A stretch of 61,886 bases of DNA, from NCBI GenBank assembly GCA_910574935.1, contig CAJTCU010000017.1, positions 1-61,886 on the forward strand, written 5' to 3'. Position 1 is the stretch's first letter. Each line of letters opens with the position of its first letter. Below are positions 1 through 61,886 of the stretch, in pieces. The translations under genes and the position numbers were made by a program. The notes beneath the pieces are model-generated. The model searched no databases, was not told where the DNA came from, and saw only the letters and a list, made by a program, of their open reading frames with translations. The stretch comes from Oscillospiraceae bacterium. Its GTDB lineage: Bacteria > Bacillota > Clostridia > Oscillospirales > Acutalibacteraceae.

Positions 1-120
1 ATGAACCCCAAGGCGTTGCAGTATATCATGGGACACGCCAACATCACGATGACGCTGAACTATTACGCCCATGCGACCTACGATTCCGCAAAGGCAGAAA
101 TGGAACGTCTGGCGGCATAG
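1..120 (+). CDS. Tyrosine integrase, C-terminal end only
   Basis: The first 39 codons are open from the window edge and end in TAG at 118-120. They read as the last part of a phage/ICE-type tyrosine recombinase. The stretch LQYIMGHANITMTLNYYAH matches the conserved GH...T..Y box that carries the tyrosine nucleophile. The rest of the gene lies outside the window, and the ATG at position 1 is internal, not the start. Integrases of integrative conjugative elements usually sit at one end of the element, so the sequence just after this stop is where an attachment site would be expected. The family call is firm; the element type is inferred. Confidence 0.85.
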   Translation: MNPKALQYIMGHANITMTLNYYAHATYDSAKAEMERLAA

Positions 121-211
121 CCGAATGGTTGGTTTTACTACCGCCGTACTACTTTTGGATTCAAAATTATGCCGAGAAGCACAAAGATATGCCAAGTATC
201 TCCCGATATGA

Positions 212-255
212 CAAATGGCGAAAAAGCCTTAAAATCCAAGACTTATCGCCATTTG
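212..255. repeat. Inverted repeat just after the integrase
   Basis: CAAATGGCGA (212-221) and TCGCCATTTG (246-255) are perfect 10-bp inverted copies 24 bp apart. They lie 90 bp downstream of the integrase stop. Location and symmetry fit an integrase or excisionase arm site, or a simple terminator, but no U-run follows. Confidence 0.45.
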
Positions 256-283
256 CCGAGATATGAAAAGATAGGTTGAAAAT

Positions 284-496
284 TTGCTTGAGGTTTCGTT
301 TAAGAAAAATGGAATAGTGATGGGGGAAACTGTTCCCTTTGATACTGCCTTGAAATATGTCAGTGATAACAATTTATTAGAGGCATTGAAGTGGTTTGAC
401 AATCAAATTGCTTTTATTATATCTATTTTAGAACGCAATAAAGAAAGCAGCATTGGACAGAAGAAAAAAGTTTCCTCTATACTAGATGAATTATAA
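284..496 (+). CDS. Small hypothetical protein
   Basis: An open frame of 70 codons starts at TTG (284); an in-frame ATG lies at about 320. The product is charged and largely helical in character, with no motif I recognise. It is AT-rich like the 821-3770 operon downstream. There is no convincing ribosome site. The stop lies about 60 bp before the first double-hairpin element, which could serve as its terminator. It may be a real small gene of the island or a chance frame. Confidence 0.3.
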   Translation: MLEVSFKKNGIVMGETVPFDTALKYVSDNNLLEALKWFDNQIAFIISILERNKESSIGQKKKVSSILDEL

Positions 497-556
497 GTGT
501 CTCAGATAAGAAGGACTTTCCATGCTAAAGTATCGGTTTTCCTCAGTAGCACGTCT

Positions 557-656
557 GTGAGTTCAGGTACACTCACCAGTTTGGCAAAAATATCTTTTTG
601 GTCGTGCATTCACAAAAGGAGACAAAAGCATTTTAGAGGCTTTTGTCTCCCTTTTT
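557..656 (+). terminator. Double-hairpin element R1 with terminator
   Basis: A first hairpin pairs GTGAGT (557-562) with ACTCAC (571-576) around a TCAGGTAC loop. A linker containing TTTGGCAAAAATATC follows. A second hairpin then pairs GGAGACAAAAGC (618-629) with GCTTTTGTCTCC (639-650) and runs into CTTTTT, a classical intrinsic terminator. The whole unit has a diverged copy (R2) at 3785-3881 in the same orientation, with both stems kept by changes on both sides. No gene was seen between 497 and 820 apart from this element and a promoter. Confidence 0.8.
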
Positions 657-772
657 ATGCTCTAAAATTCTATTGCAGAAACAAAAAAGCGTGGATAGCG
701 TCATAATCCACTAATAATCATGTTCAACAGAAGAAAAAGCTGAAGCCAATTCCACTAATTTGTAAGTTCTAC

Positions 773-801
773 TTGAAAACATTTGAGCGACCCATTATAA
801 T
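773..801 (+). promoter_or_regulatory. Promoter of the recombinase-domain/KilA-N/GHKL operon
   Basis: TTGAAA (773-778) and TATAAT (796-801) are separated by 17 bp. They lie 20 bp upstream of the GTG at 821, which has a GGAAAGGAAG ribosome site. The promoter is downstream of terminator R1, so the operon is transcribed independently of what precedes it. Confidence 0.65.
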
Positions 802-820
802 GTAGGAAAGGAAGATAACC

Positions 821-1216
821 GTGAAGCTATCCCTGTTGGAATCAAAAATTTTTGGTAAGGTATGTTATGGCTTTCGACGCGACAAGAACAAGAGAGTAGA
901 AACAGTCGAGCCGGAGGCCGAAATTGTGCGGGAGATATTTGGCCTATACCTGTCAGGAAACAGTTTGGAGAAGATTCAGGAGCATTTGCGAAAGCAAGGT
1001 ATTCCGTCTCCATCCGGGAGAACTGTGTGGAGCCGTGATGTACTGAATAAGCTACTGAACAACTATAAGTACACGTTTGGCATTATCGACCACGCCACTT
1101 ACTTTGCTGTGGAAGAAATGAAGTCAAATCGGTGCAGAAATCCCAATCGGCATATTGAGGATGATGAAGAATGGAACGAGCAAGTCAATCTGAATTACTA
1201 TGGGCCTACGCTATAA
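821..1216 (+). CDS. Recombinase-domain protein lacking the catalytic domain
   Basis: This 131-residue protein starts at GTG 821. It matches only the DNA-binding Recombinase domain of large serine recombinases: FGKVCYGFRRD..., a VREIFGLYLSG helix, then a WSRDVLNKLLNNYKY segment. It has no resolvase catalytic domain (no YxRVS motif) and no zinc ribbon. The C-terminus (about residues 105-131) is acidic and does not resemble the family. Its last 46 bp overlap the next gene. It could be a stand-alone DNA-binding factor or the remnant of a truncated recombinase. Its own promoter, ribosome site and tight coupling to the next two genes favour a working operon member, but this is inference. Confidence 0.6.
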   Translation: MKLSLLESKIFGKVCYGFRRDKNKRVETVEPEAEIVREIFGLYLSGNSLEKIQEHLRKQGIPSPSGRTVWSRDVLNKLLNNYKYTFGIIDHATYFAVEEMKSNRCRNPNRHIEDDEEWNEQVNLNYYGPTL

Positions 1217-1752
1217 CGAGAGATGAGTACGCCAAGAGGCTAAGTGAAAAATCGCTGCTCAAAGCGGAAGACCTGGAGTTTATACGAGACCGTGTGTTTG
1301 AACTTATCAACCGTGGGGAGGCTAACATTCATGACCCGAAGGAGGAGCAAAGACTTCAAGCGGTTGTAGAAAAGTATTTATATCATGAAGTTGACTATAT
1401 CTCGCTAACAGATATCGCAAAGCGTTTTGATTCAGAGAACCCAAGCTATGTGATTCAAAGCTGGCTTCGCAGTAGGAACACGATTGCATTCTTAGGCCAG
1501 TGGGAAAGAGAAAATAATCGCAACTTTGACGAGCAGGCATTTCAGCAGTTGCTTTTTGATGTTCGCTCCCCTTCATATACCTTGACTCCTGCCAGATGGA
1601 TTGAAAGAGTAAGTGCTATTGGAATTATCTCCAAGCGAGGGAAAAACGGTGGCACTACGGCTCACCCCTTTATTGCGTGTGATTTCGAGATGTGGAACGA
1701 CATATCGTTTAGATATGATGTTATTAAACATTTTATCAAATCGAATCTTTAG
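1171..1752 (+). CDS. KilA-N domain protein
   Basis: The product has 193 residues. The C-terminal part, from about residue 75, is a KilA-N domain: YISLTDIAKRF, then IQSWLRSRNTIAFLGQWE, a WIERVSAIGIISK segment and GGTTAHPFIACDFEMW. KilA-N is a DNA-binding fold of phages and large DNA viruses, often found in antirepressor-like proteins. The N-terminal 70 residues are helical and unrecognised. The ATG at 1171 lies inside the previous gene in another frame. There is no strong ribosome site, so translational coupling is likely. The GHKL ATPase gene begins 17 bp after its stop. A DNA-recognition or regulatory role for the operon is plausible but unproven. Confidence 0.7.
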   Translation: MERASQSELLWAYAITRDEYAKRLSEKSLLKAEDLEFIRDRVFELINRGEANIHDPKEEQRLQAVVEKYLYHEVDYISLTDIAKRFDSENPSYVIQSWLRSRNTIAFLGQWERENNRNFDEQAFQQLLFDVRSPSYTLTPARWIERVSAIGIISKRGKNGGTTAHPFIACDFEMWNDISFRYDVIKHFIKSNL

Positions 1753-1769
1753 TATTAGGAGATTTTCAT

Positions 1770-3770
1770 ATGAGAAATTTCTCAATTAATTTGCGCGGCC
1801 GGGTAAATAACTTTAATCTTCCCAAAAACCAACCATTGATTCCTCTATTTGAAGCAATTGTGAATTCAATTCATGCTATTGCTGATCGCAAGAAAGAAGA
1901 AGAAAGTTTTGATGGAAGAATAGTGATTCGGATTCTCCGGGATGACCAAATAGTTTTAAACAGTAGTGATGAATTGCCTAGAATTCAGTCCTTTGAAATC
2001 ATAGATAATGGGATAGGATTTATTGACGAAAATCTGGTCTCTTTCATGGAGTCTGATTCTACCTATAAAGCTTCCATTGGGGGAAAAGGGGTGGGTCGCT
2101 TTTCCTGGCTTATTGCTTTTGAAAAAGCGGAGATAAATAGTAATTATAAAGAAAATGGACGCTTTTATAATAGGGAATTCAGCTTCTCTTTGGAACAAAA
2201 TGAGATAAATGATACCCCTTTGGAAATTGAAAATCAAGACGATAATTGCACTGTTGTGCGATTGGAAAATTGCATTGGCCCCTATTCTGCCAGTATGCCT
2301 AAACGTGCTCGTACTATTGCGATGCGTATTGTTGAACACTGTTTAGTATACTTTTTAGCGGATGATTGTCCACAAATTGATTTGTTTGATGATATTGATG
2401 GCTATAATTTAAACCATTTCTTTCATAGAAAAATTCAAGCTGATTCAACCAGTTCTACATTCACTATAGAGAATGTAGAATTTGACTTACTCCATGTAAA
2501 GGCTAAAGAGTCTACGATTAATGGGAACAAGCTATATCTTTGCGCTCATAATCGTTTAGTTGAAACTCGAGATTTAGACAAATATATTGTGGATTTGGAC
2601 AGAGCTATATATGAAAAAGGCGGTTTCTGGTATGTGGGAGTTTTGAGGAGCAGATATTTGGATGACTCTGTTGAGATGAACCGACTTTCTTTCAGCATTC
2701 CAGATAGAAGGTCTTCAAATGAAACGTCCGTCTTTTTAACCATGGACAAAATTATGGGTTCTGTTGTCAGCGCTGTCAGTGAATTCCTAAAGGACTACCT
2801 TCAGCCTATTGCGACAAGTAAAAAAGAAAGAGTAAAAGAATATGTTATCCATAAAGCTCCGCAGTTTAGACACCTATTGAAGTATATGCCAAAAGAAATT
2901 GATGCGATTAAGCCTAATTTAAGTGACGATGGGCTGGATGATGAACTGTACCGGATAAAAAGACAATTTGACCGGCAAATTTCAAGTGAAAATGAACAAC
3001 TATTAACTGATCTAAATAAAGGGATTCTCAGCACGGAAGAGTATATTTCTAAGTTTGGTGACCAAGTTGAAAAGGTGACAAGTGCTAATGGATCTGCCCT
3101 TGCAGAATATGTTGCTCATAGAAAGGTAATATTAGATTTGATGGAATTTGCCATAAAGAAAAAAGAGGATGGCAAATTCCAAAGAGAAAGCTTTTTGCAT
3201 AATCTCATTTACCCGATGCGTTCAACCTCTGAGGAACTACCATATAACAATCACAATTTATGGCTCATAGATGAAAAAATAGCTTATTGTAGCTATATTT
3301 CTTCTGATATCGCTTTTAATAATAGTACAAATCAGGAGAGAACAGATATATTAATATTGGATCGGCCAGTGGCTGTTTCTGATGAAGAAAACCGTGGGAG
3401 AGAATATGAATGTATAACAATTTTTGAACTTAAGCGACCTATGCGCGATGACTATAATGGGAGCACTAATCCTATAGATCAGTTGTATGGATATGTTACG
3501 AAATTAAAAACTAATCAGATGAGAGATAAAGACGGGAGAATTATCCGAGTAGGCGCTAATACAAAGTTCTACCTTTATGCAGTCTGTGACATAACAAGGT
3601 CTTTAGAACAGATCCTTGACTTTAGAGATTTTTCCCAAACCCCAGATAAAATGGGATATTATCTGTATAATGGCAAGTTGAATTCCTATATAGAGGTTTT
3701 GTCATATGATAAAATTATTTCTGATGCACAGAAACGAAACCAAATTTTATTTGATAAATTGGGAATTTAG
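1770..3770 (+). CDS. GHKL ATPase with C-terminal nuclease-like domain
   Basis: The protein has 666 residues and starts at ATG 1770 behind AGGAG. The N-terminus is a GHKL (Hsp90/MutL/gyrase-type) ATPase: FEAIVNSIHA at about 27-36 carries the N-box Glu and Asn, IDNGIGF at about 79-85 is the G1 box, and GGKGVGRFSW at about 104-113 is the G2 box. The C-terminus contains D526 in a hydrophobic strand (DILILD) and E553-L-K555 in ITIFELKRP, the spacing and setting of a PD-(D/E)XK nuclease core. The middle is helical and unassigned. The gene is AT-rich compared with its surroundings, a sign of transfer. MutL/Hsp90-type ATPases joined to nucleases occur in several anti-phage systems, and the next gene is a restriction enzyme. 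Defence is therefore the leading guess, but no named system could be assigned. Confidence 0.7.
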   Translation: MRNFSINLRGRVNNFNLPKNQPLIPLFEAIVNSIHAIADRKKEEESFDGRIVIRILRDDQIVLNSSDELPRIQSFEIIDNGIGFIDENLVSFMESDSTYKASIGGKGVGRFSWLIAFEKAEINSNYKENGRFYNREFSFSLEQNEINDTPLEIENQDDNCTVVRLENCIGPYSASMPKRARTIAMRIVEHCLVYFLADDCPQIDLFDDIDGYNLNHFFHRKIQADSTSSTFTIENVEFDLLHVKAKESTINGNKLYLCAHNRLVETRDLDKYIVDLDRAIYEKGGFWYVGVLRSRYLDDSVEMNRLSFSIPDRRSSNETSVFLTMDKIMGSVVSAVSEFLKDYLQPIATSKKERVKEYVIHKAPQFRHLLKYMPKEIDAIKPNLSDDGLDDELYRIKRQFDRQISSENEQLLTDLNKGILSTEEYISKFGDQVEKVTSANGSALAEYVAHRKVILDLMEFAIKKKEDGKFQRESFLHNLIYPMRSTSEELPYNNHNLWLIDEKIAYCSYISSDIAFNNSTNQERTDILILDRPVAVSDEENRGREYECITIFELKRPMRDDYNGSTNPIDQLYGYVTKLKTNQMRDKDGRIIRVGANTKFYLYAVCDITRSLEQILDFRDFSQTPDKMGYYLYNGKLNSYIEVLSYDKIISDAQKRNQILFDKLGI

Positions 3771-3784
3771 TTTCTCCCGATTTG

Positions 3785-3881
3785 AGAGTTCAGATACACA
3801 CTCTGGTTTGGCAAAAATATCTTTTTTGTCGTAGCTTCACAATGGGGAGGCAACAACATTTTGGGTGTTTTGCCTCCTTTT
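3785..3881 (+). terminator. Double-hairpin element R2 with terminator
   Basis: This is the second copy of the element at 557-656. AGAGT (3785-3789) pairs with ACTCT (3800-3804) around TCAGATACAC. The shared linker TTTGGCAAAAATATC follows, and GGAGGCAA (3846-3853) pairs with the TTGCCTCC arm before TTTTC. It begins 15 bp after the GHKL stop and ends about 37 bp before the GmrSD start. Both stems differ from R1 yet still pair, which points to selection on structure. Confidence 0.75.
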
Positions 3882-3918
3882 CGTATAATTGTTAAAATGT
3901 CTTTCAGGAGGGTCACGG

Positions 3919-5685
3919 ATGTCAAAAACTCTTTTTACGCCTGTCCCCCGCACGGTGCGGGAGCTTATTATGGAGGTGGAAACCGGAAAACTGGGCCTGC
4001 CTGACCTTCAGCGGGGCTATGTCTGGAGAGCCGCTAAGGTCCGCGACTTGCTGGACTCTATGCTGAAAGGCTACCCAATCGGCTATCTGATGATTTGGGA
4101 TGCGGCGGACAACACAGAGATAAGTAAAACGATAGGCATCGACAGCAAACCTTTTGGGACTCCCAAGAGTCTTGTGATAGATGGTCAACAGCGCCTGACC
4201 TCTTTATATGCTGTTATGTGTGGCAAAAAAATCGTTGACGATAAGTTCAACGAGAAACAGATCATCATTTCCTTTAACCCGCTGACCCGCACTTTTGCGG
4301 TGGGAGATAACGCAACAAAACGCGGCACGGAATGGATCTACGATATCAGCGAGGTATTCCGCAATGAGTCCAAAAGCTTTGCCTACATTTCGGAAAAAGT
4401 CCAAACCATCTCAGACGCCCGTGAGAAAACTGGCGGCACGCTGACGGATGACGAAAAGCAGCGTATCCAGCAAAACATTATGGACCTGCTTTCACTTTCC
4501 GGGTTCAGTATCCCTACGCTGGAAATCAGTGGCAACTCTGATGAAGAGAGCGTTGCTGACATTTTTGTGCGGGTCAACTCCGGTGGAGAAAAGCTGGGCG
4601 AGGATGATTTTATCCTCACGCTTATCTCTGTCTACTGGCCTGAGGGCCGTCAGAAAATCGTAGATTTCTGCCGTAGCGCGAAAACACCGAAACCGGGAAC
4701 GGCATACAACTTCCTGTTCCAGCCCTCTCCCACCCACATTGTGCGGGTTGCTATGAGCTATGGCTTTCAGCGGGCGAGGCTGCACTATGCCTATATGCTC
4801 CTGCGCGGCCGGGACTTTGAAAATGGTGTTTACACGGATAGCTTTCGTATTCAGAATTTTGAAAAGCTAAAACAAGTGTTGGAACAGGTGCTGGATGTGC
4901 AGATATGGAAAAACTTTCTCAAGTGCGTGGAGGCGGCTGGGTTCGTATCCAAATCGCTGATTTCCTCAGAAAATGCCCTGGTCTATTCTTATGTGATGTA
5001 CCTTTTCGGAAAGTTTTACTATGGCATGAGCGAGTCAGCCCTGCGAAAGCTGATCGCAAAGTGGTTCTTTATGACCGCTGTTACGGGGTATTACACCGGC
5101 TCTCCGGAAACGGATATGGAATCGGATTTGGCAGATCTGCGCAATGTGAAAACAGAGGAAACTTTTGTTGCGCTGTTGGAAAAGAAAATAGCCTCTGTGT
5201 TCACAGGGGACTATTTTGCCATCACTCTGCCCAACAGCCTGGCAAATTCCGCGCCGCGCAACCCGTCCTGGTTCGGTTATTGTGCCGCCTTGAATGTGCT
5301 GGACGCAAAGGTGCTGTTCTCGACGCTCCATACTCGGGAACTCTTTGATCCCACCGCTGATGGGAAGAAGAAAGCGCTGGAGAAACACCATCTGTTTCCA
5401 AAAGCATATTTGGCCAGGACTGGGATTGCAGATGACAGAGATCGAAACCAGATGGCCAACTTTGCTTTCATTGAGTGGAGCGATAACATTGAGGTGTTGG
5501 ACACAAGTCCTGCTGAATATATGAAAGACCAGCTTGCAAAGATCGCTCCTTCTGAGAAAGACAGCATTTATGCTGACCACGCTCTGCCAGAAAATTGGGA
5601 GCATATGGATTACTTTGACTTCTTGTCCAAGCGCCGGGTATTAATGGCGGAAGTGGTTAAGCGGGGGTATGAGCGGCTGCGGTAG
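3919..5685 (+). CDS. GmrSD-type restriction protein (DUF262-DUF1524)
   Basis: The protein has 588 residues and starts at ATG 3919, 6 bp after AGGAGG. The N-terminal DUF262 (GmrS-like, ParB/sulfiredoxin fold) shows LPDLQRGYVW at 27-36 and the nucleotide-binding DGQQR motif at 88-92. The C-terminal DUF1524 (GmrD-like) carries an HNH-type nuclease centre around EKHHLFPKAYL (His490-His491), with Asn and Asp residues downstream (NQMANFAFIEWSDN). The fused two-domain form is the usual single-chain version of this type IV restriction family, which cuts modified phage DNA. Some homologues act with phosphorothioate systems, none of which is seen here. It has its own start and ribosome site after terminator R2, so it may be a separate defence gene rather than part of the GHKL operon. 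Confidence 0.85.
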   Translation: MSKTLFTPVPRTVRELIMEVETGKLGLPDLQRGYVWRAAKVRDLLDSMLKGYPIGYLMIWDAADNTEISKTIGIDSKPFGTPKSLVIDGQQRLTSLYAVMCGKKIVDDKFNEKQIIISFNPLTRTFAVGDNATKRGTEWIYDISEVFRNESKSFAYISEKVQTISDAREKTGGTLTDDEKQRIQQNIMDLLSLSGFSIPTLEISGNSDEESVADIFVRVNSGGEKLGEDDFILTLISVYWPEGRQKIVDFCRSAKTPKPGTAYNFLFQPSPTHIVRVAMSYGFQRARLHYAYMLLRGRDFENGVYTDSFRIQNFEKLKQVLEQVLDVQIWKNFLKCVEAAGFVSKSLISSENALVYSYVMYLFGKFYYGMSESALRKLIAKWFFMTAVTGYYTGSPETDMESDLADLRNVKTEETFVALLEKKIASVFTGDYFAITLPNSLANSAPRNPSWFGYCAALNVLDAKVLFSTLHTRELFDPTADGKKKALEKHHLFPKAYLARTGIADDRDRNQMANFAFIEWSDNIEVLDTSPAEYMKDQLAKIAPSEKDSIYADHALPENWEHMDYFDFLSKRRVLMAEVVKRGYERLR

Positions 5686-5687
5686 TT

Positions 5688-5900
5688 TTACCGATGCTTA
5701 CACAAAAACTCCTTGATAAGTTCCCGATACCTTGCCGCCCCCGGCCTTTTCAGCACCTCCGGCGAGGCACAGTAAGCAATAAACTCCATCTTACTACAGT
5801 ACCGCACCCCGCCGACACTGACGCTGCTGATTACCCCTTTCCGCATCCAGTCTCCCACTCTCTGGGTTGCACAGCCGATTAACTCAGCGGCAAGCTTGTT
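5688..5900 (-). pseudogene. Excisionase-like helix-turn-helix gene, 5' end lost
   Basis: The minus strand reads ...LAAELIGCATQRVGDW, RKGVISSVSVGGVRYC, then KRPGAARYRELIKEFLCKHR and a stop at 5688. This looks like the C-terminal two thirds of a small MerR/excisionase-type DNA-binding protein. Its 5' part is replaced by the IS630 fragment that begins near 5889, so no start remains. It converges on the GmrSD gene, with stops 2 bp apart. Small proteins of this kind usually accompany integrases, which suits the element relic at the left edge. The family call is tentative. Confidence 0.5.
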
Positions 5901-6137
5901 ACGTCCTGGCTGGAAAAGCACAAAGAGAAAATCGAGGCGTTTTTCCTGCCTCCCTATGCTCCGGAATATAATCCGGATGAATACTTGAATCATGCCCTGA
6001 AGATTTCCGTACATTCAGGCCAATTGCCCGTTACTACGGAAGATATTTCCCATAAAATTCAGTCTTTTATGCGCAAATTGCAGCATCATCCATCTCGCGT
6101 ATCCAGCTTCTTCCGCCATCCAGCGAGTTTCTATCTT
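5889..6137 (+). mobile_element. IS630 transposase fragment (3' end)
   Basis: The frame from about 5889 reads GKLVTSWLEKHKEKIEAFFL, then PPYAPEYNPDEYLNHALK to SFMRKLQHHPS. It matches almost residue for residue the last 85 residues of the IS630 transposase at 31665-32717. The N-terminal part with the first two catalytic Asp residues is absent. The right end differs from the other copy after TATCTTTGC, so this is a decayed or recombined fragment. It splits the HTH gene on its left from an unidentified gene fragment on its right, which is open in the same frame. Confidence 0.85.
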
Positions 6138-6641
6138 TGCCTGCCGCATGTCACGGGTATGCTCCATCAGGCCGACTTCAAAGATTTTTTCACCAGCGGC
6201 TGTCAAACGATTACCGACCTCTGGGGCGTGGAGCATAACGTGCGTATTTGGAGAGATTACTGGATCGCGTTTTGGAAGTACCGCCATGTGCTTTACATCA
6301 CGCAGGCCGGTAAGGAAAAACCTGATAGGTTCACTACCTTGAACTACCAGTTTTTGAACACGGTTTCCATGACTGCCGATGAGTTTCGTCCCCAGGATTT
6401 GCCACTGGGATGGAGGGATTCTCCTGTGTTTGCCAAAGAATGGGATTCAAAGGCGGAGCAGATTCTCAAGCAGTACGCACTGGGGCCGCTCATTGTTGCG
6501 GGTGATAACCGCTATTTGTCCGGTGATTTGCTTGAACTTTTGACGCTACTTATCCCTCGCGGCAAATGGTACGAGCCTACCTTTCAGCAAAAACGCAAGG
6601 CGTTCTTTGAAAATGTTCTCAAGGAGGAGGAACCGTGCTGA
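6138..6641 (+). pseudogene. C-terminal part of an unrecognised gene
   Basis: From the end of the IS630 fragment the same frame stays open for 167 codons to TGA 6639-6641. Recognisable traits are a Trp/Tyr-rich stretch (IWRDYWIAFWKYRHVLY) and a leucine-rich C-terminus (LSGDLLELLTLLIPRGKWYE). I do not recognise the family. No start codon of its own is evident, so the 5' portion was probably removed by the IS630 insertion. The downstream gene begins within its last codons behind AAGGAGGAGG, showing that the two formed an operon, likely part of the same island as the GmrSD gene. Confidence 0.45.
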
Positions 6642-6943
6642 ATGAGTTTCGGGCTTACACAGAGCCGCCAATTTACAAAGCAGATCGTAAGCGTGACACG
6701 ACTTATATGGAACGGTTCACCATGGACAGGATCCTTGATTTCAATGGCCGGGCTCGGGGATTGACAATTCTTGCTCGGGGATATCTGTTTGCAGATGCAG
6801 AGGAAAATCCCCGAAACAGGATTGACAATGCCCGCCGGGCGCTCTGTGCCTGGTGCAGTGTCCCGGACAAAAAGAAAGCCAGCCCTAAAGAGGACTGGCA
6901 GTTCAAAAGTGATTTTAGGGAGCTGCAAGGAGAGTTTCCTTGA
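6635..6943 (+). CDS. Small hypothetical protein, coupled to 6138-6641
   Basis: This 102-residue protein starts at GTG 6635, overlapping the previous stop by 7 bp and preceded by AAGGAGGAGG (6622-6631), a typical translational-coupling layout. The protein is basic, with YMERFTMDRILDFNGRARG and CAWCSVPDKKKASPKEDW stretches. No family is recognised. It may be the intact last gene of an operon whose first gene is now truncated. Confidence 0.5.
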   Translation: MLNEFRAYTEPPIYKADRKRDTTYMERFTMDRILDFNGRARGLTILARGYLFADAEENPRNRIDNARRALCAWCSVPDKKKASPKEDWQFKSDFRELQGEFP

Positions 6944-7095
6944 GTTGGTGGACGAAAATGGGGCAGGTTGGTTTTAAGGATTATGCTGTAGTGGGTGCTG
7001 CCAGAGCGGCGGGGATGGAATCGGCAGAGTAATATGCTCCCTGCTGACTCGCGCCCGTCCCGTTAAAATCAAGCTGATATTTCTTTTCAAAGCGC

Positions 7096-7195
7096 TTGAC
7101 AAACCTCTTGGCTTATGATATAGTTTAATCGCTGGTTAGTTGCATATAACTGCTCGAGCCGGCAATTTGTTTGCTATCTGATTAGTTACAACTAA
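7096..7195 (+). promoter_or_regulatory. Promoter with two TetR-type operators before DUF3793
   Basis: TTGACA (7096-7101) and TATAGT (7119-7124) are 17 bp apart. Two dyads lie downstream, between the promoter and the gene: AGTTGCATATAACT (7138-7151) and the perfect TTAGTT-AC-AACTAA (7182-7195). The second has the same form as TTAGTT-AT-AACTAA at 17480-17493, before the ABC transporter genes next to the TetR gene. AAAGGAGG follows at 7198. The region 6944-7095 holds nothing else recognisable. Confidence 0.7.
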
Positions 7196-7213
7196 CTCAA
7201 AGGAGGTCATGTA

Positions 7214-7771
7214 ATGTCGGCTGATTCCCTGGCACGCTATTGCTCCCCCACCCTGGCGGGGCTGAAAACCGGCAGCATCCTCTCCTGTCCCTACTCCAGC
7301 CGGGAGGAAATGCACGGACAGCTTCGGCAATGGAACCTCCTGCTTGGACGGAAAGGGCTGCGGGTGCTGCCCCTTCGGTTCAGCAGGGGCCGGGGGCTGG
7401 TCTACGTCTACCGTCCCAGCCGCTTGTGCCGGGATTTGGATTGCGGCGCGGCCCAGGAGCTCCTTCTGGGCCGGGGATACCCTGCCGGGCACCCAAGCCG
7501 GTGTATCGCGCATCTGACAGCGCGTCTTGGGGAGGGAGATGCTTTCCCCCATGAGATTGGCTTATTTATCGGCTACCCGCCGGAGGATGTGCGGGGGTTC
7601 ATCGAGCAGGGAGCGGGGGCCTGCAAATACTGCGGCAGTTGGAAAGTCTACGGCGATGTGGAGGCGGCCCAGAAAGTGTTTGCCAAGCACAGGAAGTGCA
7701 CCTCAACTTATTGCCGCCTTTTGGCACAGGGAAGGTCTATCGAACAGCTTACGGTGGCTGATTTGATATAA
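7214..7771 (+). CDS. DUF3793 family protein
   Basis: This 185-residue protein starts at ATG 7214 behind AAAGGAGG. It matches DUF3793: an N-terminal LARYCSPTLAGLKTGSILSC, a central VLPLRFSRGRGLVYVYRP, then HEIGLFIGYPPEDVRGFI and a cysteine pair (CKYCG) near residue 137. The biochemical role of the family is unknown. It is commonly found next to flavodoxins and iron transporters, as here: a flavodoxin gene begins 35 bp downstream. The TetR-type operators in its promoter suggest joint control with the ABC genes further right. Confidence 0.85.
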   Translation: MSADSLARYCSPTLAGLKTGSILSCPYSSREEMHGQLRQWNLLLGRKGLRVLPLRFSRGRGLVYVYRPSRLCRDLDCGAAQELLLGRGYPAGHPSRCIAHLTARLGEGDAFPHEIGLFIGYPPEDVRGFIEQGAGACKYCGSWKVYGDVEAAQKVFAKHRKCTSTYCRLLAQGRSIEQLTVADLI

Positions 7772-7806
7772 GATTTTCAATATTTTATAGGAAAGGTCGT
7801 GTTGAT

Positions 7807-8240
7807 ATGAGTAAAATCGCAGTAGTTTATTGGAGCGGCACCGGCAACACCGAGGCTATGGCCCAGGCTGTTGTTGAGGGAGTGCAGGTCCAGGGTGGCC
7901 AGGCCGCGCTGTTCACCGCCGGGGAGTTTGACAGCGGCTTGGTCGGCTCTTTTGGCGCCATCGCTTTCGGCTGCCCCTCCATGGGCTCGGAGGAGTTGGA
8001 AGAGAGCGAGTTCGCGCCCATGTTCGCCGCCTGTGAGCCGGAGCTGAAGGACAAACCCATCGCCCTGTTCGGCTCTTACGGCTGGGGAGACGGCCAGTGG
8101 ATGCGCACCTGGGAGGAAACCTGCAAGTCCGATGGTGCGGTGCTGGCCTGCGAGCCGGTCATCTGCAACGAAGCGCCAGACGAAGATGCCTGGCCCAGTG
8201 CAAAGCGCTGGGCGGAGCGCTGGTCTTTGCGGGGAAATAG
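7807..8240 (+). pseudogene. Flavodoxin, frameshifted near the C-terminus
   Basis: The gene starts MSKIAVVYWSGTGNTEAMAQ; SGTGNTE is the FMN-phosphate loop. Further flavodoxin features are GCPSMGSEELEE and ALFGSYGWGDGQW (flavin-stacking loop). The frame is good up to about 8188 (DEDA). A one-base loss in the C-run near 8189-8194 then puts the normal end (AQCKALGGALVFAGK, stop 8238-8240) in another frame. As written, the frame runs on to 8304 with nonsense residues. Restoring one base gives 144 residues, the usual flavodoxin size, and the terminator at 8257 fits that end. Short-chain flavodoxins carry electrons under iron limitation. Only the last 15 residues are affected, so a sequence error is possible. 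Confidence 0.8.
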
Positions 8241-8256
8241 GGGAGCAATTATAGAT

Positions 8257-8302
8257 GGAGCCGGCCTTGAAGCTGTTCACGCGGCAGGCCGGTTCCGTTT
8301 TT
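8257..8302 (+). terminator. Intrinsic terminator after flavodoxin
   Basis: GGAGCCGGCCT (8257-8267) pairs with AGGCCGGTTCC (8286-8296) and is followed by GTTTTTG. It lies 16 bp after the restored flavodoxin stop. Confidence 0.75.
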
Positions 8303-8769
8303 GATGTGGGTGCGTTTTGCAAGCCCAGAATGTCCAAGATTCAAAACCTACAAATCAAAAAAAGCCATCTTCTGCTGGATCAGCTCCGATGACCTGAGCA
8401 CCTTCTCCATCTATCTTCCCGGTGATTCCCGGGCGGACTGCCTGACTGATTTTGGCTTGGAGCTGCCGGACAGCGTCCGTGAGTTAGCCAAAACTACCGA
8501 TGATTTCTATATCAATGTCAGCCGGGAAAACGCCGACCAGCTTCGTGATGTGGAGATGATCGTGGTCTACGGCGACGCCGCCAGTCTGGAGACAAGCCAG
8601 ACCGACCCCCTTATGAGCCAGATCCCCGCAATCAAAAACGGCGCGGTGGGCCTTTATTGACGACACCTCCGCTCTGGCGGGAGTGGCTTCCCCCAGCGTG
8701 CTGTCCATTCCCTACAACATCGACACCTATCTGAAGCTGCTGAACGATGCGGCCGAGGCAGTGAAATGA
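8301..8769 (+). pseudogene. Siderophore-binding protein remnant (FepB/FhuD type)
   Basis: Only the C-terminal part of an ABC iron-complex binding protein remains: FGLELPDSVRELAKTTDDFY, then LRDVEMIVVYGDA, SQIPAIKNGAV and, after a one-base shift near 8650, FIDDTSALAGVASPSVLSIP to LNDAAEAVK and TGA at 8767-8769. The signal peptide and first lobe are missing, with foreign sequence directly after the flavodoxin terminator. The stop overlaps the permease start (AATGA), the usual coupling of binding protein and permease genes. It is a clear pseudogene carrying both a deletion and a frameshift. Confidence 0.8.
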
Positions 8770-9660
8770 TCCGCAGGCGCACATTATGCCTGCTGTTCCT
8801 GCTGGTTTTCCTGGTCCTGTGCGCTGCGGCCTCCGTGTCATATGGAGCCAAACCCATCAGCCTCCACAGTATATTTGCGGCGTTGGGGCTGGGTAGCGGC
8901 CCAGAGTTTGAGGTCAGCGTGGTGCAGGCCCGCATCCCCCGCACGCTCTTCGGGGTGATCGCCGGGGCGGCCCTGGGCATCTCCGGCGCACTGATGCAGG
9001 CCCTTACCCGCAGCCCCATTGCAGACCCCAGTATTTTGGGTATTGACACCGGGGCCTCTCTGTTTGTGGTCAGCGGCATGGCGTTTTTCCACATCAGCAG
9101 CAACAGTCAATACATCTGGCCGGCCTTTGCCGGGGCGGCGGCCAGCACGGCACTTCAGTCCCTAGTGAACACGGTCATGCTTCCTGACACCCAGGTGATG
9201 GACCGTTTCTGTTTCTGGCAGACGGGCAGTATAGGCGGGGTGACCTGGGCGGATATTGGCGCCCTTTGGCCCTACCTGGCCGTAGGCTTCATAGCCAGCC
9301 TGCTATTGGCCCCAGCGCTGAACACCCTGGCCCTGGGGGACGAGGTCGCCACAGGCCTGGGCCTGAATGTGGCTCTGGTGCGGGGGTACAAGCGCTTTGG
9401 CCGGTGTGCTGTTGCGCGCGTCCGTCACGGCGCTGGCAGGGCCGATGGGCTTTGTTGGGCTGATGGTGCCCCACTTTATGCGGCTGCTCCTTGGGCCGGA
9501 TATGCGCTGGGTAATGCCTATGTCAGCCTTGGGCGACAGAGGCCTGCTGCTGGCCGCGCCAACAAGAAAAAGGATTTTGTGCGGTGATTCCCCGCCAGTT
9601 TCACCGCGGCGCTGTCCCCTTTCAGTCCCAGGGTTATCTGCCGCCAGGAAACCGCTCTGA
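8766..9660 (+). pseudogene. FecCD-type iron permease, broken
   Basis: The gene starts at ATG 8766. The first about 205 residues are a good FecCD membrane subunit: a TM near residues 6-26, ARIPRTLFGVIAGAALGISG, then LMQALTRSPIADPSILGI. Near 9390 the frame shifts, and the family sequence continues in another frame (SALAGVLLRASVTALAGPMG, FVGLMVPHFMRLLLGPD). After about 9540 further indels destroy the end: traces of an IPASFTAAL-like segment appear in yet another frame, and there is no ATPase gene after it. The partner binding protein is also broken, so this uptake system is dead. 9661-9741 holds nothing recognisable. Confidence 0.8.
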
Positions 9661-9741
9661 CATGGCGCACAATAAGCCGAGAAACGGTTCTGTGTCAAAA
9701 CAAATTTCAGTCAGCATATTTGGGGAATGTTATCTGTATTC

Positions 9742-10122
9742 TCAGTCTCCCTCCGCCAAGGTCCTGACCCCAAAGCAAAAATACAAAATATGGAACACCC
9801 ACACGCACCCTAGCACAACCCGCCCCACCGGCACAGCGTGCATCATGATAAACCCAATGGACATGAGAAGGGTCACTGTCACCATAATGCGCACCTTTGT
9901 CTTTTTCGTCATGCCCTTGCCCTGGACAAAGCTCTCCAAATTATCCTTATAGAGCTTCGTTCCCTTGAACCATCTGTCCAGTTTTTCCGAGCTGCGGGCA
10001 AAGCAGAACGCCGCCAGCAGCAGGAAGGGGAATGCGGGCATGAAGGGCAGCACGGCTCCCACCGCGCCCAATCCTACGCCAACGCACCCCAAAATGATGT
10101 ACCCGATTTTTCGAATTCTCAT
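9742..10122 (-). CDS. DUF454 (YbaN-like) membrane protein
   Basis: This 126-residue protein starts at ATG 10122, overlapping the end of the upstream gene by 4 bp. It has an N-terminal hydrophobic segment (IGYIILGCVGVGLGAVGAVL), then PFMPAFPFLLLAAFCFARSS and KLYKDNLESF. It has two more hydrophobic stretches near residues 80-115. This is the DUF454/YbaN pattern of a small inner-membrane protein of unknown function. It closes the minus-strand operon of two ABC half-transporters and the NO-associated protein. Confidence 0.85.
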   Translation of the reverse strand: MRIRKIGYIILGCVGVGLGAVGAVLPFMPAFPFLLLAAFCFARSSEKLDRWFKGTKLYKDNLESFVQGKGMTKKTKVRIMVTVTLLMSIGFIMMHAVPVGRVVLGCVWVFHILYFCFGVRTLAEGD

Positions 10123-10454
10123 GCCTGTTCCTCCATTCTCCGCTTCTCTTTTTTGGTTTCTGTCACGTGCCGTACCGCCTGCACCGGGCAGACAAGGAGC
10201 ATCCTGGGCCCGGAAAAGCGCATCACCGCCCGTATCTTTTCCCGCATTTCCGGCTTATAGCAATGCACCTTACAGTTGGAGCAGAAGGTCTTTGTCTCCA
10301 TAAAGGGGCAGTGGTCACTGCGCTGGCGGGCGTATTCAGCCAGGGCCGCGCATTCGGGGCAGAGCCTTTTTACACGGTGATTCTTCCGGCAGTACAGGGC
10401 AATCATCTTGGTAACCATGGCCTTTTCCCGCTCCCGCTTTGTGTTCGCGTCCAT
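10119..10454 (-). CDS. YgbA_NO family protein (nitrous-oxide-stimulated promoter family)
   Basis: The protein has 111 residues. The features MIALYCRKNH, CPECAALAEYARQR, CPFMETKTFCSNCKVHCY and RMLLVCPVQAVRH define the cysteine-rich YgbA_NO family, whose E. coli member is induced by nitric oxide. The Cys pattern suggests metal or Fe-S binding. It shares one base with the ABC gene upstream (stop 10454) and 4 bp with DUF454 downstream, so it lies within a tightly packed operon. The biochemical role is unknown. Confidence 0.85.
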   Translation of the reverse strand: MDANTKREREKAMVTKMIALYCRKNHRVKRLCPECAALAEYARQRSDHCPFMETKTFCSNCKVHCYKPEMREKIRAVMRFSGPRMLLVCPVQAVRHVTETKKEKRRMEEQA

Positions 10455-12109
10455 CAGCTCCGCCTCCCGTTCTCTACCGAATATACCCGGTCCGCGATAC
10501 GCATGGTGCTCTGCCGGTGGGACACCAGCACCACGGTCTTGCCGCCCCGCTCCTGGCCCAGGGACTTCAAGATTACCGCCTCGTTCAAACTGTCCAGATT
10601 GCTGGTGGGCTCGTCCAGGAGCATCAGCGGCGCATTGTGGAGAAAGGCTCTGGCCAGCCCCAGCCGCTGGCGCTCCCCGCCAGAGAGAGTTCCGCCCAGC
10701 TCACCCACGGGGGTGTCGTAGCCTTTCGGCAGGGTCATGATGAAGTCATGGACAGAGGCTTTCTCGCAGGCGGCAATGATTTCCTCGTCTGTAGCGTCCA
10801 GCTTTGAAATGCGCAGGTTATTTCGGATGCTGTCGTGAAACAGATGGGTCTCCTGGGTGACAAAGCTCTCCATGTCCCGGAGATTTTGGGTGTTGATCTG
10901 CCCCACGTCCCTGCCCGAAACCTGCACCTGCCCCGCCCCGGCCTGCCAGAAGCGCATGAGCAGCTTTAAGAAAGTGGACTTGCCGCTGCCGCTTCTACCC
11001 ACGATACCGACAACCTGACCTTTGGGAATGTATAGGCTCAGTCCGCTGAGTACCTGTTCGCCGCCATAGGAAAAGCTGAGATTTTCCGCCGCCGCGCCGG
11101 TGAACTCTGTCTGGGTCTGACCGCTGACCTCCTCCACCAAAGGCGCTTCGTCCAGGATATCCAGCACCCGGTTGCCGGCGGCAAAGGTGCTCTGCAAGGT
11201 GCTGCCCAGGTTCGCCAGGGCCACGCAAGGGCCGAAGCTGCTCATCAGGGCGATGGTTGGGAGGAGCACCCCGGCAAAGTCCACCTTCCCTCTACTGTAG
11301 AGCGCCGCCGAGAGGAACAGCATCGCCAAATCCAGCAGCAAAATTACTGTATTGGTGGCCGCCATGCTGTACCCCGCCTTACGCTTCATTTTGGACTGGC
11401 TCTCTGAGAGGGCCTCGGTGCGGACGTTCATTTGGGCAAGCCGGGCCTCCCCCTGGCCGTACTGAATGGTCTCGTTCAGCCCCCGCAGGCTGTCCAGTAC
11501 AAAGGCGCTCAGCTCCCCGGACTCCCGGCGGAACACCATGCCCACCTCCCCGCTGAGCCGGGAGGTAAAAATGGGCACGGCCACCCCCACCACGGCATAA
11601 GCGAACAGGGCCAGCAGCCCCAGCGCCCAGTGGTAGCTGCCGATAAACAGGCACATCACCACCGTGAACAGCCCGGCAATTGCCGCCGGGGAGATGGTGT
11701 GGGCGTAGAACACCTCCAAAAGCTCAATGTCCGAGGTGATGACTGAGATTAGGTCTCCCCGGTCCCTGCCCTCCAGCTTGGCGGGGCACAGGCGGCGCAG
11801 GGCGCGGAACACCCGGTCCCGGATGAGCGCCAGCAGCTTGAAGGCGATAAAGTGGTTGCACGCCTGCTCGGCATAGCGCAGCACGCTTCGCAGAAGGGCG
11901 AATGCTCCTGCGCAGAGGAAAATGGCTGTCAGGGTGAATGGTACGTCAAAGTGCAGCAAACCCAGCACCGCGTACCCGCCAAAGATCGTGATGAACGCCG
12001 CGCACAGGTGCCCGGCCAGGCCCATCAGGATGGCCAGCGCCATGAACCCGGCCAAGGGCCCCACCAGCCCCACCAGTTTCAGCATGACCTTGAATCCGCT
12101 CCGTTTCAT
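10454..12109 (-). CDS. ABC half-transporter (CydC-like), permease-ATPase
   Basis: The protein has 551 residues. An N-terminal six-helix exporter-type membrane domain (about 1-310) is joined to an ATPase with Walker A GRSGSGKST (371-379), ABC signature LSGGE (475-479), Walker B LMLLDE (495-500) and an H-loop near the C-terminus. Its partner ends one base upstream, so the two half-transporters are co-translated and probably form a heterodimer. The pair resembles CydDC-type exporters in layout, but no cytochrome bd genes are nearby. The neighbours (TetR, flavodoxin, YgbA_NO) suggest thiol, haem or siderophore traffic. The substrate is inferred only from context. Confidence 0.85.
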   Translation of the reverse strand: MKRSGFKVMLKLVGLVGPLAGFMALAILMGLAGHLCAAFITIFGGYAVLGLLHFDVPFTLTAIFLCAGAFALLRSVLRYAEQACNHFIAFKLLALIRDRVFRALRRLCPAKLEGRDRGDLISVITSDIELLEVFYAHTISPAAIAGLFTVVMCLFIGSYHWALGLLALFAYAVVGVAVPIFTSRLSGEVGMVFRRESGELSAFVLDSLRGLNETIQYGQGEARLAQMNVRTEALSESQSKMKRKAGYSMAATNTVILLLDLAMLFLSAALYSRGKVDFAGVLLPTIALMSSFGPCVALANLGSTLQSTFAAGNRVLDILDEAPLVEEVSGQTQTEFTGAAAENLSFSYGGEQVLSGLSLYIPKGQVVGIVGRSGSGKSTFLKLLMRFWQAGAGQVQVSGRDVGQINTQNLRDMESFVTQETHLFHDSIRNNLRISKLDATDEEIIAACEKASVHDFIMTLPKGYDTPVGELGGTLSGGERQRLGLARAFLHNAPLMLLDEPTSNLDSLNEAVILKSLGQERGGKTVVLVSHRQSTMRIADRVYSVENGRRS

Positions 12110-13837
12110 TTAGACGGCCTCCTTTCCGTAGTTCTCCAAAGACTGCTGGGCGTTCCAAAGGGCGGCGTAAGCCCCCCGCTTTTCCAGGAGCTGTTGATGC
12201 GTACCACGTTCCAGAATTCCCCCTTTTTCCATCACATAGATGCTGTCCGCAGCCGTTACATTGGCCAGCCGGTGGGAGATGAGGATTACGGTCTTTTCTC
12301 TCGCCAGCCGGTGTACTTCCTCCATGATGTCGTTTTCGCTCTCCACATCGATATTGGAGGTGGCCTCGTCAAAGATGTACACCGGGCTGTCATGGAGCAG
12401 CGCCCGGGCCAGGGCCAGCCGCTGCCGCTGGCCGCCAGAGAGGTTTGCGCCCTGCTCCGTGAGGGGCATATCCAGGCCCGTCTCCTGCAAGAGGAAGCCG
12501 TCCAGCTTCACCTTTTTTAGTGCTGTCCATAGTTCGTCGTCTGTGGCATTGGGCCTGCCCAATTGCAGGTTTTCCCGCACCGTGCCCTTGAACAGATAGC
12601 TCTGGTGGCTGATATATGTGATGTTTTTCATGAGACTTGATTCGGCAATGTCCGTGAGCTCCACGCCGCCGATTTGGATGGAGCCGGTATAGCCCCGGTT
12701 CCGTCCCATGAGCAGCCCGGCAACAGTACTTTTGCCACAGCCGGACTCCCCCACGATAGCGGCAAAGCCTCCTTTAGGCACAGCTAACTCGATGCCATGA
12801 AGAATGGGCCGTTCAGGCTCGTAAGCAAAGCCTAGGCCAGTACAGGTCATGGAGCAGTCGTTTGGGAAAGGCGCTGTGCCCTGCTCCGGCTCGGGCAAGT
12901 CCAGCAGGCGGAAAATCTTCTCGCTGGCGGCCATGCCGTTCATGGCAATGTGGAAAAAGCTGCCCAGCTGCCGCATAGGGATGAAAAAGTCGGCGGACAG
13001 CAAAATGATGAGCAGGCACCCGGCCAAATCCACCTGTCCGGTCCGGTACTGGGTCACGGAAAGCACCATCCCCAGGGCCGCGCCGCCGTAGGCAATCAGG
13101 TCCATGATGGTGATGGAGTTCAGCTGCATGGTCAGCACTTTCATGGTGATGCGCCGGAAGCTCTCCGCCTCCCGGTTCATCTCCTTCTGCTTGAACCCGT
13201 CCGACTGGTAGATTTTCAGGGTGGTCAGGCCCTGTAGGTTCTCCAGGAAGGTGTCGCCCAAAGCGGTGTACTGGCCCCAGTATTTGGCGAGCAGTTTTTT
13301 CGCCCAGGTCTGCACGGCGGCGATGGCAATGGGAATAAGAGGTACGCACACCAGGAGCACCACCGCCGAGGGCACATTCACCGTACACAGGTAGGCGAAC
13401 AGGGTCAGCGGGGCCAGCATGGCGTAGAAAAATTGGGGCAGGTACGCGCCGAAGTAGGTCTCCAGCTGGTCAACGCCCTCCACGGCTACCTGGACCACCT
13501 CGGCGGTGCTGGCGCTCTGGCGGTAGCCAGCCCCCAGCCGGAGGAGCTTGCGGTAGATAAGCTCCCGCAGGGTGCGCTTGACAGCCTTGGAGGACAGGTA
13601 CCCCATGCGGGAAGCCCCCACCGTGCAGGCAAAGCGGACAGCAACAGCTCCTGCCGCCACCGCTGCCGTCAGGCCGATCTGCCCGGTCTTGCCCAGAGCC
13701 AAACACGCCAAAAAGGTGGTTATGGCGGTCATCATGGCCATGTTTACCAGCAGGGAGAGCCATTGCAAGACTACGTTCCCGGCCACGTACTTTTTGCTTT
13801 CACGGACTGTACCGATCAGCCGCTTGTTGATCATCAT
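12110..13837 (-). CDS. ABC half-transporter (CydD-like), permease-ATPase
   Basis: The protein has 575 residues and starts at tandem Met codons at 13837. The membrane domain occupies about 1-310. The ATPase has Walker A GESGCGKST (363-371), signature LSGGQ (466-470), Walker B VYIFDE and an H-loop in ILISHRLANVT. It is the first gene of the minus-strand operon ending at 9742. A TTGACA/TAGAAT promoter with an operator dyad just downstream of the -10 lies before it (13904-13955). The next gene starts immediately after its stop. Both ATPase sites look intact, unlike many heterodimeric exporters. Confidence 0.85.
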   Translation of the reverse strand: MMINKRLIGTVRESKKYVAGNVVLQWLSLLVNMAMMTAITTFLACLALGKTGQIGLTAAVAAGAVAVRFACTVGASRMGYLSSKAVKRTLRELIYRKLLRLGAGYRQSASTAEVVQVAVEGVDQLETYFGAYLPQFFYAMLAPLTLFAYLCTVNVPSAVVLLVCVPLIPIAIAAVQTWAKKLLAKYWGQYTALGDTFLENLQGLTTLKIYQSDGFKQKEMNREAESFRRITMKVLTMQLNSITIMDLIAYGGAALGMVLSVTQYRTGQVDLAGCLLIILLSADFFIPMRQLGSFFHIAMNGMAASEKIFRLLDLPEPEQGTAPFPNDCSMTCTGLGFAYEPERPILHGIELAVPKGGFAAIVGESGCGKSTVAGLLMGRNRGYTGSIQIGGVELTDIAESSLMKNITYISHQSYLFKGTVRENLQLGRPNATDDELWTALKKVKLDGFLLQETGLDMPLTEQGANLSGGQRQRLALARALLHDSPVYIFDEATSNIDVESENDIMEEVHRLAREKTVILISHRLANVTAADSIYVMEKGGILERGTHQQLLEKRGAYAALWNAQQSLENYGKEAV

Positions 13838-13903
13838 GAGGATCTTCCTCTCACCGGTTTGTTAGCGGGCAATAACTATGTGCCAAGGGAAAGCGCACGC
13901 CAA

Positions 13904-13955
13904 TTAGCGTGCGCTAACTCACCTATATTCTACTAGGAGAAGAAGAATTTGTCAA
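13904..13955 (-). promoter_or_regulatory. Promoter and TTAGCG operator of the 13837 operon
   Basis: On the minus strand TTGACA (13950-13955) and TAGAAT (13927-13932) are 17 bp apart. Ten bases after the -10 is the perfect dyad TTAGCG-TG-CGCTAA (13904-13917). It overlaps a longer 9-bp inverted repeat (AGCGCACGC / GCGTGCGCT, 13892-13915). The position suits a repressor blocking the start site. Confidence 0.75.
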
Positions 13956-13963
13956 GAGGGGTT

Positions 13964-15691
13964 TTATCCCAGCGACCATTGTTGGCTCTCCGTTTGCAAC
14001 TTGACCATCCGGGCAAAGGCGCCATTTTCCCTCATCAGCTTCTCCGGACTCCCCATTTCAGCCACCGTGCCGCCAGCCAGCACCACAATTTTGTCGGCAT
14101 TCTCCACCGTCCTCATACGGTGGGCAATGATCAGCACCGTCTTTCGCTCCACCAGCCGGGAGATAGCCTGCTGGATCTCCGTCTCGTTCTCCGCGTCCAG
14201 GGAGGCGGTAGCCTCATCCAGCAGAATGATGGGCGCGTCTTTCAAAAGCGCCCGGGCGATGGAGATACGCTGCCGCTCACCCCCGGAGAGACTGGAGCCG
14301 TTTTCCCCAATCATGGTCTGATACCCTTGGGGGAGCTTGGCAATAAAGTCCTCGCACATAGCCTCCTGTGCCGCCCGCATGACCTCCGCGTCTGTTGCAT
14401 CTTTCCGGCCAATGCGGATATTCTCCAGGACCGTGTTGTTGAACAGGGTCACGTCTTGGAACACGATGGAGTAGGCGGTCAGGAGCTTTTCGGGGTCAAC
14501 CCGGCTCACATCCACGCCGCCGACGGTGATCCTGCCCCGGTCAATATCCCAGAACCGCGCCGCCAGCTTTGCGGCGGTGGACTTGCCGCCCCCGGAAGGG
14601 CCAATCAGGGCTGTGACCTCGCCCTGCCTGGCGGTAAAGGAGACGTCTTTCAGCACTGTCTCGCCAGTGTTGTAAGCAAAACCCACGTGGTCAAATTTGA
14701 TGTCATAGCCTTTGGGGGCAAAGGCCGCTTCGCCGCCCTGAGAGGGGCTCTGGTTTATCTCGTTCATGCGGTCGATGTTCACTTGCAGGGAGTTCATAGC
14801 AGCCAGATTTTGCAGGGAGAAGTTCATGGGCTCGTAGATGCGGGAGACCACCAGCAGGAACAGGAAGAAGGTCACCAGGGACAGCTCGCCGCTCATCAGG
14901 CGCATACTGCCCACCAGCGCCACCGAGACGATTCCCAGCTTGAGAATCATTTGTGCCGGGACCACAAACATGGCCGAACCCAATTCGCTTTTGATGTGCC
15001 GTACCTCCAGTACGTCGATTTTCCGGCCCAGGCCGTCCAGGTATTTTCCCTCGGCTTTACAGCTTTTCAAGTCGCGGAGGGTTTCCAAGCACTCCTGCAC
15101 CCCCTCTGCCACGGCAAGGTTTGCGGCGGTCTGCTTGCGTGTAAAGTGGTTTTGCGCTTTCTTGGAGAAACCTACAATTACCAGCGCAACCGGCAGTACC
15201 CAAAGGGCCGCAAGGGCCATCTGCCAGTCGTAGAACAGCAGGCTGGCGGCCACCAGGCAGGTGGAAATCACCGAACCGTAGAACTGTGGCACATAGTGTG
15301 AGAACATCTGCTCCGTTACCTGCACATCCCCCATAATGGTGTTTGTCAGGTCGGACAGGTCTTTCTTTCCGAAGAAAGAGAGCGGAAGCTGCCGCAGCTT
15401 CTCCGCCAGCCGGATGCGGCAGGCCCCGGATTCCCGGTAAGTAGAGAAGTAGGTGGCGTTGTATTTCCAGAACTCGGTGAGCCAGACCAGCACCAGCGCC
15501 CCGGCAATCCCCAGAACGTAAAGCATATATTGAGGTTGATCCTGGTTCAGAAAACTGCTCACCAGCAGATACAGCAGCCCCACCGGGAACATCAGTGCCA
15601 AGTCAGCCACGGCGCAGGCGGCGGTAGCTTTTACCAGCCCCTTCGCGCCCTCCCGGGAGAGGGCGAAACGTTTCATCAGTCGTTCAACCAT
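13964..15691 (-). CDS. ABC half-transporter, siderophore-importer type (IrtB/YbtQ-like)
   Basis: The protein has 575 residues. The membrane domain (about 1-315) includes LSFFGKKDLSDLTNTIM and SHYVPQFYGSVIST, which resemble the IrtB/YbtQ half of siderophore-importing exporters-in-reverse. The ATPase has Walker A GPSGGGKST (364-372), LSGGERQRISIARALL and IILLDEATASLD. It overlaps the upstream half-transporter by 8 bp, so a heterodimer is very likely. With the iron-related relics to the left, import or efflux of an iron chelate is the best guess. No siderophore synthesis genes are in the window, so scavenged siderophores are more likely. Confidence 0.8.
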   Translation of the reverse strand: MVERLMKRFALSREGAKGLVKATAACAVADLALMFPVGLLYLLVSSFLNQDQPQYMLYVLGIAGALVLVWLTEFWKYNATYFSTYRESGACRIRLAEKLRQLPLSFFGKKDLSDLTNTIMGDVQVTEQMFSHYVPQFYGSVISTCLVAASLLFYDWQMALAALWVLPVALVIVGFSKKAQNHFTRKQTAANLAVAEGVQECLETLRDLKSCKAEGKYLDGLGRKIDVLEVRHIKSELGSAMFVVPAQMILKLGIVSVALVGSMRLMSGELSLVTFFLFLLVVSRIYEPMNFSLQNLAAMNSLQVNIDRMNEINQSPSQGGEAAFAPKGYDIKFDHVGFAYNTGETVLKDVSFTARQGEVTALIGPSGGGKSTAAKLAARFWDIDRGRITVGGVDVSRVDPEKLLTAYSIVFQDVTLFNNTVLENIRIGRKDATDAEVMRAAQEAMCEDFIAKLPQGYQTMIGENGSSLSGGERQRISIARALLKDAPIILLDEATASLDAENETEIQQAISRLVERKTVLIIAHRMRTVENADKIVVLAGGTVAEMGSPEKLMRENGAFARMVKLQTESQQWSLG

Positions 15692-17459
15692 GATTTACAC
15701 CTACCTTCCAGTTTATTGAGGTCTGATAATCCCGCCACATCCTGGCGTAAAGCCCATCCTTTGCCAGGAGAGCGTCATGGGTTCCGCTCTCCTCCACCCG
15801 GCCGTCTCTCAGCGCAAAGACGCGGTCTGCGTTCCTAATCGTGGTCAGCCGGTGGGCAATCAGAATGACGGTCTTGCCCCTGGAGAGCCGCTCAAAGGCT
15901 TTCTGCACCAGCGCCTCGTTTTCCGGGTCTGCAAAGGCGGTGGCCTCGTCCAGAATGAGGATGGGCGCGTTTTTCAGCATGACCCGGGCAATGGCAATCC
16001 GCTGCTGCTCGCCGCCGGAGAGGTACACGCCCTTGGTTCCAACCACTGTGTCGATACCCTGGGGCAGCTTCTGGATGATGTCGTCGCATTGGGCCTCATG
16101 GAGTACCCGCTCTACCTCCTGCCGGGTGGCGTTGGGCTTAGACAGCCGCACATTTTCCAGAATGGAAGTTTTGAGCAATTTACTGTCCTGGAACACATAG
16201 GCAATCGCATCCGACAAGGCTTCCTGGGAGATGTCCCGCACGTTCCTCCCGCCGATTTTGACCGCCCCGCCGGTCACATCCCAAAACCGGGAGATAAGCC
16301 CCGCCACCGTGGTCTTGCCGCCGCCGGACGGTCCTACCAAGGCCATCGTTTCACCAGCCTCAACTTTGATAGATATATTCCTGATTGCATCCTCTGCACT
16401 GCCACTGTAACGGAAAGTCACGTTTTCCAGGGTAACAGAATTGTCCGCCAGTCGTTTACTGGCATGGGGGTCGGGCAGGGGCTCCGCGTCCAAAATGGAG
16501 TGAATGCGGCCCAGCGCGTCGGCCACGATCATGCCGTTCTCGCTCATATACATGACCTTGGACATGGCGGTGGAGATAATTGGCGTGAAAATCACGTAGA
16601 AGATAAAATTCAAGAGGATCGGCGCCACCGGCCCGCTGCCTGTCAGAATCAGCGCCAGCGCAATCAGGAACGCAAAGGCGCTGTTGATGAACACGGTGTA
16701 CATCAGCATGGGGCCCCGGCACTTCTTGCAGTAGGCAATGCAGTATTTGTAGTACTTGTCGATGGTGCCCTTGAACCGGGCGAAGGAGTGGACGGTCTGC
16801 CCGAAAGTCTTGACCACCGGCACGCCCCGCACATACTCCACTGCCTCGTTGTTCATGTCCGCCAGGGCGTTTTGGTACTCCTTGATGTCCTTTGCCATCT
16901 GGGGGCCCACCATCTTAAACATGGCGGAAAATCCCAGCACAATGGGCAAAAGGCTGACCAGCCCGAACCGCCAGTCGAACAGGAACAGCAAAATGACCAT
17001 GCAGATAGGCGTGGTGATCGCCGCCGACATATCGGGAAGCTGGTGGGCCAGATAGGTCTCGGTGGCGGCGCTGCTGTCGCCCACAATGCGGCGTATTTTG
17101 CCGCTGCCCATCTCGCCGATGAAGCCCAGGGGCAGCTTTGCGATATGGTCCATCAGCGCCTTGCGGATGTTCCCGGCGATACGGAAGGCCGAGAGATGGG
17201 AGCTCATCAGGGCGCAGAGGTAGACCAGGATGGACAGCAGGGCAAAGCCCACCGCCAGCCAGCCGTTCTGGACAACGTGCCCGGCCCGGGAAAAATCCGG
17301 GGCCACCGCAATGACCTCCCGGATAATGCGGAACAGGAACACGAAGGGGAACAGGGCCAGCACCGCGCTGACGGCGGACAGCAGCAGGGACAGGTAGGTC
17401 AGAAACCTGTGCCGCCCCGCGTAGCGCATGAGTTCCTTTAGATTGCTTTCTTTCTTCAC
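15684..17459 (-). CDS. ABC half-transporter, siderophore-importer type (IrtA/YbtP-like)
   Basis: The protein has 591 residues and starts at ATG 17459 behind AAGGAGG. The membrane domain (about 1-325) carries AKLPLGFIGEMGSGKIRRIV and the LAHQLPDMSAAITTP segment seen in the IrtA/YbtP branch. The ATPase has Walker A GPSGGGKTT (376-384), signature LSGGEQQRIAIARVML and Walker B ILILDE followed by ATAFADPENE, an exporter-type D-loop variant. It is the first gene of a two-gene unit downstream of tetR. The TTAGTT-AT-AACTAA operator at 17480-17493 lies directly before its ribosome site, which argues for control by the neighbouring TetR protein. Confidence 0.8.
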   Translation of the reverse strand: MKKESNLKELMRYAGRHRFLTYLSLLLSAVSAVLALFPFVFLFRIIREVIAVAPDFSRAGHVVQNGWLAVGFALLSILVYLCALMSSHLSAFRIAGNIRKALMDHIAKLPLGFIGEMGSGKIRRIVGDSSAATETYLAHQLPDMSAAITTPICMVILLFLFDWRFGLVSLLPIVLGFSAMFKMVGPQMAKDIKEYQNALADMNNEAVEYVRGVPVVKTFGQTVHSFARFKGTIDKYYKYCIAYCKKCRGPMLMYTVFINSAFAFLIALALILTGSGPVAPILLNFIFYVIFTPIISTAMSKVMYMSENGMIVADALGRIHSILDAEPLPDPHASKRLADNSVTLENVTFRYSGSAEDAIRNISIKVEAGETMALVGPSGGGKTTVAGLISRFWDVTGGAVKIGGRNVRDISQEALSDAIAYVFQDSKLLKTSILENVRLSKPNATRQEVERVLHEAQCDDIIQKLPQGIDTVVGTKGVYLSGGEQQRIAIARVMLKNAPILILDEATAFADPENEALVQKAFERLSRGKTVILIAHRLTTIRNADRVFALRDGRVEESGTHDALLAKDGLYARMWRDYQTSINWKVGVNHG

Positions 17460-17479
17460 ATGGATACCTCCTTAGATGA

Positions 17480-17535
17480 TTAGTTATAACTAACTATATG
17501 GCAAAAATAATAGGACCTAGTTAGCGTGCTAACTA
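17480..17535. promoter_or_regulatory. Two operator dyads before the siderophore-type ABC genes
   Basis: TTAGTT-AT-AACTAA (17480-17493) is a perfect 14-bp dyad of the form seen at 7182-7195. A second, TAGTTAGC-GT-GCTAACTA (17518-17535), overlaps the tetR stop codon. Both lie between tetR and the first ABC gene, which are on the same strand. A clear -35 box is not visible between them. Confidence 0.7.
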
Positions 17536-18146
17536 TTCTGTCCCATTATTTTTATCCAACCAGCAGTATAGAACTCCCTCAGCTTGGTGACAAACCGGAC
17601 CGCCCGCTCCTTTGGCATATCATGCCGCAAAACCTCAAACATTCCCTCGAACATCCCGCTGGCGATCATATGGCACAGCTCCCGGTCCAGTTCGGGGACA
17701 GTATGCCCCAGGTCCTTCAGTACGTCGATATACCGGAAAGTGTATTCCACCTCGATGTCCACCATATTATGAATAAACTGCTCATAGGGGGTGCCGCTGC
17801 TACAACAGATCAGCAGCTTGAACGCGTCCCAGTGCTCATACATATAGTCGATCATCCAGTCCACGCAGGCCCCGGACTCCTGCCCCATATGAGCGGGCTG
17901 CTCCTCCTTGGGGAGCTGGGCAAAGTCCGTCTGGGCGGTCATGAACCGGCCCATGACCGCCGCCGCGCAGGGCTCCACCAGGGCGGCGAACAGGGCCTCC
18001 TTGCTGGAGTAGTAGCCGTAAAAGGCCCCAGTGGTCACTCCAGCGGACTTGACGATATTCCGCAGGGAGGCTCCCAGAAAGCCCTTTTCCAGGAACTCGG
18101 CCTGGGCGGCCTCATGGATTTTTTCAAGCGTAGAGTTGTCGTCCAT
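17529..18146 (-). CDS. TetR family transcriptional regulator
   Basis: The protein has 205 residues and starts at ATG 18146, 4 bp after GGAGGG; the frame extends upstream but only the ATG has a ribosome site. The N-terminal helix-turn-helix is typical: ILEKIHEAA-like helix 1, then LGASLRNIVKSAGVTTGAFYGYYSSKEALF. The C-terminal ligand domain includes KLLICCSSGTPYEQFIHNMV, with two adjacent cysteines that could sense metal, haem or redox state. It sits directly upstream of two ABC operons, and its likely targets are the TTAG...CTAA dyads at 7182, 13904, 17480 and 17518. An ATAACGGTGTTAT dyad lies at its own promoter. Confidence 0.9.
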   Translation of the reverse strand: MDDNSTLEKIHEAAQAEFLEKGFLGASLRNIVKSAGVTTGAFYGYYSSKEALFAALVEPCAAAVMGRFMTAQTDFAQLPKEEQPAHMGQESGACVDWMIDYMYEHWDAFKLLICCSSGTPYEQFIHNMVDIEVEYTFRYIDVLKDLGHTVPELDRELCHMIASGMFEGMFEVLRHDMPKERAVRFVTKLREFYTAGWIKIMGQNS

Positions 18147-18170
18147 TTCGCCCTCCTTATAACAGCGTGA

Positions 18171-18211
18171 TATAACGGTGTTATAATAGCACAAACAGGC
18201 GGCTCTGTCAA
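18171..18211 (-). promoter_or_regulatory. tetR promoter with ATAAC dyad
   Basis: On the minus strand TTGACA (18206-18211) and TATTAT (18183-18188) are 17 bp apart. ATAAC-GGT-GTTAT (about 18172-18184) overlaps the -10 and start region, and another ATAAC half lies 10 bp further. This dyad differs from the TTAG operators, so autoregulation may use a different sequence or another protein. Confidence 0.65.
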
Positions 18212-18239
18212 GTGTAAATGACAGAACTATCTTCCGGGC

Positions 18240-18613
18240 ATACAATGGGCTGAGGGGTGTTCTCTGCCAGGGCCTCGGCCTTCGGCTAGCCGTAGATGCC
18301 GCTGGAAATCAGAGCGGCGCTTTTTTGCCAGTTTCAGCGACTCTGTATAGGCCCCAGGTGCAGCAGATCCCGACAGCGCTCCGGATTCCCGGGGTGATCG
18401 GCCGGCCCTGCCGCGTGAATGACATACTTTGCGGGCGGCGCAAATCCTGGAGTTATGACCGCCTCTCCCGTGCGAATGGGCGCAAAGAATACAGGCGGCA
18501 TGGAAGATAGCCCCGCACACCCCGCCGCCCATGAGCAGGCCGGTGTTTGCGACGTTAATAATGGCGTCCACCTGCACTTTTGTGATGTCCTGCCGAACGA
18601 TCTGAAACGGCAT
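18240..18613 (-). pseudogene. Macrodomain protein, decayed
   Basis: The gene starts [18 protein letters not shown], then [19 protein letters not shown]. This is the ADP-ribose-binding loop region of macrodomain hydrolases (NAAN and GGGV...AI motifs, the first altered to NVAN). After about residue 38 the frame is lost: typical pieces such as [20 protein letters not shown] and LISSGIYG appear in other frames at the expected places. Several indels and the lost end make this a pseudogene. The strand continues from the peroxiredoxin gene on its right. Confidence 0.75.
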
Positions 18614-18616
18614 AGA

Positions 18617-19081
18617 TCACTTCTCCCCGCGCAAATACGCCAGAATTTCCGCCGCGTTGGTATCCGGCTTCACCTTGGGCATGACCTTCTCGATTACGCC
18701 GTTTTCGTCAATGACAAACGTGGAGCGCACCACCCCCATGCTCACCTTTCCGTAATTTTTCTTTTCCTGCCACACGCCGTAGGCCTCGATTGCAAGGCGC
18801 TCCGGGTCGGAAAGAAGGATGAAGGGCAGGCTGTTTTTCTCCGCGAATTTCTGGTGAGAACGCACCGAATCCTTGCTCACGCCAATCACCACGGCATGGA
18901 TGCTTTTGAACTCCTCATACGCCCCCGCGAAAGCGCAAGCCTGCCGGGTGCAACCAGGAGTGTTGTCCCGGGGGTAGAAGTAGAGCACCACTTTTTTGCC
19001 CGCGAAATCCGCCAGCGATACCATGTTTCCGTCCTTGTCAAGCAGGGTGAACTCAGGGGCTTTCATTCCAACTTCCAGCAT
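18617..19081 (-). CDS. Thioredoxin-dependent peroxiredoxin (BCP/PrxQ type)
   Basis: The protein has 154 residues. The start is taken at ATG 19081 because AAAGGAGGA lies just before it and MLEVGMKAPEF is the normal family start; upstream Met codons are inside yaaA. FYPRDNTPGCTRQACAF carries the peroxidatic Cys in the PxxxTPxCT motif. A second, resolving Cys five residues later gives the CxxxxC arrangement of atypical 2-Cys PrxQ enzymes. It reduces peroxides with thioredoxin. It follows yaaA by one base, so the pair forms a peroxide-defence operon. Confidence 0.9.
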   Translation of the reverse strand: MLEVGMKAPEFTLLDKDGNMVSLADFAGKKVVLYFYPRDNTPGCTRQACAFAGAYEEFKSIHAVVIGVSKDSVRSHQKFAEKNSLPFILLSDPERLAIEAYGVWQEKKNYGKVSMGVVRSTFVIDENGVIEKVMPKVKPDTNAAEILAYLRGEK

Positions 19082-19082
19082 T

Positions 19083-19823
19083 TTAGCGTCCTCCTTTGAT
19101 GAATACATATACATTTTCTTTGGATAATTCTGGGTCAAAACAGTAGTCCAGATCCGCGAAATTGCGTATCTCTTTCGGATCCTCAATATCGTTTTCGGCA
19201 AGCCAACGTACCATCTGGCCCCGGGCTATTTTGCACATGGTTCCCTTTTCGAGGATCTTTCCGTCCAGCCACTCGCCGAATAAACAGGTTAACACGGAGC
19301 CCTCCGGGAGGTAGGGCATGACGGCCCGGCTGTACTCCTTTGACGCGAGATTCAGCACCCAGTCCCCTGCCAGCTCTTTTGCCAGACTGCCGCCCCAAAA
19401 GGCGTAGAGGTCTTTCGCGCCGTCCACTGACAATTTTGCCTGCATTTCTAATCGGTAAGGCGTCACGCCGTCGAAGGGACCTAGAACGCCATAAAAGCCA
19501 GATAAAATTCGCAAATGCTCCCGCAGGTACTCCAGCTGCCTGGAGGTCATCACGCCGGGCGCCATATAGCGATACTGTATGCCCTCATAAGAGAGGATTG
19601 CCGGGGTCAGGTTTTGGCGCAAGTCCATGAATTTCAGGCGCGCGATGTTTAGCTGGGCAATACTGTCGTTGCACTTCCAAACGGTCTGCAATTCCTGGCT
19701 GGACATTGCTTGGAGCGCAGCCAGAAGCCGCTCGGTTTGGGGCAGGAATCTGGGCAGCCCCTCCACGGGGATGTTGTCCGTATCTACATTCATTTTCTTG
19801 GCGGGGGCGATGATGATTTTCAT
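19083..19823 (-). CDS. yaaA: Peroxide stress protein YaaA (UPF0246)
   Basis: The protein has 246 residues, full family length. It starts MKIIIAPAKKMNVDTD. Conserved stretches include AILSYEGIQYRYM, LSGFYGVLGPFDGVTPYRLE, LNLASKEYSRAV and NDIEDPKEIRNF. In E. coli YaaA limits free intracellular iron and oxidative DNA damage during peroxide stress. The next gene, one base later, is a peroxiredoxin, which supports that role. Confidence 0.92.
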   Translation of the reverse strand: MKIIIAPAKKMNVDTDNIPVEGLPRFLPQTERLLAALQAMSSQELQTVWKCNDSIAQLNIARLKFMDLRQNLTPAILSYEGIQYRYMAPGVMTSRQLEYLREHLRILSGFYGVLGPFDGVTPYRLEMQAKLSVDGAKDLYAFWGGSLAKELAGDWVLNLASKEYSRAVMPYLPEGSVLTCLFGEWLDGKILEKGTMCKIARGQMVRWLAENDIEDPKEIRNFADLDYCFDPELSKENVYVFIKGGR

Positions 19824-19968
19824 GGGAAAGTCCTTTTGGGTTTTCTATAATTATAGCACAGTTCGCCCGAGAAGAAAAGGACGATTGCCATTTTCGGGCG
19901 GTTGATGTATGCTGGATGCAAAGAGTGTTTCTGGGGACAATTTGCCAGGAAACGCCATAAACTCAACC

Positions 19969-20004
19969 TGCGCAATACGGTACTTAGAATTGTGCGGTAT
20001 TGCC
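19969..20004. repeat. 36-bp hairpin repeat, copy 1
   Basis: This 36-bp stretch (starting TGCGCAATACGGTACTT and ending GTGCGGTATTGCC) recurs without a mismatch at 58927-58962. Its ends are inverted copies of each other (GCAATAC...GTATTGC), so it folds into a hairpin. At 58788-58965 the same sequence forms one end of a MITE-like element; here only one end is recognisable. Confidence 0.8.
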
Positions 20005-20540
20005 TTAACCGTTCCAACCGGGGGGAACCGCCGGATTTCGCGTAATTTGGATCGCGACAATCAGCGGATAAAATGTCTTTTTTGTATGCTTGAGTTCTTG
20101 CGTTGGAGACCCGGTGGCTTTGACATTCTTTGGGGTTTCGCACATGATTTTTGCGGCATTGGCGCTCCAAAATCCGCTCTGCCGTGGCCCCAAGCCGGCT
20201 GGTATTGGGAATTACAGTCCATAAACACAACCTATGAAAGGTACTGCCTGGCAGCTGGAAGCCATACCTGCCACCACTCTTTTGTGGAATTGGTCCACGG
20301 GCTTTGCGGGCGGGTTCCTGGGGTTTATTCTGTATAATCTCCCGCTGAATACCGCCGCTCTGCGGCGTGATGGAAATCATATCCCTCTCCATCGTGTTAT
20401 CTGCGTAGACATCAGCCCCGTGGTCCTGGCAGGGCTGCTCTCGTTTAAGGGCAATGAGCTGGCGATGCCTGCATCTGTAGGGCGCCGCGTCTTGAATTGC
20501 ACCGGAAAATATGGTAAAATCATGGATAAAATATAATCCA
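20005..20540. other. Stretch with no supported gene
   Basis: Both strands have short open frames, but none shows a recognisable domain, ribosome site or consistent coding character. The minus strand around 20380-20500 (ALKREQPCQDHGADVYADNT) looks protein-like and may be the relic of a mobile-element gene. The segment starts at the 36-bp repeat. Confidence 0.3.
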
Positions 20541-20563
20541 AATCCAAGAAAGGAACCTGACCC

Positions 20564-20992
20564 ATGAGAAAATACATAAACATATCATTTATATACGCTA
20601 TAGCCGCCATTGTCTGCGGCGTTTTCTACCGCGAGTTCACAAAGCTAACCGGCTTTTCCGGAAAAACATCCCTCGCCTTTGCCCACACGCATATGTTTGT
20701 GCTTGGAATGGCTGTTTTCCTGATAATCGCGGGTTTCAGCGCCATAACGGACCTGACCGGGCAAAAGCAGTTCAAGCCCTTTATGCTGCTGTACAATACT
20801 GGTCTGCCTTTTATGGTTGCCATGCTCTTTGCCAGGGGCATCCCCCAGGCGCTGGAGATAGAGCTCTCCCCCGGGGCCTCCGCCGCTATATCCGGCATGG
20901 CGGGAATCGCCCATATCATTATGACTATCGCAGTCGTACTGCTTTTCATGGCGCTTCGGAACAGTCATGTCACCGCGCGGCCCTCTAAGTAA
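20564..20992 (+). CDS. DUF2871 family membrane protein
   Basis: The protein has 142 residues and starts at ATG 20564 behind AAAGGAACC. FYREFTKLTGFSGKTSLAFAHTHMFVLGM is the family hallmark, with conserved HTH histidines inside the membrane region. Four hydrophobic segments (about 5-20, 38-60, 78-90 and 108-130) span the protein. The function of DUF2871 is unknown; the paired histidines could bind a metal or haem. It is a single-gene unit. Confidence 0.85.
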   Translation: MRKYINISFIYAIAAIVCGVFYREFTKLTGFSGKTSLAFAHTHMFVLGMAVFLIIAGFSAITDLTGQKQFKPFMLLYNTGLPFMVAMLFARGIPQALEIELSPGASAAISGMAGIAHIIMTIAVVLLFMALRNSHVTARPSK

Positions 20993-21013
20993 ACGATTTT
21001 TATATCTCTTATC

Positions 21014-21190
21014 TTAGGCAAAACCTTCTTCAAGCAAGGTCCACTGAAAGTCCTCCCACAGCAGTCTGCTGCCCACATCCGTTCCTTCCGGCAGCAAGAA
21101 CATCGCCACCTGATTTTCTATGCCGCCGCTGCTGGTCATATAGGCGTAGTCGCCGTTAATGGAATTCACCGTATAGTAAACCGGTTCCAT
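21014..21190 (-). CDS. Small conserved hypothetical protein
   Basis: The protein has 58 residues and starts at ATG 21190 behind GGAGGTG, 4 bp after the MATE stop. MEPVYYTVNSINGDYAYM and VAMFLLPEGTDVGSRLLWED suggest a small beta-rich protein. I have the impression that similar proteins are common in Clostridia, but their function is unknown to me. It is probably co-transcribed with the pump gene. Confidence 0.65.
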   Translation of the reverse strand: MEPVYYTVNSINGDYAYMTSSGGIENQVAMFLLPEGTDVGSRLLWEDFQWTLLEEGFA

Positions 21191-21194
21191 TGAT

Positions 21195-22553
21195 TCACAC
21201 CTCCCCAATCTGCTCTCTGGTCAAATCCTTAACCCACTTAAACTTTCTAAACCTAAACATGACCCATGGTATCTTCCCCACCTCGTCTAGGCAGGTGCAG
21301 GCATAAACCGCCAGGGGGGACCAGTGGAACACGAAAGCCCCGGTGAACGCCAGGGGCACGGCAATGCACCACATGCAGACGATGAGGCTGTACATATCGA
21401 AAAGGGTGTCTCCGCCGCCATCCAGCACACCGTTGATCGTCACGGTGTTCACGCAGCGGCCTATCATGTAAATGGCCATAATGACCATCATGCCCCAAAG
21501 ATACTCCCGGGCCTTGTCGGTAAGGGTGACCATGCCCACTGTAAGGGGGGTAACCGCCAGCACCAAAACGGTTGAGAGCAGGCCGATCACATAGGAAAGG
21601 TTCTTCAGGCGTATGCCGTAGGCTTTCCCTCTCTCAAGATTCCCGGCGCCCAGCTCATTGCCCACCATGATGCCCGCGGCGCTGCCGATACCGTTACACA
21701 GGCAGCAGATCAAATCCCTTACCACCGCCGATATGGAGTTAGCCGCAGCGGCATCGCTGCCCATATGCCCGATGATAGCGGTATAGGAGGTAAAGCCTAC
21801 GCCCCAGCACAGGGAGCCGCCTATCAGTGGCAGAGCCTGGCGGGCAAAGTCGGCGTTAAGCTGCCTGGGAAGCCTGAAAAACCGCCCCAGCGCGGGCCGC
21901 ACAAAACCGGGCTTTAGGGTTAGGAGCAGGCAAAGCAGCAGCTCCACAGCCCGGGAAATCGTGGTGGCCAGGGCGGCGCCCCTAGCCTGCATCCTGGGCA
22001 GGCCAAAAAGCCCAAAGATAAAGACAGCGTTCAAAATCACATTCATCATAACGGCGCTGGAACTGATCAGCGCCCCCAGCTTAACGTGGTCCGTAACCTT
22101 CATGGCAGTGAGATAGCACTGGGATATGCCTGTGAGAAGATAAGACCAGCCGGCAATTTGAAGGTATGTGCTGCCAATGGCAACAAGCTCTGGGTCAGCG
22201 GTAAAAATCCCCATAAGCATTTCCGGAACCAGCTCGCAGGCCAGGAAAAACAGCACCGACACCAGCCCCGAGTACCGAAGCATCATATTAAACAGGTCCT
22301 CAAGGGTGTACCTGTCTCCCTTCCCCCAGTATTGCGCACCCAAAATGGCGCCAGCCCCCGCGATAGCCCCAATGAACATGTTCTGGATAAACTGTATCTG
22401 TGTTGCCAGTGACACCGCCGTCATCTCCGCCTGGGCCACCGTACCCAGCATTAAAGCGTCGGCAGCGGCCACCAGTGCCAGCATCAGGCTCTGCATGGCG
22501 ATTGGCAGGGTGAGGCGAAAAAGGTCCTTATTGAATTTTCTTTTGTCTATCAT
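21195..22553 (-). CDS. MATE family efflux transporter
   Basis: The protein has 452 residues, the usual MATE length, with twelve hydrophobic helices. It starts MIDKRKFNKDLFRLTLPIAM. The two halves each show the family pattern (ALMLGTVAQAEMTAVSLATQ; TAIIGHMGSDAAAANSISAV), and GDTLFDMYSLIVCMW lies near the end. MATE pumps export cationic drugs or metabolites using Na+ or H+ gradients. A promoter with a perfect dyad precedes it (22588-22616), and a 58-residue protein follows. Confidence 0.92.
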   Translation of the reverse strand: MIDKRKFNKDLFRLTLPIAMQSLMLALVAAADALMLGTVAQAEMTAVSLATQIQFIQNMFIGAIAGAGAILGAQYWGKGDRYTLEDLFNMMLRYSGLVSVLFFLACELVPEMLMGIFTADPELVAIGSTYLQIAGWSYLLTGISQCYLTAMKVTDHVKLGALISSSAVMMNVILNAVFIFGLFGLPRMQARGAALATTISRAVELLLCLLLTLKPGFVRPALGRFFRLPRQLNADFARQALPLIGGSLCWGVGFTSYTAIIGHMGSDAAAANSISAVVRDLICCLCNGIGSAAGIMVGNELGAGNLERGKAYGIRLKNLSYVIGLLSTVLVLAVTPLTVGMVTLTDKAREYLWGMMVIMAIYMIGRCVNTVTINGVLDGGGDTLFDMYSLIVCMWCIAVPLAFTGAFVFHWSPLAVYACTCLDEVGKIPWVMFRFRKFKWVKDLTREQIGEV

Positions 22554-22587
22554 TGGTTTTACTTCCCCTTTTTGTTACTGACTCCAT

Positions 22588-22616
22588 ATTATAGAGACAA
22601 ACATAGGGTTTGTCAA
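22588..22616 (-). promoter_or_regulatory. MATE promoter with a dyad in the spacer
   Basis: On the minus strand TTGACA (22611-22616) and TATAAT (22588-22593) are 17 bp apart. GACAAAC-ATAGG-GTTTGTC (22596-22614) is a perfect 7+7 inverted repeat covering the spacer and -35, a likely repressor or activator site. No regulator gene is adjacent. Confidence 0.65.
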
Positions 22617-22626
22617 TGATGACGTT

Positions 22627-22923
22627 TTGCCTTGTGGTACTCTTTTTACCACGCCTTCCGGCATGCGTTGCCGCAAAACCGCCGCTTTGCAAGGTGAGCT
22701 TTCTAAAACGCTGGAAGCCACGGCAAACGCTGAAAAGTTTATGAAAGTGGTAGGCAGGTACACCGTCTTTGAGGAACGCATCCCTACCCTGTTGCGGGAG
22801 TTTGTGGAGAAAATCGTAATCCACGAATCGGAAGCCCTTGATGGGAAACGCCGGGGGAAGCTCCGCAGACAGGAAATCGAAATCTATGATTCTTTTGCCG
22901 GCAAGGTAGAGCTGCCCGACTAA
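22627..22923 (+). pseudogene. Large serine recombinase, C-terminal DUF4368 remnant
   Basis: The open frame reads ANAEKFMKVVGRYTVFEERI, then PTLLREFVEKIVIHESEA and QEIEIYDSFAGKVELPD. This is the C-terminal DUF4368 region of TnpX/TndX-type large serine recombinases. Catalytic, recombinase and zinc-ribbon parts are absent. Two strong hairpins follow it. It marks the former end of a Tn4451-like mobile element. Confidence 0.8.
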
Positions 22924-22925
22924 AG

Positions 22926-22963
22926 CCGTTCCCTGTCCGGCAGTCAGCCGGGACAGGGAACGG
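22926..22963. terminator. Perfect-stem hairpin after the recombinase remnant
   Basis: CCGTTCCCTGTCCGG pairs with CCGGGACAGGGAACGG around a short loop. No strong U-run follows, so it may be a structural or element-end hairpin. Confidence 0.5.
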
Positions 22964-22980
22964 TAAATTTTATCAAAAAA

Positions 22981-23016
22981 GCGCGCCGCAGATTTCACGT
23001 CTGCGGCGCGCCTTTT
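22981..23016. terminator. Strong intrinsic terminator
   Basis: GCGCGCCGCAGA (22981-22992) pairs perfectly with TCTGCGGCGCGC (23000-23011), followed by CTTTT. A run of A precedes it, so it can act in both directions. Confidence 0.8.
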
Positions 23017-23049
23017 GAAGATAAGCGGATGCTCCGATGTTTCAGGAGT

Positions 23050-23236
23050 TAGGGCTTGTTTGAAAAATCGAAAACGTCGTCTTTTTTGCCAGAAGAGGCC
23101 ACTTTCTACGTCGAAAATCCTCGTCAATCGCCAGAGTGACGTAGTTAGCGCAGCTAACTACAGCGGTTCTTCTCCTTGAAATTGTCCCCTTCTGGCCCAA
23201 AAATTCGTCATTTCCTCTATTTTCAAACAAGCCCTA
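23050..23236. mobile_element. MITE, 187 bp with 17-bp terminal inverted repeats
   Basis: TAGGGCTTGTTTGAAAA (23050-23066) is exactly inverted at the other end (23220-23236). Inside, the two halves remain partly complementary (GCCAGAAGAGGCC versus GGCCAGAAGGGG), making a long imperfect hairpin. The centre holds a perfect dyad GTAGTTAGC-GCA-GCTAACTAC (23141-23161). There is no coding potential of note, so it is a non-autonomous element mobilised by a transposase elsewhere. Confidence 0.8.
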
Positions 23237-23274
23237 GATTGGAGCAGAAGAATATTGCCAGGACAACACGGTTT

Positions 23275-24031
23275 TCATGGACTAAAACCGTCGAGAACTT
23301 GAATCATAACCTTTCTCGCCTCCTTAACACCGTTGGGGGACACTGTAGTTATACCGGTACGTATACCATTCAGGGAAACCGTTGTGAGGCACTCGCCCTT
23401 CTCGTCGTCAACCTTCACAATCAGTGCCTCAAGTCCATTGGGGGCAACGTAGGTCTCCTTCTCTATCTCTACACCTCTTTTAAAGTCTCCACTCAAATCA
23501 TAATAATAAGCGCGTTTTACGCGACTTCTCGAGCTCTGTTGTGCCGATGCGGCCGGTATACATTACTTGGTCCACATGAATTTCAACTTCTCCGATCTGA
23601 TAGTCCCCATATACACCGATTTCCCGCAAGCCCGTTTCAACCAGAATCGCAAACCGACGAATATTGTACGGATTGTCAAGCTCAGAGTAAGGAATCTCAG
23701 CGGCGGAGGCATCAAGCACCGGGGTGTTCATCAGCTCCAGCCCCACGAATTCCTCTACCTTTTCCCATGAATCAAAGGTTGGGCGTTCTGGATTAAAGGT
23801 GAAGTATTCGGAACTCGGGCCTTCCAGAGCCTTGAGTTCATCAGACAGACTGTCCACGGGATAATAGGTGATTTCCCCCCTAGACAGCGAAAACACTCCA
23901 TTGGGCTCTTTCGTAACCTCTATTGTCTCTGTTTGGAAGAACGATCCAACCGCCGCTACCGCGCCTACTGTACATACCATCAACAGTGCGACCACTGCCA
24001 CACCTACAGCGATTCGTTTCCAATTTTTCAC
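23275..24031 (-). pseudogene. Anti-sigma-like membrane protein, frameshifted
   Basis: The gene starts at ATG 24031 behind AGGAGGGG: MKNWKRIAVGVAVVALLMVC, one membrane segment (about 7-29), then an extracytoplasmic domain (GVFSLSRGEITYYPVDSL). Near 23512 one extra base ends the frame at ...SRKTRLLL. The true continuation (VKRAYYYDLSGDFKRGVE to VMIQVLDGF) lies in the next frame and ends at 23275. Gene order after a sigma factor and the single-TM layout fit an anti-sigma factor or its DUF4179/DUF4367-like relatives. The frameshift may be real or an error. Confidence 0.6.
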
Positions 24032-24045
24032 GGGCGTTCCCCTCC

Positions 24046-25524
<1,479 letters not shown>

Positions 25525-25545
25525 GGAAGGTTTTTCCTTTCTGAA

Positions 25546-27031
25546 TCAAATATTGTTCTTCCTGATTTGATAGAGCAGATAGTCCAGGCAGTCCTTATTT
25601 TTGTGGATGAGTTCCGCCAGGTGCGTGGCCATTTTGGGGCGGAGTTCCTCTGTCCCATGTGCAGGGCGATAACGTAGATGCCCTGGAAGTCCGCGTCCAT
25701 CGTGCCGTCCTCATGAACGTATTCCTCGATGAACGCCCGGCGCACATTCTCATACACTTCCCGGTAGTGGGCGGCATCGTCCTCTTTGCCGAGAATACGT
25801 GCGATCTCCACCATGTTCCTGGCACTGAACGCATAGTAGGCCGGGGCCACCACGCCCATAGTCGCCAGGGCTGTGTTGCCCATTGCCATGCCGTCCTTGT
25901 CCAGCACCTCGAAGTGCTCCAGGGTGATTTTCAGTCCCGCCGGGACGGTGACAGTCTGCTCGGTAAAGCCTGCCAGAGTTTGGCCCGCGTCTGCGATGAT
26001 ATCGCTATTGGGGGCGGTAAACACACGCTCCGGGTGGAATATCCTGACAGGGCGTACCGGGGGCATGGGCTGGCCCATGAGATGGCTTTTGTCGTAAGCT
26101 TTTTTGATAACAGGAGTCCAGCCGCTGTCGTCAAAGCCGGGGCAGTCCCAGCCGGCCTGCTCCAAATCGGCGTCGTACTTTTCCCCCACAAACAGGTCGG
26201 AGAACACGATAGGCCCGGTGATGGTCTCCCTTGTCCCGTCCATGTACGCGATGTCCATATCCAACAGCAGGGCCGTGGCGTCGCCGTGCTGGCAGCAGTC
26301 GCCAGTAGTGCCCACCCGGCCTGCCCACCAGCCGTCTGCCAGCACCACGCCCAGGGCGTTTTCACCGCTCTGGAGCAAAGCCGTCACGTCATAGGTCTGG
26401 TAGTAGAGCAGCTTGTGGTAAGCCGTGTTTTCCGGGGCCAGCTCCCGGTGGTCCGGGCGCTGGCCGTTGACGGTCAGCCTGTAGAGCCCATGGGCTGTGG
26501 CGTAGACACGCGCCCGCTTGACAGCCTTGCCAATCGTGAAGGGGACGCGCACATACTGGGCGGGGCGGAATTCTTCAAAGGTGCGGCTGCCGTCTGCGTT
26601 CCGCGGCGTAATATCTCCCGCCTCCGCGCCCTCCCGGTTTGTGACCATGCTGGATGGAGTGGGCTCCTGCACCGGCTCCACCCAGGAGGAGGCGAAGGGC
26701 ACACCCATGCGCCCGGTCTCAAAATGGCTCTCGATTTGAGCCGTGCGGCCATAATTATCGGTAACTTCCACTCTCATCGATAGCGGGTCACGGGCTGGGC
26801 TGTAAATCCGGGTACGGTGGCTTCAACGCTCTGGGCACTTTCCACCCTGCCGGTGTCGGCCGCTTTTTCACCTTCCGCCGCAAGGGTAAGCCGGTAAGCG
26901 GTCTGTACCGTGCTGTTTCTGTCGCTGTGGAGCTTTCAGCCAAAGCGGGGCTGGGGCACGTCCATGCCTGAAGGCTCGGGCTGATGTTCTACCACCAGGT
27001 CAGTGAGCCATAGGCGGTCTGCTTTATACAT
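25546..27031 (-). pseudogene. GH78 alpha-L-rhamnosidase, heavily decayed
   Basis: The gene starts at ATG 27031 behind AAAGGAGG: MYKADRLWLTDLVVEHQPEP. A stop replaces Trp in PQPRFG-W-KL near 26940. A frameshift near 26780 separates the first part from the long frame that follows (VEVTDNYGRTAQIESHFETG; YVRVPFTIGKAVKRARVYAT; DGWWAGRVG). After KITLEHFEVLDKDGMA the sequence jumps straight to a late catalytic-domain region (YYAFSARNMVEIARILGKED), so several hundred codons, including the catalytic acid, are deleted. Another frameshift near 25630 precedes the end. It is a dead carbohydrate-degrading gene. Confidence 0.85.
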
Positions 27032-27162
27032 ATTGGGGCCTCCTTTGTTGAAAAATCCTTGTATTTGCTAAAAGTATAGCATGGGAAGAAACCTATGTCA
27101 AATGCCAAATAAGCAGAGAAATATATGCTTTTTGGGTATATCATGCTATGCCTACAAAGTCT

Positions 27163-27191
27163 TTGATTTCTCCTTCGCCACCTGCTACAAT
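27163..27191 (+). promoter_or_regulatory. Promoter of the FMN-reductase gene
   Basis: TTGATT (27163-27168) and TACAAT (27186-27191) are 17 bp apart. The predicted start site near 27198 is downstream of any in-frame ATG for the gene, so translation must begin after AGGAGGA at 27204-27211. Confidence 0.55.
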
Positions 27192-27216
27192 AGAGAAAAC
27201 AGAAGGAGGAAAGCCT

Positions 27217-27738
27217 ATAAAAATTTTGATACTGAACGGCAGCCCGCGGCCCAAGGGCAACACCGCGGCTATGGCTGCCGCCTACGCCGAGGGTGCACGG
27301 GAGGCAGGGCATGAAGTCAACATTGTAGACGTGTGCAAAAAGAAAATCGCCGGATGTCTGGCCTGCGAATACTGCCACACGAAAGGCAAAGGCAAGTGCG
27401 TCCAGCAGGATGATATGCAGGAGGTCTACCCGATTATGGAGGAGACTGAGATGATCGTGCTGGCCTCGCCCATCTATTACCATAGCTTTACTGGGCAGCT
27501 CCAGTGTGCCATTAACCGCATTTACGCGCTGGATAAGCCCAAGAGCCTCAAAAAGGCGGCGTTGATTCTCAGCTCCGGCAGCAACCATGTGTACTGCGGC
27601 GCGTTCTATGAGTACCAAAGCTCATTCCTCAACGATCTGCACCTGGAGGATATGGGAATCTTTACCGCCTATGGCACAGAGAACAAGTCGGAAGAAAAGC
27701 TGGCAGAACTCCGGGAAGCCGGACGGAAATTACAATAA
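27217..27738 (+). CDS. NADPH-dependent FMN reductase / flavodoxin-fold protein, start codon altered
   Basis: KILILNGSPRPKGNTAAM is the FMN-phosphate loop at the very N-terminus of this family (WrbA/NADPH-dependent FMN reductase-like). CLACEYCHTKGKGKCVQQDD and VLASPIYYHSFTGQLQ follow. The natural start, 6 bp after AGGAGGA, is ATA (27217) instead of ATG. TTG at 27226 is the next alternative. The in-frame codon at 27148 lies upstream of the promoter. The gene has about 173 residues. The two aldo-keto reductases downstream suggest a small redox operon. Confidence 0.8.
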   Translation: MKILILNGSPRPKGNTAAMAAAYAEGAREAGHEVNIVDVCKKKIAGCLACEYCHTKGKGKCVQQDDMQEVYPIMEETEMIVLASPIYYHSFTGQLQCAINRIYALDKPKSLKKAALILSSGSNHVYCGAFYEYQSSFLNDLHLEDMGIFTAYGTENKSEEKLAELREAGRKLQ

Positions 27739-27754
27739 ACAGGAGGTTTTTCAC

Positions 27755-28850
27755 ATGGATTACAGAAAATTGCCCCACGGAAACCAGCAGATCAGCGTCA
27801 TCGGCCTGGGCGGCGGCAGTCTGCCCGAGGACATTGAAAAGGCAGCGGAAATCGTCAGCGCTGCCATTGACAACGGGATCAACTTCTTTGATTTGGCCCC
27901 GTCCTATCAGCCGCCATTCTACGCTTTTGCCAAAGCTTTCGCCGGGCGGCGGGACAAGGTGCTCACGCAGATGCACTTCGGTGCGGTCTACAAGGACGGC
28001 AAGTACGGATGGACCCAGGACTTAGACAAAATCAAAGAGCAGATCGCCTGGAACTTCGGGACCATCGGCACGGATTACACGGATTTCGGCTTTCTGCACT
28101 GCATCGACACCCACGAGGATTTGGACAAGGCCCTGGCCCCCGGGCGGGGTGTGGGAGTACATGAAGTCGCTGAAGGCAGAGGGGAAAATCCGGCATTTGG
28201 GATTTTCCTCCCACGAGCCGGGCATCGCCCGCCGCCTGCTGGAAACAGGTTTGGTTGACCTGTTCATGTTCAGCATCAACCCGGCCTATGACTACCAGAA
28301 GGGCGAGTATGCCAAGGGGGAGGTTGCCGAGCGGCTGGAGCTTTACCGGGACTGTGAGAAGGCTGGCGTGGGTATCTCTGTGATGAAGCCCTTTGCGGGC
28401 GGCCAGCTGCTGGACGAAAAGACTTCCCTCTTTGGCCGGACGCTCACCCATACCCAGTGCATCCAGTACGCCCTGGACCGCCCCGCCGTGCTGACGGTGC
28501 TGCCCGGTGTGCGCAGCTTGGAGGACTTGCAGACAGCCTTACATTATGTGGACTCCACCCCCGAGGAGCGGGATTACTCCGTCATCGGCGAGTTCACGCC
28601 CAAGAGTGCGGAGGGCATCTGCGTGTACTGCAACCACTGCCAGCCCTGCCCCAAGGGCTTGAATGTGGGGCTTATCAACAAGTATTACGACCTGGCTATG
28701 GCCGGGGACGAGCTGGCAAAAGGCCACTATGAAAAGCTGTCCCTCCACGCTGGCGACTGCGTGAAGTGCGGGCACTGTGAGAGCCGGTGCCCCTTCCATG
28801 TGAAGCAGGAGGCGAGGATGGAGGGAATTGCCGGATATTTTGGGAAATAA
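27755..28850 (+). pseudogene. Aldo-keto reductase with ferredoxin-like C-terminus, frameshifted
   Basis: The gene starts at ATG 27755 behind AGGAGG. The first 130 residues are an aldo-keto reductase barrel (ISVIGLGGGSLPEDIEKA; NFFDLAPSYQ). One extra G in the G-run at 28141-28148 shifts the frame at DKALAPG. The rest continues in the next frame (VWEYMKSLKAEGKIRHLGFS; VGISVMKPFAGGQLL) to a C-terminal two-cluster Cys pattern (CVYCNHCQPCPKG; CVKCGHCESRCPF), stop 28850. Removing one base gives 364 residues, full length. Such [4Fe-4S]-bearing reductases are common in anaerobes. This may be sequence error rather than decay. Confidence 0.85.
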
Positions 28851-28853
28851 GCC

Positions 28854-28884
28854 TTGACATGGAGTAGGCTCTAATTTGTATAAT
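28854..28884 (+). promoter_or_regulatory. MerR-type promoter (19-bp spacer)
   Basis: TTGACA (28854-28859) and TATAAT (28879-28884) are separated by 19 bp, the elongated spacer typical of MerR-activated promoters. A GGAGT-AGG-CTC dyad lies inside it. A near twin occurs at 33942-33972. Confidence 0.75.
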
Positions 28885-28913
28885 TGAGAAAATTTGGAAA
28901 GGAAGTACACACT

Positions 28914-30035
28914 ATGAAAAATTTCGGTTTTGGCCTGATGCGCCTGCCCACCACAGACCCGGCAAACGCGGGCGCCATCGACGTGGAGCAGGTCAAGAAG
29001 ATGGTAGACCTGTTCATTGAGAAGGGCTTTACTTACTTCGACACCGCCTGGATGTACTGCGGTTTCCAGAGCGAGCCTACGGTGAAGGAGGTGCTTACCA
29101 GCCGCTATCCGCGGGACAAGTTCACCCTGGCAACAAAGCTGAACGCCGCCTTTTTTGATTCCCTGGAGGGCAGGGATGAGATTTTCAACCAGCAGTTGGA
29201 AAAGACCGGTGCGGGCTATTTCGACTATTACCTGCTCCACGGCATCGACGGAAATTCCTATCCCAAATTCGAGAAGTTCGACTGCTTTCACTGGATGATG
29301 GAGAAAAAGGCCCAGGGCCTGATAAAAAGCCCCGGCTTCTCCTTCCATGGCGACGCCCCGCTGCTGGACGAGATTCTGACCAAGCACCCGGAGATGGAGT
29401 TTGTCCAGCTTCAAATCAACTATCTGGACTGGGACAGCCAGTGGATACAGTCCAAGGCTTGCTATGAGACAGCGGTGAAACACAACAAGCCCGTCATTGT
29501 TATGGAGCCGGTCAAGGGCGGCACGTTGGCAAGGGTGCCGGAGGATGTGGAGAAGCTCTTTAAGGAGCACGCGCCCAATGCCTCGCCCGCCTCTTGGGCC
29601 GTGCGGTTCGCCGCCAGCCTGCCCGGCGTGATGATGGTGCTTTCCGGGATGAGCAATCTTGCACAAATGGAGGACAATCTCAGCTTTATGGAGAACTTCC
29701 AGCCGCTGACTGGGGAAGAAAAAGCGGTGGTGTTCAAGGCGGCGGAGATTATCAACAGCCAAATCGCCGTGCCCTGCACCGGCTGCTCTTACTGCACCGA
29801 GGGCTGCCCTCAAAAAATCGCCATCCCACAATACTTCTCCATGTACAATGAGGATATGCGGGAGCATCTGGAGGAGAAAGGCTGGACGGTGAACTTCAAC
29901 AATTACGCCCAGCTGGCCCAAAAGTTTGGCAAGGCAAAGGACTGCGTTGCCTGCGGCCAGTGCGAAGAGATGTGCCCCCAGCATTTGCCCATCATTGAGA
30001 AGCTGAAAGAGGTTTCTGCGCATTTTGACCGCTAA
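28914..30035 (+). CDS. Aldo-keto reductase with C-terminal [4Fe-4S] motif
   Basis: The protein has 373 residues from ATG 28914. The barrel shows the family pattern: FGFGLMRLPTT, FDTAWMYCGFQSEP (catalytic Tyr in the usual Asp-x-x-x-x-Tyr place), DYYLLHGIDG and VMEPVKGG. The C-terminus carries CTGCSYCTEGCPQ and CVACGQCEEMCPQ, two ferredoxin-like Cys clusters. It is an intact paralogue of the frameshifted gene upstream, with its own MerR-type promoter. The likely role is NAD(P)H- or ferredoxin-linked carbonyl reduction; the substrate is unknown. Confidence 0.9.
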   Translation: MKNFGFGLMRLPTTDPANAGAIDVEQVKKMVDLFIEKGFTYFDTAWMYCGFQSEPTVKEVLTSRYPRDKFTLATKLNAAFFDSLEGRDEIFNQQLEKTGAGYFDYYLLHGIDGNSYPKFEKFDCFHWMMEKKAQGLIKSPGFSFHGDAPLLDEILTKHPEMEFVQLQINYLDWDSQWIQSKACYETAVKHNKPVIVMEPVKGGTLARVPEDVEKLFKEHAPNASPASWAVRFAASLPGVMMVLSGMSNLAQMEDNLSFMENFQPLTGEEKAVVFKAAEIINSQIAVPCTGCSYCTEGCPQKIAIPQYFSMYNEDMREHLEEKGWTVNFNNYAQLAQKFGKAKDCVACGQCEEMCPQHLPIIEKLKEVSAHFDR

Positions 30036-30114
30036 ATTTCTATAAATTCAGCAGAAAGAGAACATACAGGCCATGCGCATTCCGCTCAACCTATCAAGAT
30101 AAGGAGATTACACT

Positions 30115-31467
30115 ATGAGCAACCCCACCGCCCCAAAAGAAAACCCCATGGGATACGCCCCCATGGCCAAACTTATCCTGACCACGGGCATCCCGCTGAT
30201 GCTCAGCCTGCTCATCAATTCCCTCTACAATTTTGTGGATTCCGTTTTCGTTTCTCGAGTATCTGAGGAGGCTCTGACCGCCCTCTCCCTGGCGGCGCCG
30301 ATCCAGACGCTGGTGTCGGCCCTGGGGCTGGGGAACGCGGTGGGGCTGAACGCCGTCATCTCGAAAGCCCTGGGCGAACGCCGCCCGGAAAGGGTGCGCA
30401 AGGCCGCGGACGCCGCTATCTTCATCGCGCTATGCTCCTGGGGCCTGATTGTGGTGATGTGTCTGGCGCTGGTGGGGCCATACTTCAACTGGCAGTCCGG
30501 CGGCAACGAGGCCATTGCGAAATATGGGCGGGACTACCTGACCATCTGTATGCTGTTTTCCTTCGGTCAGATGGGCCAGTGGGTATTTGACCGGTTTGTC
30601 ATTGCCAGCGGACGTTCCAGCCTGTTCCTGTTCACCCTTTCGGCGGCGTCCGTCACCAACCTGATCCTGGACCCCATCTTTATCTTTGGTTATTTCGGCC
30701 TGCCCCGAATGGAGACCATGGGCGCGGCCATCGCCACGGTGATAGGCCAGTGCATGGGGATGCTGGCGGGGATTTTCATCAACCGCCGGTGGAACCCGGA
30801 AATACCCTTTGGATTCACCCTGCGCCCGGATTTCGGCAGCGTGAAAGCCATCTTGAAGGTGGGGGTACCATCTACCTTGGTGCAGGTACTGACCTCCTTC
30901 GTCAGCATGGTGATGAACACGATCCTGTTGGGGTTTTCCTCCACAGCGGTGGCAGTATACGGCGTGTGCATTCGCATTTTCGGCATATCCACCGTAGGTG
31001 TGCATGGCATTGACAACGGCCTGATCCCCATCGTGGCCTACAATTATGGCGCGGGGAAAAAAGAGCGCATCTCCCAGGCGGTAAAGTGGGCGATGATCTA
31101 CTCCGCGTTATTCTTTCTGTTGTTCTTTGCGGTGCTGGAAATTGCCCCCGCGCTGGTACTGCAAATTTTTGAAACCTCTGAGCATATGCGCCAGATTGCC
31201 GTGCCTGCCCTGCGCATTCTGACCGTGTCCTGGCTGGTATCGATCCCAAGCCTGGTGCTGGCGGCGTCCTTCCAGGGATTCTCCCTGGGGACTTACAGCA
31301 TGGTGCTGACCATGACCCGGCAGGCCATACTGCCAGTAGCTTTCGCGCTGATTTTACAGCTTTTCGGCAGCTTGAATCTGATCTGGCTTGGGTTCATTCT
31401 GGCGGAATTAGCGGGGATTCCCTTGGCGCTGATTTTGTGGAAAAAGGCTTGGCGCAGAGTCTTTTAG
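30115..31467 (+). CDS. MATE family efflux transporter
   Basis: The protein has 450 residues from ATG 30115 behind AAGGAG. Twelve hydrophobic helices are present. ILTTGIPLMLSLLINSLYNF, VDSVFVSRVSEEALTALSLA and the second-half VGVHGIDNGLIPIVAYNYG place it in the DinF/NorM-like MATE group. It follows the aldo-keto reductase by 80 bp without a clear promoter, so it may be read from the MerR-type promoter. A strong bidirectional terminator follows at 31481. Confidence 0.92.
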   Translation: MSNPTAPKENPMGYAPMAKLILTTGIPLMLSLLINSLYNFVDSVFVSRVSEEALTALSLAAPIQTLVSALGLGNAVGLNAVISKALGERRPERVRKAADAAIFIALCSWGLIVVMCLALVGPYFNWQSGGNEAIAKYGRDYLTICMLFSFGQMGQWVFDRFVIASGRSSLFLFTLSAASVTNLILDPIFIFGYFGLPRMETMGAAIATVIGQCMGMLAGIFINRRWNPEIPFGFTLRPDFGSVKAILKVGVPSTLVQVLTSFVSMVMNTILLGFSSTAVAVYGVCIRIFGISTVGVHGIDNGLIPIVAYNYGAGKKERISQAVKWAMIYSALFFLLFFAVLEIAPALVLQIFETSEHMRQIAVPALRILTVSWLVSIPSLVLAASFQGFSLGTYSMVLTMTRQAILPVAFALILQLFGSLNLIWLGFILAELAGIPLALILWKKAWRRVF

Positions 31468-31480
31468 GTGAGAAGAGAAA

Positions 31481-31521
31481 GAAGCTGGCGGTTAAAAGAT
31501 TTCATAACCGCCAGCTTCTTT
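31481..31521. terminator. Bidirectional intrinsic terminator
   Basis: GAAGCTGGCGGTTA (31481-31494) pairs perfectly with TAACCGCCAGCTTC (31505-31518), followed by TTTCTTTTT on the plus strand. It serves the MATE gene and, on the other strand, overlaps the end of the MFS gene. Confidence 0.9.
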
Positions 31522-31618
31522 CTTTTTGCCTCTTTAATCCCCGTTTCTTCCAGTACACCCCATGGAACAAGCACCCCATCAAAGTGGACGCCCCAGCCAG
31601 CGCGTAGGTCAGCACATA

Positions 31619-32717
31619 TTACTTTCGAAAGAAAAGCTAGGAAAGCGGGGGCAGGTGTGGTAAAATGGAAGGTATGGAATACATCGACTTGAGGAAAGTA
31701 GGGAGAGAGGGACTCAAGGAGATACGCAGGCAGGTAGTACGGCTCAAGGAAATGGGGAAAACGGGAAAAGAAATTGAGGAATTAACCGGTGTACGCCAGA
31801 ATCGCGCGAGCGAAATATGGACAGCGTATCAACGAGAAGGATCGGCCTCCCTGGAACGGAAAAAATACGGGCGAAAGCCCGGGAGCCATATGGTTCTAAC
31901 CCCGGAAGAGCAAGAGAATGTCCGGAAGACAATTGAGGAGAGAGTGCCGGAAGAATTCGGAATCACCGGCAGGTTGTGGACATTGGGACGGACGCGGGAA
32001 TATATCCAGAAGGAATTCCACAAAACGATCAGCGAGCGTACGCTGTCGGATTACATGAAGCGCTGGGGCATGAGCTGCCAGCGCCCGGTGAAGCGTGGGC
32101 GGAGACAGAACCCTCAGGGCATCTAAAGGTGGAAAAGCGAGGAATATCCTGCTGTTTTGAAGCGTGCGAAAGCAGAAAACGCCATCATCTATTGGGCAGA
32201 TGAGACTGGGGTAAGCAACTGCGAAATAGTAGAACGCGGCTTCTCACCTAAGGGTCGTCCTCCCGTGCTGCCAGTGGAGACGAAACGGCAGAGGGTCAAT
32301 ATGATCTCTGCCATCAGCAGCCAGGGCAGCGTCCGTTTCATGGTTTATCAGGACACCATGAACCAACAGCGGCTGATCCGTTTCATGCAGCGGCTGATTC
32401 GCACATCAGAGCAGAAAGTGTTCTTGATTCTGGACAATCTGAAGGTACACCACGGCAAGCTTGCTGCGGCCTGGCTGGAGAAGAATAAGGAGAAGATAGA
32501 GGTGTTCTTCCTGCCACCCTACGCGCCGGAATACAACACTGATGAATATTTGAATCACGCTTTGAAAATTTCCGTTCACTCGGGACAGCTGCCCTATACT
32601 GTGGAAGATATTTCCCACAAAATCCAGTCATTTATGCGCAGATTACAGCATCATCCCTCTGCCGGTTCCAGTTTCTTCCTTCATCCTTCACTTTCCTATC
32701 TTTGCACGCAGAAGTAA
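31619..32717 (+). mobile_element. IS630 family insertion sequence, 1099 bp
   Basis: The boundaries come from the interrupted MFS gene and from matching ends. The left end TTACTTTCG...AAAGCTAGGAAAG is an imperfect inverted copy of the right end (TTACTTCTG...AAAGATAGGAAAG on the other strand). TA is duplicated on both sides (31617-31618 and 32718-32719), the IS630/mariner signature. The transposase stop TAA is formed by the last three bases of the element. Confidence 0.9.
31665..32717 (+). pseudogene. IS630 transposase with one in-frame stop
   Basis: The frame is a single 350-residue transposase except for TAA at 32124-32126 (after RRQNPQGI, codon 154). The N-terminal HTH region (EIEELTGVRQNRASEIWTAY) and second HTH (YIQKEFHKTISERTLSDYM) precede the stop. 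The DDE catalytic part follows: WADETG, LILDNLKVHHGK and PEYNTDEYLNH supply the three acidic residues. TTG at 32157 could restart. A near-identical 3' fragment is at 5889-6137. Read-through or a fresh nonsense change is possible; the ends are intact, so it could move if complemented. Confidence 0.9.
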
Positions 32718-33941
32718 TACCCCGCCCCGGCGGAGACCGCGCCCCAAATGGCCGCGCCTGCGCCATTGCCGATGTCGCCCATGAGCATAAAGGCAGTGCT
32801 GGCCAGGCCCCGGCGCTCGTTGGGCACGGCAAGCATGACTTCCACCTGCAAAAGCTGGGTGACAGCCGTGATGCCCACACCCACTAGCACGGCGGAAAGC
32901 TTCATCAACGCCAGGTTATAGGCGAAGGCGATGAGCCCGGTGCCAAGCCCGCACAGGATAATGCCGAACAGGATGCAGGTGCGCTTGGGCACATTGGCAA
33001 TCACCCGGCCCACGGTCAGGCGGGCAGCGATGACCGCCAGGTTGTTCACCAGAAAATAGAGACTGATTTGTTCAATGCCTCTCTCCAGGCCGCAGGGGGT
33101 GAGGAAGCTCATGATGGAGGAGTTGCCAATGTAGATGAACAGGCTTATCATGGAGGGCAGCAGCACCAAGGTCAGGAAAACCTTGTCTAAGCGCAGGCCG
33201 GTTTTGGGCTTGGATTCGCCCTTTTCCGGCTGGGCGGGCCGCTGGTAGTGTTCTTTGATGGGCAGGGCTAGGGCAAAGGCGATAAAGCCCATAATCACCG
33301 CCGACCAGAACATGGCCTCTGGGCCGAGGTTGTTGTAGATGGCAAGGCCGATAGCTGGTGTCGCCGCAAACACCAGCGAGCTGCTGATGCCGAAGAAGCC
33401 CATGGCGTCCACCAGCAGGTCCTCTGGGGAGATGTCGGCCACCATGGTGGGCGGCACTGGGAAGAAGATGCCCTGGGTAAAGCCGTGGATCACCCGCAGG
33501 GCAACAGGACGTTCAAGTCCTTGGTGAAACAGAAGGCCAGGGCGTTCAGGGCATAGAGCCCGCTGCCGATGACCAGCAGTTTTTTGCGGCCTATCCGGTC
33601 GATCAGCGGCGCAACGATGATACGGGTGGCCATGCCCAGCAGGGTCAGGCCGGTCATCATCATGCCGGTGAGGGCGTTGGTGCCGCCCAGGTCCAGCACA
33701 TAGACCGGCAGAAGCGAAATGAAGATGCTGTTGGTGTAGGACGCAATGGAACAGACCAGCAGCACCAGGATAAAGTCCCGGTTCCACAAGCGCCGGGAAA
33801 ACATTTTTGAAAACATAGAGTGTATCCATCCTTTCCCGTCCTCTGTTTTCCTCATTATAACAGCGTGAGTGGAAAGAATCGAATACTTAGTTTCTGTGGC
33901 ATGGTATGCCTCAAAAGCATATAAAGATTTTGAAGAAACCC

Positions 33942-33972
33942 TTGACATGGAGTGCGCTTCATGTGTTATGAT
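33942..33972 (+). promoter_or_regulatory. MerR-type promoter (19-bp spacer)
   Basis: TTGACA (33942-33947) and TATGAT (33967-33972) are 19 bp apart. CTTGACATGGAGT is identical to the promoter at 28853-28865, and GGAGTGCGCTTC supplies an imperfect dyad. The same regulator probably controls both. Confidence 0.75.
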
Positions 33973-34008
33973 GCAGGCGGAACACATCTACTCAAAAAGG
34001 AGCCGCTT

Positions 34009-34644
34009 ATGAAAGTGTTATTTATCGGCAACAGCCACACCTTTGTCCACTATGTGCCCGCCCGGGTCAAGGCGTTTTGTGAAAGCCACGGAAGCCCCAT
34101 CGAGCCGGTGATGCTCACCCACCCTGGCATGGGCCTGGACTGGCACCTGGGGCAGTCCCAGACCTACTTTAACCTCATGTGCGGCGGGTATGACGCTGTT
34201 ATTTTGCAGCACAACGCCCATCCGTTTCCCGGAAAAGATTCCCTGCTGGAAGCCGGGGAGAAAATGGCGGCGTTGGTGCCAAAAGGTACAAAAATTTACC
34301 TGTACATGACCTGGAGTGAGAAGAACAATCCCCAGGGCCAAGCAGTTATGAGCGAGGCTTACGAGGCCCTGGCAGAGAAGACCGGCGCGGCTGTCTGCCC
34401 AGTTGGGTGTGTCTGGTGGCAGGTGGCAAGCACCCATCCGGACGAGGAACTTTACTTTGCCGATGGCGAACACAGCTCTGTATTAGGAGCTTGCCTCTCG
34501 GCAGCGGTGATCGGGCGCACGCTGTTAGGGCTGGAGACCACGCCTGAAAACTGCTATGCAGACGCGAAGGAGTTAGAACGGCTGGAGTTGGATTCCCGAA
34601 TGATTGATCTGGTCATGCGAGATGGAGGGTTGGAGATGGCATGA
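34009..34644 (+). CDS. SGNH/GDSL-like hydrolase
   Basis: The protein has 211 residues. ATG 34009 follows AAAGGAG; the longer upstream frame has no ribosome site. KVLFIGNSHTFVHYVPARVK carries the block I Ser in a GNSHT context. YDAVILQHNAHPF and the C-terminal FADGEHSSVLGACLSAAVIG, with Asp and His three apart (DGEH), fit the SGNH hydrolase fold. Members act as esterases or on acylated sugars; the substrate here is unknown. It is transcribed from the MerR-type promoter. Confidence 0.75.
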   Translation: MKVLFIGNSHTFVHYVPARVKAFCESHGSPIEPVMLTHPGMGLDWHLGQSQTYFNLMCGGYDAVILQHNAHPFPGKDSLLEAGEKMAALVPKGTKIYLYMTWSEKNNPQGQAVMSEAYEALAEKTGAAVCPVGCVWWQVASTHPDEELYFADGEHSSVLGACLSAAVIGRTLLGLETTPENCYADAKELERLELDSRMIDLVMRDGGLEMA

Positions 34645-34696
34645 GCACAGTCATCTTGTGAGCTTTCCTATTCTTTCTGCTGTATTCCATTCTTCA

Positions 34697-34783
34697 ATTG
34701 GATAGTTCCCTATACCCGCCATGATGACAGGAGGCGCCTGCCACCGATAGGGCACAAAGGCTCCCTGGCGGCAGGTGTTTTCT
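34697..34783 (+). repeat. Intergenic element, copy A
   Basis: ATTGGATAGTTCCCTATACC is followed by ATGATGACAG, then a hairpin pairing GCGCCTGCCACC with GGCGGCAGGTG and a TTTTCT run. The same order recurs at 44065 and 46808. It lies 53 bp after the SGNH gene and acts at least as a terminator; the conserved upstream block is unexplained. Confidence 0.75.
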
Positions 34784-34784
34784 G

Positions 34785-35045
34785 TCACATTTTCTTCAGG
34801 TGAAAAAGTAAACTGCTTTTACCGCCCTTGGCGCGGCAGCGCTGCTCCGTGTCTAACAGTTCTGCTTTCCTCAGATCCTGTAAGGCCCTGCGCACCGTAG
34901 ACTGCGACAATTTCAATTCTCTGGCGATAGTAGGAATGGCAGGCCAACACTCACCATCCCGATTTGCCCTGTCTGCCAGATAGATATAAACGGCCACGGC
35001 TCTGTGCTGCAAATCCATCTTATAGAGAAAATCAAACCGGCCCAT
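34785..35045 (-). CDS. Winged helix-turn-helix protein (mobile-element type)
   Basis: The protein has 86 residues. AVYIYLADRANRDGECWPAI and PTIARELKLSQSTVRRALQD form a helix-turn-helix of the HTH_36/replication-initiator type, followed by a basic wing. Such proteins are frequent next to conjugation genes in ICEs. It overlaps the end of the VirD4 remnant by 14 bp, so it was the next gene of that element. It looks complete. Confidence 0.75.
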   Translation of the reverse strand: MGRFDFLYKMDLQHRAVAVYIYLADRANRDGECWPAIPTIARELKLSQSTVRRALQDLRKAELLDTEQRCRAKGGKSSLLFHLKKM

Positions 35046-35685
35046 CTTGGACTACCTCTGATTCTCGGTTATGGGGAGCAACCTCTTTTAGTGGCCTGTT
35101 TTGCCTGTTGGCGGAGCCTTTATGCTTTGAGGTGCGCTTGCGCTGTTTTTGCGCAGGTGCATCCTGGCTCTGCCCACCAGTAGGTGCATCCTCTGGCGGC
35201 GTATCATTATCCTTAAGCCAGTCAGGATGGTACTTCAGCACAATGGCCTGTGGGAGCTCATTCTTCTCCGCATAGGCCACCTTCCGGTTACCGTTCTCCG
35301 GGACAGCGTATTGCTCATCGAACTGAATACCCCCAATCAAATAGAGCTTGAGCCTGACCTTCATGGGATAAAAGCCGGTTTTCATCACGATGAACTGGCC
35401 CTTTGGCATGGACTTCAACTCGTCCGGCGTCATGAGTGGGCGCTCTATCATTTGCAGGGATTGGCTGGGGTCGTTCTTGCTTCTTGACACCGAGCCTGAC
35501 ATCACCGTTCGGCTGCCCAGGGCCTTGGACAGCACTTCGGCAGAGCCGCTGTTGGGCGCGAAAGCTTTCAAGCGAACTGATGACCGCTGGGGCGGGATCG
35601 TGTGGTACATAGATGAGAAGGGGAAGCGTAAATCGTTTTCAAATACTACGGTCATAAACTTCAACCACTGGTTGAGCGCAGTCAA
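35032..35685 (-). pseudogene. VirD4/TraG coupling protein, C-terminal remnant
   Basis: From about residue 45 the frame matches the C-terminus of ICE VirD4-type coupling proteins: SGSAEVLSKALGSRTVMSGS, then LMTPDELKSMPKGQFIVMKT. The ATPase core with Walker A and B is missing, and the first 40 residues look unrelated, so a deletion joined here. The hydrophilic tail is rich in Lys/Arg/Gln. It is the relic of a conjugative transfer module whose other genes are gone. Confidence 0.8.
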
Positions 35686-35696
35686 AATCTCTTCGC

Positions 35697-35725
35697 TTGC
35701 CTTGTGTCCATATCTGGCTTATAAT
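35697..35725 (+). promoter_or_regulatory. Promoter of the XRE-methyltransferase gene
   Basis: TTGCCT (35697-35702) and TATAAT (35720-35725) are 17 bp apart, 35 bp upstream of the ATG; GGAGGCGC lies before the start. Confidence 0.55.
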
Positions 35726-35760
35726 AATTCCAGCAGGTAACCAGTTGAAGGAGGCGCATC

Positions 35761-36726
35761 ATGGAATTTCATTTAGGCAAAGCAATACAGTGCTTGCGCA
35801 AAAAGCGGAGTATCAGCCAGGGAGAAGTTGCCCAGCAACTTCATGTCAGCATGCAGGCGGTCAGCAAATGGGAAACGGGAAAGGCAAATCCGGATTTATC
35901 ACTTTTACCTGGGCTGGCAGAACTATTTGGCGTGTCTATTGACGAACTGTTTTTTGAAGGGACACAAACGCCGGTAGAGGGGGAAATTCTGGAACAAAAT
36001 AGCAGCGGCTGGAATCAGATAGCGCAGACAGAGTGGGCCGGGACACATTTGCCGTCATACGGGCCTTATTCGCCTTCAGAGGAAAACCTCTGCCTATTCG
36101 GCGATGTAAGTGAGAAGAGTGTGTTGGAGCTGGCCTGCGGCAGTGGGAAGTCCTTGTTATGGATGGCCGAACGGGGGGCAAAGGAGCTATGGGGATTGGA
36201 TATTTCTGAAACCAGAATTGGTCAGGCAAAAAGCCTGCTGGGAATGGCTGGCAAAAAAGCGAACCTGTTTTCTGCGGCAATGGAAACGAATCCGGGAATT
36301 CCCCGCAGCCGTTTCGATATAGTCTACTCCATTTATGGTCTTGGATGGACAACAAATTTGAATGCCACGATTGCCCGCGTTCAGGAGTATCTCAGACCCG
36401 GCGGATTGTTTATATTTTCCTGGGACAACCCATTGATGCAATGTGTGGATGCCATAGATGGACAGTATATTCTCTCCAGCTCTTATGTAGAGGAAAGAGA
36501 AATCGAAATCCAAAAAATGGGGGTAAGCGGCCTGCACCTCAAAAACTGGAAACTCAGTTCTTATCTTAACTGCTTGTCAGAGCATGGATTTCTTATCCAA
36601 CGAGTTGTAGAGGAATCCACTTATGAGCAAGCTGAGGCGAATCTCTTCCGAGAGGGAAAGTACTATTCGGGCGGCAAAGCGCGGCTTATCAACCCGGTGA
36701 TAATCGTGAAATCAAAAAAATTATGA
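35761..36726 (+). CDS. XRE helix-turn-helix fused to SAM methyltransferase
   Basis: The protein has 321 residues. Residues 6-62 are a Cro/CI-type helix-turn-helix (ISQGEVAQQLHVSMQAVSKW). From about residue 100 it is a class I methyltransferase: motif I VLELACGSGKS at 121-131, the acidic GLDIS at 145-149, a motif IV-like FDIVYSIYG and LRPGGLFIFSW. The fusion suggests a DNA-bound or self-regulating methylase. Similar XRE-MTase proteins are annotated as small-molecule methyltransferases, so the target (DNA, antibiotic or metabolite) is open. It is monocistronic, closed by a terminator at 36736. Confidence 0.85.
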   Translation: MEFHLGKAIQCLRKKRSISQGEVAQQLHVSMQAVSKWETGKANPDLSLLPGLAELFGVSIDELFFEGTQTPVEGEILEQNSSGWNQIAQTEWAGTHLPSYGPYSPSEENLCLFGDVSEKSVLELACGSGKSLLWMAERGAKELWGLDISETRIGQAKSLLGMAGKKANLFSAAMETNPGIPRSRFDIVYSIYGLGWTTNLNATIARVQEYLRPGGLFIFSWDNPLMQCVDAIDGQYILSSSYVEEREIEIQKMGVSGLHLKNWKLSSYLNCLSEHGFLIQRVVEESTYEQAEANLFREGKYYSGGKARLINPVIIVKSKKL

Positions 36727-36735
36727 AAAGAAAAG

Positions 36736-36767
36736 CCCGCCTGCAAGGAATCACAGACGGGTTCAAT
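36736..36767 (+). terminator. Terminator after the XRE-methyltransferase gene
   Basis: CCCGCCTG (36736-36743) pairs with CAGACGGG (36754-36761), followed by TTCAATTTTT. Confidence 0.75.
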
Positions 36768-36940
36768 TTTTGAAGTCAGAAAGAAGGAACAGGGGAGCAC
36801 ACCCCAGTTTTTTGATGATTTATTGATGATGTGCCAGACGGAAAGGTTAGAAACGAATGGCACCGGATACGAAAAAAGCGCAAATTACACACCATAGAGA
36901 GCGGCTCCATAGACCGCATACCACCACCCAAAACGCAAAA

Positions 36941-36975
36941 AACCCCGGAATTCCAAGGAATTCCGGGGTTTTTCT
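36941..36975. terminator. Bidirectional terminator downstream of the recombinases
   Basis: AACCCCGGAATTCC (36941-36954) and GGAATTCCGGGGTT (36957-36970) are perfect inverted copies with a 2-bp loop, flanked by A-run and T-run. It ends the minus-strand recombinase operon. Confidence 0.85.
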
Positions 36976-37036
36976 TTGGCACGCACGACCAAAAAGATAT
37001 TTTCGCCCAATCGGTGTGCGTATCCGAACCCTCACA

Positions 37037-38311
37037 TCAAACTGGTATCGTCTGCTCAACTTCTAATCCTCCTGCAAAAATCACCTTTAATTTATCTTTG
37101 GACTCCACCACCACGCACTCCAGCACCTGCCGTACCAGTCTGTCATCATACATCATTGGATGATTCTCCAGCCCATCCAGGATAGTAAAAATTTCATCCA
37201 GCCGGGACTCTGCATTCTCCTTTTCCTGCTGTGCATTGTCAAGTTGAGCCAACTGTTGCTCCAAGCTGTTTTTCTCAGCCATGAGCGCTGTGGCCTGATG
37301 CTCATCGAATTCCTCAACTGTGTCGGTAGCTATAGCCTGGAGCATAGCCTTGAACTTGGCATCGATTTCCGCTATCCTTATCTGGATATCCAGGCTGTTG
37401 TCCTCACTACTATCGTTTTTCAGGCCCATACCGATATGCAGTTTCAACGTACCCAGCACATCGGCACCCTGCTTTGCCGTGCGCATGATTGCTGCCATGA
37501 CGGCCTCCTGCAACACACTTTCCTCCATCGTGGGCGAGTGGTGGCAGTATTTCTTGCCGAAGTCCAACCGGTTGATGCACCGCCAGACGGGCTTCTTTTC
37601 GCCCTTGACCGTCCAGGTGCATCGGCGGTAAGGGGTGCCGCACTCACCACAGACCAGCAGTTCTGTCAAGGCATATTTACTGGAGTATCGGCCCTGCTCG
37701 GTCTTGGTGCCCTTTTGTTTGACCTTACGCTTGCCGGTGCGCCGCGCCAGTTCTTCCTGCGCCCGGCCAAAGGTGGCAGGGTCGATAATCGCCGGATGAT
37801 TGTTCTCTACATAATACTTGGGGCGCGCCTGCCCATCGTTGCGCTTGACCTTCTTGCTCAGGCAGTCCACATTTGAACATATCCATCGTTGCTGGCACTT
37901 CTTGAATCGGCTGTCATGCCGTCGAACCATCTCGCCGCCGCACTCTGGACAGGTTACCGACACATCTATATGGAAAATTTCACAGGTGCGGTCGGTACCG
38001 TGCTGGGTGTTCTTTTGGGCTTTCATCTCGACCATGACCTGGTGCGTTCCCTTATCAATAATTGCTGGAAAATTGTCCTTGCCGGTATATCGCTTATCCT
38101 CAATCAGGCGCATAATGCGGGACTTATTCCAGCCGGTAATGCCGGGCTGGTACTCTATATTTTCATCGTTCAGGCGGTTGGCAATTTTCAGCAGGGAGCA
38201 GCCGTTTTGATACTCGCTAAAGATGCGATTCAACACAGCAGCCTCTTGCGGATGGGTGGTTATCACGCCGTTCTGATACTGATACCCGAACGGGATATTC
38301 CTCTTTTTCAT
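37037..38311 (-). CDS. Serine recombinase partner without catalytic domain
   Basis: The protein has 424 residues from ATG 38311, whose ATGA overlaps the upstream stop. It begins directly with the Recombinase domain (KKRNIPFGYQYQNGVITTHP; SLLKIANRLNDENIEYQPG) and lacks the resolvase catalytic domain. Two Cys4 regions follow (CPECGGEMVRRHD...C; CGECGTPYRRC), then a coiled coil near residues 310-380. The frame is undamaged, so this looks like a dedicated partner rather than a broken gene. It is co-translated with the catalytic recombinase, suggesting a two-subunit integrase. Confidence 0.8.
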   Translation of the reverse strand: MKKRNIPFGYQYQNGVITTHPQEAAVLNRIFSEYQNGCSLLKIANRLNDENIEYQPGITGWNKSRIMRLIEDKRYTGKDNFPAIIDKGTHQVMVEMKAQKNTQHGTDRTCEIFHIDVSVTCPECGGEMVRRHDSRFKKCQQRWICSNVDCLSKKVKRNDGQARPKYYVENNHPAIIDPATFGRAQEELARRTGKRKVKQKGTKTEQGRYSSKYALTELLVCGECGTPYRRCTWTVKGEKKPVWRCINRLDFGKKYCHHSPTMEESVLQEAVMAAIMRTAKQGADVLGTLKLHIGMGLKNDSSEDNSLDIQIRIAEIDAKFKAMLQAIATDTVEEFDEHQATALMAEKNSLEQQLAQLDNAQQEKENAESRLDEIFTILDGLENHPMMYDDRLVRQVLECVVVESKDKLKVIFAGGLEVEQTIPV

Positions 38312-39861
38312 TCCGTGTGACACCTCACATTCTCAGGGATTAGCTCCGTAAAGGCCAGCCCGCCAATGAGATGAAAGGTCATCCGGGAATTATCCATGAC
38401 CGTGATGCTCTGGACAATTTCCTCGAATAACGCTTGGCTAAATGGTGTACCCGGCACATATCCGTCCAGGGTATCGTCCAGTGATTTCAGCGTATATATC
38501 AGCTCATCGTCCTCATCCTCTGCCAGTGCCTTTTTGCGGTCAAGCCGCAAGGCATTGATCTTGTTGCTGATTACCGAGGACTGAGCGGCGAAGTCGGTAG
38601 CATTTAGAACGCCGTTTGTATGGAGCCGGGCGACCACCAGATTCTGCACACTCAAATCGGCTATCTGCTTGTCGATCTGCCATATCTTTTCCTGGCTCTC
38701 GCTGCCATGATTCTGCATCACCTCCAGTTGTTGGATGAGCGTGCCCAGCAGGTCTTGCCGGTGGGAGGCCAACTTGTCCACCATCAAGCAGAAGGTGTCG
38801 AAGATGGCATTTTCTCGCACACGTCTGCTCTGACAATCTGTAGCCCCTGCAGCCTTGCCGCTGCATAGCCAGTAGGCGGTGCCGTTCAAAGAAAGCCTGC
38901 GGAATGTCCGGCCGCACTCAGGGCAATGGAGGACACCTGTTAAGGGGTAGTCACCCTCACGCTTATGACTGGCATTCCGGGAGTTTTGCAGTTCCTGCGC
39001 TGCCTGATACACCTCTTTGCTCACAATGGATGGGTTGCTATTTTCTACATAATATTGCGGTTTTTCGCCCCGGTTCTTTTTCTTTCTGAATGGCAGAGTG
39101 TCCGTCGTGAACTTCTTTTGCAGAAGCGCGTCGCCCATATACCGCTCGTTGTTGATCACATAATTTATGGTATTGTGGCACCATTTCTTCTGTGCGTACC
39201 TCCGTGGAACACCCTCTGCATTGAGGATGTTCGCAATATTTTGCTTGCCCACGCCTTGCAGATAAAGGTCAAAAATGCGGCGAATCACAGCCGCCTCATC
39301 CTCTTTCACCACAAGCTGGCCATCGATCAAATCATATCCATAAGCCGGAGCACAGCAGTTGAACTCGCCAGACTCCATGCGCATTTGATAACTCCTTCGC
39401 AGGTGGTCGGAAATGTTCACGCTCTCCTGCTGGGCCGCCATGCCGGGGAAAGTCACCAGCATTTCCATATTCATCTTTTCGCTGTCGATGCCCTGTTCCT
39501 CGAAGTAAATACTCACGCCCAACTCCTTGAGGGTACGCAGGGCTACAAGTAGTTCCTGCGTGTTTCTCGCAAATCGTGATACGGACTTGGTAATGACCCG
39601 GTCGATTTTGCCCAACTTGCAGTCACGGATAAGCCGATTCTGCTCATCACGCTTTTTCATGTCCGTGCCGCTCAAGCCCTCGTCAGCGTACACATCCACC
39701 AACTTGTACTGCGGGTTTTTGCGCTCGTAATCCTTATAGTAGCGAATCTGAGCGGCAAAAGAGTGCAACTGGTCAGCGGATTTGCTGGACACCCGGCAGT
39801 AGGCTGCAAGCCGGATTATCTCAGGCTTTTGCGGTTCCCGGCTGATGTCGGTTACAGTCAT
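38308..39861 (-). CDS. Large serine recombinase, catalytic
   Basis: The protein has 517 residues; ATG 39861 has AAAGG nine bases upstream, better placed than the ATG at 39870. The catalytic domain has LAAYCRVSSKSAD (Ser25) and ITKSVSRFARNTQELL. The Recombinase domain (AAVIRRIFDLYLQGVGKQNI), a zinc ribbon (LHCPECGRTFRRL...C) and a coiled coil (about 400-460) follow. This is the site-specific integrase/excisionase type used by Tn4451-like elements and phages. It overlaps the catalytic-less partner by 4 bp. Confidence 0.9.
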   Translation of the reverse strand: MTVTDISREPQKPEIIRLAAYCRVSSKSADQLHSFAAQIRYYKDYERKNPQYKLVDVYADEGLSGTDMKKRDEQNRLIRDCKLGKIDRVITKSVSRFARNTQELLVALRTLKELGVSIYFEEQGIDSEKMNMEMLVTFPGMAAQQESVNISDHLRRSYQMRMESGEFNCCAPAYGYDLIDGQLVVKEDEAAVIRRIFDLYLQGVGKQNIANILNAEGVPRRYAQKKWCHNTINYVINNERYMGDALLQKKFTTDTLPFRKKKNRGEKPQYYVENSNPSIVSKEVYQAAQELQNSRNASHKREGDYPLTGVLHCPECGRTFRRLSLNGTAYWLCSGKAAGATDCQSRRVRENAIFDTFCLMVDKLASHRQDLLGTLIQQLEVMQNHGSESQEKIWQIDKQIADLSVQNLVVARLHTNGVLNATDFAAQSSVISNKINALRLDRKKALAEDEDDELIYTLKSLDDTLDGYVPGTPFSQALFEEIVQSITVMDNSRMTFHLIGGLAFTELIPENVRCHTE

Positions 39862-40022
39862 TTGCACCATTCCTTTCTTTGATTTTTGCCTTTTGGCACC
39901 ACCAACAATACCACAAGAGTTCAGATACATCCAGCGCAAAACGCTAGAGTTTTCATTTCAGACATATCTTTTTGCTCCATCCTGCAACGCTGATCTGACA
40001 AATTAAACTTTTGTATAATGAA

Positions 40023-40353
40023 GTGGCCGCCCAAAACGGACGGCCACGTTATCCTATCAATCGTTTTGCTTGTCCATATTTGTTCTCAACTTCCCTGGAC
40101 AGGGAACACACCTCCCGGCCTATGCACACGAGATGCTTTGCATCTCGACCTCATTGGAATCTCACCACCTCCAGGATCTCTGGAGGGCGCCCTCCTTTGC
40201 TGCGACGGGTCACGCTCGGCTTTAGGACGGGACGCAAGTATCATTATCCCTTCTGCCGGTCATCGCCGTCGATGGATGTGCGTTCCATCGTCTGAGCCTG
40301 GAGGCCAACATTCTGGCGTCCGCTCATGTAGCTGCCGCTCCTCACGGCGGCAG
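40023..40353. other. Hairpin-rich non-coding region upstream of the recombinases
   Basis: At least six short perfect hairpins lie in 330 bp: GTGGCCG/CGGCCAC (40023-40047), TTCCCTG-GA-CAGGGAA (40091-40106), CGAGATGC-TTT-GCATCTCG (40129-40147), CCTCCAG/CTGGAGG (40168-40186), CGATGGA/TCCATCG (40270-40290) and CTGCCGC/GCGGCAG (40332-40353). No coding frame is convincing. It sits between the sigma-like gene and the recombinase pair, both on the minus strand, so it could be a long structured leader RNA, an origin of transfer, or the recombination site. Confidence 0.55.
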
Positions 40354-40460
40354 AAGGAAAGTAAAAGATGCGCTGAATATTCAATTTTCAAAGAGCAACG
40401 GAGGGCAGAAAAAAGCCCTCTCGCTTTCCATGCCGAAAAACGAAAGGGCTGACAACCAAA

Positions 40461-40979
40461 TTATTTCAAATTTTTTGCTTTCCGTAGTTTTGCCAGAATC
40501 TGGACTTTGCGCCTGTGGATGGCATTCTGAGACACATGAAATCGCTCCGCGACGGCCCGTTCACTAAGCTGTTGACTGAAGATGAGATACAGAATTTTCT
40601 GCTCATCTTCAGACAACCTCTTGAACTCAAGCTGGAGGTTGTCCAACATGATTTCATTTTCTACGTCACCAGCCGTATCGGATGCCATGTCAACCAGAAT
40701 ATCCTCACCATTGAACTCATCCGTGGTGAGCATATCGTAGGAAAAATCGCCGTTCTTTGCAGAGCGCTCGTCCAGATATTTCTGGCGGCGTTTGTCTTTG
40801 TAGAACGCTTTATAGTCACTCTCAGACACTTCCATCAACATACCGTGCAGGGGTATGAACCGCCTGCTTGCATAGCACTCTTTTTTCTGACTGAACTGAG
40901 CATAACTGAGTTCCACATACATTCCATCTTCCAAAACGAACACTTTCCTTGGTGGGTATTTCACCGTTGATTCCTCCAA
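40461..40979 (-). CDS. Sigma-70-like factor of a mobile element
   Basis: The protein has 172 residues. The N-terminal half (KVFVLEDGMYVELSYAQFSQ; KRRQKYLDERSAKNGDFSYD) is the type found in ICE/transposon regulators. The C-terminus is a sigma region 4 helix-turn-helix (LSEDEQKILYLIFSQQLSER; VAERFHVSQNAIHRRKVQIL). Region 2 is not evident. Such proteins are typically encoded beside recombinases in Clostridia elements and probably control their expression. Confidence 0.8.
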   Translation of the reverse strand: MEESTVKYPPRKVFVLEDGMYVELSYAQFSQKKECYASRRFIPLHGMLMEVSESDYKAFYKDKRRQKYLDERSAKNGDFSYDMLTTDEFNGEDILVDMASDTAGDVENEIMLDNLQLEFKRLSEDEQKILYLIFSQQLSERAVAERFHVSQNAIHRRKVQILAKLRKAKNLK

Positions 40980-41084
40980 TCAATCTGTTTTGGGTTTGGC
41001 AAAACGATTGATTGGGGGGCTTCGGCATCTTGCGAAAACAAGATTATAGAGTTTAAAAGATTTATGTTTTTCTTCCTTTGATGA

Positions 41085-41276
41085 GGTGTATTGTAATACA
41101 TCACCAAAGGCATACAGACTTATCTCAAAACATTGAAATACAGTTTAATCCGTTGTATGCTTCCAATAAGTCCAAGCAGAGTGCTCAAAGGGTTATTTCA
41201 CTCCTGACAGGAATCTCAATACACTAAATTGAGGTACTTCCGTGAATTTTGTCGAAGCGGCGTGTATTGTACAATA
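41085..41276. promoter_or_regulatory. Operator dyads before the XRE gene
   Basis: GGTGTATTGTAATACATCACC (41085-41105) and the perfect TATTGTACAATA (41265-41276), 19 bp before the ATG at 41295, share the half-site TATTGTA. They are likely binding sites of the adjacent XRE regulator and control both it and the divergent sigma-like gene. The remaining 40980-41294 shows nothing else. Confidence 0.6.
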
Positions 41277-41294
41277 TTTCTGAGGTGAAGTAGA

Positions 41295-41696
41295 ATGCCA
41301 CAATATACACGCCCACTGGGTGATGCTGTGAAACGAGCCAGAGGTGAACTGGGAGTCACACAACGGCAGGTCGCTGAGGCTGCTGATGTGGATGTCCGAA
41401 CCGTACTGAACATAGAGAACTATAAGGGAAATCCTAAATTGGAAGTCTTATACCCCTTAATCCGTTCTCTAAAAATTGATTCACGGGAAGTTTTCTACCC
41501 CGAACTTCTCCGCGACAGCCCTGGCCTTCGCCGACTGCGATTCCTGGTAGAAGACTGCAGCGAAGAGGAGGCCGCTCTCTTTGGCTCCAATCATCGAGTC
41601 AATTATTGCTGCGATCCGGACAAATTCCGCTATCAAAATCCAGTAGAACAGAAAAGAGCCTGTACCCTCAGTAGAGGATGCAGGCTCTCCGTATAG
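41295..41696 (+). CDS. XRE family regulator
   Basis: The protein has 133 residues from ATG 41295 behind GAGGTG. LGDAVKRARGELGVTQRQVA and ADVDVRTVLNIENYKGNPKL form a Cro/CI helix-turn-helix (about 8-62). The remainder (REVFYPELLRDSPGLRRLRF; CSEEEAALF) is shared with element-encoded XRE regulators. The last 20 codons run into a hairpin (AGAGCCTG 41655-41662 with CAGGCTCT 41681-41688), so the C-terminus may be truncated. It is divergent from the sigma-like gene. Confidence 0.85.
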   Translation: MPQYTRPLGDAVKRARGELGVTQRQVAEAADVDVRTVLNIENYKGNPKLEVLYPLIRSLKIDSREVFYPELLRDSPGLRRLRFLVEDCSEEEAALFGSNHRVNYCCDPDKFRYQNPVEQKRACTLSRGCRLSV

Positions 41697-41706
41697 TACG
41701 ACTGGC

Positions 41707-41880
41707 TCATTTTTTAATTATCATTTTGAATTGTACAACATCTATCAGTGTTTCTTTTCTACATTTCGGACAGAATAGGGGGAAGTTGACAAGGACGGTG
41801 TCCTGGTACACTTTGTTGCGTGTCTTGCCTCCACATGAAGGACAGTGTATCCATCTTGATTTCTGTTGTTTCTTCTGCAA
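41707..41880 (-). CDS. Cysteine-rich KTR protein
   Basis: The minus-strand frame reads WIHCPSCGGKTRNKVYQDTV, then LVNFPLFCPKCRKETLIDV to stop 41707-41709. Two CxxC pairs and the KTR motif identify the cysteine-rich KTR family found in Tn916-like and other Bacillota elements. There is no ATG; TTG at 41878-41880 is the best start (57 residues). The frame is open to 41943, with no better start. It is a small zinc-ribbon protein of unknown role. Confidence 0.75.
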   Translation of the reverse strand: MQKKQQKSRWIHCPSCGGKTRNKVYQDTVLVNFPLFCPKCRKETLIDVVQFKMIIKK

Positions 41881-41962
41881 CTGTACATCCCCACTTTCTC
41901 TTTGCGCAGCTCTGCGACTGAGCGGCTGGCTTTTGCGCAGTTAGTTCTTATTGTGTCTATGT

Positions 41963-43321
41963 TTATATAGCCAGGGCGGACTTTGTCAATTCCCGGTGAA
42001 GACGTATTGCCATCAGCACCGTAATTATGGCAGAAGCGCCATCAGCAATAGGCTGTGCGTAAAGTATCCCATTTAGTCCACACAGTGCGGGTAGCAGTAG
42101 GATGACCGGCACAAAGCAGATTCCTTGTCTGCAAGCGCCAAGGAAAAATCCTGCAGCTCCTTTTCCCAAGGCCAGGAGAAGGGACGAGTACACAGTGTAG
42201 AACCCGAATAGAATGAAAGATATGCCGTTTGCCCTTAAAGAGCTTGCGCCTACAGATATCATTTCAGCATTACCGTCTGTGAAGGCTGAGATGATCTGCG
42301 TTGAAAAAATTGCCATGAACAGCCCGGTGATCACACAGAAGATTGTCGACCATATCGTGGATGTTCTGATGGCTTCCTTGAGCCGGTCAAACTTTTTTGC
42401 TCCGTAGCTGAACCCAGCAATAGGCTGGAACCCTTTTAAGAATCCAAACACCACTAATGTTCCCATAGAAGTTACCCTTGTAACGGCTCCCATTCCGGCG
42501 ATGACCGCATCACCATAATTGCTGGCGGCCCGGTTGATAAGAGCGATGGATACACTGGTGAGGACTTGAAATGTGAGTGTTGGAACACCAATTTTCAAAA
42601 TTTCCGACATCATCTGCTTTGTGGGAGCAAACTCTCTTATACTGAAAGTAAAGGCAGATTTCTTTCTGAACACATATGTCAAGTACACCAGTGTGGACAC
42701 AAATTGGGATATTGCCGTGGCAATGGCTGCTCCAGCAACTCCCATGTCAAGAGCATAAATGAACACAGGATCAAGGCCGATGTTAAGGACTGCCCCTAAG
42801 AGAAGGGCGCACATAGTGGTTTTTGCAGCCCCTTCACTTGACACAATATTGTTCATCGTGACGTTGAATACATTGAAGATGGAGGAGAGCACATAAATCC
42901 TTGCATATGTTACCGCATAGGACATAATGGTTTCCGTTGCCCCTAACATGGTCAGAATCGGTTCCAAAAATATACTGGCGCCGACGATAAGGGCAGCTCC
43001 AATAAGGACACTGCCATACAATGCGGTACTGGCAACTTTGTTGGCGGCCTCATTTTTCCCGCTTCCCAGCAGCCGGGATAGGTAGGAAGCCGCACCGTTG
43101 CCAAACATCAAGCCAAGTCCCACTACCACCTGCCCCAAGGGGAAAACAACGGAGATAGCTCCCATCTGGCTTTCACCCAACCCACCTACAAAGTAGGCAT
43201 CTACCAGATTGTATAGGGCGTTGATGAGCATTCCGATCATGATAGGGATGCCCAGGGCCAGGAGTGCTTGGGGGATAGGTGCGCTGCCTAGCAGTTCCAT
43301 TTTCTTGTTGCGTTCGTTCAT
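41963..43321 (-). CDS. MATE family efflux transporter
   Basis: The protein has 452 residues from ATG 43321. The typical start is LLGSAPIPQALLALGIPIMI, then GMLINALYNLVDAYFVGGLG, and the second half has ALINRAASNYGDAVIAGMGA. Twelve hydrophobic helices are present. It is divergent from the PadR gene and its promoter carries a related operator, so it is probably a PadR-controlled drug pump. Third MATE pump in the window; the three are not close paralogues. Confidence 0.92.
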   Translation of the reverse strand: MNERNKKMELLGSAPIPQALLALGIPIMIGMLINALYNLVDAYFVGGLGESQMGAISVVFPLGQVVVGLGLMFGNGAASYLSRLLGSGKNEAANKVASTALYGSVLIGAALIVGASIFLEPILTMLGATETIMSYAVTYARIYVLSSIFNVFNVTMNNIVSSEGAAKTTMCALLLGAVLNIGLDPVFIYALDMGVAGAAIATAISQFVSTLVYLTYVFRKKSAFTFSIREFAPTKQMMSEILKIGVPTLTFQVLTSVSIALINRAASNYGDAVIAGMGAVTRVTSMGTLVVFGFLKGFQPIAGFSYGAKKFDRLKEAIRTSTIWSTIFCVITGLFMAIFSTQIISAFTDGNAEMISVGASSLRANGISFILFGFYTVYSSLLLALGKGAAGFFLGACRQGICFVPVILLLPALCGLNGILYAQPIADGASAIITVLMAIRLHRELTKSALAI

Positions 43322-43390
43322 TCATTTACTCCTTTCGGGCAACTAGTGAATTTGATAGTGACAGAAATTAGAGTAGTTGCCGCAAAAGGG

Positions 43391-43475
43391 ATTATACTAC
43401 TTTTTAGAGTGGTTGTCAAGATAGTAATTGCAGGGAGAATCTTTTCTTGACATCTGCTCTAAAATAGAGTATCAT
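43391..43475. promoter_or_regulatory. Divergent promoters with PadR-type operators
   Basis: For the pump (minus): TTGACA (43414-43419) and TATAAT (43391-43396), 17 bp apart, with ACTCTAAAAAGTAGT in the spacer. For padR (plus): TTGACA (43447-43452) and TATCAT (43470-43475), 17 bp apart, with CTCTAAAATAGAG in the spacer. The shared CTCTAAAA...AG dyad in both spacers points to one repressor. A third ACTCTAA half-site lies near 43368. Confidence 0.8.
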
Positions 43476-43518
43476 AATAACATAACGATGAATCTGATTT
43501 ACAGGAAGGCGGCAGGAA

Positions 43519-44052
43519 ATGGCTACGATTGATCTGATTGTGTTGGGAATGCTGAAAAAAGGCCCGATGGGTGCGTATGATATTCAAAAGCTAGTGGAAT
43601 ATCGGAATATATCGAAGTGGGTGAAAATCAGCACCCAATCGATTTACAAAAAGGCTCTCCAGCTAGAGGAAAAAGGGCTTATAACTGCTGAAATCGTAAA
43701 AGAGGGGAAGATGCCGGAAAAGGCTGTTTACACGCTGACTGAAAAGGGTGAACGGGAGTTTGAGCGGCTGATGATGGACATTTCCGCACAGCCGATCCGG
43801 CTGTTCCTGGATTTCAACGCTGTTATCGTGAATCTGGACAGCTTGCCGCCAGAAGCGCAGGCAGGCTGCATTTCTCAGATTGAAAAGAACATAAATGAAC
43901 TTACTGAAAACCTGAAGGAAAACTACCGCCAGAAAGAGGATGCGCCTGAAGTGCCGGAGACCGGAATGGCTGTGTTACGGCAGCAGTTGGTACTGGCTCA
44001 GGCGCTAGAGGGGTGGATCGCCGCATTGAAGGAGCATTTTTCTTCTCTGTAG
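43519..44052 (+). CDS. PadR family regulator
   Basis: The protein has 177 residues. The winged helix-turn-helix (IDLIVLGMLKKGPMGAYDIQ; KISTQSIYKKALQLEEKGLI; YTLTEKGEREFERLM) is followed by the PadR C-terminal coiled-coil (CISQIEKNINELTENLKENY) used for dimerisation. It is divergent from a MATE pump, a typical PadR-efflux pair. It is probably autoregulated through the CTCTAAAATAGAG dyad. Element copy B follows its stop. Confidence 0.9.
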   Translation: MATIDLIVLGMLKKGPMGAYDIQKLVEYRNISKWVKISTQSIYKKALQLEEKGLITAEIVKEGKMPEKAVYTLTEKGEREFERLMMDISAQPIRLFLDFNAVIVNLDSLPPEAQAGCISQIEKNINELTENLKENYRQKEDAPEVPETGMAVLRQQLVLAQALEGWIAALKEHFSSL

Positions 44053-44064
44053 TGTACTTCTTAT

Positions 44065-44152
44065 ATTGGTTAGTTCACTACACCTTCCATCATGACAGGT
44101 ACCACCTTCCACCGAGAGCATACAGTTTTCTCTTGGCGGAAGGAGTGTTTTT
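44065..44152 (+). repeat. Intergenic element, copy B
   Basis: ATTGGTTAGTTCACTACACC, CATCATGACAG, then CCACCTTCCACCGAGAG pairing with CTCTTGGCGGAAGG and GTTTTT. Same order as copies A and C. It begins 13 bp after the padR stop. Confidence 0.8.
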
Positions 44153-44153
44153 A

Positions 44154-45032
44154 TCAAAGCGACCTCAAATTCTGTCGATACTCTAACATCTCATCCTCAT
44201 CGGTTCCATCCAGAATATCCTGTAGTTCATTGATTGCCTTATCCCGTTCATATGGCAATCGAGCCACAAAGGGGAAGTAATTGGACACGGAGTTTGCAAA
44301 AAGATGGGTTCGTATGTGCAAATTTTCAATCAGTGTTTGTAATTCCTCAATACGCTCTTTTTCATCTGCGGGTGTGAATTTGCCTTGCTTTGCCATATGA
44401 TATAACTGTGTGTCAGGGAAAAGCGTCAGAGAATCTACCGAGATAAAATATGGATTGAGCTGGCTAAACACCTTTGCAGAGTTGATAGCATTGCGCTGCC
44501 CATTTCCTTTCCCAGCCAGCCCGGTCATATAGACAAAGTAATACTCGATTCCGGCCTTATCCAGCTTGCGGCACTGCTCCAAAATATCAGCAGAAGTATA
44601 GCCCTTATTCGCCAGCGCAAGGGTGGCGTCATCGCCGCTTTCTGTGCCGATACTCAGTCCGTTGATGCCCATGGCCCGGAGCTTTTTGAGTTGCCAGACT
44701 TCCTTGTTCTTGATGTCCCGGATACTTGCAAACATGGCGATGGACTGACACTTAATGAGATACTCGCGAACGGTCAGGGCGCGCAGCTTAAGGTTCTCAT
44801 AACTCATAGCGAATGGGTTTGCGCCGGTTAGGAAAATGCGCCGGGCATTAGGCTGGTAGCTTTTGATTTCCGCCAAATCTTCCTCAAATTCATCCATGGG
44901 AGACATCCGAAACTTCTCGTCTTTGTAGAGGCTGCAAAAGGTGCATTTGTTGTGGGTACAGCCGGAGGTTGCCTGCAAAATGACGGACTGTGATTCATAC
45001 GGCGGCCGCCATGTTCTTCCTGTGAAATGCAC
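44154..45032 (-). CDS. Radical SAM protein
   Basis: The protein has 292 residues. CTHNKCTFC (Cys25, Cys30, Cys33) binds the [4Fe-4S] cluster with the CxxxxCxxC spacing. FRMSPMDEFEEDLAEI, FLTGANPFAM and GLSIGTESGDDATLALANKG are typical of the Elp3/B12-independent barrel group. It is a paralogue of the gene upstream (12 bp away). The substrate is unknown; no precursor peptide is seen. Confidence 0.85.
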   Translation of the reverse strand: MHFTGRTWRPPYESQSVILQATSGCTHNKCTFCSLYKDEKFRMSPMDEFEEDLAEIKSYQPNARRIFLTGANPFAMSYENLKLRALTVREYLIKCQSIAMFASIRDIKNKEVWQLKKLRAMGINGLSIGTESGDDATLALANKGYTSADILEQCRKLDKAGIEYYFVYMTGLAGKGNGQRNAINSAKVFSQLNPYFISVDSLTLFPDTQLYHMAKQGKFTPADEKERIEELQTLIENLHIRTHLFANSVSNYFPFVARLPYERDKAINELQDILDGTDEDEMLEYRQNLRSL

Positions 45033-45044
45033 GAGAATCCCCCC

Positions 45045-45944
45045 TTATAGGTGACGAAGATTCTTGCGGTAATCCCGTAATTTTTCTTCGCCTACCGTGT
45101 CAATGATTTTGCCGATGGCCGTAATCAGCGCGTCCCTATCCTCCGGCAGACGACCGTGAAACTGGAACGCATTGGAGGCTCCCAGCGCGGCAAATTCTGT
45201 TGTAATATCCAAACTTTCAATCAACGTGCGGATTTCCCGATACTTCTCCACTTCGCTTTCCTCCCGCCAGTTTCCCTGCTGGATTTCCTGATATAGTTCA
45301 GAATCCGGGTAGATTGTCAGCATATTGGCCCCGATGAGTTGTGGGTGCAGTTGATTACACACAGCAGCGGTAGCTTTCGCTCCAATCTCGCCCCGGCCCG
45401 CGCCGGAAATACCTACCAGATAGAAAAAGTTATAGCGGATACCGGCACTATCCAGCCGGGCGCACTGCTCCACAATGTCAGCGGCCCTATAACCTTTGTT
45501 CATGAAGTCCAACGCGCCATTATCGCCGGTTTCAATGCCGATGGTCAAACTATCATACCCGGCCTGGGCCAGCGCGGTCAGGTCGCTATCAGATTTTAGC
45601 GTTACGTCGGTAACCCGCGCAAAGCAGCCTATGGTCTGCACTGTGGGTACATATTTGCGTATGAGTTCAGCGACACCCAGCAGGCGCTCGGTTTTCAGCA
45701 CAAAGGGATTTGCGCCGGTGAGGAAGGCCCGGTCGAATTGAAAACCTTCCCACTGTTTCAAAGTGCCGGCTACTTCCTGCAAACCGCACTCGATATCTTC
45801 CATTGGCGACATTCTAAACTTGAATGGCAGGTCGTTGTAGAGTGTGCAGAATTTGCACTTGTGGTGTGTACAGCCCGCCGTGACTTCCAACAGCAGCGAG
45901 GACGCTTCATAGGGTGGACGCCAGATGGTTCCTGTGAATTTCAT
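45045..45944 (-). CDS. Radical SAM protein, paralogue of the 44154 gene
   Basis: The protein has 299 residues; ATG 45944 is chosen for the AAGGAGG ten bases upstream and alignment with its paralogue. CTHHKCKFC is the cluster motif. FRMSPMEDIECGLQEV, FLTGANPFVL and LTIGIETGDNGALDFMNKGY parallel the other protein at the same positions. The two genes share an operon, divergent from an HxlR regulator with a GGTACT/AGTACC operator between. Duplicate rSAM genes may act as a pair or on two related substrates. Confidence 0.87.
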   Translation of the reverse strand: MKFTGTIWRPPYEASSLLLEVTAGCTHHKCKFCTLYNDLPFKFRMSPMEDIECGLQEVAGTLKQWEGFQFDRAFLTGANPFVLKTERLLGVAELIRKYVPTVQTIGCFARVTDVTLKSDSDLTALAQAGYDSLTIGIETGDNGALDFMNKGYRAADIVEQCARLDSAGIRYNFFYLVGISGAGRGEIGAKATAAVCNQLHPQLIGANMLTIYPDSELYQEIQQGNWREESEVEKYREIRTLIESLDITTEFAALGASNAFQFHGRLPEDRDALITAIGKIIDTVGEEKLRDYRKNLRHL

Positions 45945-46002
45945 GGTGATAACCTCCTTCGTTTTCACCCATTATAACCCGATACAAAATAGATTCAAGT
46001 AC

Positions 46003-46050
46003 GGTACTTTTTTGTAGTACCTTGATTCATGCGGCACTATGCGTTATAAT
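46003..46050. promoter_or_regulatory. HxlR promoter and divergent operator
   Basis: GGTACT and AGTACC (46003-46021) form a dyad separated by 7 bp. Directly after it, TTGATT (46022-46027) and TATAAT (46045-46050), 17 bp apart, drive the regulator. The dyad abuts the -35, consistent with autoregulation and control of the radical SAM genes. Confidence 0.7.
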
Positions 46051-46072
46051 GTTAGCAAAGAGGTGTTGCCCT

Positions 46073-46408
46073 ATGAGAAAAACCGAGCAAGCGGTTGAAC
46101 GCTGCAAGACCATGTCCACGCTGCAAAAAATTCTTGGCGGCAAGTGGAAGTTGGAGATTCTCTATTATATTGCCTTTCGTGATATCCGGCGCTTCGGCGC
46201 GTTGCGGCGGCAGTTGGGGGAGATTACGGAATCCTCGCTGACGAAGCAGCTGCGGGAGTTGGAGGCGGATGGGTTCCTTGTCCGCTATGACTTCCATGAG
46301 GTACCGCCGCGTGTGGAATACACATTGACGGAGTTGGGCAGGAGCTTTATGGATGTGATAGCCTATATGAAAACATGGGGCGATGAGAATTTGCCAGAGA
46401 ACAAATGA
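46073..46408 (+). CDS. HxlR family regulator
   Basis: The protein has 111 residues from ATG 46073 behind GAGGTG. LQKILGGKWKLEILYYIAFR, RRFGALRRQLGEITESSLTK and RVEYTLTELGRSFMDVIAYM are the HxlR winged helix-turn-helix. A Cys near residue 11 (ERCKT) is the usual redox-sensing position in this family, which often responds to thiol-reactive or aldehyde stress. It is divergent from the radical SAM operon. Confidence 0.9.
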   Translation: MRKTEQAVERCKTMSTLQKILGGKWKLEILYYIAFRDIRRFGALRRQLGEITESSLTKQLRELEADGFLVRYDFHEVPPRVEYTLTELGRSFMDVIAYMKTWGDENLPENK

Positions 46409-46423
46409 TAGGGGGATATTGTT

Positions 46424-46744
46424 GTGGAGGATAGGAGATTCACAAAACAGGACTGGAAACTTTTCAAGGAAAAATTACCTGGCTGGCAGGAAACCTACAT
46501 GGATAAGCTCAACCGAGAGTACATGGAGATATTAAACGGTGAAGGCAATCCGTCTGATAAATTTTGGCGTTTGGAAAAGCGCATAAAAGAAGATAAGCGG
46601 AGTCCAGGTGTACAACTTCAGTTGACCCGGACTGATATGGTTTGGAATATTATTGCGCTGATAAATAATGAGGTTATTTCCTTGGAAGATTTGGATGGGT
46701 TTAGTGATACGCTCAAGGAAACCGTTGACCGAATTTTAGCGTGA
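46424..46744 (+). CDS. Small conserved hypothetical protein
   Basis: The protein has 106 residues, starting at GTG 46424 with GGGGG before it. FTKQDWKLFKEKLPGWQETY, SDKFWRLEKRIKEDKRSPGV and FSDTLKETVDRIL give an all-helical acidic/basic protein. I recall similar proteins in many Clostridia beside regulators, sometimes mislabelled as multidrug transporters; there is no membrane segment here. It probably shares the HxlR transcript (15 bp gap). Confidence 0.7.
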   Translation: MEDRRFTKQDWKLFKEKLPGWQETYMDKLNREYMEILNGEGNPSDKFWRLEKRIKEDKRSPGVQLQLTRTDMVWNIIALINNEVISLEDLDGFSDTLKETVDRILA

Positions 46745-46807
46745 GAGCGAATGCTTAATCAGGTTGATTGTATGTGGATTTTTCTTTTCTGCAGTATACT
46801 TTCTTCT

Positions 46808-46898
46808 ATTGGGTAGTTCACTAGACCTATCATGGTGACAGATACCACCTTCCACCGAGAGGGCCTACTCCCCTCTTGGCGGGAGGCGGTTTCTTTTT
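46808..46898 (+). repeat. Intergenic element, copy C
   Basis: ATTGGGTAGTTCACTAGACC, ATCATGGTGACAG, then CCACCTTCCACCGAGAGGG pairing with CCCCTCTTGGCGGGAGGCGG and a TTTCTTTTT run. It lies 64 bp after the stop of the 46424 gene. Confidence 0.8.
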
Positions 46899-46899
46899 C

Positions 46900-47160
46900 T
46901 CAACTTATAGCAACCCCACCTCCTTTCTCCTGCTTGCTTTTCGACCTTGCCCATACCGCCCCAAAACCTGTGATTCTGAGGCTTGCCCAAACTGGCCCCA
47001 CGCTGGCCCGACACGGCCTGCGCCGGTATTGGCCGAGTGTTTCCAAGACCCAGCCATGCAAGTCCCGACACAGAGCCGCACAGGGGCCGGCAGGCGGCAA
47101 TGAATGGCAAAGAAAAAGCGCACCGCGATTTGCGATGCACTCAGGGCTGGCATTCATTTT
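46900..47160. other. GC-rich intergenic stretch, no gene seen
   Basis: Short frames exist on both strands (for example an 82-codon minus frame) but none has a ribosome site or recognisable motif. It lies between element copy C and the lipoprotein gene. Confidence 0.4.
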
Positions 47161-47164
47161 TCTG

Positions 47165-47951
47165 TCAAGCGTACCCGATATAGATGTCGTAGCAGTTCCC
47201 GCCGGTAGACTCATACAGAGAAAATCTTCGATTTGCTCTTATCCATAACATCGGTGATGTCCGGATCGTTCGCGTACCGGCTCAGCCTGCTGGCGATGTC
47301 CCTCTCCAGGCAGGTGCTGTGCGGCCCAGCCCCGATGGGGTTGTCCCAGCAATCTACCGCGCTGCTCTCCAGCCGCAGGCCAAGACCCTGGGCATAGCTT
47401 TGCGCGTAGCCTATCCAGTAGCCGATGTCTAAGGAGGGCTCCTCTATGACTGGCTCCGGGGTAGGCGCGGCAGGTATAGGTGTGGGTGCTGATGGCTCTG
47501 ACGTGGGCGCAGGCGTTGGTGTAGCCGCTGGAGTGGGAGTTGCTTTCACGATAATTGCCATGGTGGCGTCAGGCTCGGTGTCTGGCTGCTTTGGCACAGG
47601 CGTTGGGTCTATTGTCTTTGGTTCTGTGCCCTGCGTATCGGTGTCTTCTACGCTGGAGGTGGATGCGTGTGAGCTTTCCTGTTTCACGTGTGGAGAGGTG
47701 ATTTGACTATCACTTTCATTTTTGCTGACGGATTTTCTGAGTATGGATACCATCGGTTTGTAATTTATTCCGGCGATGATCTGCTCAAGGGTGACAGTTA
47801 TATTGGTGGCAGCTTGGTCAGTTGCCGGGGTTGATTCAGCCTTTACCATGAGGGTCTGCTGTGCAGGCTCAGAGTCTGGAGGTGCTGTCTGGCACCCATT
47901 AACGCTCGCTAAGAGGGCTGTGGTCAGGAGGGCTGTTAGGGTTTTCTTCAT
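47165..47951 (-). pseudogene. Pro/Thr-rich lipoprotein, frameshifted near the end
   Basis: The gene starts at ATG 47951. MKKTLTALLTTALLASVNGC is a lipoprotein signal ending in a lipobox Cys at residue 20. A long Pro/Thr/Ser linker (PTPAATPTPAPTSEPSAPTP) leads to a C-terminal domain (DIGYWIGYAQSYAQGLGLRL; DITDV). An extra A near 47245 then ends the frame at KIFSV. The next frame continues naturally (WIRANRRFSLYESTGGNCYD, IYIGYA) to stop 47165. The C-terminal domain recurs in mobile-element lipoproteins in my memory, function unknown. Error or decay cannot be told apart here. Confidence 0.7.
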
Positions 47952-48151
47952 GGATATCATCCTTTCTTGGAGTTTTTCTTGAGCACAAGGATACCACAAG
48001 ATTTTGAGAAGTCCAGACCAAATCCAAAGAAATACCCACTAAAGATGCTTTTGAAACTCTTGTCTGAATTGGGCAGAGCACGGGAATGGAACAGGCAATG
48101 GCTTTGGGGATATCTTGATTATTATCAAGATATTACTCTTGAGAATGAAAA

Positions 48152-48194
48152 AGCCGGTCGCTTGTTTGTGAGGGCTAACCTCCAGCGACCGGCT
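48152..48194. terminator. Hairpin with 10-bp stem
   Basis: AGCCGGTCGC (48152-48161) pairs perfectly with GCGACCGGCT (48185-48194). There is no U-run. It lies in the 350-bp stretch between the lipoprotein start and tRNA-Arg, which otherwise holds no gene I can support. Confidence 0.45.
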
Positions 48195-48296
48195 ATGCAT
48201 TTCTCGCCCTATTCTGTCATTGTGAGGGTTCGAATCTATTTTTCGCTTGCTTATATCCGTGTTTCGGCACTTTAGAAATCCAGCCTTCTGGGCATC

Positions 48297-48324
48297 AAAA
48301 AACCGCGCCACAGCGCGGTTTTTT
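48297..48324. terminator. Bidirectional terminator
   Basis: AAAAAACCGCG pairs with CGCGGTTTTTT around CCACAG, directly downstream of the minus-strand tRNA. Confidence 0.85.
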
Positions 48325-48353
48325 GAGCGAATATCTTTTTTATATCCACAGGA

Positions 48354-48430
48354 TGGCACGCCAGAAGGGATTCGAACCCCCGACCTTTTGGTTCGTAGCC
48401 AAACACTCTATCCAGCTGAGCTACTGGCGC
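48354..48430 (-). tRNA. tRNA-Arg (anticodon ACG)
   Basis: On the minus strand: acceptor GCGCCAG...CTGGCGT, D-arm AGCTCAGCTGGATAGAG, anticodon loop CTACGAA (ACG) within TTTGG/CCAAA, T-loop GGTTCGAATCC, discriminator G and an encoded CCA. It lies at the border between the accessory region and the core genes. Confidence 0.95.
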
Positions 48431-48471
48431 TTATTCCAACTCCATTATTATACCTTCTGGTTCGCCATTTG

Positions 48472-50391
48472 TCAAGGGTTTATTTCAATTTCTTTGTGAA
48501 ATTTTAGCAGCGCACAGCTGTATGGCCGCAGTACGCTAACGCCGTCCAGGTTCTCGCCCATCACAGGCTGGCCGCCGGATAGATCCAGCTTTAGCCCCTT
48601 AATGCTCTGCGGTCGGTCGCTGCGGTTTACAATGAGCAACAGGCTGTCCCGCCGGGCAGCGTTCATGGCCTGGGCTGGGGTAAGCCGGTACCTCTCTAGC
48701 ACCAGCAGGTTGCCCTCGGTCCGCAGGGTGCGGTACCCTCCCTGGGCTAAAATATCTTTATGCGCTAAACGCATAGCCCCCAGGGCTTTATACCATGAAA
48801 GCAGGCTTTGGTCCTCCTGCCCCCATGGATAACAAGCTCTGTTAAAGGGGTCGCGGTAGCCCTCCATACCGGCCTCGTCCCCATAGTAGACACAGGGTAC
48901 TCCCGGCAGTAAATACTGCAACATGGCCGCCAGCCTTAGCCGGGCCAGCCCTGTCTCACGCTGAGCGGGGCTTAGCCGCTGTTGGCTCTGCCACTCTCGG
49001 CCCCGGCTGCCCGCAGGTTCCCCCCCCAGTACGGTCAGAATCCGCTCGGTGTCATGGGTACCAATGTGGTTCATCAGCAGGTGCAGGCACTGGGGCGGAT
49101 AGTTTTCCACAATGTTTTCAATAGCCTCCGCAAAATCCTTGGCGTCGCCTCCCAGAAGAAAACCTAGGATCGCGTCTCGGAAGGGGTAGTTCATCACGCT
49201 GTCCAGCTGCCCGCCTAAAAGATACCGCCTGCGCACACCGTAGGCAGACTTGTTGGAGGCATCCTCCCACACCTCGCCCAGCACCAGGGCGTCGGGTTTT
49301 TCAGCCTTAGCGGCAGCGGAGAGCCGGTCAATAAACAGATCGGGCAGTTCGTCGGCCACATCCAGCCGCCAGCCAGCGGCTCCAGCCCGTAGCCAGCGGC
49401 GGACAATGCCGTTTTCGCCGTTGATAAACTCATTAAATGCCGGGTTGGTCTCATTCACGTTGGGTAAAGTGTCGAAACCCCACCAGCTTTCATAGCAGCT
49501 GGGCCACTGCTGAAAGTTATACCAGGGGTAATAGGGAGATTCCTGGGAATGATAGGCCCCGGGATCTGGGTAGCGGCTCTCCCGGTTAAAGTACACGCTA
49601 TCGCTGCCAGTGTGGCTGAATACCCCGTCGATCATGACCCGAATGCCCAGCTCTTGGGCGGCAGCGCATAAATTACGAAAATCTTCCTCGTTTCCCAATA
49701 AGGGATCTATTTTAGAGTAGTCGGCGGTATCATACCGGTGGTTGGAGTGGCTTTCAAACACGGGGTTTAGGTACAGGCAGGTGACCCCCAGCTCTTTTAA
49801 ATAGGGCAGCTTCTGCTGTACCCCCAAAAGGTCGCCGCCAAAGAAGTCGCTGTTGGTCACAATCCCCTTTTCATTGGGCTGCCAGTGGGGCTGCTCGGTC
49901 CAGCTTTCGTGGTAGCTGCGCCCAGTGGGCACGCCGGTCTTTTCTTGGCCAGAGCGGCAGAACCGGTCTGGGAACACCTGGTACATAATTCCCCCGGCCA
50001 GCCAGTCAGGGGTTTTAAAGTCCTTTTGGCATACAGTCAGCTGCCAGCGCCAGGTGCCGCCAAAGGTGCCCCGCCCGTTTTCTCCCCGAGAGACCCGCTG
50101 CACGCCCCGGCAGGTGCGGGCTTCGAACTGATAGAAATAAAGGCCGGGAGAATCGGGAATAAAGTCACATTCCCACCATTCGCGGTTATGGCCGTTCATG
50201 CCACACCAGAACATCTCGCAGATGCTGGCCTCGGCTCCCTCCTTTTCCACAATAAGCCGGGCGGCAGAGCAAGAGAGATCCCGGGGCAGGGTGATGCGGA
50301 AATGAACAGCCGTGCCGGCCTCTACCGCACCGGTGGGGGAGCGGTATTTGGGGTTTCGGGAATGAAACATGTTTTTAAGCAACTCCTTCAC
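48472..50391 (-). CDS. GH13 neopullulanase/cyclomaltodextrinase-like enzyme
   Basis: The protein has 639 residues. An N-terminal beta domain (1-125, CBM34-like) precedes the barrel. Catalytic residues are Asp344 (GWRLDVADE, nucleophile), Glu373 (LGEVWED, acid/base) and Asp447 (NHIGTHDTE). DGVFSHTG and YLNPVFESHSNHRYD are the other conserved boxes. The N-terminal domain and MPxVNxxN-like region place it with neopullulanases/maltogenic amylases, intracellular since no signal peptide is present. It degrades short maltodextrins. The next gene upstream is glycogen phosphorylase, giving a glycogen/maltodextrin operon. Confidence 0.92.
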   Translation of the reverse strand: MKELLKNMFHSRNPKYRSPTGAVEAGTAVHFRITLPRDLSCSAARLIVEKEGAEASICEMFWCGMNGHNREWWECDFIPDSPGLYFYQFEARTCRGVQRVSRGENGRGTFGGTWRWQLTVCQKDFKTPDWLAGGIMYQVFPDRFCRSGQEKTGVPTGRSYHESWTEQPHWQPNEKGIVTNSDFFGGDLLGVQQKLPYLKELGVTCLYLNPVFESHSNHRYDTADYSKIDPLLGNEEDFRNLCAAAQELGIRVMIDGVFSHTGSDSVYFNRESRYPDPGAYHSQESPYYPWYNFQQWPSCYESWWGFDTLPNVNETNPAFNEFINGENGIVRRWLRAGAAGWRLDVADELPDLFIDRLSAAAKAEKPDALVLGEVWEDASNKSAYGVRRRYLLGGQLDSVMNYPFRDAILGFLLGGDAKDFAEAIENIVENYPPQCLHLLMNHIGTHDTERILTVLGGEPAGSRGREWQSQQRLSPAQRETGLARLRLAAMLQYLLPGVPCVYYGDEAGMEGYRDPFNRACYPWGQEDQSLLSWYKALGAMRLAHKDILAQGGYRTLRTEGNLLVLERYRLTPAQAMNAARRDSLLLIVNRSDRPQSIKGLKLDLSGGQPVMGENLDGVSVLRPYSCALLKFHKEIEINP

Positions 50392-50414
50392 TTACAGATA
50401 TACGCCGGCTGTGT

Positions 50415-52853
50415 TTACAGCTCTACCTTAGCGGTCAGGTTCTTCTCCGGCGGCACGGGGCTGGCGTGCCAGATGTTCCCGGCGTAGTCCCGGATAGCCC
50501 TGTCGGCGGCAAAGCGCCCCGCCCCGGCAATGTTAACCAGGGACATCTTATTCCAGCGGGCCTTGTCGTGGTACAGCTCCACCGCCCGGTCCTGGGCGGC
50601 CCGGTAGCTTTGGAAGTCCGCCAGGGCCATGTAGCGGTCCTGCTGGAGGATGGCGTTATAAATATCATGGAAGTTTTTGCCGCCAATGCCCTGGTTCAGG
50701 GTGTCCAGGGCCCGGCGCAGCTGCTGGTCGTGGTTATAGTGCTGGTAGGGGTGGTAGCCAGTGCGCTTCAGTTCCTCCACCTGGCTGGCGTTCATGCCAA
50801 AGAGCAGGATGTTCTCGCTGCCCACAGCCTCGTGAATCTCCACGTTGGCCCCGTCCAGGGTGCCCAGGGTAATAGCGCCGTTGATCATAAACTTCATGTT
50901 GCTGGTCCCGCTGGCCTCGGTACCGGCCAGGGAGATCTGCTCGCTGATCTCCGCAGCAGGGGTGAGAAGCTCGGCCCAAGTGACACAGTAGTTTTCTACA
51001 AAGACCACCTTCATCTTCTTGTTCACCCGCTCATCGTTGTTAATGACGTGGGCCAGGGCGGCAATGAACTGGATGATCTGCTTGGCAAAGTAATAGCCCG
51101 GCGCGGCCTTGGCCCCAAAGAACCAGGTGTGGGGGGTAAAGTCTGCCTGGGGGTTGTCCAGCAGCCACTGGTAGGTGGCCAGAATGGACAGGGCGTTCAT
51201 GTGCTGGCGCTTGTACTCGTGCAGGCGCTTTACCTGTACGTCGAAGATAGAGCTGGGGTCTACCACGTCCCCCTGGCTATGCTTAACAAACTTGGCCAGC
51301 CGCTCCTTGTTGGCCTGCTTAATGGCTTGCAGCTTTTCCAGCACGGCGCCGTCGTTCTGGTATTTCAAAAGCTCGGAGAGACGGTTTGCGTCATAGATAT
51401 AGTCGCTGCCAATGAGTTCGGTAAGAAGGGCCGAAAGCTGGGGGTTGGCCTGGCACAGCCAGCGCCGGTGGGCAATGCCGTTGGTAACGTTGATAAATTT
51501 CCGGGGCTCTTCTACATAGAAGTCATGGAACAGGTCGTCCTTGAGAATATCGCTGTGCAGGGCGGAAACGCCGTTTACATTGTGAGAGCCAATTACAGCC
51601 AAGTTGGCCATTTTCACATAGCCGTTCTGAATGGGGGCCATACGGGAGATTTTGCCGTGGTCCACGCCCTTATGCTTCATCACTTCCCAGAACCGGCGGT
51701 TAATCTCCTCAATGATCTGGTAGATACGGGGCAGGCGCATTTTCACCAGGTCGCACTTCCAGGTTTCCAGGGCCTCGCTCATCACCGTGTGGTTGGTATA
51801 GGCCACGGTGCTCGTTACAATCTCCCAGGCGGCCTCCCAGCTGTAGCCGCATTCGTCCAGCATCACCCGCATCATCTCGGGGATCGTAAGCACCGGGTGG
51901 GTGTCGTTTAGGTGGATGGCCGCCAGCTTCGGCAGCTCGTCCAGGTTGCTGTGGGCAAAAAGGTGCCGCCGGATGATGTCCTGGACAGAGGCGGACACCA
52001 AAAAGTACTGCTGCGAAAGCCGCAGCAGCTGGCCCTCGGTGTGGTCGTCCTCGGGGTACAGCACCTTGGTAATCACCTCGGCCATGGTCTGCTGCTCCAT
52101 AGCGCGCATATAGTTTCCGCTGCCAAAGAGGTTCATATCAAACTGGTTGTTTTCAGCCTTCCACACCCGCAGCAGGCTGATGCCCCGGCCGTCTTTGCCA
52201 GAAACGTACAGGTCGAAGGGAATGGCCGTAACGGTGGTGTAGTCTTTGTGCTTTACCACATGGTACTGGTCGTTCCAGCGCTCCTCAATACGGCCGTCAA
52301 AGTGGACCTCCACCGCGCTTTCAGGCACCTGCTGCATCCAGACAGAGCCCCCCGGCAGCCAGAAGTCCGGCAGCTCGGTCTGCCAGCCGTCCACCAGCTT
52401 TTGGCGGAAAAGGCCGTACTCATACCGCAAAGAGTAGCCCATGGCCGGGTAGCCCTGGGTGGCCAAACCGTCCAAAAAACAGGCCGCCAGCCGCCCCAAA
52501 CCGCCGTTGCCCAGGCCCGCGTCGGGCTCTTGCTCGTACAGGTGCTCCAGCTTAATGCCGTATTCGGAAAGGGCCTCCCGCACGTTTTCCTCCATGCCCA
52601 GGTTATACAGGTTGTTCCGCAAAGACCGGCCCAGCAGGAATTCCATACATAAATAATAGATATGCTTTGTCTTGGTACGTTCGGCGTTGGTATTGAACTC
52701 GGCGCGGCCTTTTGCCATCAGCTCCCGCACAATCAGGGCCACAGCCTTGTAATATTCCTCGTTGGTGGCGTTCTGCAAAGACACCCCGAAAGTATGGGAC
52801 AGCTTGTCCCGAATCGCTTCTTTTATTTGTGATACAGACAGGGAATAGTTCAT
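50415..52853 (-). CDS. glgP: Glycogen/maltodextrin phosphorylase
   Basis: The protein has 812 residues, full length. EASGTSNMKFMINGA contains the PLP-binding Lys654. EPDAGLGNGGLGRLAACFLD and HLNDTHPVLTIPEMMRVM are family signatures. It releases glucose-1-phosphate from alpha-1,4-glucans. The start at ATG 52853 is preceded by GGAGG. It is transcribed toward the GH13 gene, 23 bp away, and the two act on the same glucans. Confidence 0.97.
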   Translation of the reverse strand: MNYSLSVSQIKEAIRDKLSHTFGVSLQNATNEEYYKAVALIVRELMAKGRAEFNTNAERTKTKHIYYLCMEFLLGRSLRNNLYNLGMEENVREALSEYGIKLEHLYEQEPDAGLGNGGLGRLAACFLDGLATQGYPAMGYSLRYEYGLFRQKLVDGWQTELPDFWLPGGSVWMQQVPESAVEVHFDGRIEERWNDQYHVVKHKDYTTVTAIPFDLYVSGKDGRGISLLRVWKAENNQFDMNLFGSGNYMRAMEQQTMAEVITKVLYPEDDHTEGQLLRLSQQYFLVSASVQDIIRRHLFAHSNLDELPKLAAIHLNDTHPVLTIPEMMRVMLDECGYSWEAAWEIVTSTVAYTNHTVMSEALETWKCDLVKMRLPRIYQIIEEINRRFWEVMKHKGVDHGKISRMAPIQNGYVKMANLAVIGSHNVNGVSALHSDILKDDLFHDFYVEEPRKFINVTNGIAHRRWLCQANPQLSALLTELIGSDYIYDANRLSELLKYQNDGAVLEKLQAIKQANKERLAKFVKHSQGDVVDPSSIFDVQVKRLHEYKRQHMNALSILATYQWLLDNPQADFTPHTWFFGAKAAPGYYFAKQIIQFIAALAHVINNDERVNKKMKVVFVENYCVTWAELLTPAAEISEQISLAGTEASGTSNMKFMINGAITLGTLDGANVEIHEAVGSENILLFGMNASQVEELKRTGYHPYQHYNHDQQLRRALDTLNQGIGGKNFHDIYNAILQQDRYMALADFQSYRAAQDRAVELYHDKARWNKMSLVNIAGAGRFAADRAIRDYAGNIWHASPVPPEKNLTAKVEL

Positions 52854-53000
52854 GAATAAGCCTCCTCCACAATATTAAGTGCACATCTCGCACAGAGTAA
52901 CACAGCTGGAATCACATAGCGCAATATATGAATTATAAACTAAATTCCAGAAAAAAGCAAGGTCTATATTATTATAGGTTACATTATATAGCTTATAAGG

Positions 53001-53034
53001 ATACTAGAATCCAGAAGATACTAGTATCCAGAAG
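53001..53034. repeat. 17-bp tandem repeat upstream of glgP
   Basis: ATACTAGAATCCAGAAG (53001-53017) is followed directly by ATACTAGTATCCAGAAG (53018-53034), one mismatch. The second also forms a dyad (GATACTAGTATC). It lies 150 bp from both the glgP and zapA-like starts, and could be a regulator site. Confidence 0.6.
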
Positions 53035-53156
53035 CCCTGGGCAGCGGGGCATGAAAACCATGGTTCTCTCCAGAATTTCATAAAAACCTCTTTTCTATTC
53101 GCGGATTTTGTCATATAATAGAACCAGAACCATCAATCCGGAAAGGACGGGTCACT

Positions 53157-54452
53157 GTGGAAAAACGAAGGGTTCGACTGAATATAAACGGCGTGGTCTG
53201 CGGCGTGATTACCAATGAGAGCGGCGAGTACATGCAGACCCTGGCCGACGAGGTGGGCGGCCTGATGGGCCATGCCATGTCCGCTTCTCCGCTCATCACC
53301 CGGGAGGCGGCGGCTTTAACCGCGGCCCTAAGCCTTTGCGACGACTATCATAAGACCACCGACCGGGCCCAGGCCCTGGCCGAGCGGGTGGAGGAGCTGG
53401 AAGTGGAGGCCGAGCTGTGGCAAGAGGAGAAGGTGGAGTTGCTAAAGTCCGCTGTGGACACCCAGAAAGATGCCCAGCTGGCGGAAAAGGCCGCCCGGCT
53501 GGAGAGCGAAAACGGTATTTTAGAGGAGAACATCCAGCGCCTAAAGGTCTTTGAGGAAAAGGCCGCCCAGCTGGAAGAAGAAAACGCCGCCCTGCGCCAG
53601 GCTGCCGAAAACCCTGGCCCCACCCCCCGGGAGGGCCAGCTGGAAGGGGAAAACCAGGAACTGCGCCGCAAGCTGGAGCTGGTGATTGAAAAAGCCAAGC
53701 AGGGCCAGGAGGCCCTGCGCCAAGCCGAGGCACAGATAGAGGAGTCCCAAAGCCTGGAAGGGGAGCTGGAGGCCCTACAGGCCCGGCTGAATCATTTGGG
53801 GGACGCCGCCCAGGAGAATCAGGCGCTTAAGGAGAAGCTGGAAAAACTCACGGGAGAGGCCCAGGCCCAGGCGGAGAGCCTGCGCCAGGAGAACCAAGCC
53901 CTACAGGCCAAAGCCGCCCAGCTGGGGGACGCCGCCCAGGAAAATCAAGCGCTCAAGGAAAAGCTGGAAAAACTCACGGGAGAGGCCCAGGCCCAGGCGG
54001 AGAGCCTGCGCCAGGAGAACCAAGCCCTACAGGCCAAAGCCGCCCAGCTGGGGGACGCCGCCCAGGAGAATCAGGCGCTTAAGGAAAAGCTGGAGAAGCT
54101 CACGGGCGAGGCCCAGGCCCAGGCGGAGAGCCTGCGCCAGGAGAACCAAGCCCTACAGGCCAAAGCCGCCCAGCTGGGGGACACTGCCCAGGAGAACCGG
54201 GAACTGCGGGCCCGCCTGGAAGAGCTGGAAAAGCTGCTAAGCCACAAAGAGCCGCAAACGCCCACTCCCCGGCAAAAGGAAGAACTCAAACCAGAGCCCA
54301 CGCCCCTGGTACCGGAGCCGCCGGCAAAGGCCCCCACCCAGGAAGAGCCGCCCCAGAAGCCCAAGCCCCCCAAACGCCGCCGTAATCCCCTGCGTTTTGA
54401 GGATGACCTACAGCAGGAGGGGCTGGTGAGTTTCTTTGAAAAAGATGAGTAA
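53157..54452 (+). CDS. ZapA-domain protein with long coiled-coil tail
   Basis: The protein has 431 residues, starting at GTG 53157 with GGAAAGGA upstream. Residues 1-70 match ZapA (RRVRLNINGVVCGVITNESG; LADEVGGLMGHAM; REAAALTAALSLCDDYHK), the FtsZ-ring stabiliser. Residues 75-365 are a continuous heptad coil. It includes three identical 42-residue (six-heptad) repeats, and a Pro-rich, basic C-terminus follows (PKRRRNPLRF). Standard ZapA is only about 100 residues, so the tail is unusual. The U32 gene starts inside its stop codon. Confidence 0.8.
   Translation: MEKRRVRLNINGVVCGVITNESGEYMQTLADEVGGLMGHAMSASPLITREAAALTAALSLCDDYHKTTDRAQALAERVEELEVEAELWQEEKVELLKSAVDTQKDAQLAEKAARLESENGILEENIQRLKVFEEKAAQLEEENAALRQAAENPGPTPREGQLEGENQELRRKLELVIEKAKQGQEALRQAEAQIEESQSLEGELEALQARLNHLGDAAQENQALKEKLEKLTGEAQAQAESLRQENQALQAKAAQLGDAAQENQALKEKLEKLTGEAQAQAESLRQENQALQAKAAQLGDAAQENQALKEKLEKLTGEAQAQAESLRQENQALQAKAAQLGDTAQENRELRARLEELEKLLSHKEPQTPTPRQKEELKPEPTPLVPEPPAKAPTQEEPPQKPKPPKRRRNPLRFEDDLQQEGLVSFFEKDE
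53801..54178 (+). repeat. Three tandem 126-bp repeats in the coiled coil
   Basis: The repeats start at 53801, 53927 and 54053, with a partial fourth from 54179. Each codes GDAAQENQALKEKLEKL plus TGEAQAQAESLRQENQALQA, six heptads exactly, so copy-number change keeps frame and register. Near-identity between copies shows recent duplication or active homogenisation. Confidence 0.9.
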
Positions 54453-56748
54453 AGAGCGTTTGCGGGTTCTGGCCCCCGCCGGAGGCTGGGAGCAGCTGCG
54501 GGCCGCTGTGTTCGCCGGGGCGGACGAGGTCTACCTGGGGGGGCGGGCCTTTGGGGCCCGGGCCAATGCCCAAAACTTTTCCCAGGAGGAGCTGCGTGGG
54601 GCCGCTGCTTTTTGTCACGCCCGGGGGGTGCGCCTGCACGTGACGGTGAACACCCTGTTAAAAGACAGCGAGCTGCCTGCCGCCCTGGAATTTGTGGAGT
54701 TTCTCTGCTCTTTGCCTGTGGACGCGGTGCTGGTGCAGGATATGGGTCTGTTTGCTCTGCTGCGGCAGAGGGCTCCGGCGCTGCCCCTGCATGCCTCCAC
54801 ACAGATGAGCCTGCATAATCCAGCGGGGGTTCGGCTGGTGCATGCGCTGGGTGCCAGCCGGGTGGTGCTGGCCCGGGAGCTCTCTTTGGAAGAGATTGAG
54901 CAGATTGCCAAGAGCTGCCCCGTGGAGCTGGAAAGCTTTGTCCACGGGGCCTTGTGCATGTGCGTCTCCGGCCAGTGCTACCTTAGCGCCGCCCTGGGCG
55001 GGCGCAGCGGAAACCGGGGCCAGTGCGCCCAGCCCTGCCGCCTGCCCTTTGCCGCGCCAGGGGGCACAGGCCACGATTTATCCTTAAAAGACCTGTCCTT
55101 TATTGCCTTTATGGACCGGCTGGCCCAGGCGGGGGTATGCTCGGCGAAAATAGAGGGGCGCATGAAGCGGCCGGAATATGTGGCGGCGGCCACAGCGGCC
55201 TGCCGTTTGGCCGCGGATGGCAAGCCTGTGCCCCCAGAGCTTTTCCACAACCTGGAGGCAGTGTTTTCCCGCTCGGGCTTTACCAACGGGTACCTGACAG
55301 GGCATAGGGGCCGGGAAATGTTTGGAACCCGGCGTAAGGAGGACGTGACCGCTGCCACCCAGAAGGTGCTGGCAGGGCTGCGGGGGCTATATAGGGGCGA
55401 AGGGCAGAGGGTTTTGGTAAGCTTCAGCCTGGTCTCCACTGCCGGGGGCCTGTGCCTGACCGCCAGCGACCAAGAGGGCCGCTGTGCCGCTGCCCTGGCG
55501 CCGGTGGGGCTGAATACCGGGGCGCAGCCTGGCGTCCCGCTCCTAGATCCAGAGCGCTGCCGGGCCCAGCTGAGAAAGACCGGGGGCACGCCTTTCTTGG
55601 CGGAAAAGGTGGAGGTTCCAGAGGGGGGCGCGGCCATTTCCGTAAGCGGGCTGAACGCCCTGCGCCGCCAGGCCCTGGAAGCGCTGCTGGAAAAACGGAC
55701 CCGGCGAGAGGCCGTTCCCTGGGAGAGAGGCGAAAACCGCCCCCTGTGGGCTCCTATTAAAGAGGCCGCTGGAGAGACAGAGGGCCGCTTGAGCGATAGT
55801 TTGACCCTTCTTGGAGCGGGCCGGGAGACCGGGACGGCCCCGCCTTGGCATAACAAAGCGGCGGGGACCAGGACACAGCGGCATGTATGGGCCGCCCCAG
55901 AGGCTGGAGCACCGTCCCTTTTGGCAAAAAAACAGTGTCCCGCCAAAACGAAGGAGGAGCGGCTAACCGGGAAAAGCGCCCCCGCCGCGCTGCGCGTTTG
56001 TTTTCGTTCCGTGGAACAGCTGCCGCCCAGGGAGGCCCTGAAGGACTGCGCCCAGCTGGCCTTGCCCCTGGAGACGCCTCTGCCTGTTTTAGAACGGCTG
56101 CAAGAGGCGGAGGGACCCCAGCTGGTGCTGGAGCTGCCCCGGGCTCTTTTTGGCCAAGAGGATCAGGTGCGCCGCCTTATAGAAGAGCGCATGCACCGGG
56201 GCTTTGGGCAGTTTACCTGCGGAAACCTGGGGGCCCTGGCCCTGTGCCGGGAGCTGGGGGCCAGGGCCCATGGCGCCTTTTCTTTAAATATTACTAATTC
56301 CGCGGCCCTAGAGGCTTTTGCCGCCCTGGGGCTGGAAAGCGCCGAGGCCAGCTTCGAACTTTCCGGCCGGGAATTTCGGGGTCTCAAGCGGGGAATCCTG
56401 CCTCTGGGGGCCATGGTCTACGGCCGCCAAGCCCTGATGCTGACCCGAAACTGCCCCCTGGCCAATTCCCCCAAAGGCTGCCTGGGATGCAAGACCCCCG
56501 GGGCCCTTACTGACCGCAAGGGGGTGAAATTTCCGGTGGTGTGCCGGGAGCAGGGCCGGTTTGGCAGCGAACTGCTGAACAGCGTGCCGCTGTGGCTGGG
56601 TGGAGAAGAGCTGGCGGCAGACTTTCTGCTGCTAAGATTTACCGTGGAAAGCCCCGTGGAATGTGGAAAGGTGCTGGAAGCGTTCCGGCAGGGCAAAAAG
56701 CCGGAAGGGCCCCATACCAGCGGGCTTTTCCGCCGTGGTGTGGAATGA
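54445..56748 (+). CDS. U32 family peptidase (RlhA/YrrO-like, with DUF3656)
   Basis: The protein has 767 residues; ATG 54445 overlaps the previous stop (ATGAGTAA). LAPAGGWEQLRAAVFAGADE is the family start. ELESFVHGALCMCVSGQC (Glu163, Cys171, Cys178) is the U32 signature, and NRGQCAQPC adds two more cysteines; the four Cys fit an iron-sulfur cluster. The long C-terminal half covers the DUF3656 and second barrel region (LTRNCPLANSPKGCLGCKTP). In E. coli the long-form member RlhA is needed for a 23S rRNA cytidine hydroxylation, a likely role here. Confidence 0.88.
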   Translation: MSKERLRVLAPAGGWEQLRAAVFAGADEVYLGGRAFGARANAQNFSQEELRGAAAFCHARGVRLHVTVNTLLKDSELPAALEFVEFLCSLPVDAVLVQDMGLFALLRQRAPALPLHASTQMSLHNPAGVRLVHALGASRVVLARELSLEEIEQIAKSCPVELESFVHGALCMCVSGQCYLSAALGGRSGNRGQCAQPCRLPFAAPGGTGHDLSLKDLSFIAFMDRLAQAGVCSAKIEGRMKRPEYVAAATAACRLAADGKPVPPELFHNLEAVFSRSGFTNGYLTGHRGREMFGTRRKEDVTAATQKVLAGLRGLYRGEGQRVLVSFSLVSTAGGLCLTASDQEGRCAAALAPVGLNTGAQPGVPLLDPERCRAQLRKTGGTPFLAEKVEVPEGGAAISVSGLNALRRQALEALLEKRTRREAVPWERGENRPLWAPIKEAAGETEGRLSDSLTLLGAGRETGTAPPWHNKAAGTRTQRHVWAAPEAGAPSLLAKKQCPAKTKEERLTGKSAPAALRVCFRSVEQLPPREALKDCAQLALPLETPLPVLERLQEAEGPQLVLELPRALFGQEDQVRRLIEERMHRGFGQFTCGNLGALALCRELGARAHGAFSLNITNSAALEAFAALGLESAEASFELSGREFRGLKRGILPLGAMVYGRQALMLTRNCPLANSPKGCLGCKTPGALTDRKGVKFPVVCREQGRFGSELLNSVPLWLGGEELAADFLLLRFTVESPVECGKVLEAFRQGKKPEGPHTSGLFRRGVE

Positions 56749-56898
56749 TCGGTGGAATGTGGAAAACTATGTGGAAATGGTGGATTATGTAGACCAAACG
56801 CCGCCACCCCAAAACCTTTGGCAAAAGGGCTGGCTGTTGGGGGTTGCTCTAAAAACTTTTTGTTCGGGCGGGCAATGGCGCTGCGGCCGAAAAAGCCC

Positions 56899-56928
56899 TT
56901 GACGGGGCTGCTATCATACGGTATGATA
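56899..56928 (+). promoter_or_regulatory. Promoter with dyad before the sigma-factor gene
   Basis: TTGACG (56899-56904) and TATGAT (56922-56927) are 17 bp apart. The perfect 17-bp palindrome TATCATAC-G-GTATGATA (56912-56928) covers spacer and -10. A repressor binding here would block transcription. Confidence 0.6.
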
Positions 56929-56950
56929 TTTTTTGAGGGAGGGAAGCCGG

Positions 56951-57520
56951 ATGGCGGAGGACTTTGGCAGTTTAAGCGATATCCAGTTGGTCCAGCTGGT
57001 GGGCCAGGGAGAACCAGAGGCCTTTGTGGAGCTAAGCGCCCGGTACCTGTGGCTGCTGCAGGAAAAGGCGCGGCAGTTTTCGGGCCTGGAGCATGAGGAC
57101 CTGGTGCAAGAGGGCTTTTTAGCCCTGTACGCCGCCGCCCTTTCTTATCGGGAGGGGGGGGGAGCCAGCTTTTCCACATATGCGGGTGTGTGCGTGTTCA
57201 ACCGTATGGCCAAGGCCGCCCGCCGCCATGGCAGCCCAGGCAACCGGACCCTCAATGAGTCTCTATCGTTAGACAGCGCGGGAAACCTTCCGGCTGGGGC
57301 TGGCCCCCAGGATCTGTTGGAGCTGCGCGAGGGCTTTGCCGCCACGCGCCAGCGGATCGACCAGGCTTTGACGCCCCTGGAACGCCAGGCGCTGGCCTTG
57401 TATCTAGGAGGCTACAAGCGGGAGGAAATTCCAGGGCGAAGCGGCATGACGCTAAAGGCCTTTGACAATGCTTTATACCGGGCGCGGGTAAAGCTAAGCC
57501 AGCTAAAAGGCCAGCGGTAA
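56951..57520 (+). CDS. Sigma-70 family factor (SigH-like)
   Basis: The protein has 189 residues from ATG 56951 behind GGGAGGG. Region 2 is clear: LSDIQLVQLVGQGEPEAFVE, HEDLVQEGFLALYAAALSYR, ASFSTYAGVCVFNRMAKAAR. Region 4 is LTPLERQALALYLGGYKREE and KAFDNALYRARVKLSQLKG. Length and the FSTYA motif fit the SigH branch of Clostridia/Bacillus, where it starts stationary-phase and sporulation genes. The usual secE/nusG neighbours are absent, so it may be a paralogue. Confidence 0.8.
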   Translation: MAEDFGSLSDIQLVQLVGQGEPEAFVELSARYLWLLQEKARQFSGLEHEDLVQEGFLALYAAALSYREGGGASFSTYAGVCVFNRMAKAARRHGSPGNRTLNESLSLDSAGNLPAGAGPQDLLELREGFAATRQRIDQALTPLERQALALYLGGYKREEIPGRSGMTLKAFDNALYRARVKLSQLKGQR

Positions 57521-57588
57521 AACAGAAAAAAACAGGGATTGCAGAGAAAAATCATGACAGAAACGCATGGAAAACGAGGTGGGTTTTT

Positions 57589-57867
57589 ATGTATCAGGAG
57601 AAAACGCTGATCTGTAAAGAATGCGGAAAAGAGTTCCCGTTTACTGCGGGAGAGCAGGAGTTTTATGAGGAAAAAGGGTTCAATAACCCGCCAAAACGGT
57701 GCAAGGACTGCCGCCGGATGGGGAAACGTCCGGTAGCCTATATAGGCGTGTGCGCCGCCTGTGGAAAAGAGGCGCGGCTGCCCTTTGAACCCAGGGAGGA
57801 GCGGCCGGTTTATTGTAGCGAGTGCTATGCGCAAATGCGGGCGGAATACGCGGAAAAACGGCGGTAA
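57589..57867 (+). CDS. Zinc-ribbon protein with three CxxC pairs
   Basis: The protein has 92 residues from ATG 57589 behind AACGAGGTGGG. CKECGKEFPFTAGEQEFYEE and CKDCRR form the first Cys4 ribbon (zinc-ribbon family common in Bacillota). CAACGKEARLPFEP and CSECYAQMRA form the second (CxxC-x-CxxC). It is a small probable nucleic-acid-binding or regulatory protein, role unknown. Confidence 0.88.
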   Translation: MYQEKTLICKECGKEFPFTAGEQEFYEEKGFNNPPKRCKDCRRMGKRPVAYIGVCAACGKEARLPFEPREERPVYCSECYAQMRAEYAEKRR

Positions 57868-57876
57868 AGAGGAAAG

Positions 57877-57905
57877 AAAGCGGTGCAAAAGCGCCGCTTT
57901 TTTTG
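57877..57905. terminator. Terminator after the zinc-ribbon gene
   Basis: AAAGCGG (57877-57883) pairs with CCGCTTT (57894-57900), followed by TTTTTTG. Confidence 0.75.
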
Positions 57906-57936
57906 TTGAGAACCGGGCTTGCCCGGTATAAGCCGC

Positions 57937-58632
57937 TTATTTTCCCTTTTCCTGGCGCTTCCGCATGTTCCGCCAGCTGATGAAGCCGTAGAGGTCATTG
58001 ACAAAAAATGCGGAAAAGCACACGGCTACCGGCAGGTAACGCAAGCTGGAAAAAGCGGCCAGCGTCCATAAAAGGATGAGGATCAGGTCATTGGACGCAT
58101 AGGCTATGGCATAGTACGGGCTGCGGCGAAAGGTGAGGTATACGGCCGCAAAACTGGTGGTAACCGAGAGGGTGCTGGGCAGCAGGTTTGCTGTGTGAAA
58201 AGCCGCTAAAATGTAGTAAAATCCCCAGGTAACCGCCCCGGTAAGGGGGAGCATAAAGACTAGTTCGCGCGGGGATAGGCGGTTCACTTTTACCTGTGCC
58301 CGGTTGCCCTGATAGGGGTTTTTAAGCCAGGAAATGAGCGCAAAAATAGACATGGGGGCAGTCATGCCCAGGTAGGTGATCATTTCTCCATAGTAGGAAA
58401 ACCCATAGGAAATGACCCCATAAAGAGCGCTGAAAACCACCATGAGCAGCTGGCCCATGGGGTTTCCTTTGGCGCAAAAGATTAAAGCGGTGACGCCCAG
58501 AATGGAGGCGGATAAGGAGAGAATGTTTTGCCCGTCAAAGAGAAGAAACGCGGCCGTAATGGCGAACACGGAGACAGCCCAAAGGGCGATTTCCCCTTTG
58601 CCAAAGTGGTGAAAAATCCATTTTAATTTCAT
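57937..58632 (-). CDS. pnuC: PnuC-type vitamin/nicotinamide riboside transporter
   Basis: The protein has 231 residues from ATG 58632 behind GGAGG. Seven hydrophobic segments are present, with NPMGQLLMVVFSALYGVISY (first repeat), SWLKNPYQGN and a C-terminal NDLYGFISWRNMRKR, the PnuC pattern. PnuC proteins carry nicotinamide riboside and relatives by facilitated diffusion with trapping by kinases. The leader upstream looks like an attenuator, so it is probably regulated by a metabolite. Confidence 0.9.
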   Translation of the reverse strand: MKLKWIFHHFGKGEIALWAVSVFAITAAFLLFDGQNILSLSASILGVTALIFCAKGNPMGQLLMVVFSALYGVISYGFSYYGEMITYLGMTAPMSIFALISWLKNPYQGNRAQVKVNRLSPRELVFMLPLTGAVTWGFYYILAAFHTANLLPSTLSVTTSFAAVYLTFRRSPYYAIAYASNDLILILLWTLAAFSSLRYLPVAVCFSAFFVNDLYGFISWRNMRKRQEKGK

Positions 58633-58650
58633 AAAAAACCTCCATGACGC

Positions 58651-58774
58651 AAAAAAAGCATCCGCGCGCACATCTTCTAAGACCTAACGATGTGTACCGA
58701 ATGCTTTCGCATTTTCTACCCGGTGGCAGTGAATTATTTGAATATAGGATAGCAGAACTCAGGGCGGTTGTCAA
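58651..58774 (-). promoter_or_regulatory. pnuC promoter and attenuator-like leader
   Basis: On the minus strand TTGACA (58769-58774) and TATCCT (58746-58751) are 17 bp apart. The leader holds a terminator: the arm at 58689-58704 (GCATTCGGTACACATC) pairs with 58658-58674 and is followed by seven T. Its first arm overlaps a competing hairpin AATGC-GAAA-GCATT (58700-58713). Mutually exclusive terminator and anti-terminator hairpins before a vitamin transporter suggest a riboswitch or attenuator of about 100 nt. I cannot match it to a known class. Confidence 0.65.
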
Positions 58775-58787
58775 GCTTTATAAGGCC

Positions 58788-58965
58788 TAAGGCAACCCCG
58801 CACCATTCGCGGGTGGCGCCTTAAGCACCGTCTTGCTTGCAGATTTTCCGTGATAGGGCACAGCTTTCGCTGGTCAATGGTGAGATGGACGGCGCTCAAT
58901 CTGTACCCTCTCACGAAAAATCTGACTGCGCAATACGGTACTTAGAATTGTGCGGTATTGCCCTA
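58788..58965. mobile_element. MITE-like element with imperfect terminal repeats
   Basis: Left end TAAGGCAACCCCGCACCATTC (58788-58808) and right end read inverted (TTAGGGCAATACCGCACAATTC) match at about 16 of 20. Inside, AGATTTTCCGTGA and TCACGAAAAATCT form a further inverted pair. The right 36 bp (58927-58962) recur exactly at 19969-20004. The element supplies the TAG stop of the GNAT gene. Confidence 0.65.
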
Positions 58966-59556
58966 AAACAAATGGGATACCGCGGCGGTGCGGTGGGTGT
59001 CGGTGGGAAGAAGGGAATAGAGGGTTAGATCCACAATGCCCTTGTCGGGCCAGAAAAATCCCTCGCGGATGGTGCCCTCCCGGACAAAGCCGCAGCGCTC
59101 CAGCACCAGTACGCCCCGGTAGTTGGTGGGCAGCACATAGGCCTGAATCCTGTGCACCCCAATAGAGCCCATCAGGTAGTCCACAGCGGCCCGCACCGCG
59201 TCTGTGGCATAGCTGTGGCCTGTGAACTGGCGCCCCAGGGTGAAGCGGATGGTGGCGGACTGGATCTGGGGGTCAATATTGTAGATCTCAAAAATGCCCG
59301 CCAGGGGGTTGCCCCCGCCCTTTGGGTAGATGCCCAGCAAAATGGCGGCCCGGTCGCGAAACATGGCGTCCGCCTGAAGGAGCTTTCGGGCGCAGTGGGC
59401 CGGGCTGGGCAGGGGGCCGGTGGGGGCGTAGCGGAAGTTTTCCTCGTCCCCCAGCACGGCCCACAGGGCCTCCAGGTCCAGCTCGGTCATCCGGGCCAGG
59501 GTTACCTTTTGGCCGGAGAAAAAGGGAAAGCTGGAAAACAGCAGGCTGGTGTTCAT
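58963..59556 (-). CDS. GNAT acetyltransferase (RimJ/RimL type)
   Basis: The protein has 197 residues from ATG 59556. KVTLARMTELDLEALWAVLG, IRFTLGRQFTGHSYATDAVR (acetyl-CoA loop, Q/RxxGxG/A-like) and HRIQAYVLPTNYRGVLVLER are the RimJ/RimL acetyltransferase pattern. The stop TAG lies at the border of the MITE-like element, so the last few residues may not be original. It overlaps the HAD gene by 4 bp. Confidence 0.85.
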   Translation of the reverse strand: MNTSLLFSSFPFFSGQKVTLARMTELDLEALWAVLGDEENFRYAPTGPLPSPAHCARKLLQADAMFRDRAAILLGIYPKGGGNPLAGIFEIYNIDPQIQSATIRFTLGRQFTGHSYATDAVRAAVDYLMGSIGVHRIQAYVLPTNYRGVLVLERCGFVREGTIREGFFWPDKGIVDLTLYSLLPTDTHRTAAVSHLF

Positions 59557-60188
59557 GGGGCTACCTCGTCCAGCAGGGCGGGGAGCTCTTTAATACTGTT
59601 AATAGAGAGGGCCCCCGGCGCCTGCCCAAAGCCATAGGCCGCGTGGATAAAGGGCGTTCCGGCTTTTTGGGCGGCCTGCTGGTCCATGGCCGTGTCGCCC
59701 ACATAAATGGGGTGAGAAAGCCTGTTGCGTTTGGCCACCAGACAGATGTTTTCCCACTTTTCCAGGCCGCTGCGGCCAATGCACTCCCAGTCGGTAAAAA
59801 GGTTTCCCAGCTTGTGGGCCTCTAAAAAGCAGGGAATATATTCCATATTACAGTTGCTGACAATAAAAAGGGGCAGCCGCCGCGCCAGGGCGCTTAGGGT
59901 TTCCTCCATGCCGGGGTAAAGGTCGCCGCCGTGGGTCCGCAGATAGTCGTTTTCCACAGCGCAACATTTTTCAAAGAGGACTTCTCCCCGCTGGGGAGAG
60001 AGATGGGGGAAAAGGGCGGCCATTAGCTGGGGCGCAGTCATACCCATCACGCTTTTCAGCTCTTGGCGGGTGGGGGGCCGGGGAATGTCCGGCTGACCAG
60101 AGAGAGCCAGCCGCCAGGTTTCAGTAAGGGCCCGGGTGGCGTCCCAAAGGGTGCCGTCCAGGTCAAAAATTACACCGTCGCAATTCAT
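59553..60188 (-). CDS. HAD family hydrolase (phosphoglycolate-phosphatase-like)
   Basis: The protein has 211 residues; ATG 60188 has AAAGGA nine bases upstream (a GTG at 60194 is possible). GVIFDLDGTLWDAT is HAD motif I with the two catalytic Asp. FIVSNCN is motif II, GLEKWENI carries the Lys of motif III and YVGDTAMDQQAA motif IV. The helical cap places it in subclass I near Gph/PGMB phosphatases. The substrate is unknown. It is co-translated with the GNAT gene. Confidence 0.9.
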   Translation of the reverse strand: MNCDGVIFDLDGTLWDATRALTETWRLALSGQPDIPRPPTRQELKSVMGMTAPQLMAALFPHLSPQRGEVLFEKCCAVENDYLRTHGGDLYPGMEETLSALARRLPLFIVSNCNMEYIPCFLEAHKLGNLFTDWECIGRSGLEKWENICLVAKRNRLSHPIYVGDTAMDQQAAQKAGTPFIHAAYGFGQAPGALSINSIKELPALLDEVAP

Positions 60189-60273
60189 AAGCACAGGTCC
60201 TTTCTTAGAGATAAAACCAAAAGAGTTATAGAAAAGAGCGGGCTGTTTCCGCTAGAGAAAGGCCCAGGGCGCC

Positions 60274-61191
60274 TTATGCCTCCCCAATGAAATCATAGGG
60301 CACCTGCTGGTATACGTAATAATTCAGCCAATTGGCCACCAGCAGGTGGGCGTTGCTGCGCCAGGTAAAAGCCGGGGTGCGGCTGGGGTCGTCACCCGGG
60401 AAATAGTTATAGGGGATTTCCGGGTCCAGGCCTTTGTTTAGATCCCGGAAGTACTCTTTGGCCAAGGTGTCCCGGTCATACTCGGCGTGGCCGGTAACAA
60501 AGAACCGCCGGCCGCCCCGTTCGGCAATGATGTGCAGCCCGGCCCGGCGGGAAACCGCCAGGGGAATCAGCTCCCGGCAGCGCTGAACATCCTCCAGCAG
60601 CACCTGGGTGTAACGGGAATGGGGGGCAAAGTAGTTGTCGTCAAAGCCCCGCATCAGGGGATGATAGGGATTGAGCACCTGATGGTTGTAAATACCGCTA
60701 AGCTTTTTTTCTAAAGGGAACTTCTGGATGCCATAATGATAATACAGCCCCGCCTGGGCGCCCCAACAAATATATAGGGTAGAGTACACGTTCTGTTTGG
60801 CCCATTCCATAATGGCGCACATTTCGTCCCAGTAGTCCACCTGCTCAAAGGGCAGCTTTTCCAGCGGCGCGCCGGTCACAATGAGGCCGTCGAAGCGCTG
60901 GCCGCGAACATCGCGGAAGGTCTTATAAAACTTGTTAAGATGGGAGACGCTGGTGTTTTTGCTGATGTGAGTGGCGGGGTGCAGCAGTTCCACGTCCACT
61001 TGAAGAGGGGTGTTGCCCAGCAGGCGCAAAAGCTGGGTTTCGGTTTCAATCTTGGTGGGCATCAGGTTCAGAATGCCAATTTTCAGGGGGCGAATGTCCT
61101 GGCCCGCGGCCCGTTCATGGGTCATAACAAAGATATTCTCGGACTCCAGTACCTCAATGGCAGGCAGCTCGGCCTGGATGCGAATGGGCAT
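60274..61191 (-). CDS. metA: Homoserine O-acetyltransferase (MetA family)
   Basis: The protein has 305 residues, from ATG 61191; [20 protein letters not shown] is the normal family start. [15 protein letters not shown] carries the nucleophilic Cys. Residue 111 is Glu ([15 protein letters not shown]); Glu here goes with acetyl-CoA use, Gly with succinyl-CoA use, so acetyl transfer is predicted despite the MetA fold. It activates homoserine for methionine synthesis. No SAM riboswitch or T-box is obvious upstream; the adjacent region carries the rRNA promoter on the other strand. Confidence 0.95.
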
Positions 61192-61247
61192 GAAAACACG
61201 TCCTTTGTAAAAAAATGGAAAAATTTGAAAAAATTTGAAAAAAAGGG

Positions 61248-61276
61248 TTGACTTTTGGGATGAGTAGGGGTATAAT
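61248..61276 (+). promoter_or_regulatory. rRNA promoter P1
   Basis: TTGACT (61248-61253) and TATAAT (61271-61276) are 17 bp apart. It is followed by a hairpin (CTTGCTGC/GCAGCAAG, about 61279-61322). Confidence 0.75.
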
Positions 61277-61412
61277 ACGTCTTGCTGCTCAACCAAACGA
61301 CAAAATTCGGTAAGGCAGCAAGGTGATTATATCACATAAAAGCCTCGGTTGTATAGAGGCTGGAGAGAAAAAGTGAGTCAAAAAACTTTTTGAAAAAAAT
61401 TGAAAAAAGTAC

Positions 61413-61441
61413 TTGACAAACGAAAGCCGATGTGATATGAT
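61413..61441 (+). promoter_or_regulatory. rRNA promoter P2
   Basis: TTGACA (61413-61418) and TATGAT (61436-61441) are 17 bp apart, preceded by A/T tracts that resemble an UP element. It drives the 340-nt leader of the 16S gene. Confidence 0.85.
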
Positions 61442-61781
61442 AGTCAAGCGCTCGAGGGAAACGAAAAAAAACGAAAGCGAAGTGAAGAGGCCGGAAGGCC
61501 AGGAGCGAAGCGGGTTTGAGAGGTTTCCAGAAGAGAGCGAAAAGCGGAAAAGCGTGCTAAGATAGAGTGGTAGCAAGCAGGACCGCAAAGAGAGATAGGA
61601 CCTTGAAAATTAAACAACGAGAAGAAGAAAGAACCCGTGAATTCTTGAAAGAGTTGAGAGACTCCTTTAAGAAGGAAACAGGAAGCAGAACCTGAAGAAA
61701 TCTGTAGAGAAGCCAAGTGCTTCGAATGAGCTAAGAAAGCTCTAAGATAGATTTAAAGGCCGAAAGGCGTTTAGATACCAT

Positions 61782-61886
<105 letters not shown>

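Follow-up and report, generated by a model that had tools for sequence, protein, structure and literature searches.

A three-gene locus in an Oscillospiraceae bacterium read as a probable mobile cassette with a GHKL-nuclease cargo

Do three tightly packed genes in a gut Clostridia contig constitute a new anti-phage system, or a known defense gene riding on a vehicle? The question is raised by a stretch of 61,886 nt (contig CAJTCU010000017.1, positions 1 to 61,886, forward strand; hereafter the window), where a first-pass annotation had placed a recombinase DNA-binding domain without catalytic part, a KilA-N protein and a 666-residue GHKL ATPase behind one promoter, and had considered the trio a possibly undescribed defense system. 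The gene order was confirmed, at 821-1216, 1171-1752 and 1770-3770 (forward strand, as for all features below unless indicated), with the first two frames overlapping by 46 nt and the third following after 17 nt. A promoter-like site (TTGAAA-17-TATAAT, 11/12 match) precedes the head genes at 773..801; since such sites exceed expectation across the scan (19 found against 10.2 expected), a single promoter common to the three genes is plausible. The three genes are, on the other hand, probably not one new defense system. On sequence comparison, the operon appears to be a known kind of stand-alone defense gene preceded by the head of a mobile cassette, a correction of a locus that, judged by co-transcription alone, would have passed for a new multi-gene system. 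More specifically, 614-3841 is probably a mobile cassette of 3.2 kb, from a family whose members dock at tRNA genes or behind tails and are moved by a serine-recombinase triplet, the cargo here being of the VcSduA type.

Ends, docking sites and cargo of the cassette

The cassette lies between two copies of a 54-nt tail, a putative attachment site. The first (561..614) closes an upstream cassette, of which a cargo remnant persists as the C-terminus of a NACHT protein (SNaCT7; 284..496; PF22712, E 8.3e-23), window positions 295-616 sharing 95% identity with the final part of the NACHT cassette at L092. The second (3788..3841) closes the window cassette itself. Both fit the tail pattern with 0 mismatches, and single-strand scans of 20 shuffled windows gave no match to it at up to 5 mismatches. 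The cassette starts with a hairpin followed by T residues (614..655), the same start as found at the tRNA 3' ends of relatives, and a hairpin that aligns with it opens the next unit at 3842..3881; the two hairpins reach -18.8 kcal/mol (z -5.3, over 612-660) and -18.4 kcal/mol (z -4.1, over 3840-3888). This next unit encodes a DUF262/GmrSD_N restriction-type protein (3919..5685; PF03235, E 7.8e-31; PADLOC HEC-05, E 2.1e-42), which is the adjoining restriction gene already recognized in the first reading. The tail scan of the window found none behind this gene, and no tRNA anchor for cassette 614-3841 was seen in the window. The boundaries had been overlooked initially, including a 60-nt direct repeat that flanks both sides (83% identical) and the strong hairpin at 612-660. 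A candidate cassette end 39 bp beyond the tail was rejected, as the extra similarity stems from similar trailers and the right end is the tail.

Relatives of the cassette display where such units reside. Among the 26 heads counted, 13 are preceded by an intact tRNA (Pro, Gly, Tyr, Gln x2, Met, Ser x5, Arg, Val), with the hairpin beginning exactly at the tRNA 3' end in 12 of the 13, and six start exactly behind a 54-nt tail. Another four come after tRNA 3'-half sequences and have the look of scars from ordinary tRNA islands, and at three (L098, L149, L058) the expected position holds neither a tRNA nor a tail. The count excludes a remnant (L102), a locus with 49 bp of head (L105), a KilA-N fragment (L094), fragments (L038), two contigs that start without P0001, the first head gene (L051, L052), and repeat genome-contig loci (L134-L139, L141, L143, L145, L146, L148). 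Cassette-free joints, with right-flank sequence directly after the intact tRNA CCA, were present in 9/20 loci checked.

The tail pattern itself occurs in 51/398 genomes of the family and 36/135 genera, against 0 for a reversed-pattern control, and also in 6 further genomes from 5 other families. When 21 tails were followed up, 11 were without tRNA; nine of these have less than 1.2 kb of upstream sequence, while the other two (2.2-2.4 kb) are without the recombinase triplet. Six loci hold units of 0.2-2.3 kb between tRNA and tail, and at L141 three consecutive tail-like sequences, two of which fit the pattern, stand behind one tRNA-Ser.

Between these ends the cargo is exchanged. It is of defense type (Avs4, Qat, NACHT, SIR2-HerA, Tmn and others) in 16/22 cassettes, a scanned set that includes L059, L096 and L101, and the association with defense first suggested for the locus is supported; L142 carries transglutaminase and radical-SAM genes. 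A 4.1-kb cassette is 99.6% identical between two genomes (G217 and G282) with different flanks, and another two genomes share a cassette with PDC-S53 cargo at 95% identity over 4,065 bp. Such comparisons establish the anatomy, boundaries and conservation of the units and the exchange of their cargo, and likewise the linkage of tail and triplet treated below. From them we infer that the cassettes move, excision, circle and transfer being unseen in the comparisons.

The head pair

Congruent with the first-pass annotation, the head consists of P0001 (131 aa; 821..1216), which matches only the serine-recombinase DNA-binding domain (PF07508 Recombinase, E 2.4e-12) and no catalytic Resolvase, and of the KilA-N protein P0002 (193 aa; 1171..1752; PF04383, E 4.5e-10; PADLOC PDC-S22, E 6.2e-39). 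P0001 was aligned with 12 other heads at 29-95% identity. In four same-genus comparisons each, dN/dS amounts to 0.05-0.10 for P0001 and 0.13-0.14 for P0002, and the two act as real genes under purifying selection; across genera, dS was saturated in 11/12 head-gene comparisons. The KilA-N gene is missing in the NACHT and SIR2-STAND cassettes, its frame is broken in L142, and both head frames are broken in L150. A search for the head in viral contigs found none.

The head proteins most likely act by contacting the attachment region as well as the promoter of the cassette, guiding recombination or restraining expression. A competing explanation with a substantial, if minority, share of the probability holds that the pair is a regulator, a repressor or inducer of the downstream immune operon comparable to CapK-CapS, rather than a mobility aid, and that it travels because it shares a promoter with its cargo. 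Indeed, the pair sits between the promoter-like site and the cargo, its 46-nt overlap is kept in 11/11 loci, and it recurs before unrelated defense systems, for which the two-gene CapK-CapS pair offers a precedent (PMC13373217). Some tail-bearing units moreover have no head at all, which fits a regulator; since such units exist, cassette status does not require a head. Set against this, P0001 bears the DNA-binding domain of the very enzymes presumed to move the cassette, recombinase 2 of the triplet is likewise PF07508 without Resolvase, and the pair shows PF07508 and KilA-N only above the Pfam cut-off, with no kinase or STAS match in P0001 or P0002. The present pair also differs from CapK-CapS in its protein families and in being embedded in a mobile element whose ends are defined.

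The serine-recombinase triplet and cassette movement

Complete triplets, three adjacent serine recombinase genes, were found at L090, L095, L202 and L213, with a Resolvase match in recombinase 3 and none in recombinase 2. Eleven recombinase-3 genes are at least 83% identical and extend to the C-terminus, and 10 of them have a tail no more than 16 bp away, the exception being a broken gene with no tail nearby (G217:C61). This sample leaves aside G403:C113, where the C-terminus is not reached, and 11 more distant matches (<83% identity), none of which has a nearby tail. Furthermore, 29 of the 34 tails within the genus fall in 6 genomes with a close recombinase-3 gene, and where a triplet is located upstream of a tail (n=3), the distance is 3-6 kb in two.

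The triplet of the window, 33 kb off the cassette and on the reverse strand, has decayed to two genes. Recombinase 1 (543 aa; 38308..39939) retains Resolvase (E 4e-26), Recombinase and zinc-ribbon domains, and its neighbor (37037..38323) is a hybrid of recombinases 2 and 3 that lacks Resolvase, matches PF07508 and Zn_ribbon_recom above cut-off and is 91% identical to recombinase 3 residues 273-549; directly after it, the tail scan recovered a decayed tail with 3 mismatches (36976..37029, reverse strand). The notion of 36983-48353 as one element docked at tRNA-Arg (48354-48430) was rejected, the sequence following this tRNA being a trailer that is also present after other tRNAs.

In the explanation we favor, cassettes would dock at tRNA 3' ends or behind an earlier cassette, each unit running from the hairpin via a two-gene head (in one group, window cassette included) and exchangeable cargo, usually an anti-phage system, to the 54-nt tail at fixed spacing. 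The catalytic machinery would be the serine-recombinase triplet; as this resides on other units that have the same tail right behind recombinase 3, recombinase-less cassettes would move in trans. The tail is the presumed recombination site, and the joint of tail and hairpin in a circular cassette would recombine with a tRNA end (..CC|A) or with another tail (..CAC|A), a predicted chemistry that would keep the tRNA intact and build tandem arrays.

It is unlikely that homologous recombination alone, using shared heads, tails and tRNA ends after transformation or conjugation and with an ancient site-specific step, has generated the distribution. The multi-copy heads, with 84-94% DNA identity within the genus apart from the 99.6% pair, would permit it, and the local triplet is decayed; however, exact-ended insertions at different tRNA genes suggest a site-specific step, and at L090 and L095 all three triplet genes are open with a tail behind. 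Of similarly low probability is the view that tyrosine-integrase islands at tRNA genes left the tails, hairpins and heads behind, the triplet merely co-residing in the hot spot. Integrases of this type classically use tRNA 3' ends (PMC4701971), the four heads behind tRNA 3'-halves stand as such islands would leave them, a tyrosine-integrase C-terminus is found at window positions 1-120, and integrase-like ORFs were noted by eye in the vicinity of certain tails or heads (L107, L054). Conversely, one tail pattern is common to many different tRNAs, the tail adheres to recombinase 3 as described, and inspection by eye of the head-bearing cassettes with ORFs listed revealed no integrase ORF inside them.

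How does movement by a triplet in trans compare with known systems? Integron gene cassettes form arrays of small units with diverse genes, each with a short recombination site. The units described here are likewise small and diverse in genes, and may be arrayed and closed by a short putative recombination site, but they dock at tRNA ends and are linked to serine recombinases. SCC/ECC elements, which use the rlmH site and ccrAB, are similar in being serine-recombinase cassettes inserted at a conserved gene's 3' end, with variable cargo including restriction systems (PMC6222049). The window family differs in docking at many tRNA genes, in its link to a recombinase triplet, in a unit size of ~0.2 to 6 kb and in a head that lacks a catalytic part. 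With respect to the ccrA/ccrB or ccrC recombinases that SCC/ECC elements own, P0001 scores far below cut-off (E 0.016 for the CcrC and 0.084 for the CcrB model), and in place of the rlmH 3' end stand the intact tRNAs and tails that precede 13 and six of the 26 heads. ICEs with serine-integrase triplets share the three serine recombinases in a row, yet are reported with very short direct repeats of 2-8 bp and with mutT, traG and hsdM as targets, disrupted on insertion; tRNA 3' ends and recombinase-less cassette arrays are absent from the ICE description, in the section of PMC4701971 available.

A wider reading, which we advance tentatively and at a little under even confidence, is a capture platform apart from integrons and SCC: triplets would treat many tRNA 3' ends and resident tails as one docking-site class, any tRNA gene thus being able to start an array that grows, P0001 would be an address label used in trans, and one group would shuttle individual anti-phage systems between Clostridia of the gut. 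The carriers known for such systems include prophages, satellites, integrons and SCC, and a search of the open-license literature for cassettes of the present kind found no such description. The matter bears on how bacteria acquire and exchange anti-phage systems so quickly. A tRNA-docked family with exact ends would provide a new route of defense turnover in gut Clostridia, its fixed 54-nt motif would allow cassettes to be catalogued and their cargo mined for undescribed defense genes, and an active-site-less recombinase fragment as address label is a testable idea.

The GHKL-nuclease cargo

The assignment of the cargo (1770..3770; 666 aa) as a GHKL ATPase is supported. Although the HATPase_c_3 match is sub-threshold (E 0.002), the motif residues E28, N32, D79, G81, G104, G107, G109 and R110 are invariant in 34/34 aligned sequences, and the structure model (pLDDT 85) matches Hsp90, SMCHD1 and GyrB, all 50 PDB matches listed (Hsp90/TRAP1, GRP94, SMCHD1, GyrB, ParE, complexes) having E <=3.3e-10. 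Named matches of a BFVD fold search include topoisomerases, HSP90-like and RIIA proteins, and a PDB sequence search with the alignment returned GHKL parts only, at E 0.066 or worse. At the C-terminus, the nuclease-like motif D526...E553-x-K555 pointed out at the outset is equally invariant (34/34), whereas the fold proposed with it stands as a tentative assignment: the fold search with the C-terminal model gave weak matches, McrC best among those in the PDB (E 0.017). DUF4263 had no Pfam match in the protein, and Shedu models fail to match its C-terminus, PADLOC SduA reaching E 0.018 at residues 385-443.

Contrary to the supposed novelty of the composition, this GHKL-nuclease architecture has already been described as VcSduA (GHKL-Shedu, type I-D, earlier paraMORC3), which combines a GHKL N-terminus with a C-terminal PD-(D/E)xK nuclease, protects E. 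coli and Vibrio cholerae against phages as a single gene, and loses this protection in the variants E27A and K557A (PMC12137116). E27 and K557 appear to correspond to E28 and K555 here, a likeness drawn from the published description rather than the VcSduA sequence; in the Vibrio fluvialis homologue, which like that of a Salinivibrio plasmid is 33% identical over the full length, the positions are E27 and K556. The window copy, unlike VcSduA, sits in a cassette behind a head pair. It looks like a member of a stand-alone family of a known anti-phage nuclease kind, and would presumably act in phage defense: on ATP-driven closure, the GHKL dimer would clamp invading DNA and thereby activate the C-terminal nuclease, to cut phage DNA without partners.

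It is very improbable that the recombinase domain and the KilA-N protein recognize targets on behalf of the GHKL nuclease in a true three-gene system, for although the operon is tightly spaced with all three frames open in the window, relatives of P0001 and P0002 (tblastn, E 1e-3) are absent beside 44/44 other copies of the GHKL protein, the outcome named beforehand as speaking against a single system, the head pair accompanies many other cargoes, and VcSduA acts as a single gene (PMC12137116). Relatives of P0004 were absent near these 44 copies too. These 44 head-less loci include relatives 54-68% identical to the window protein and leave out cut or broken copies (L018, L019, L097) and 49 plasmid records. 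At one of them, L009, AbiE genes and, beyond them at about 2 kb upstream, a truncated recombinase with a weak stretch of PF07508 were noted, and the annotated recombinase near the GHKL gene at L008 is a resolvase.

A probably stand-alone GHKL gene

The three ORFs that the first-pass annotation had joined into one candidate defence system are present in the form described: P0001 (821-1216), with the recombinase domain PF07508 as its sole domain; P0002 (1171-1752), a KilA-N protein that also matches PDC-S22 of PADLOC; and the GHKL protein (1770-3770), with a promoter-like site at 773-801. As a co-occurring system the trio falls apart: tblastn searches (E 1e-3) of the retrieved flanking DNA recovered no relatives of P0001, P0002 or P0004 near any of 44 other GHKL loci (8 plasmid, 1 phage, 33 viral and 2 genome loci). 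A 'recombinase family protein' is annotated upstream in two of these, being a resolvase with catalytic domain in L008, and in L009 a truncated protein of 133 residues in which a piece of PF07508 is weakly matched (E 5.8e-5), located ~2 kb from the GHKL gene behind AbiE genes. Three loci were kept outside the 44: L018, where the contig end cuts the GHKL gene and a recombinase-domain match lies ~0.5 kb downstream, L019 with a broken copy, and L097 with a GHKL remnant (94% identical), behind which come a tail and a further cassette. The window GHKL gene appears to be a stand-alone gene of an already known kind, with relatives in 57 plasmid records (51 of them at no less than 80% coverage), one phage record, in which it adjoins an integrase, 33 IMG/VR loci, and 5 of 398 family genomes, a figure that includes partial copies as well as the window. 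Several of nine inspected regions (8 plasmids and 1 phage; 8 of 9 annotated) have defence-type neighbours, namely type I restriction, a CBASS-like set, AbiE and a Shedu protein.

As described, the anti-phage protein VcSduA combines a GHKL ATPase with a C-terminal PD-(D/E)xK (DUF4263) nuclease, is active in E. coli and V. cholerae, and loses its activity upon E27A or K557A substitution (PMC12137116). In kind, this cargo is already known. The likeness was drawn through this description and a Vibrio fluvialis relative of the window protein, in which E27 and K556 are present, rather than through the VcSduA sequence. In an alignment of 34 sequences, E28, N32, D79, G81, G104, G107, G109 and R110 of the GHKL part are invariant, as is the nuclease-like motif D526/E553/K555 that had been picked out from the sequence. 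The whole-protein model (pLDDT 85, pTM 0.71) matches Hsp90, SMCHD1 and GyrB, and the proposed nuclease fold of the C-terminus is hinted at by a poorer model (pLDDT 69), the best PDB match of which, the McrC nuclease (E 0.017), is suggestive only. The Shedu models of Pfam and PADLOC do not recognise this C-terminus. The assignment to the VcSduA type is therefore strong by architecture and invariant sites, yet incomplete. Presumably the window copy acts in phage defence.

Cassette anatomy and probable docking at tRNA ends

Comparison of related loci shows, at the level of sequence, that the GHKL gene is cargo in a presumably mobile cassette (614-3841) opened by a head, P0001 and P0002, and closed by a 54-nt tail. 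The head pair is multi-copy within the genus. P0002 is matched in 22 of the 398 family genomes, many through the KilA-N domain only, with one genome holding seven matches, several at contig ends; among the matches listed, only those from head loci reach its N-terminal 50 residues, the others being restricted to the KilA-N domain. In all of 11 loci, drawn from several genera, the two head genes keep their 46-nt overlap. Within the genus dN/dS amounts to 0.05-0.10 for P0001 and 0.13-0.14 for P0002 (four comparisons each); in 11 of 12 comparisons between genera, dS is saturated. A 4.1-kb unit of head, DUF2971 protein and AAA ATPase is 99.6% identical between two genomes (G217 and G282) with both flanks different. 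Two other genomes share a second unit, made up of the head and a PDC-S53 helicase, at 95% identity over 4,065 bp. The G+C content is mosaic: 53% in the window, 43-44% in the head, 36% in the GHKL gene and 32% in the upstream NACHT remnant.

Intact tRNAs precede 13 of 26 heads (Pro, Gly, Tyr, Gln twice, Met, Ser five times, Arg and Val; raw counts, with no matched random control), and in 12 of the 13 a conserved hairpin begins exactly at the tRNA 3' end; the exception, L059, has another start sequence, with P0001 194 bp behind the tRNA. The unit starts with the last A of the intact tRNA CCA in L049, L050, L054, L091, L092 and L099. Six heads, the window included, begin exactly behind a 54-nt tail, four behind a tRNA 3'-half sequence as judged by eye (L096, L101, L147 and L057, the latter one locus with L148), and three (L098, L149, L058) lack tRNA, tRNA 3'-half and tail. 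The first bases fold as a hairpin in the two relatives tested (L140, L141) and at both window unit starts; a simple terminator scan gave no excess (3 vs 2.4).

Using the right flanks of L049 and L050 as queries against the genus, we found that the flank immediately follows an intact tRNA CCA, the cassette being absent, in 9 of 20 loci scanned for tRNAs: L112 (Pro), L114, L125 and L129 (Leu), L115, L118 and L120 (Arg), L117 (Ser) and L126 (Val), the L115 joint being the window's own tRNA-Arg. As most tRNAs differ from the occupied ones, these represent the joint tRNA-CC/A-trailer rather than strict empty orthologues. Thus, the insertion reads tRNA-CC/A-hairpin...cargo...CAC/A-trailer (slashes marking the joints). 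The trailers (L049/L050 right flanks, L111-L129) are common to many different tRNAs in the genus, as if several unit families docked at tRNA ends.

Distant P0001 relatives of 214 residues in L058 and L059 retain an apparent zinc ribbon beside the recombinase domain (alignment by eye), so that this gene seems to be a recombinase minus only its catalytic part. The head may have a role in recombination; that it serves as a regulator is almost as likely, and the two are compatible. Some heads are broken, with stops in the KilA-N frame (L142) or in both frames (L150). In L147, the P0001 frame lacks a start codon where one would be expected. In the NACHT (L092, L101) and SIR2-STAND (L097) cassettes the cargo directly follows P0001, without a KilA-N gene; L090 has a fusion of P0001 with a STAND fragment.

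The tail motif and the recombinase triplet

Derived by comparison of cassette right ends, the tail has fixed spacing: GTTCRR-N-T, 17 free positions, RAAAATATCTTTTT, 9 partly free positions and YTCACA; we read its first part as similar to the T-loop of a tRNA. The window holds it at 561-614 and 3788-3841 (0 mismatches each) and, on the minus strand, at 36976-37029 (3 mismatches), while 20 shuffled windows (one strand each) gave no match at up to 5 mismatches. With up to 2 mismatches, tails occur in 51 of 398 family genomes and 36 of 135 genera, derivation genomes included, against 0 of 398 for a reversed control pattern; across the class, 7 of 341 genomes carry one, the source genome and six from five further families.

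The tail stands directly behind a cluster of three serine recombinase genes in L090 and L095, and a short way behind such a cluster in L213. Resolvase, Recombinase and zinc-ribbon domains are present in recombinases 1 and 3 of L095, while its recombinase 2 matches PF07508 but not Resolvase. The genus has 11 recombinase-3 matches of at least 83% identity that extend to the C-terminus. A tail lies no more than 16 bp from 10 of them (that of the window with 3 mismatches; two of the genes, both in the source genome, being 2/3 hybrids), the exception being a broken copy, and from none of 11 matches below 83% identity. Moreover, 29 of 34 tails fall in the 6 genomes with a close recombinase 3, the other 23 genomes having 5. 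Comparison across genomes ties tail to triplet. Through decay, the triplet in the window has shrunk to recombinase 1 and a 2/3 hybrid that lacks the Resolvase domain. We infer that cassettes would be recombined in trans.

Of 21 tails followed up in 20 loci, 7 have a same-strand tRNA 163-2268 bp upstream, and 3 lie downstream of triplet genes, ~0.2, 3.6 and 6 kb away (L213 twice, L202). No tRNA was found at 11, nine of which had <1.2 kb to the contig end and were scanned for tRNAs only; the tails of L201 and L207 have neither tRNA nor triplet within the 2.2-2.4 kb available. In six tRNA cases the stretch to the tail spans 167-2268 bp, with ORFs of at least 60 residues in three, one Nudix-like by eye. 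In L141, one tRNA-Ser is followed by three tail-like sequences, two fitting the pattern and the third degenerate.

Serine-integrase triplets are known from streptococcal ICEs, where the described targets are mutT, traG and hsdM (PMC4701971), whereas here many tRNA genes would serve as docking sites; serine-recombinase cassettes at the 3' end of a gene are known too, as SCC/ECC (PMC6222049). Searches of an open-licence library listed no description of docking at many tRNA genes, of small recombinase-less cassettes with a fixed tail, or of a head of inactive recombinase domain and KilA-N.

Cargo of the cassettes

Cargo that looks defence-type was detected in 16 of 22 scanned cassettes (L051-L054 left out), 12 calls being backed by PADLOC at E 1e-5 or better and four (window, L092, L097, L101) relying on Pfam domains or literature. 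The cargo comprises a GHKL nuclease (window), DUF2971/PDC-S31 with AAA (L048), a PHP-ATPase with weak GajA/Ppl matches (L050), QatA, QatC, QatD and a fourth ORF (L091), NACHT-SNaCT7 (L092, L101), Avs4 (L095; partial in L098), SIR2-STAND (L097), SIR2 with HerA (L055), Tmn (L056), an ion channel with FRG (L057), a UvrD-like helicase with a SIR2-TPR gene (L149), a helicase with DUF2290 (L058), PDC-S53 (L144) and a SIR2 protein with ThsA-like matches (L150). Left uncounted were a 96-residue fragment with a PDC-S60 match (3.2e-6; L096), the STAND fragment of L090, three cassettes with no PADLOC match in the single ORF scanned (L094, L099, L059), and L142 (10001-14552), where a head with a broken KilA-N frame is followed by a transglutaminase, a radical SAM protein with a pVip match (4.8e-10) and a small carrier-like ORF; these genes seem suited to peptide modification rather than defence.

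At window positions 284-613 a NACHT cassette ends, with 95% identity to L092; the locus therefore consists, in tandem, of a NACHT remnant, the GHKL cassette and a GmrSD-type unit. At positions 1-120, the window edge seems to truncate a tyrosine integrase gene, of which the C-terminus is left; L049 has a 119-bp copy of this stretch (96% identical) ~2.4 kb beyond its cassette. Fragments related to P0006/P0007 occur twice in the window (5688-6641 and 32454-32705) and in L052, and are likely transposon remnants.
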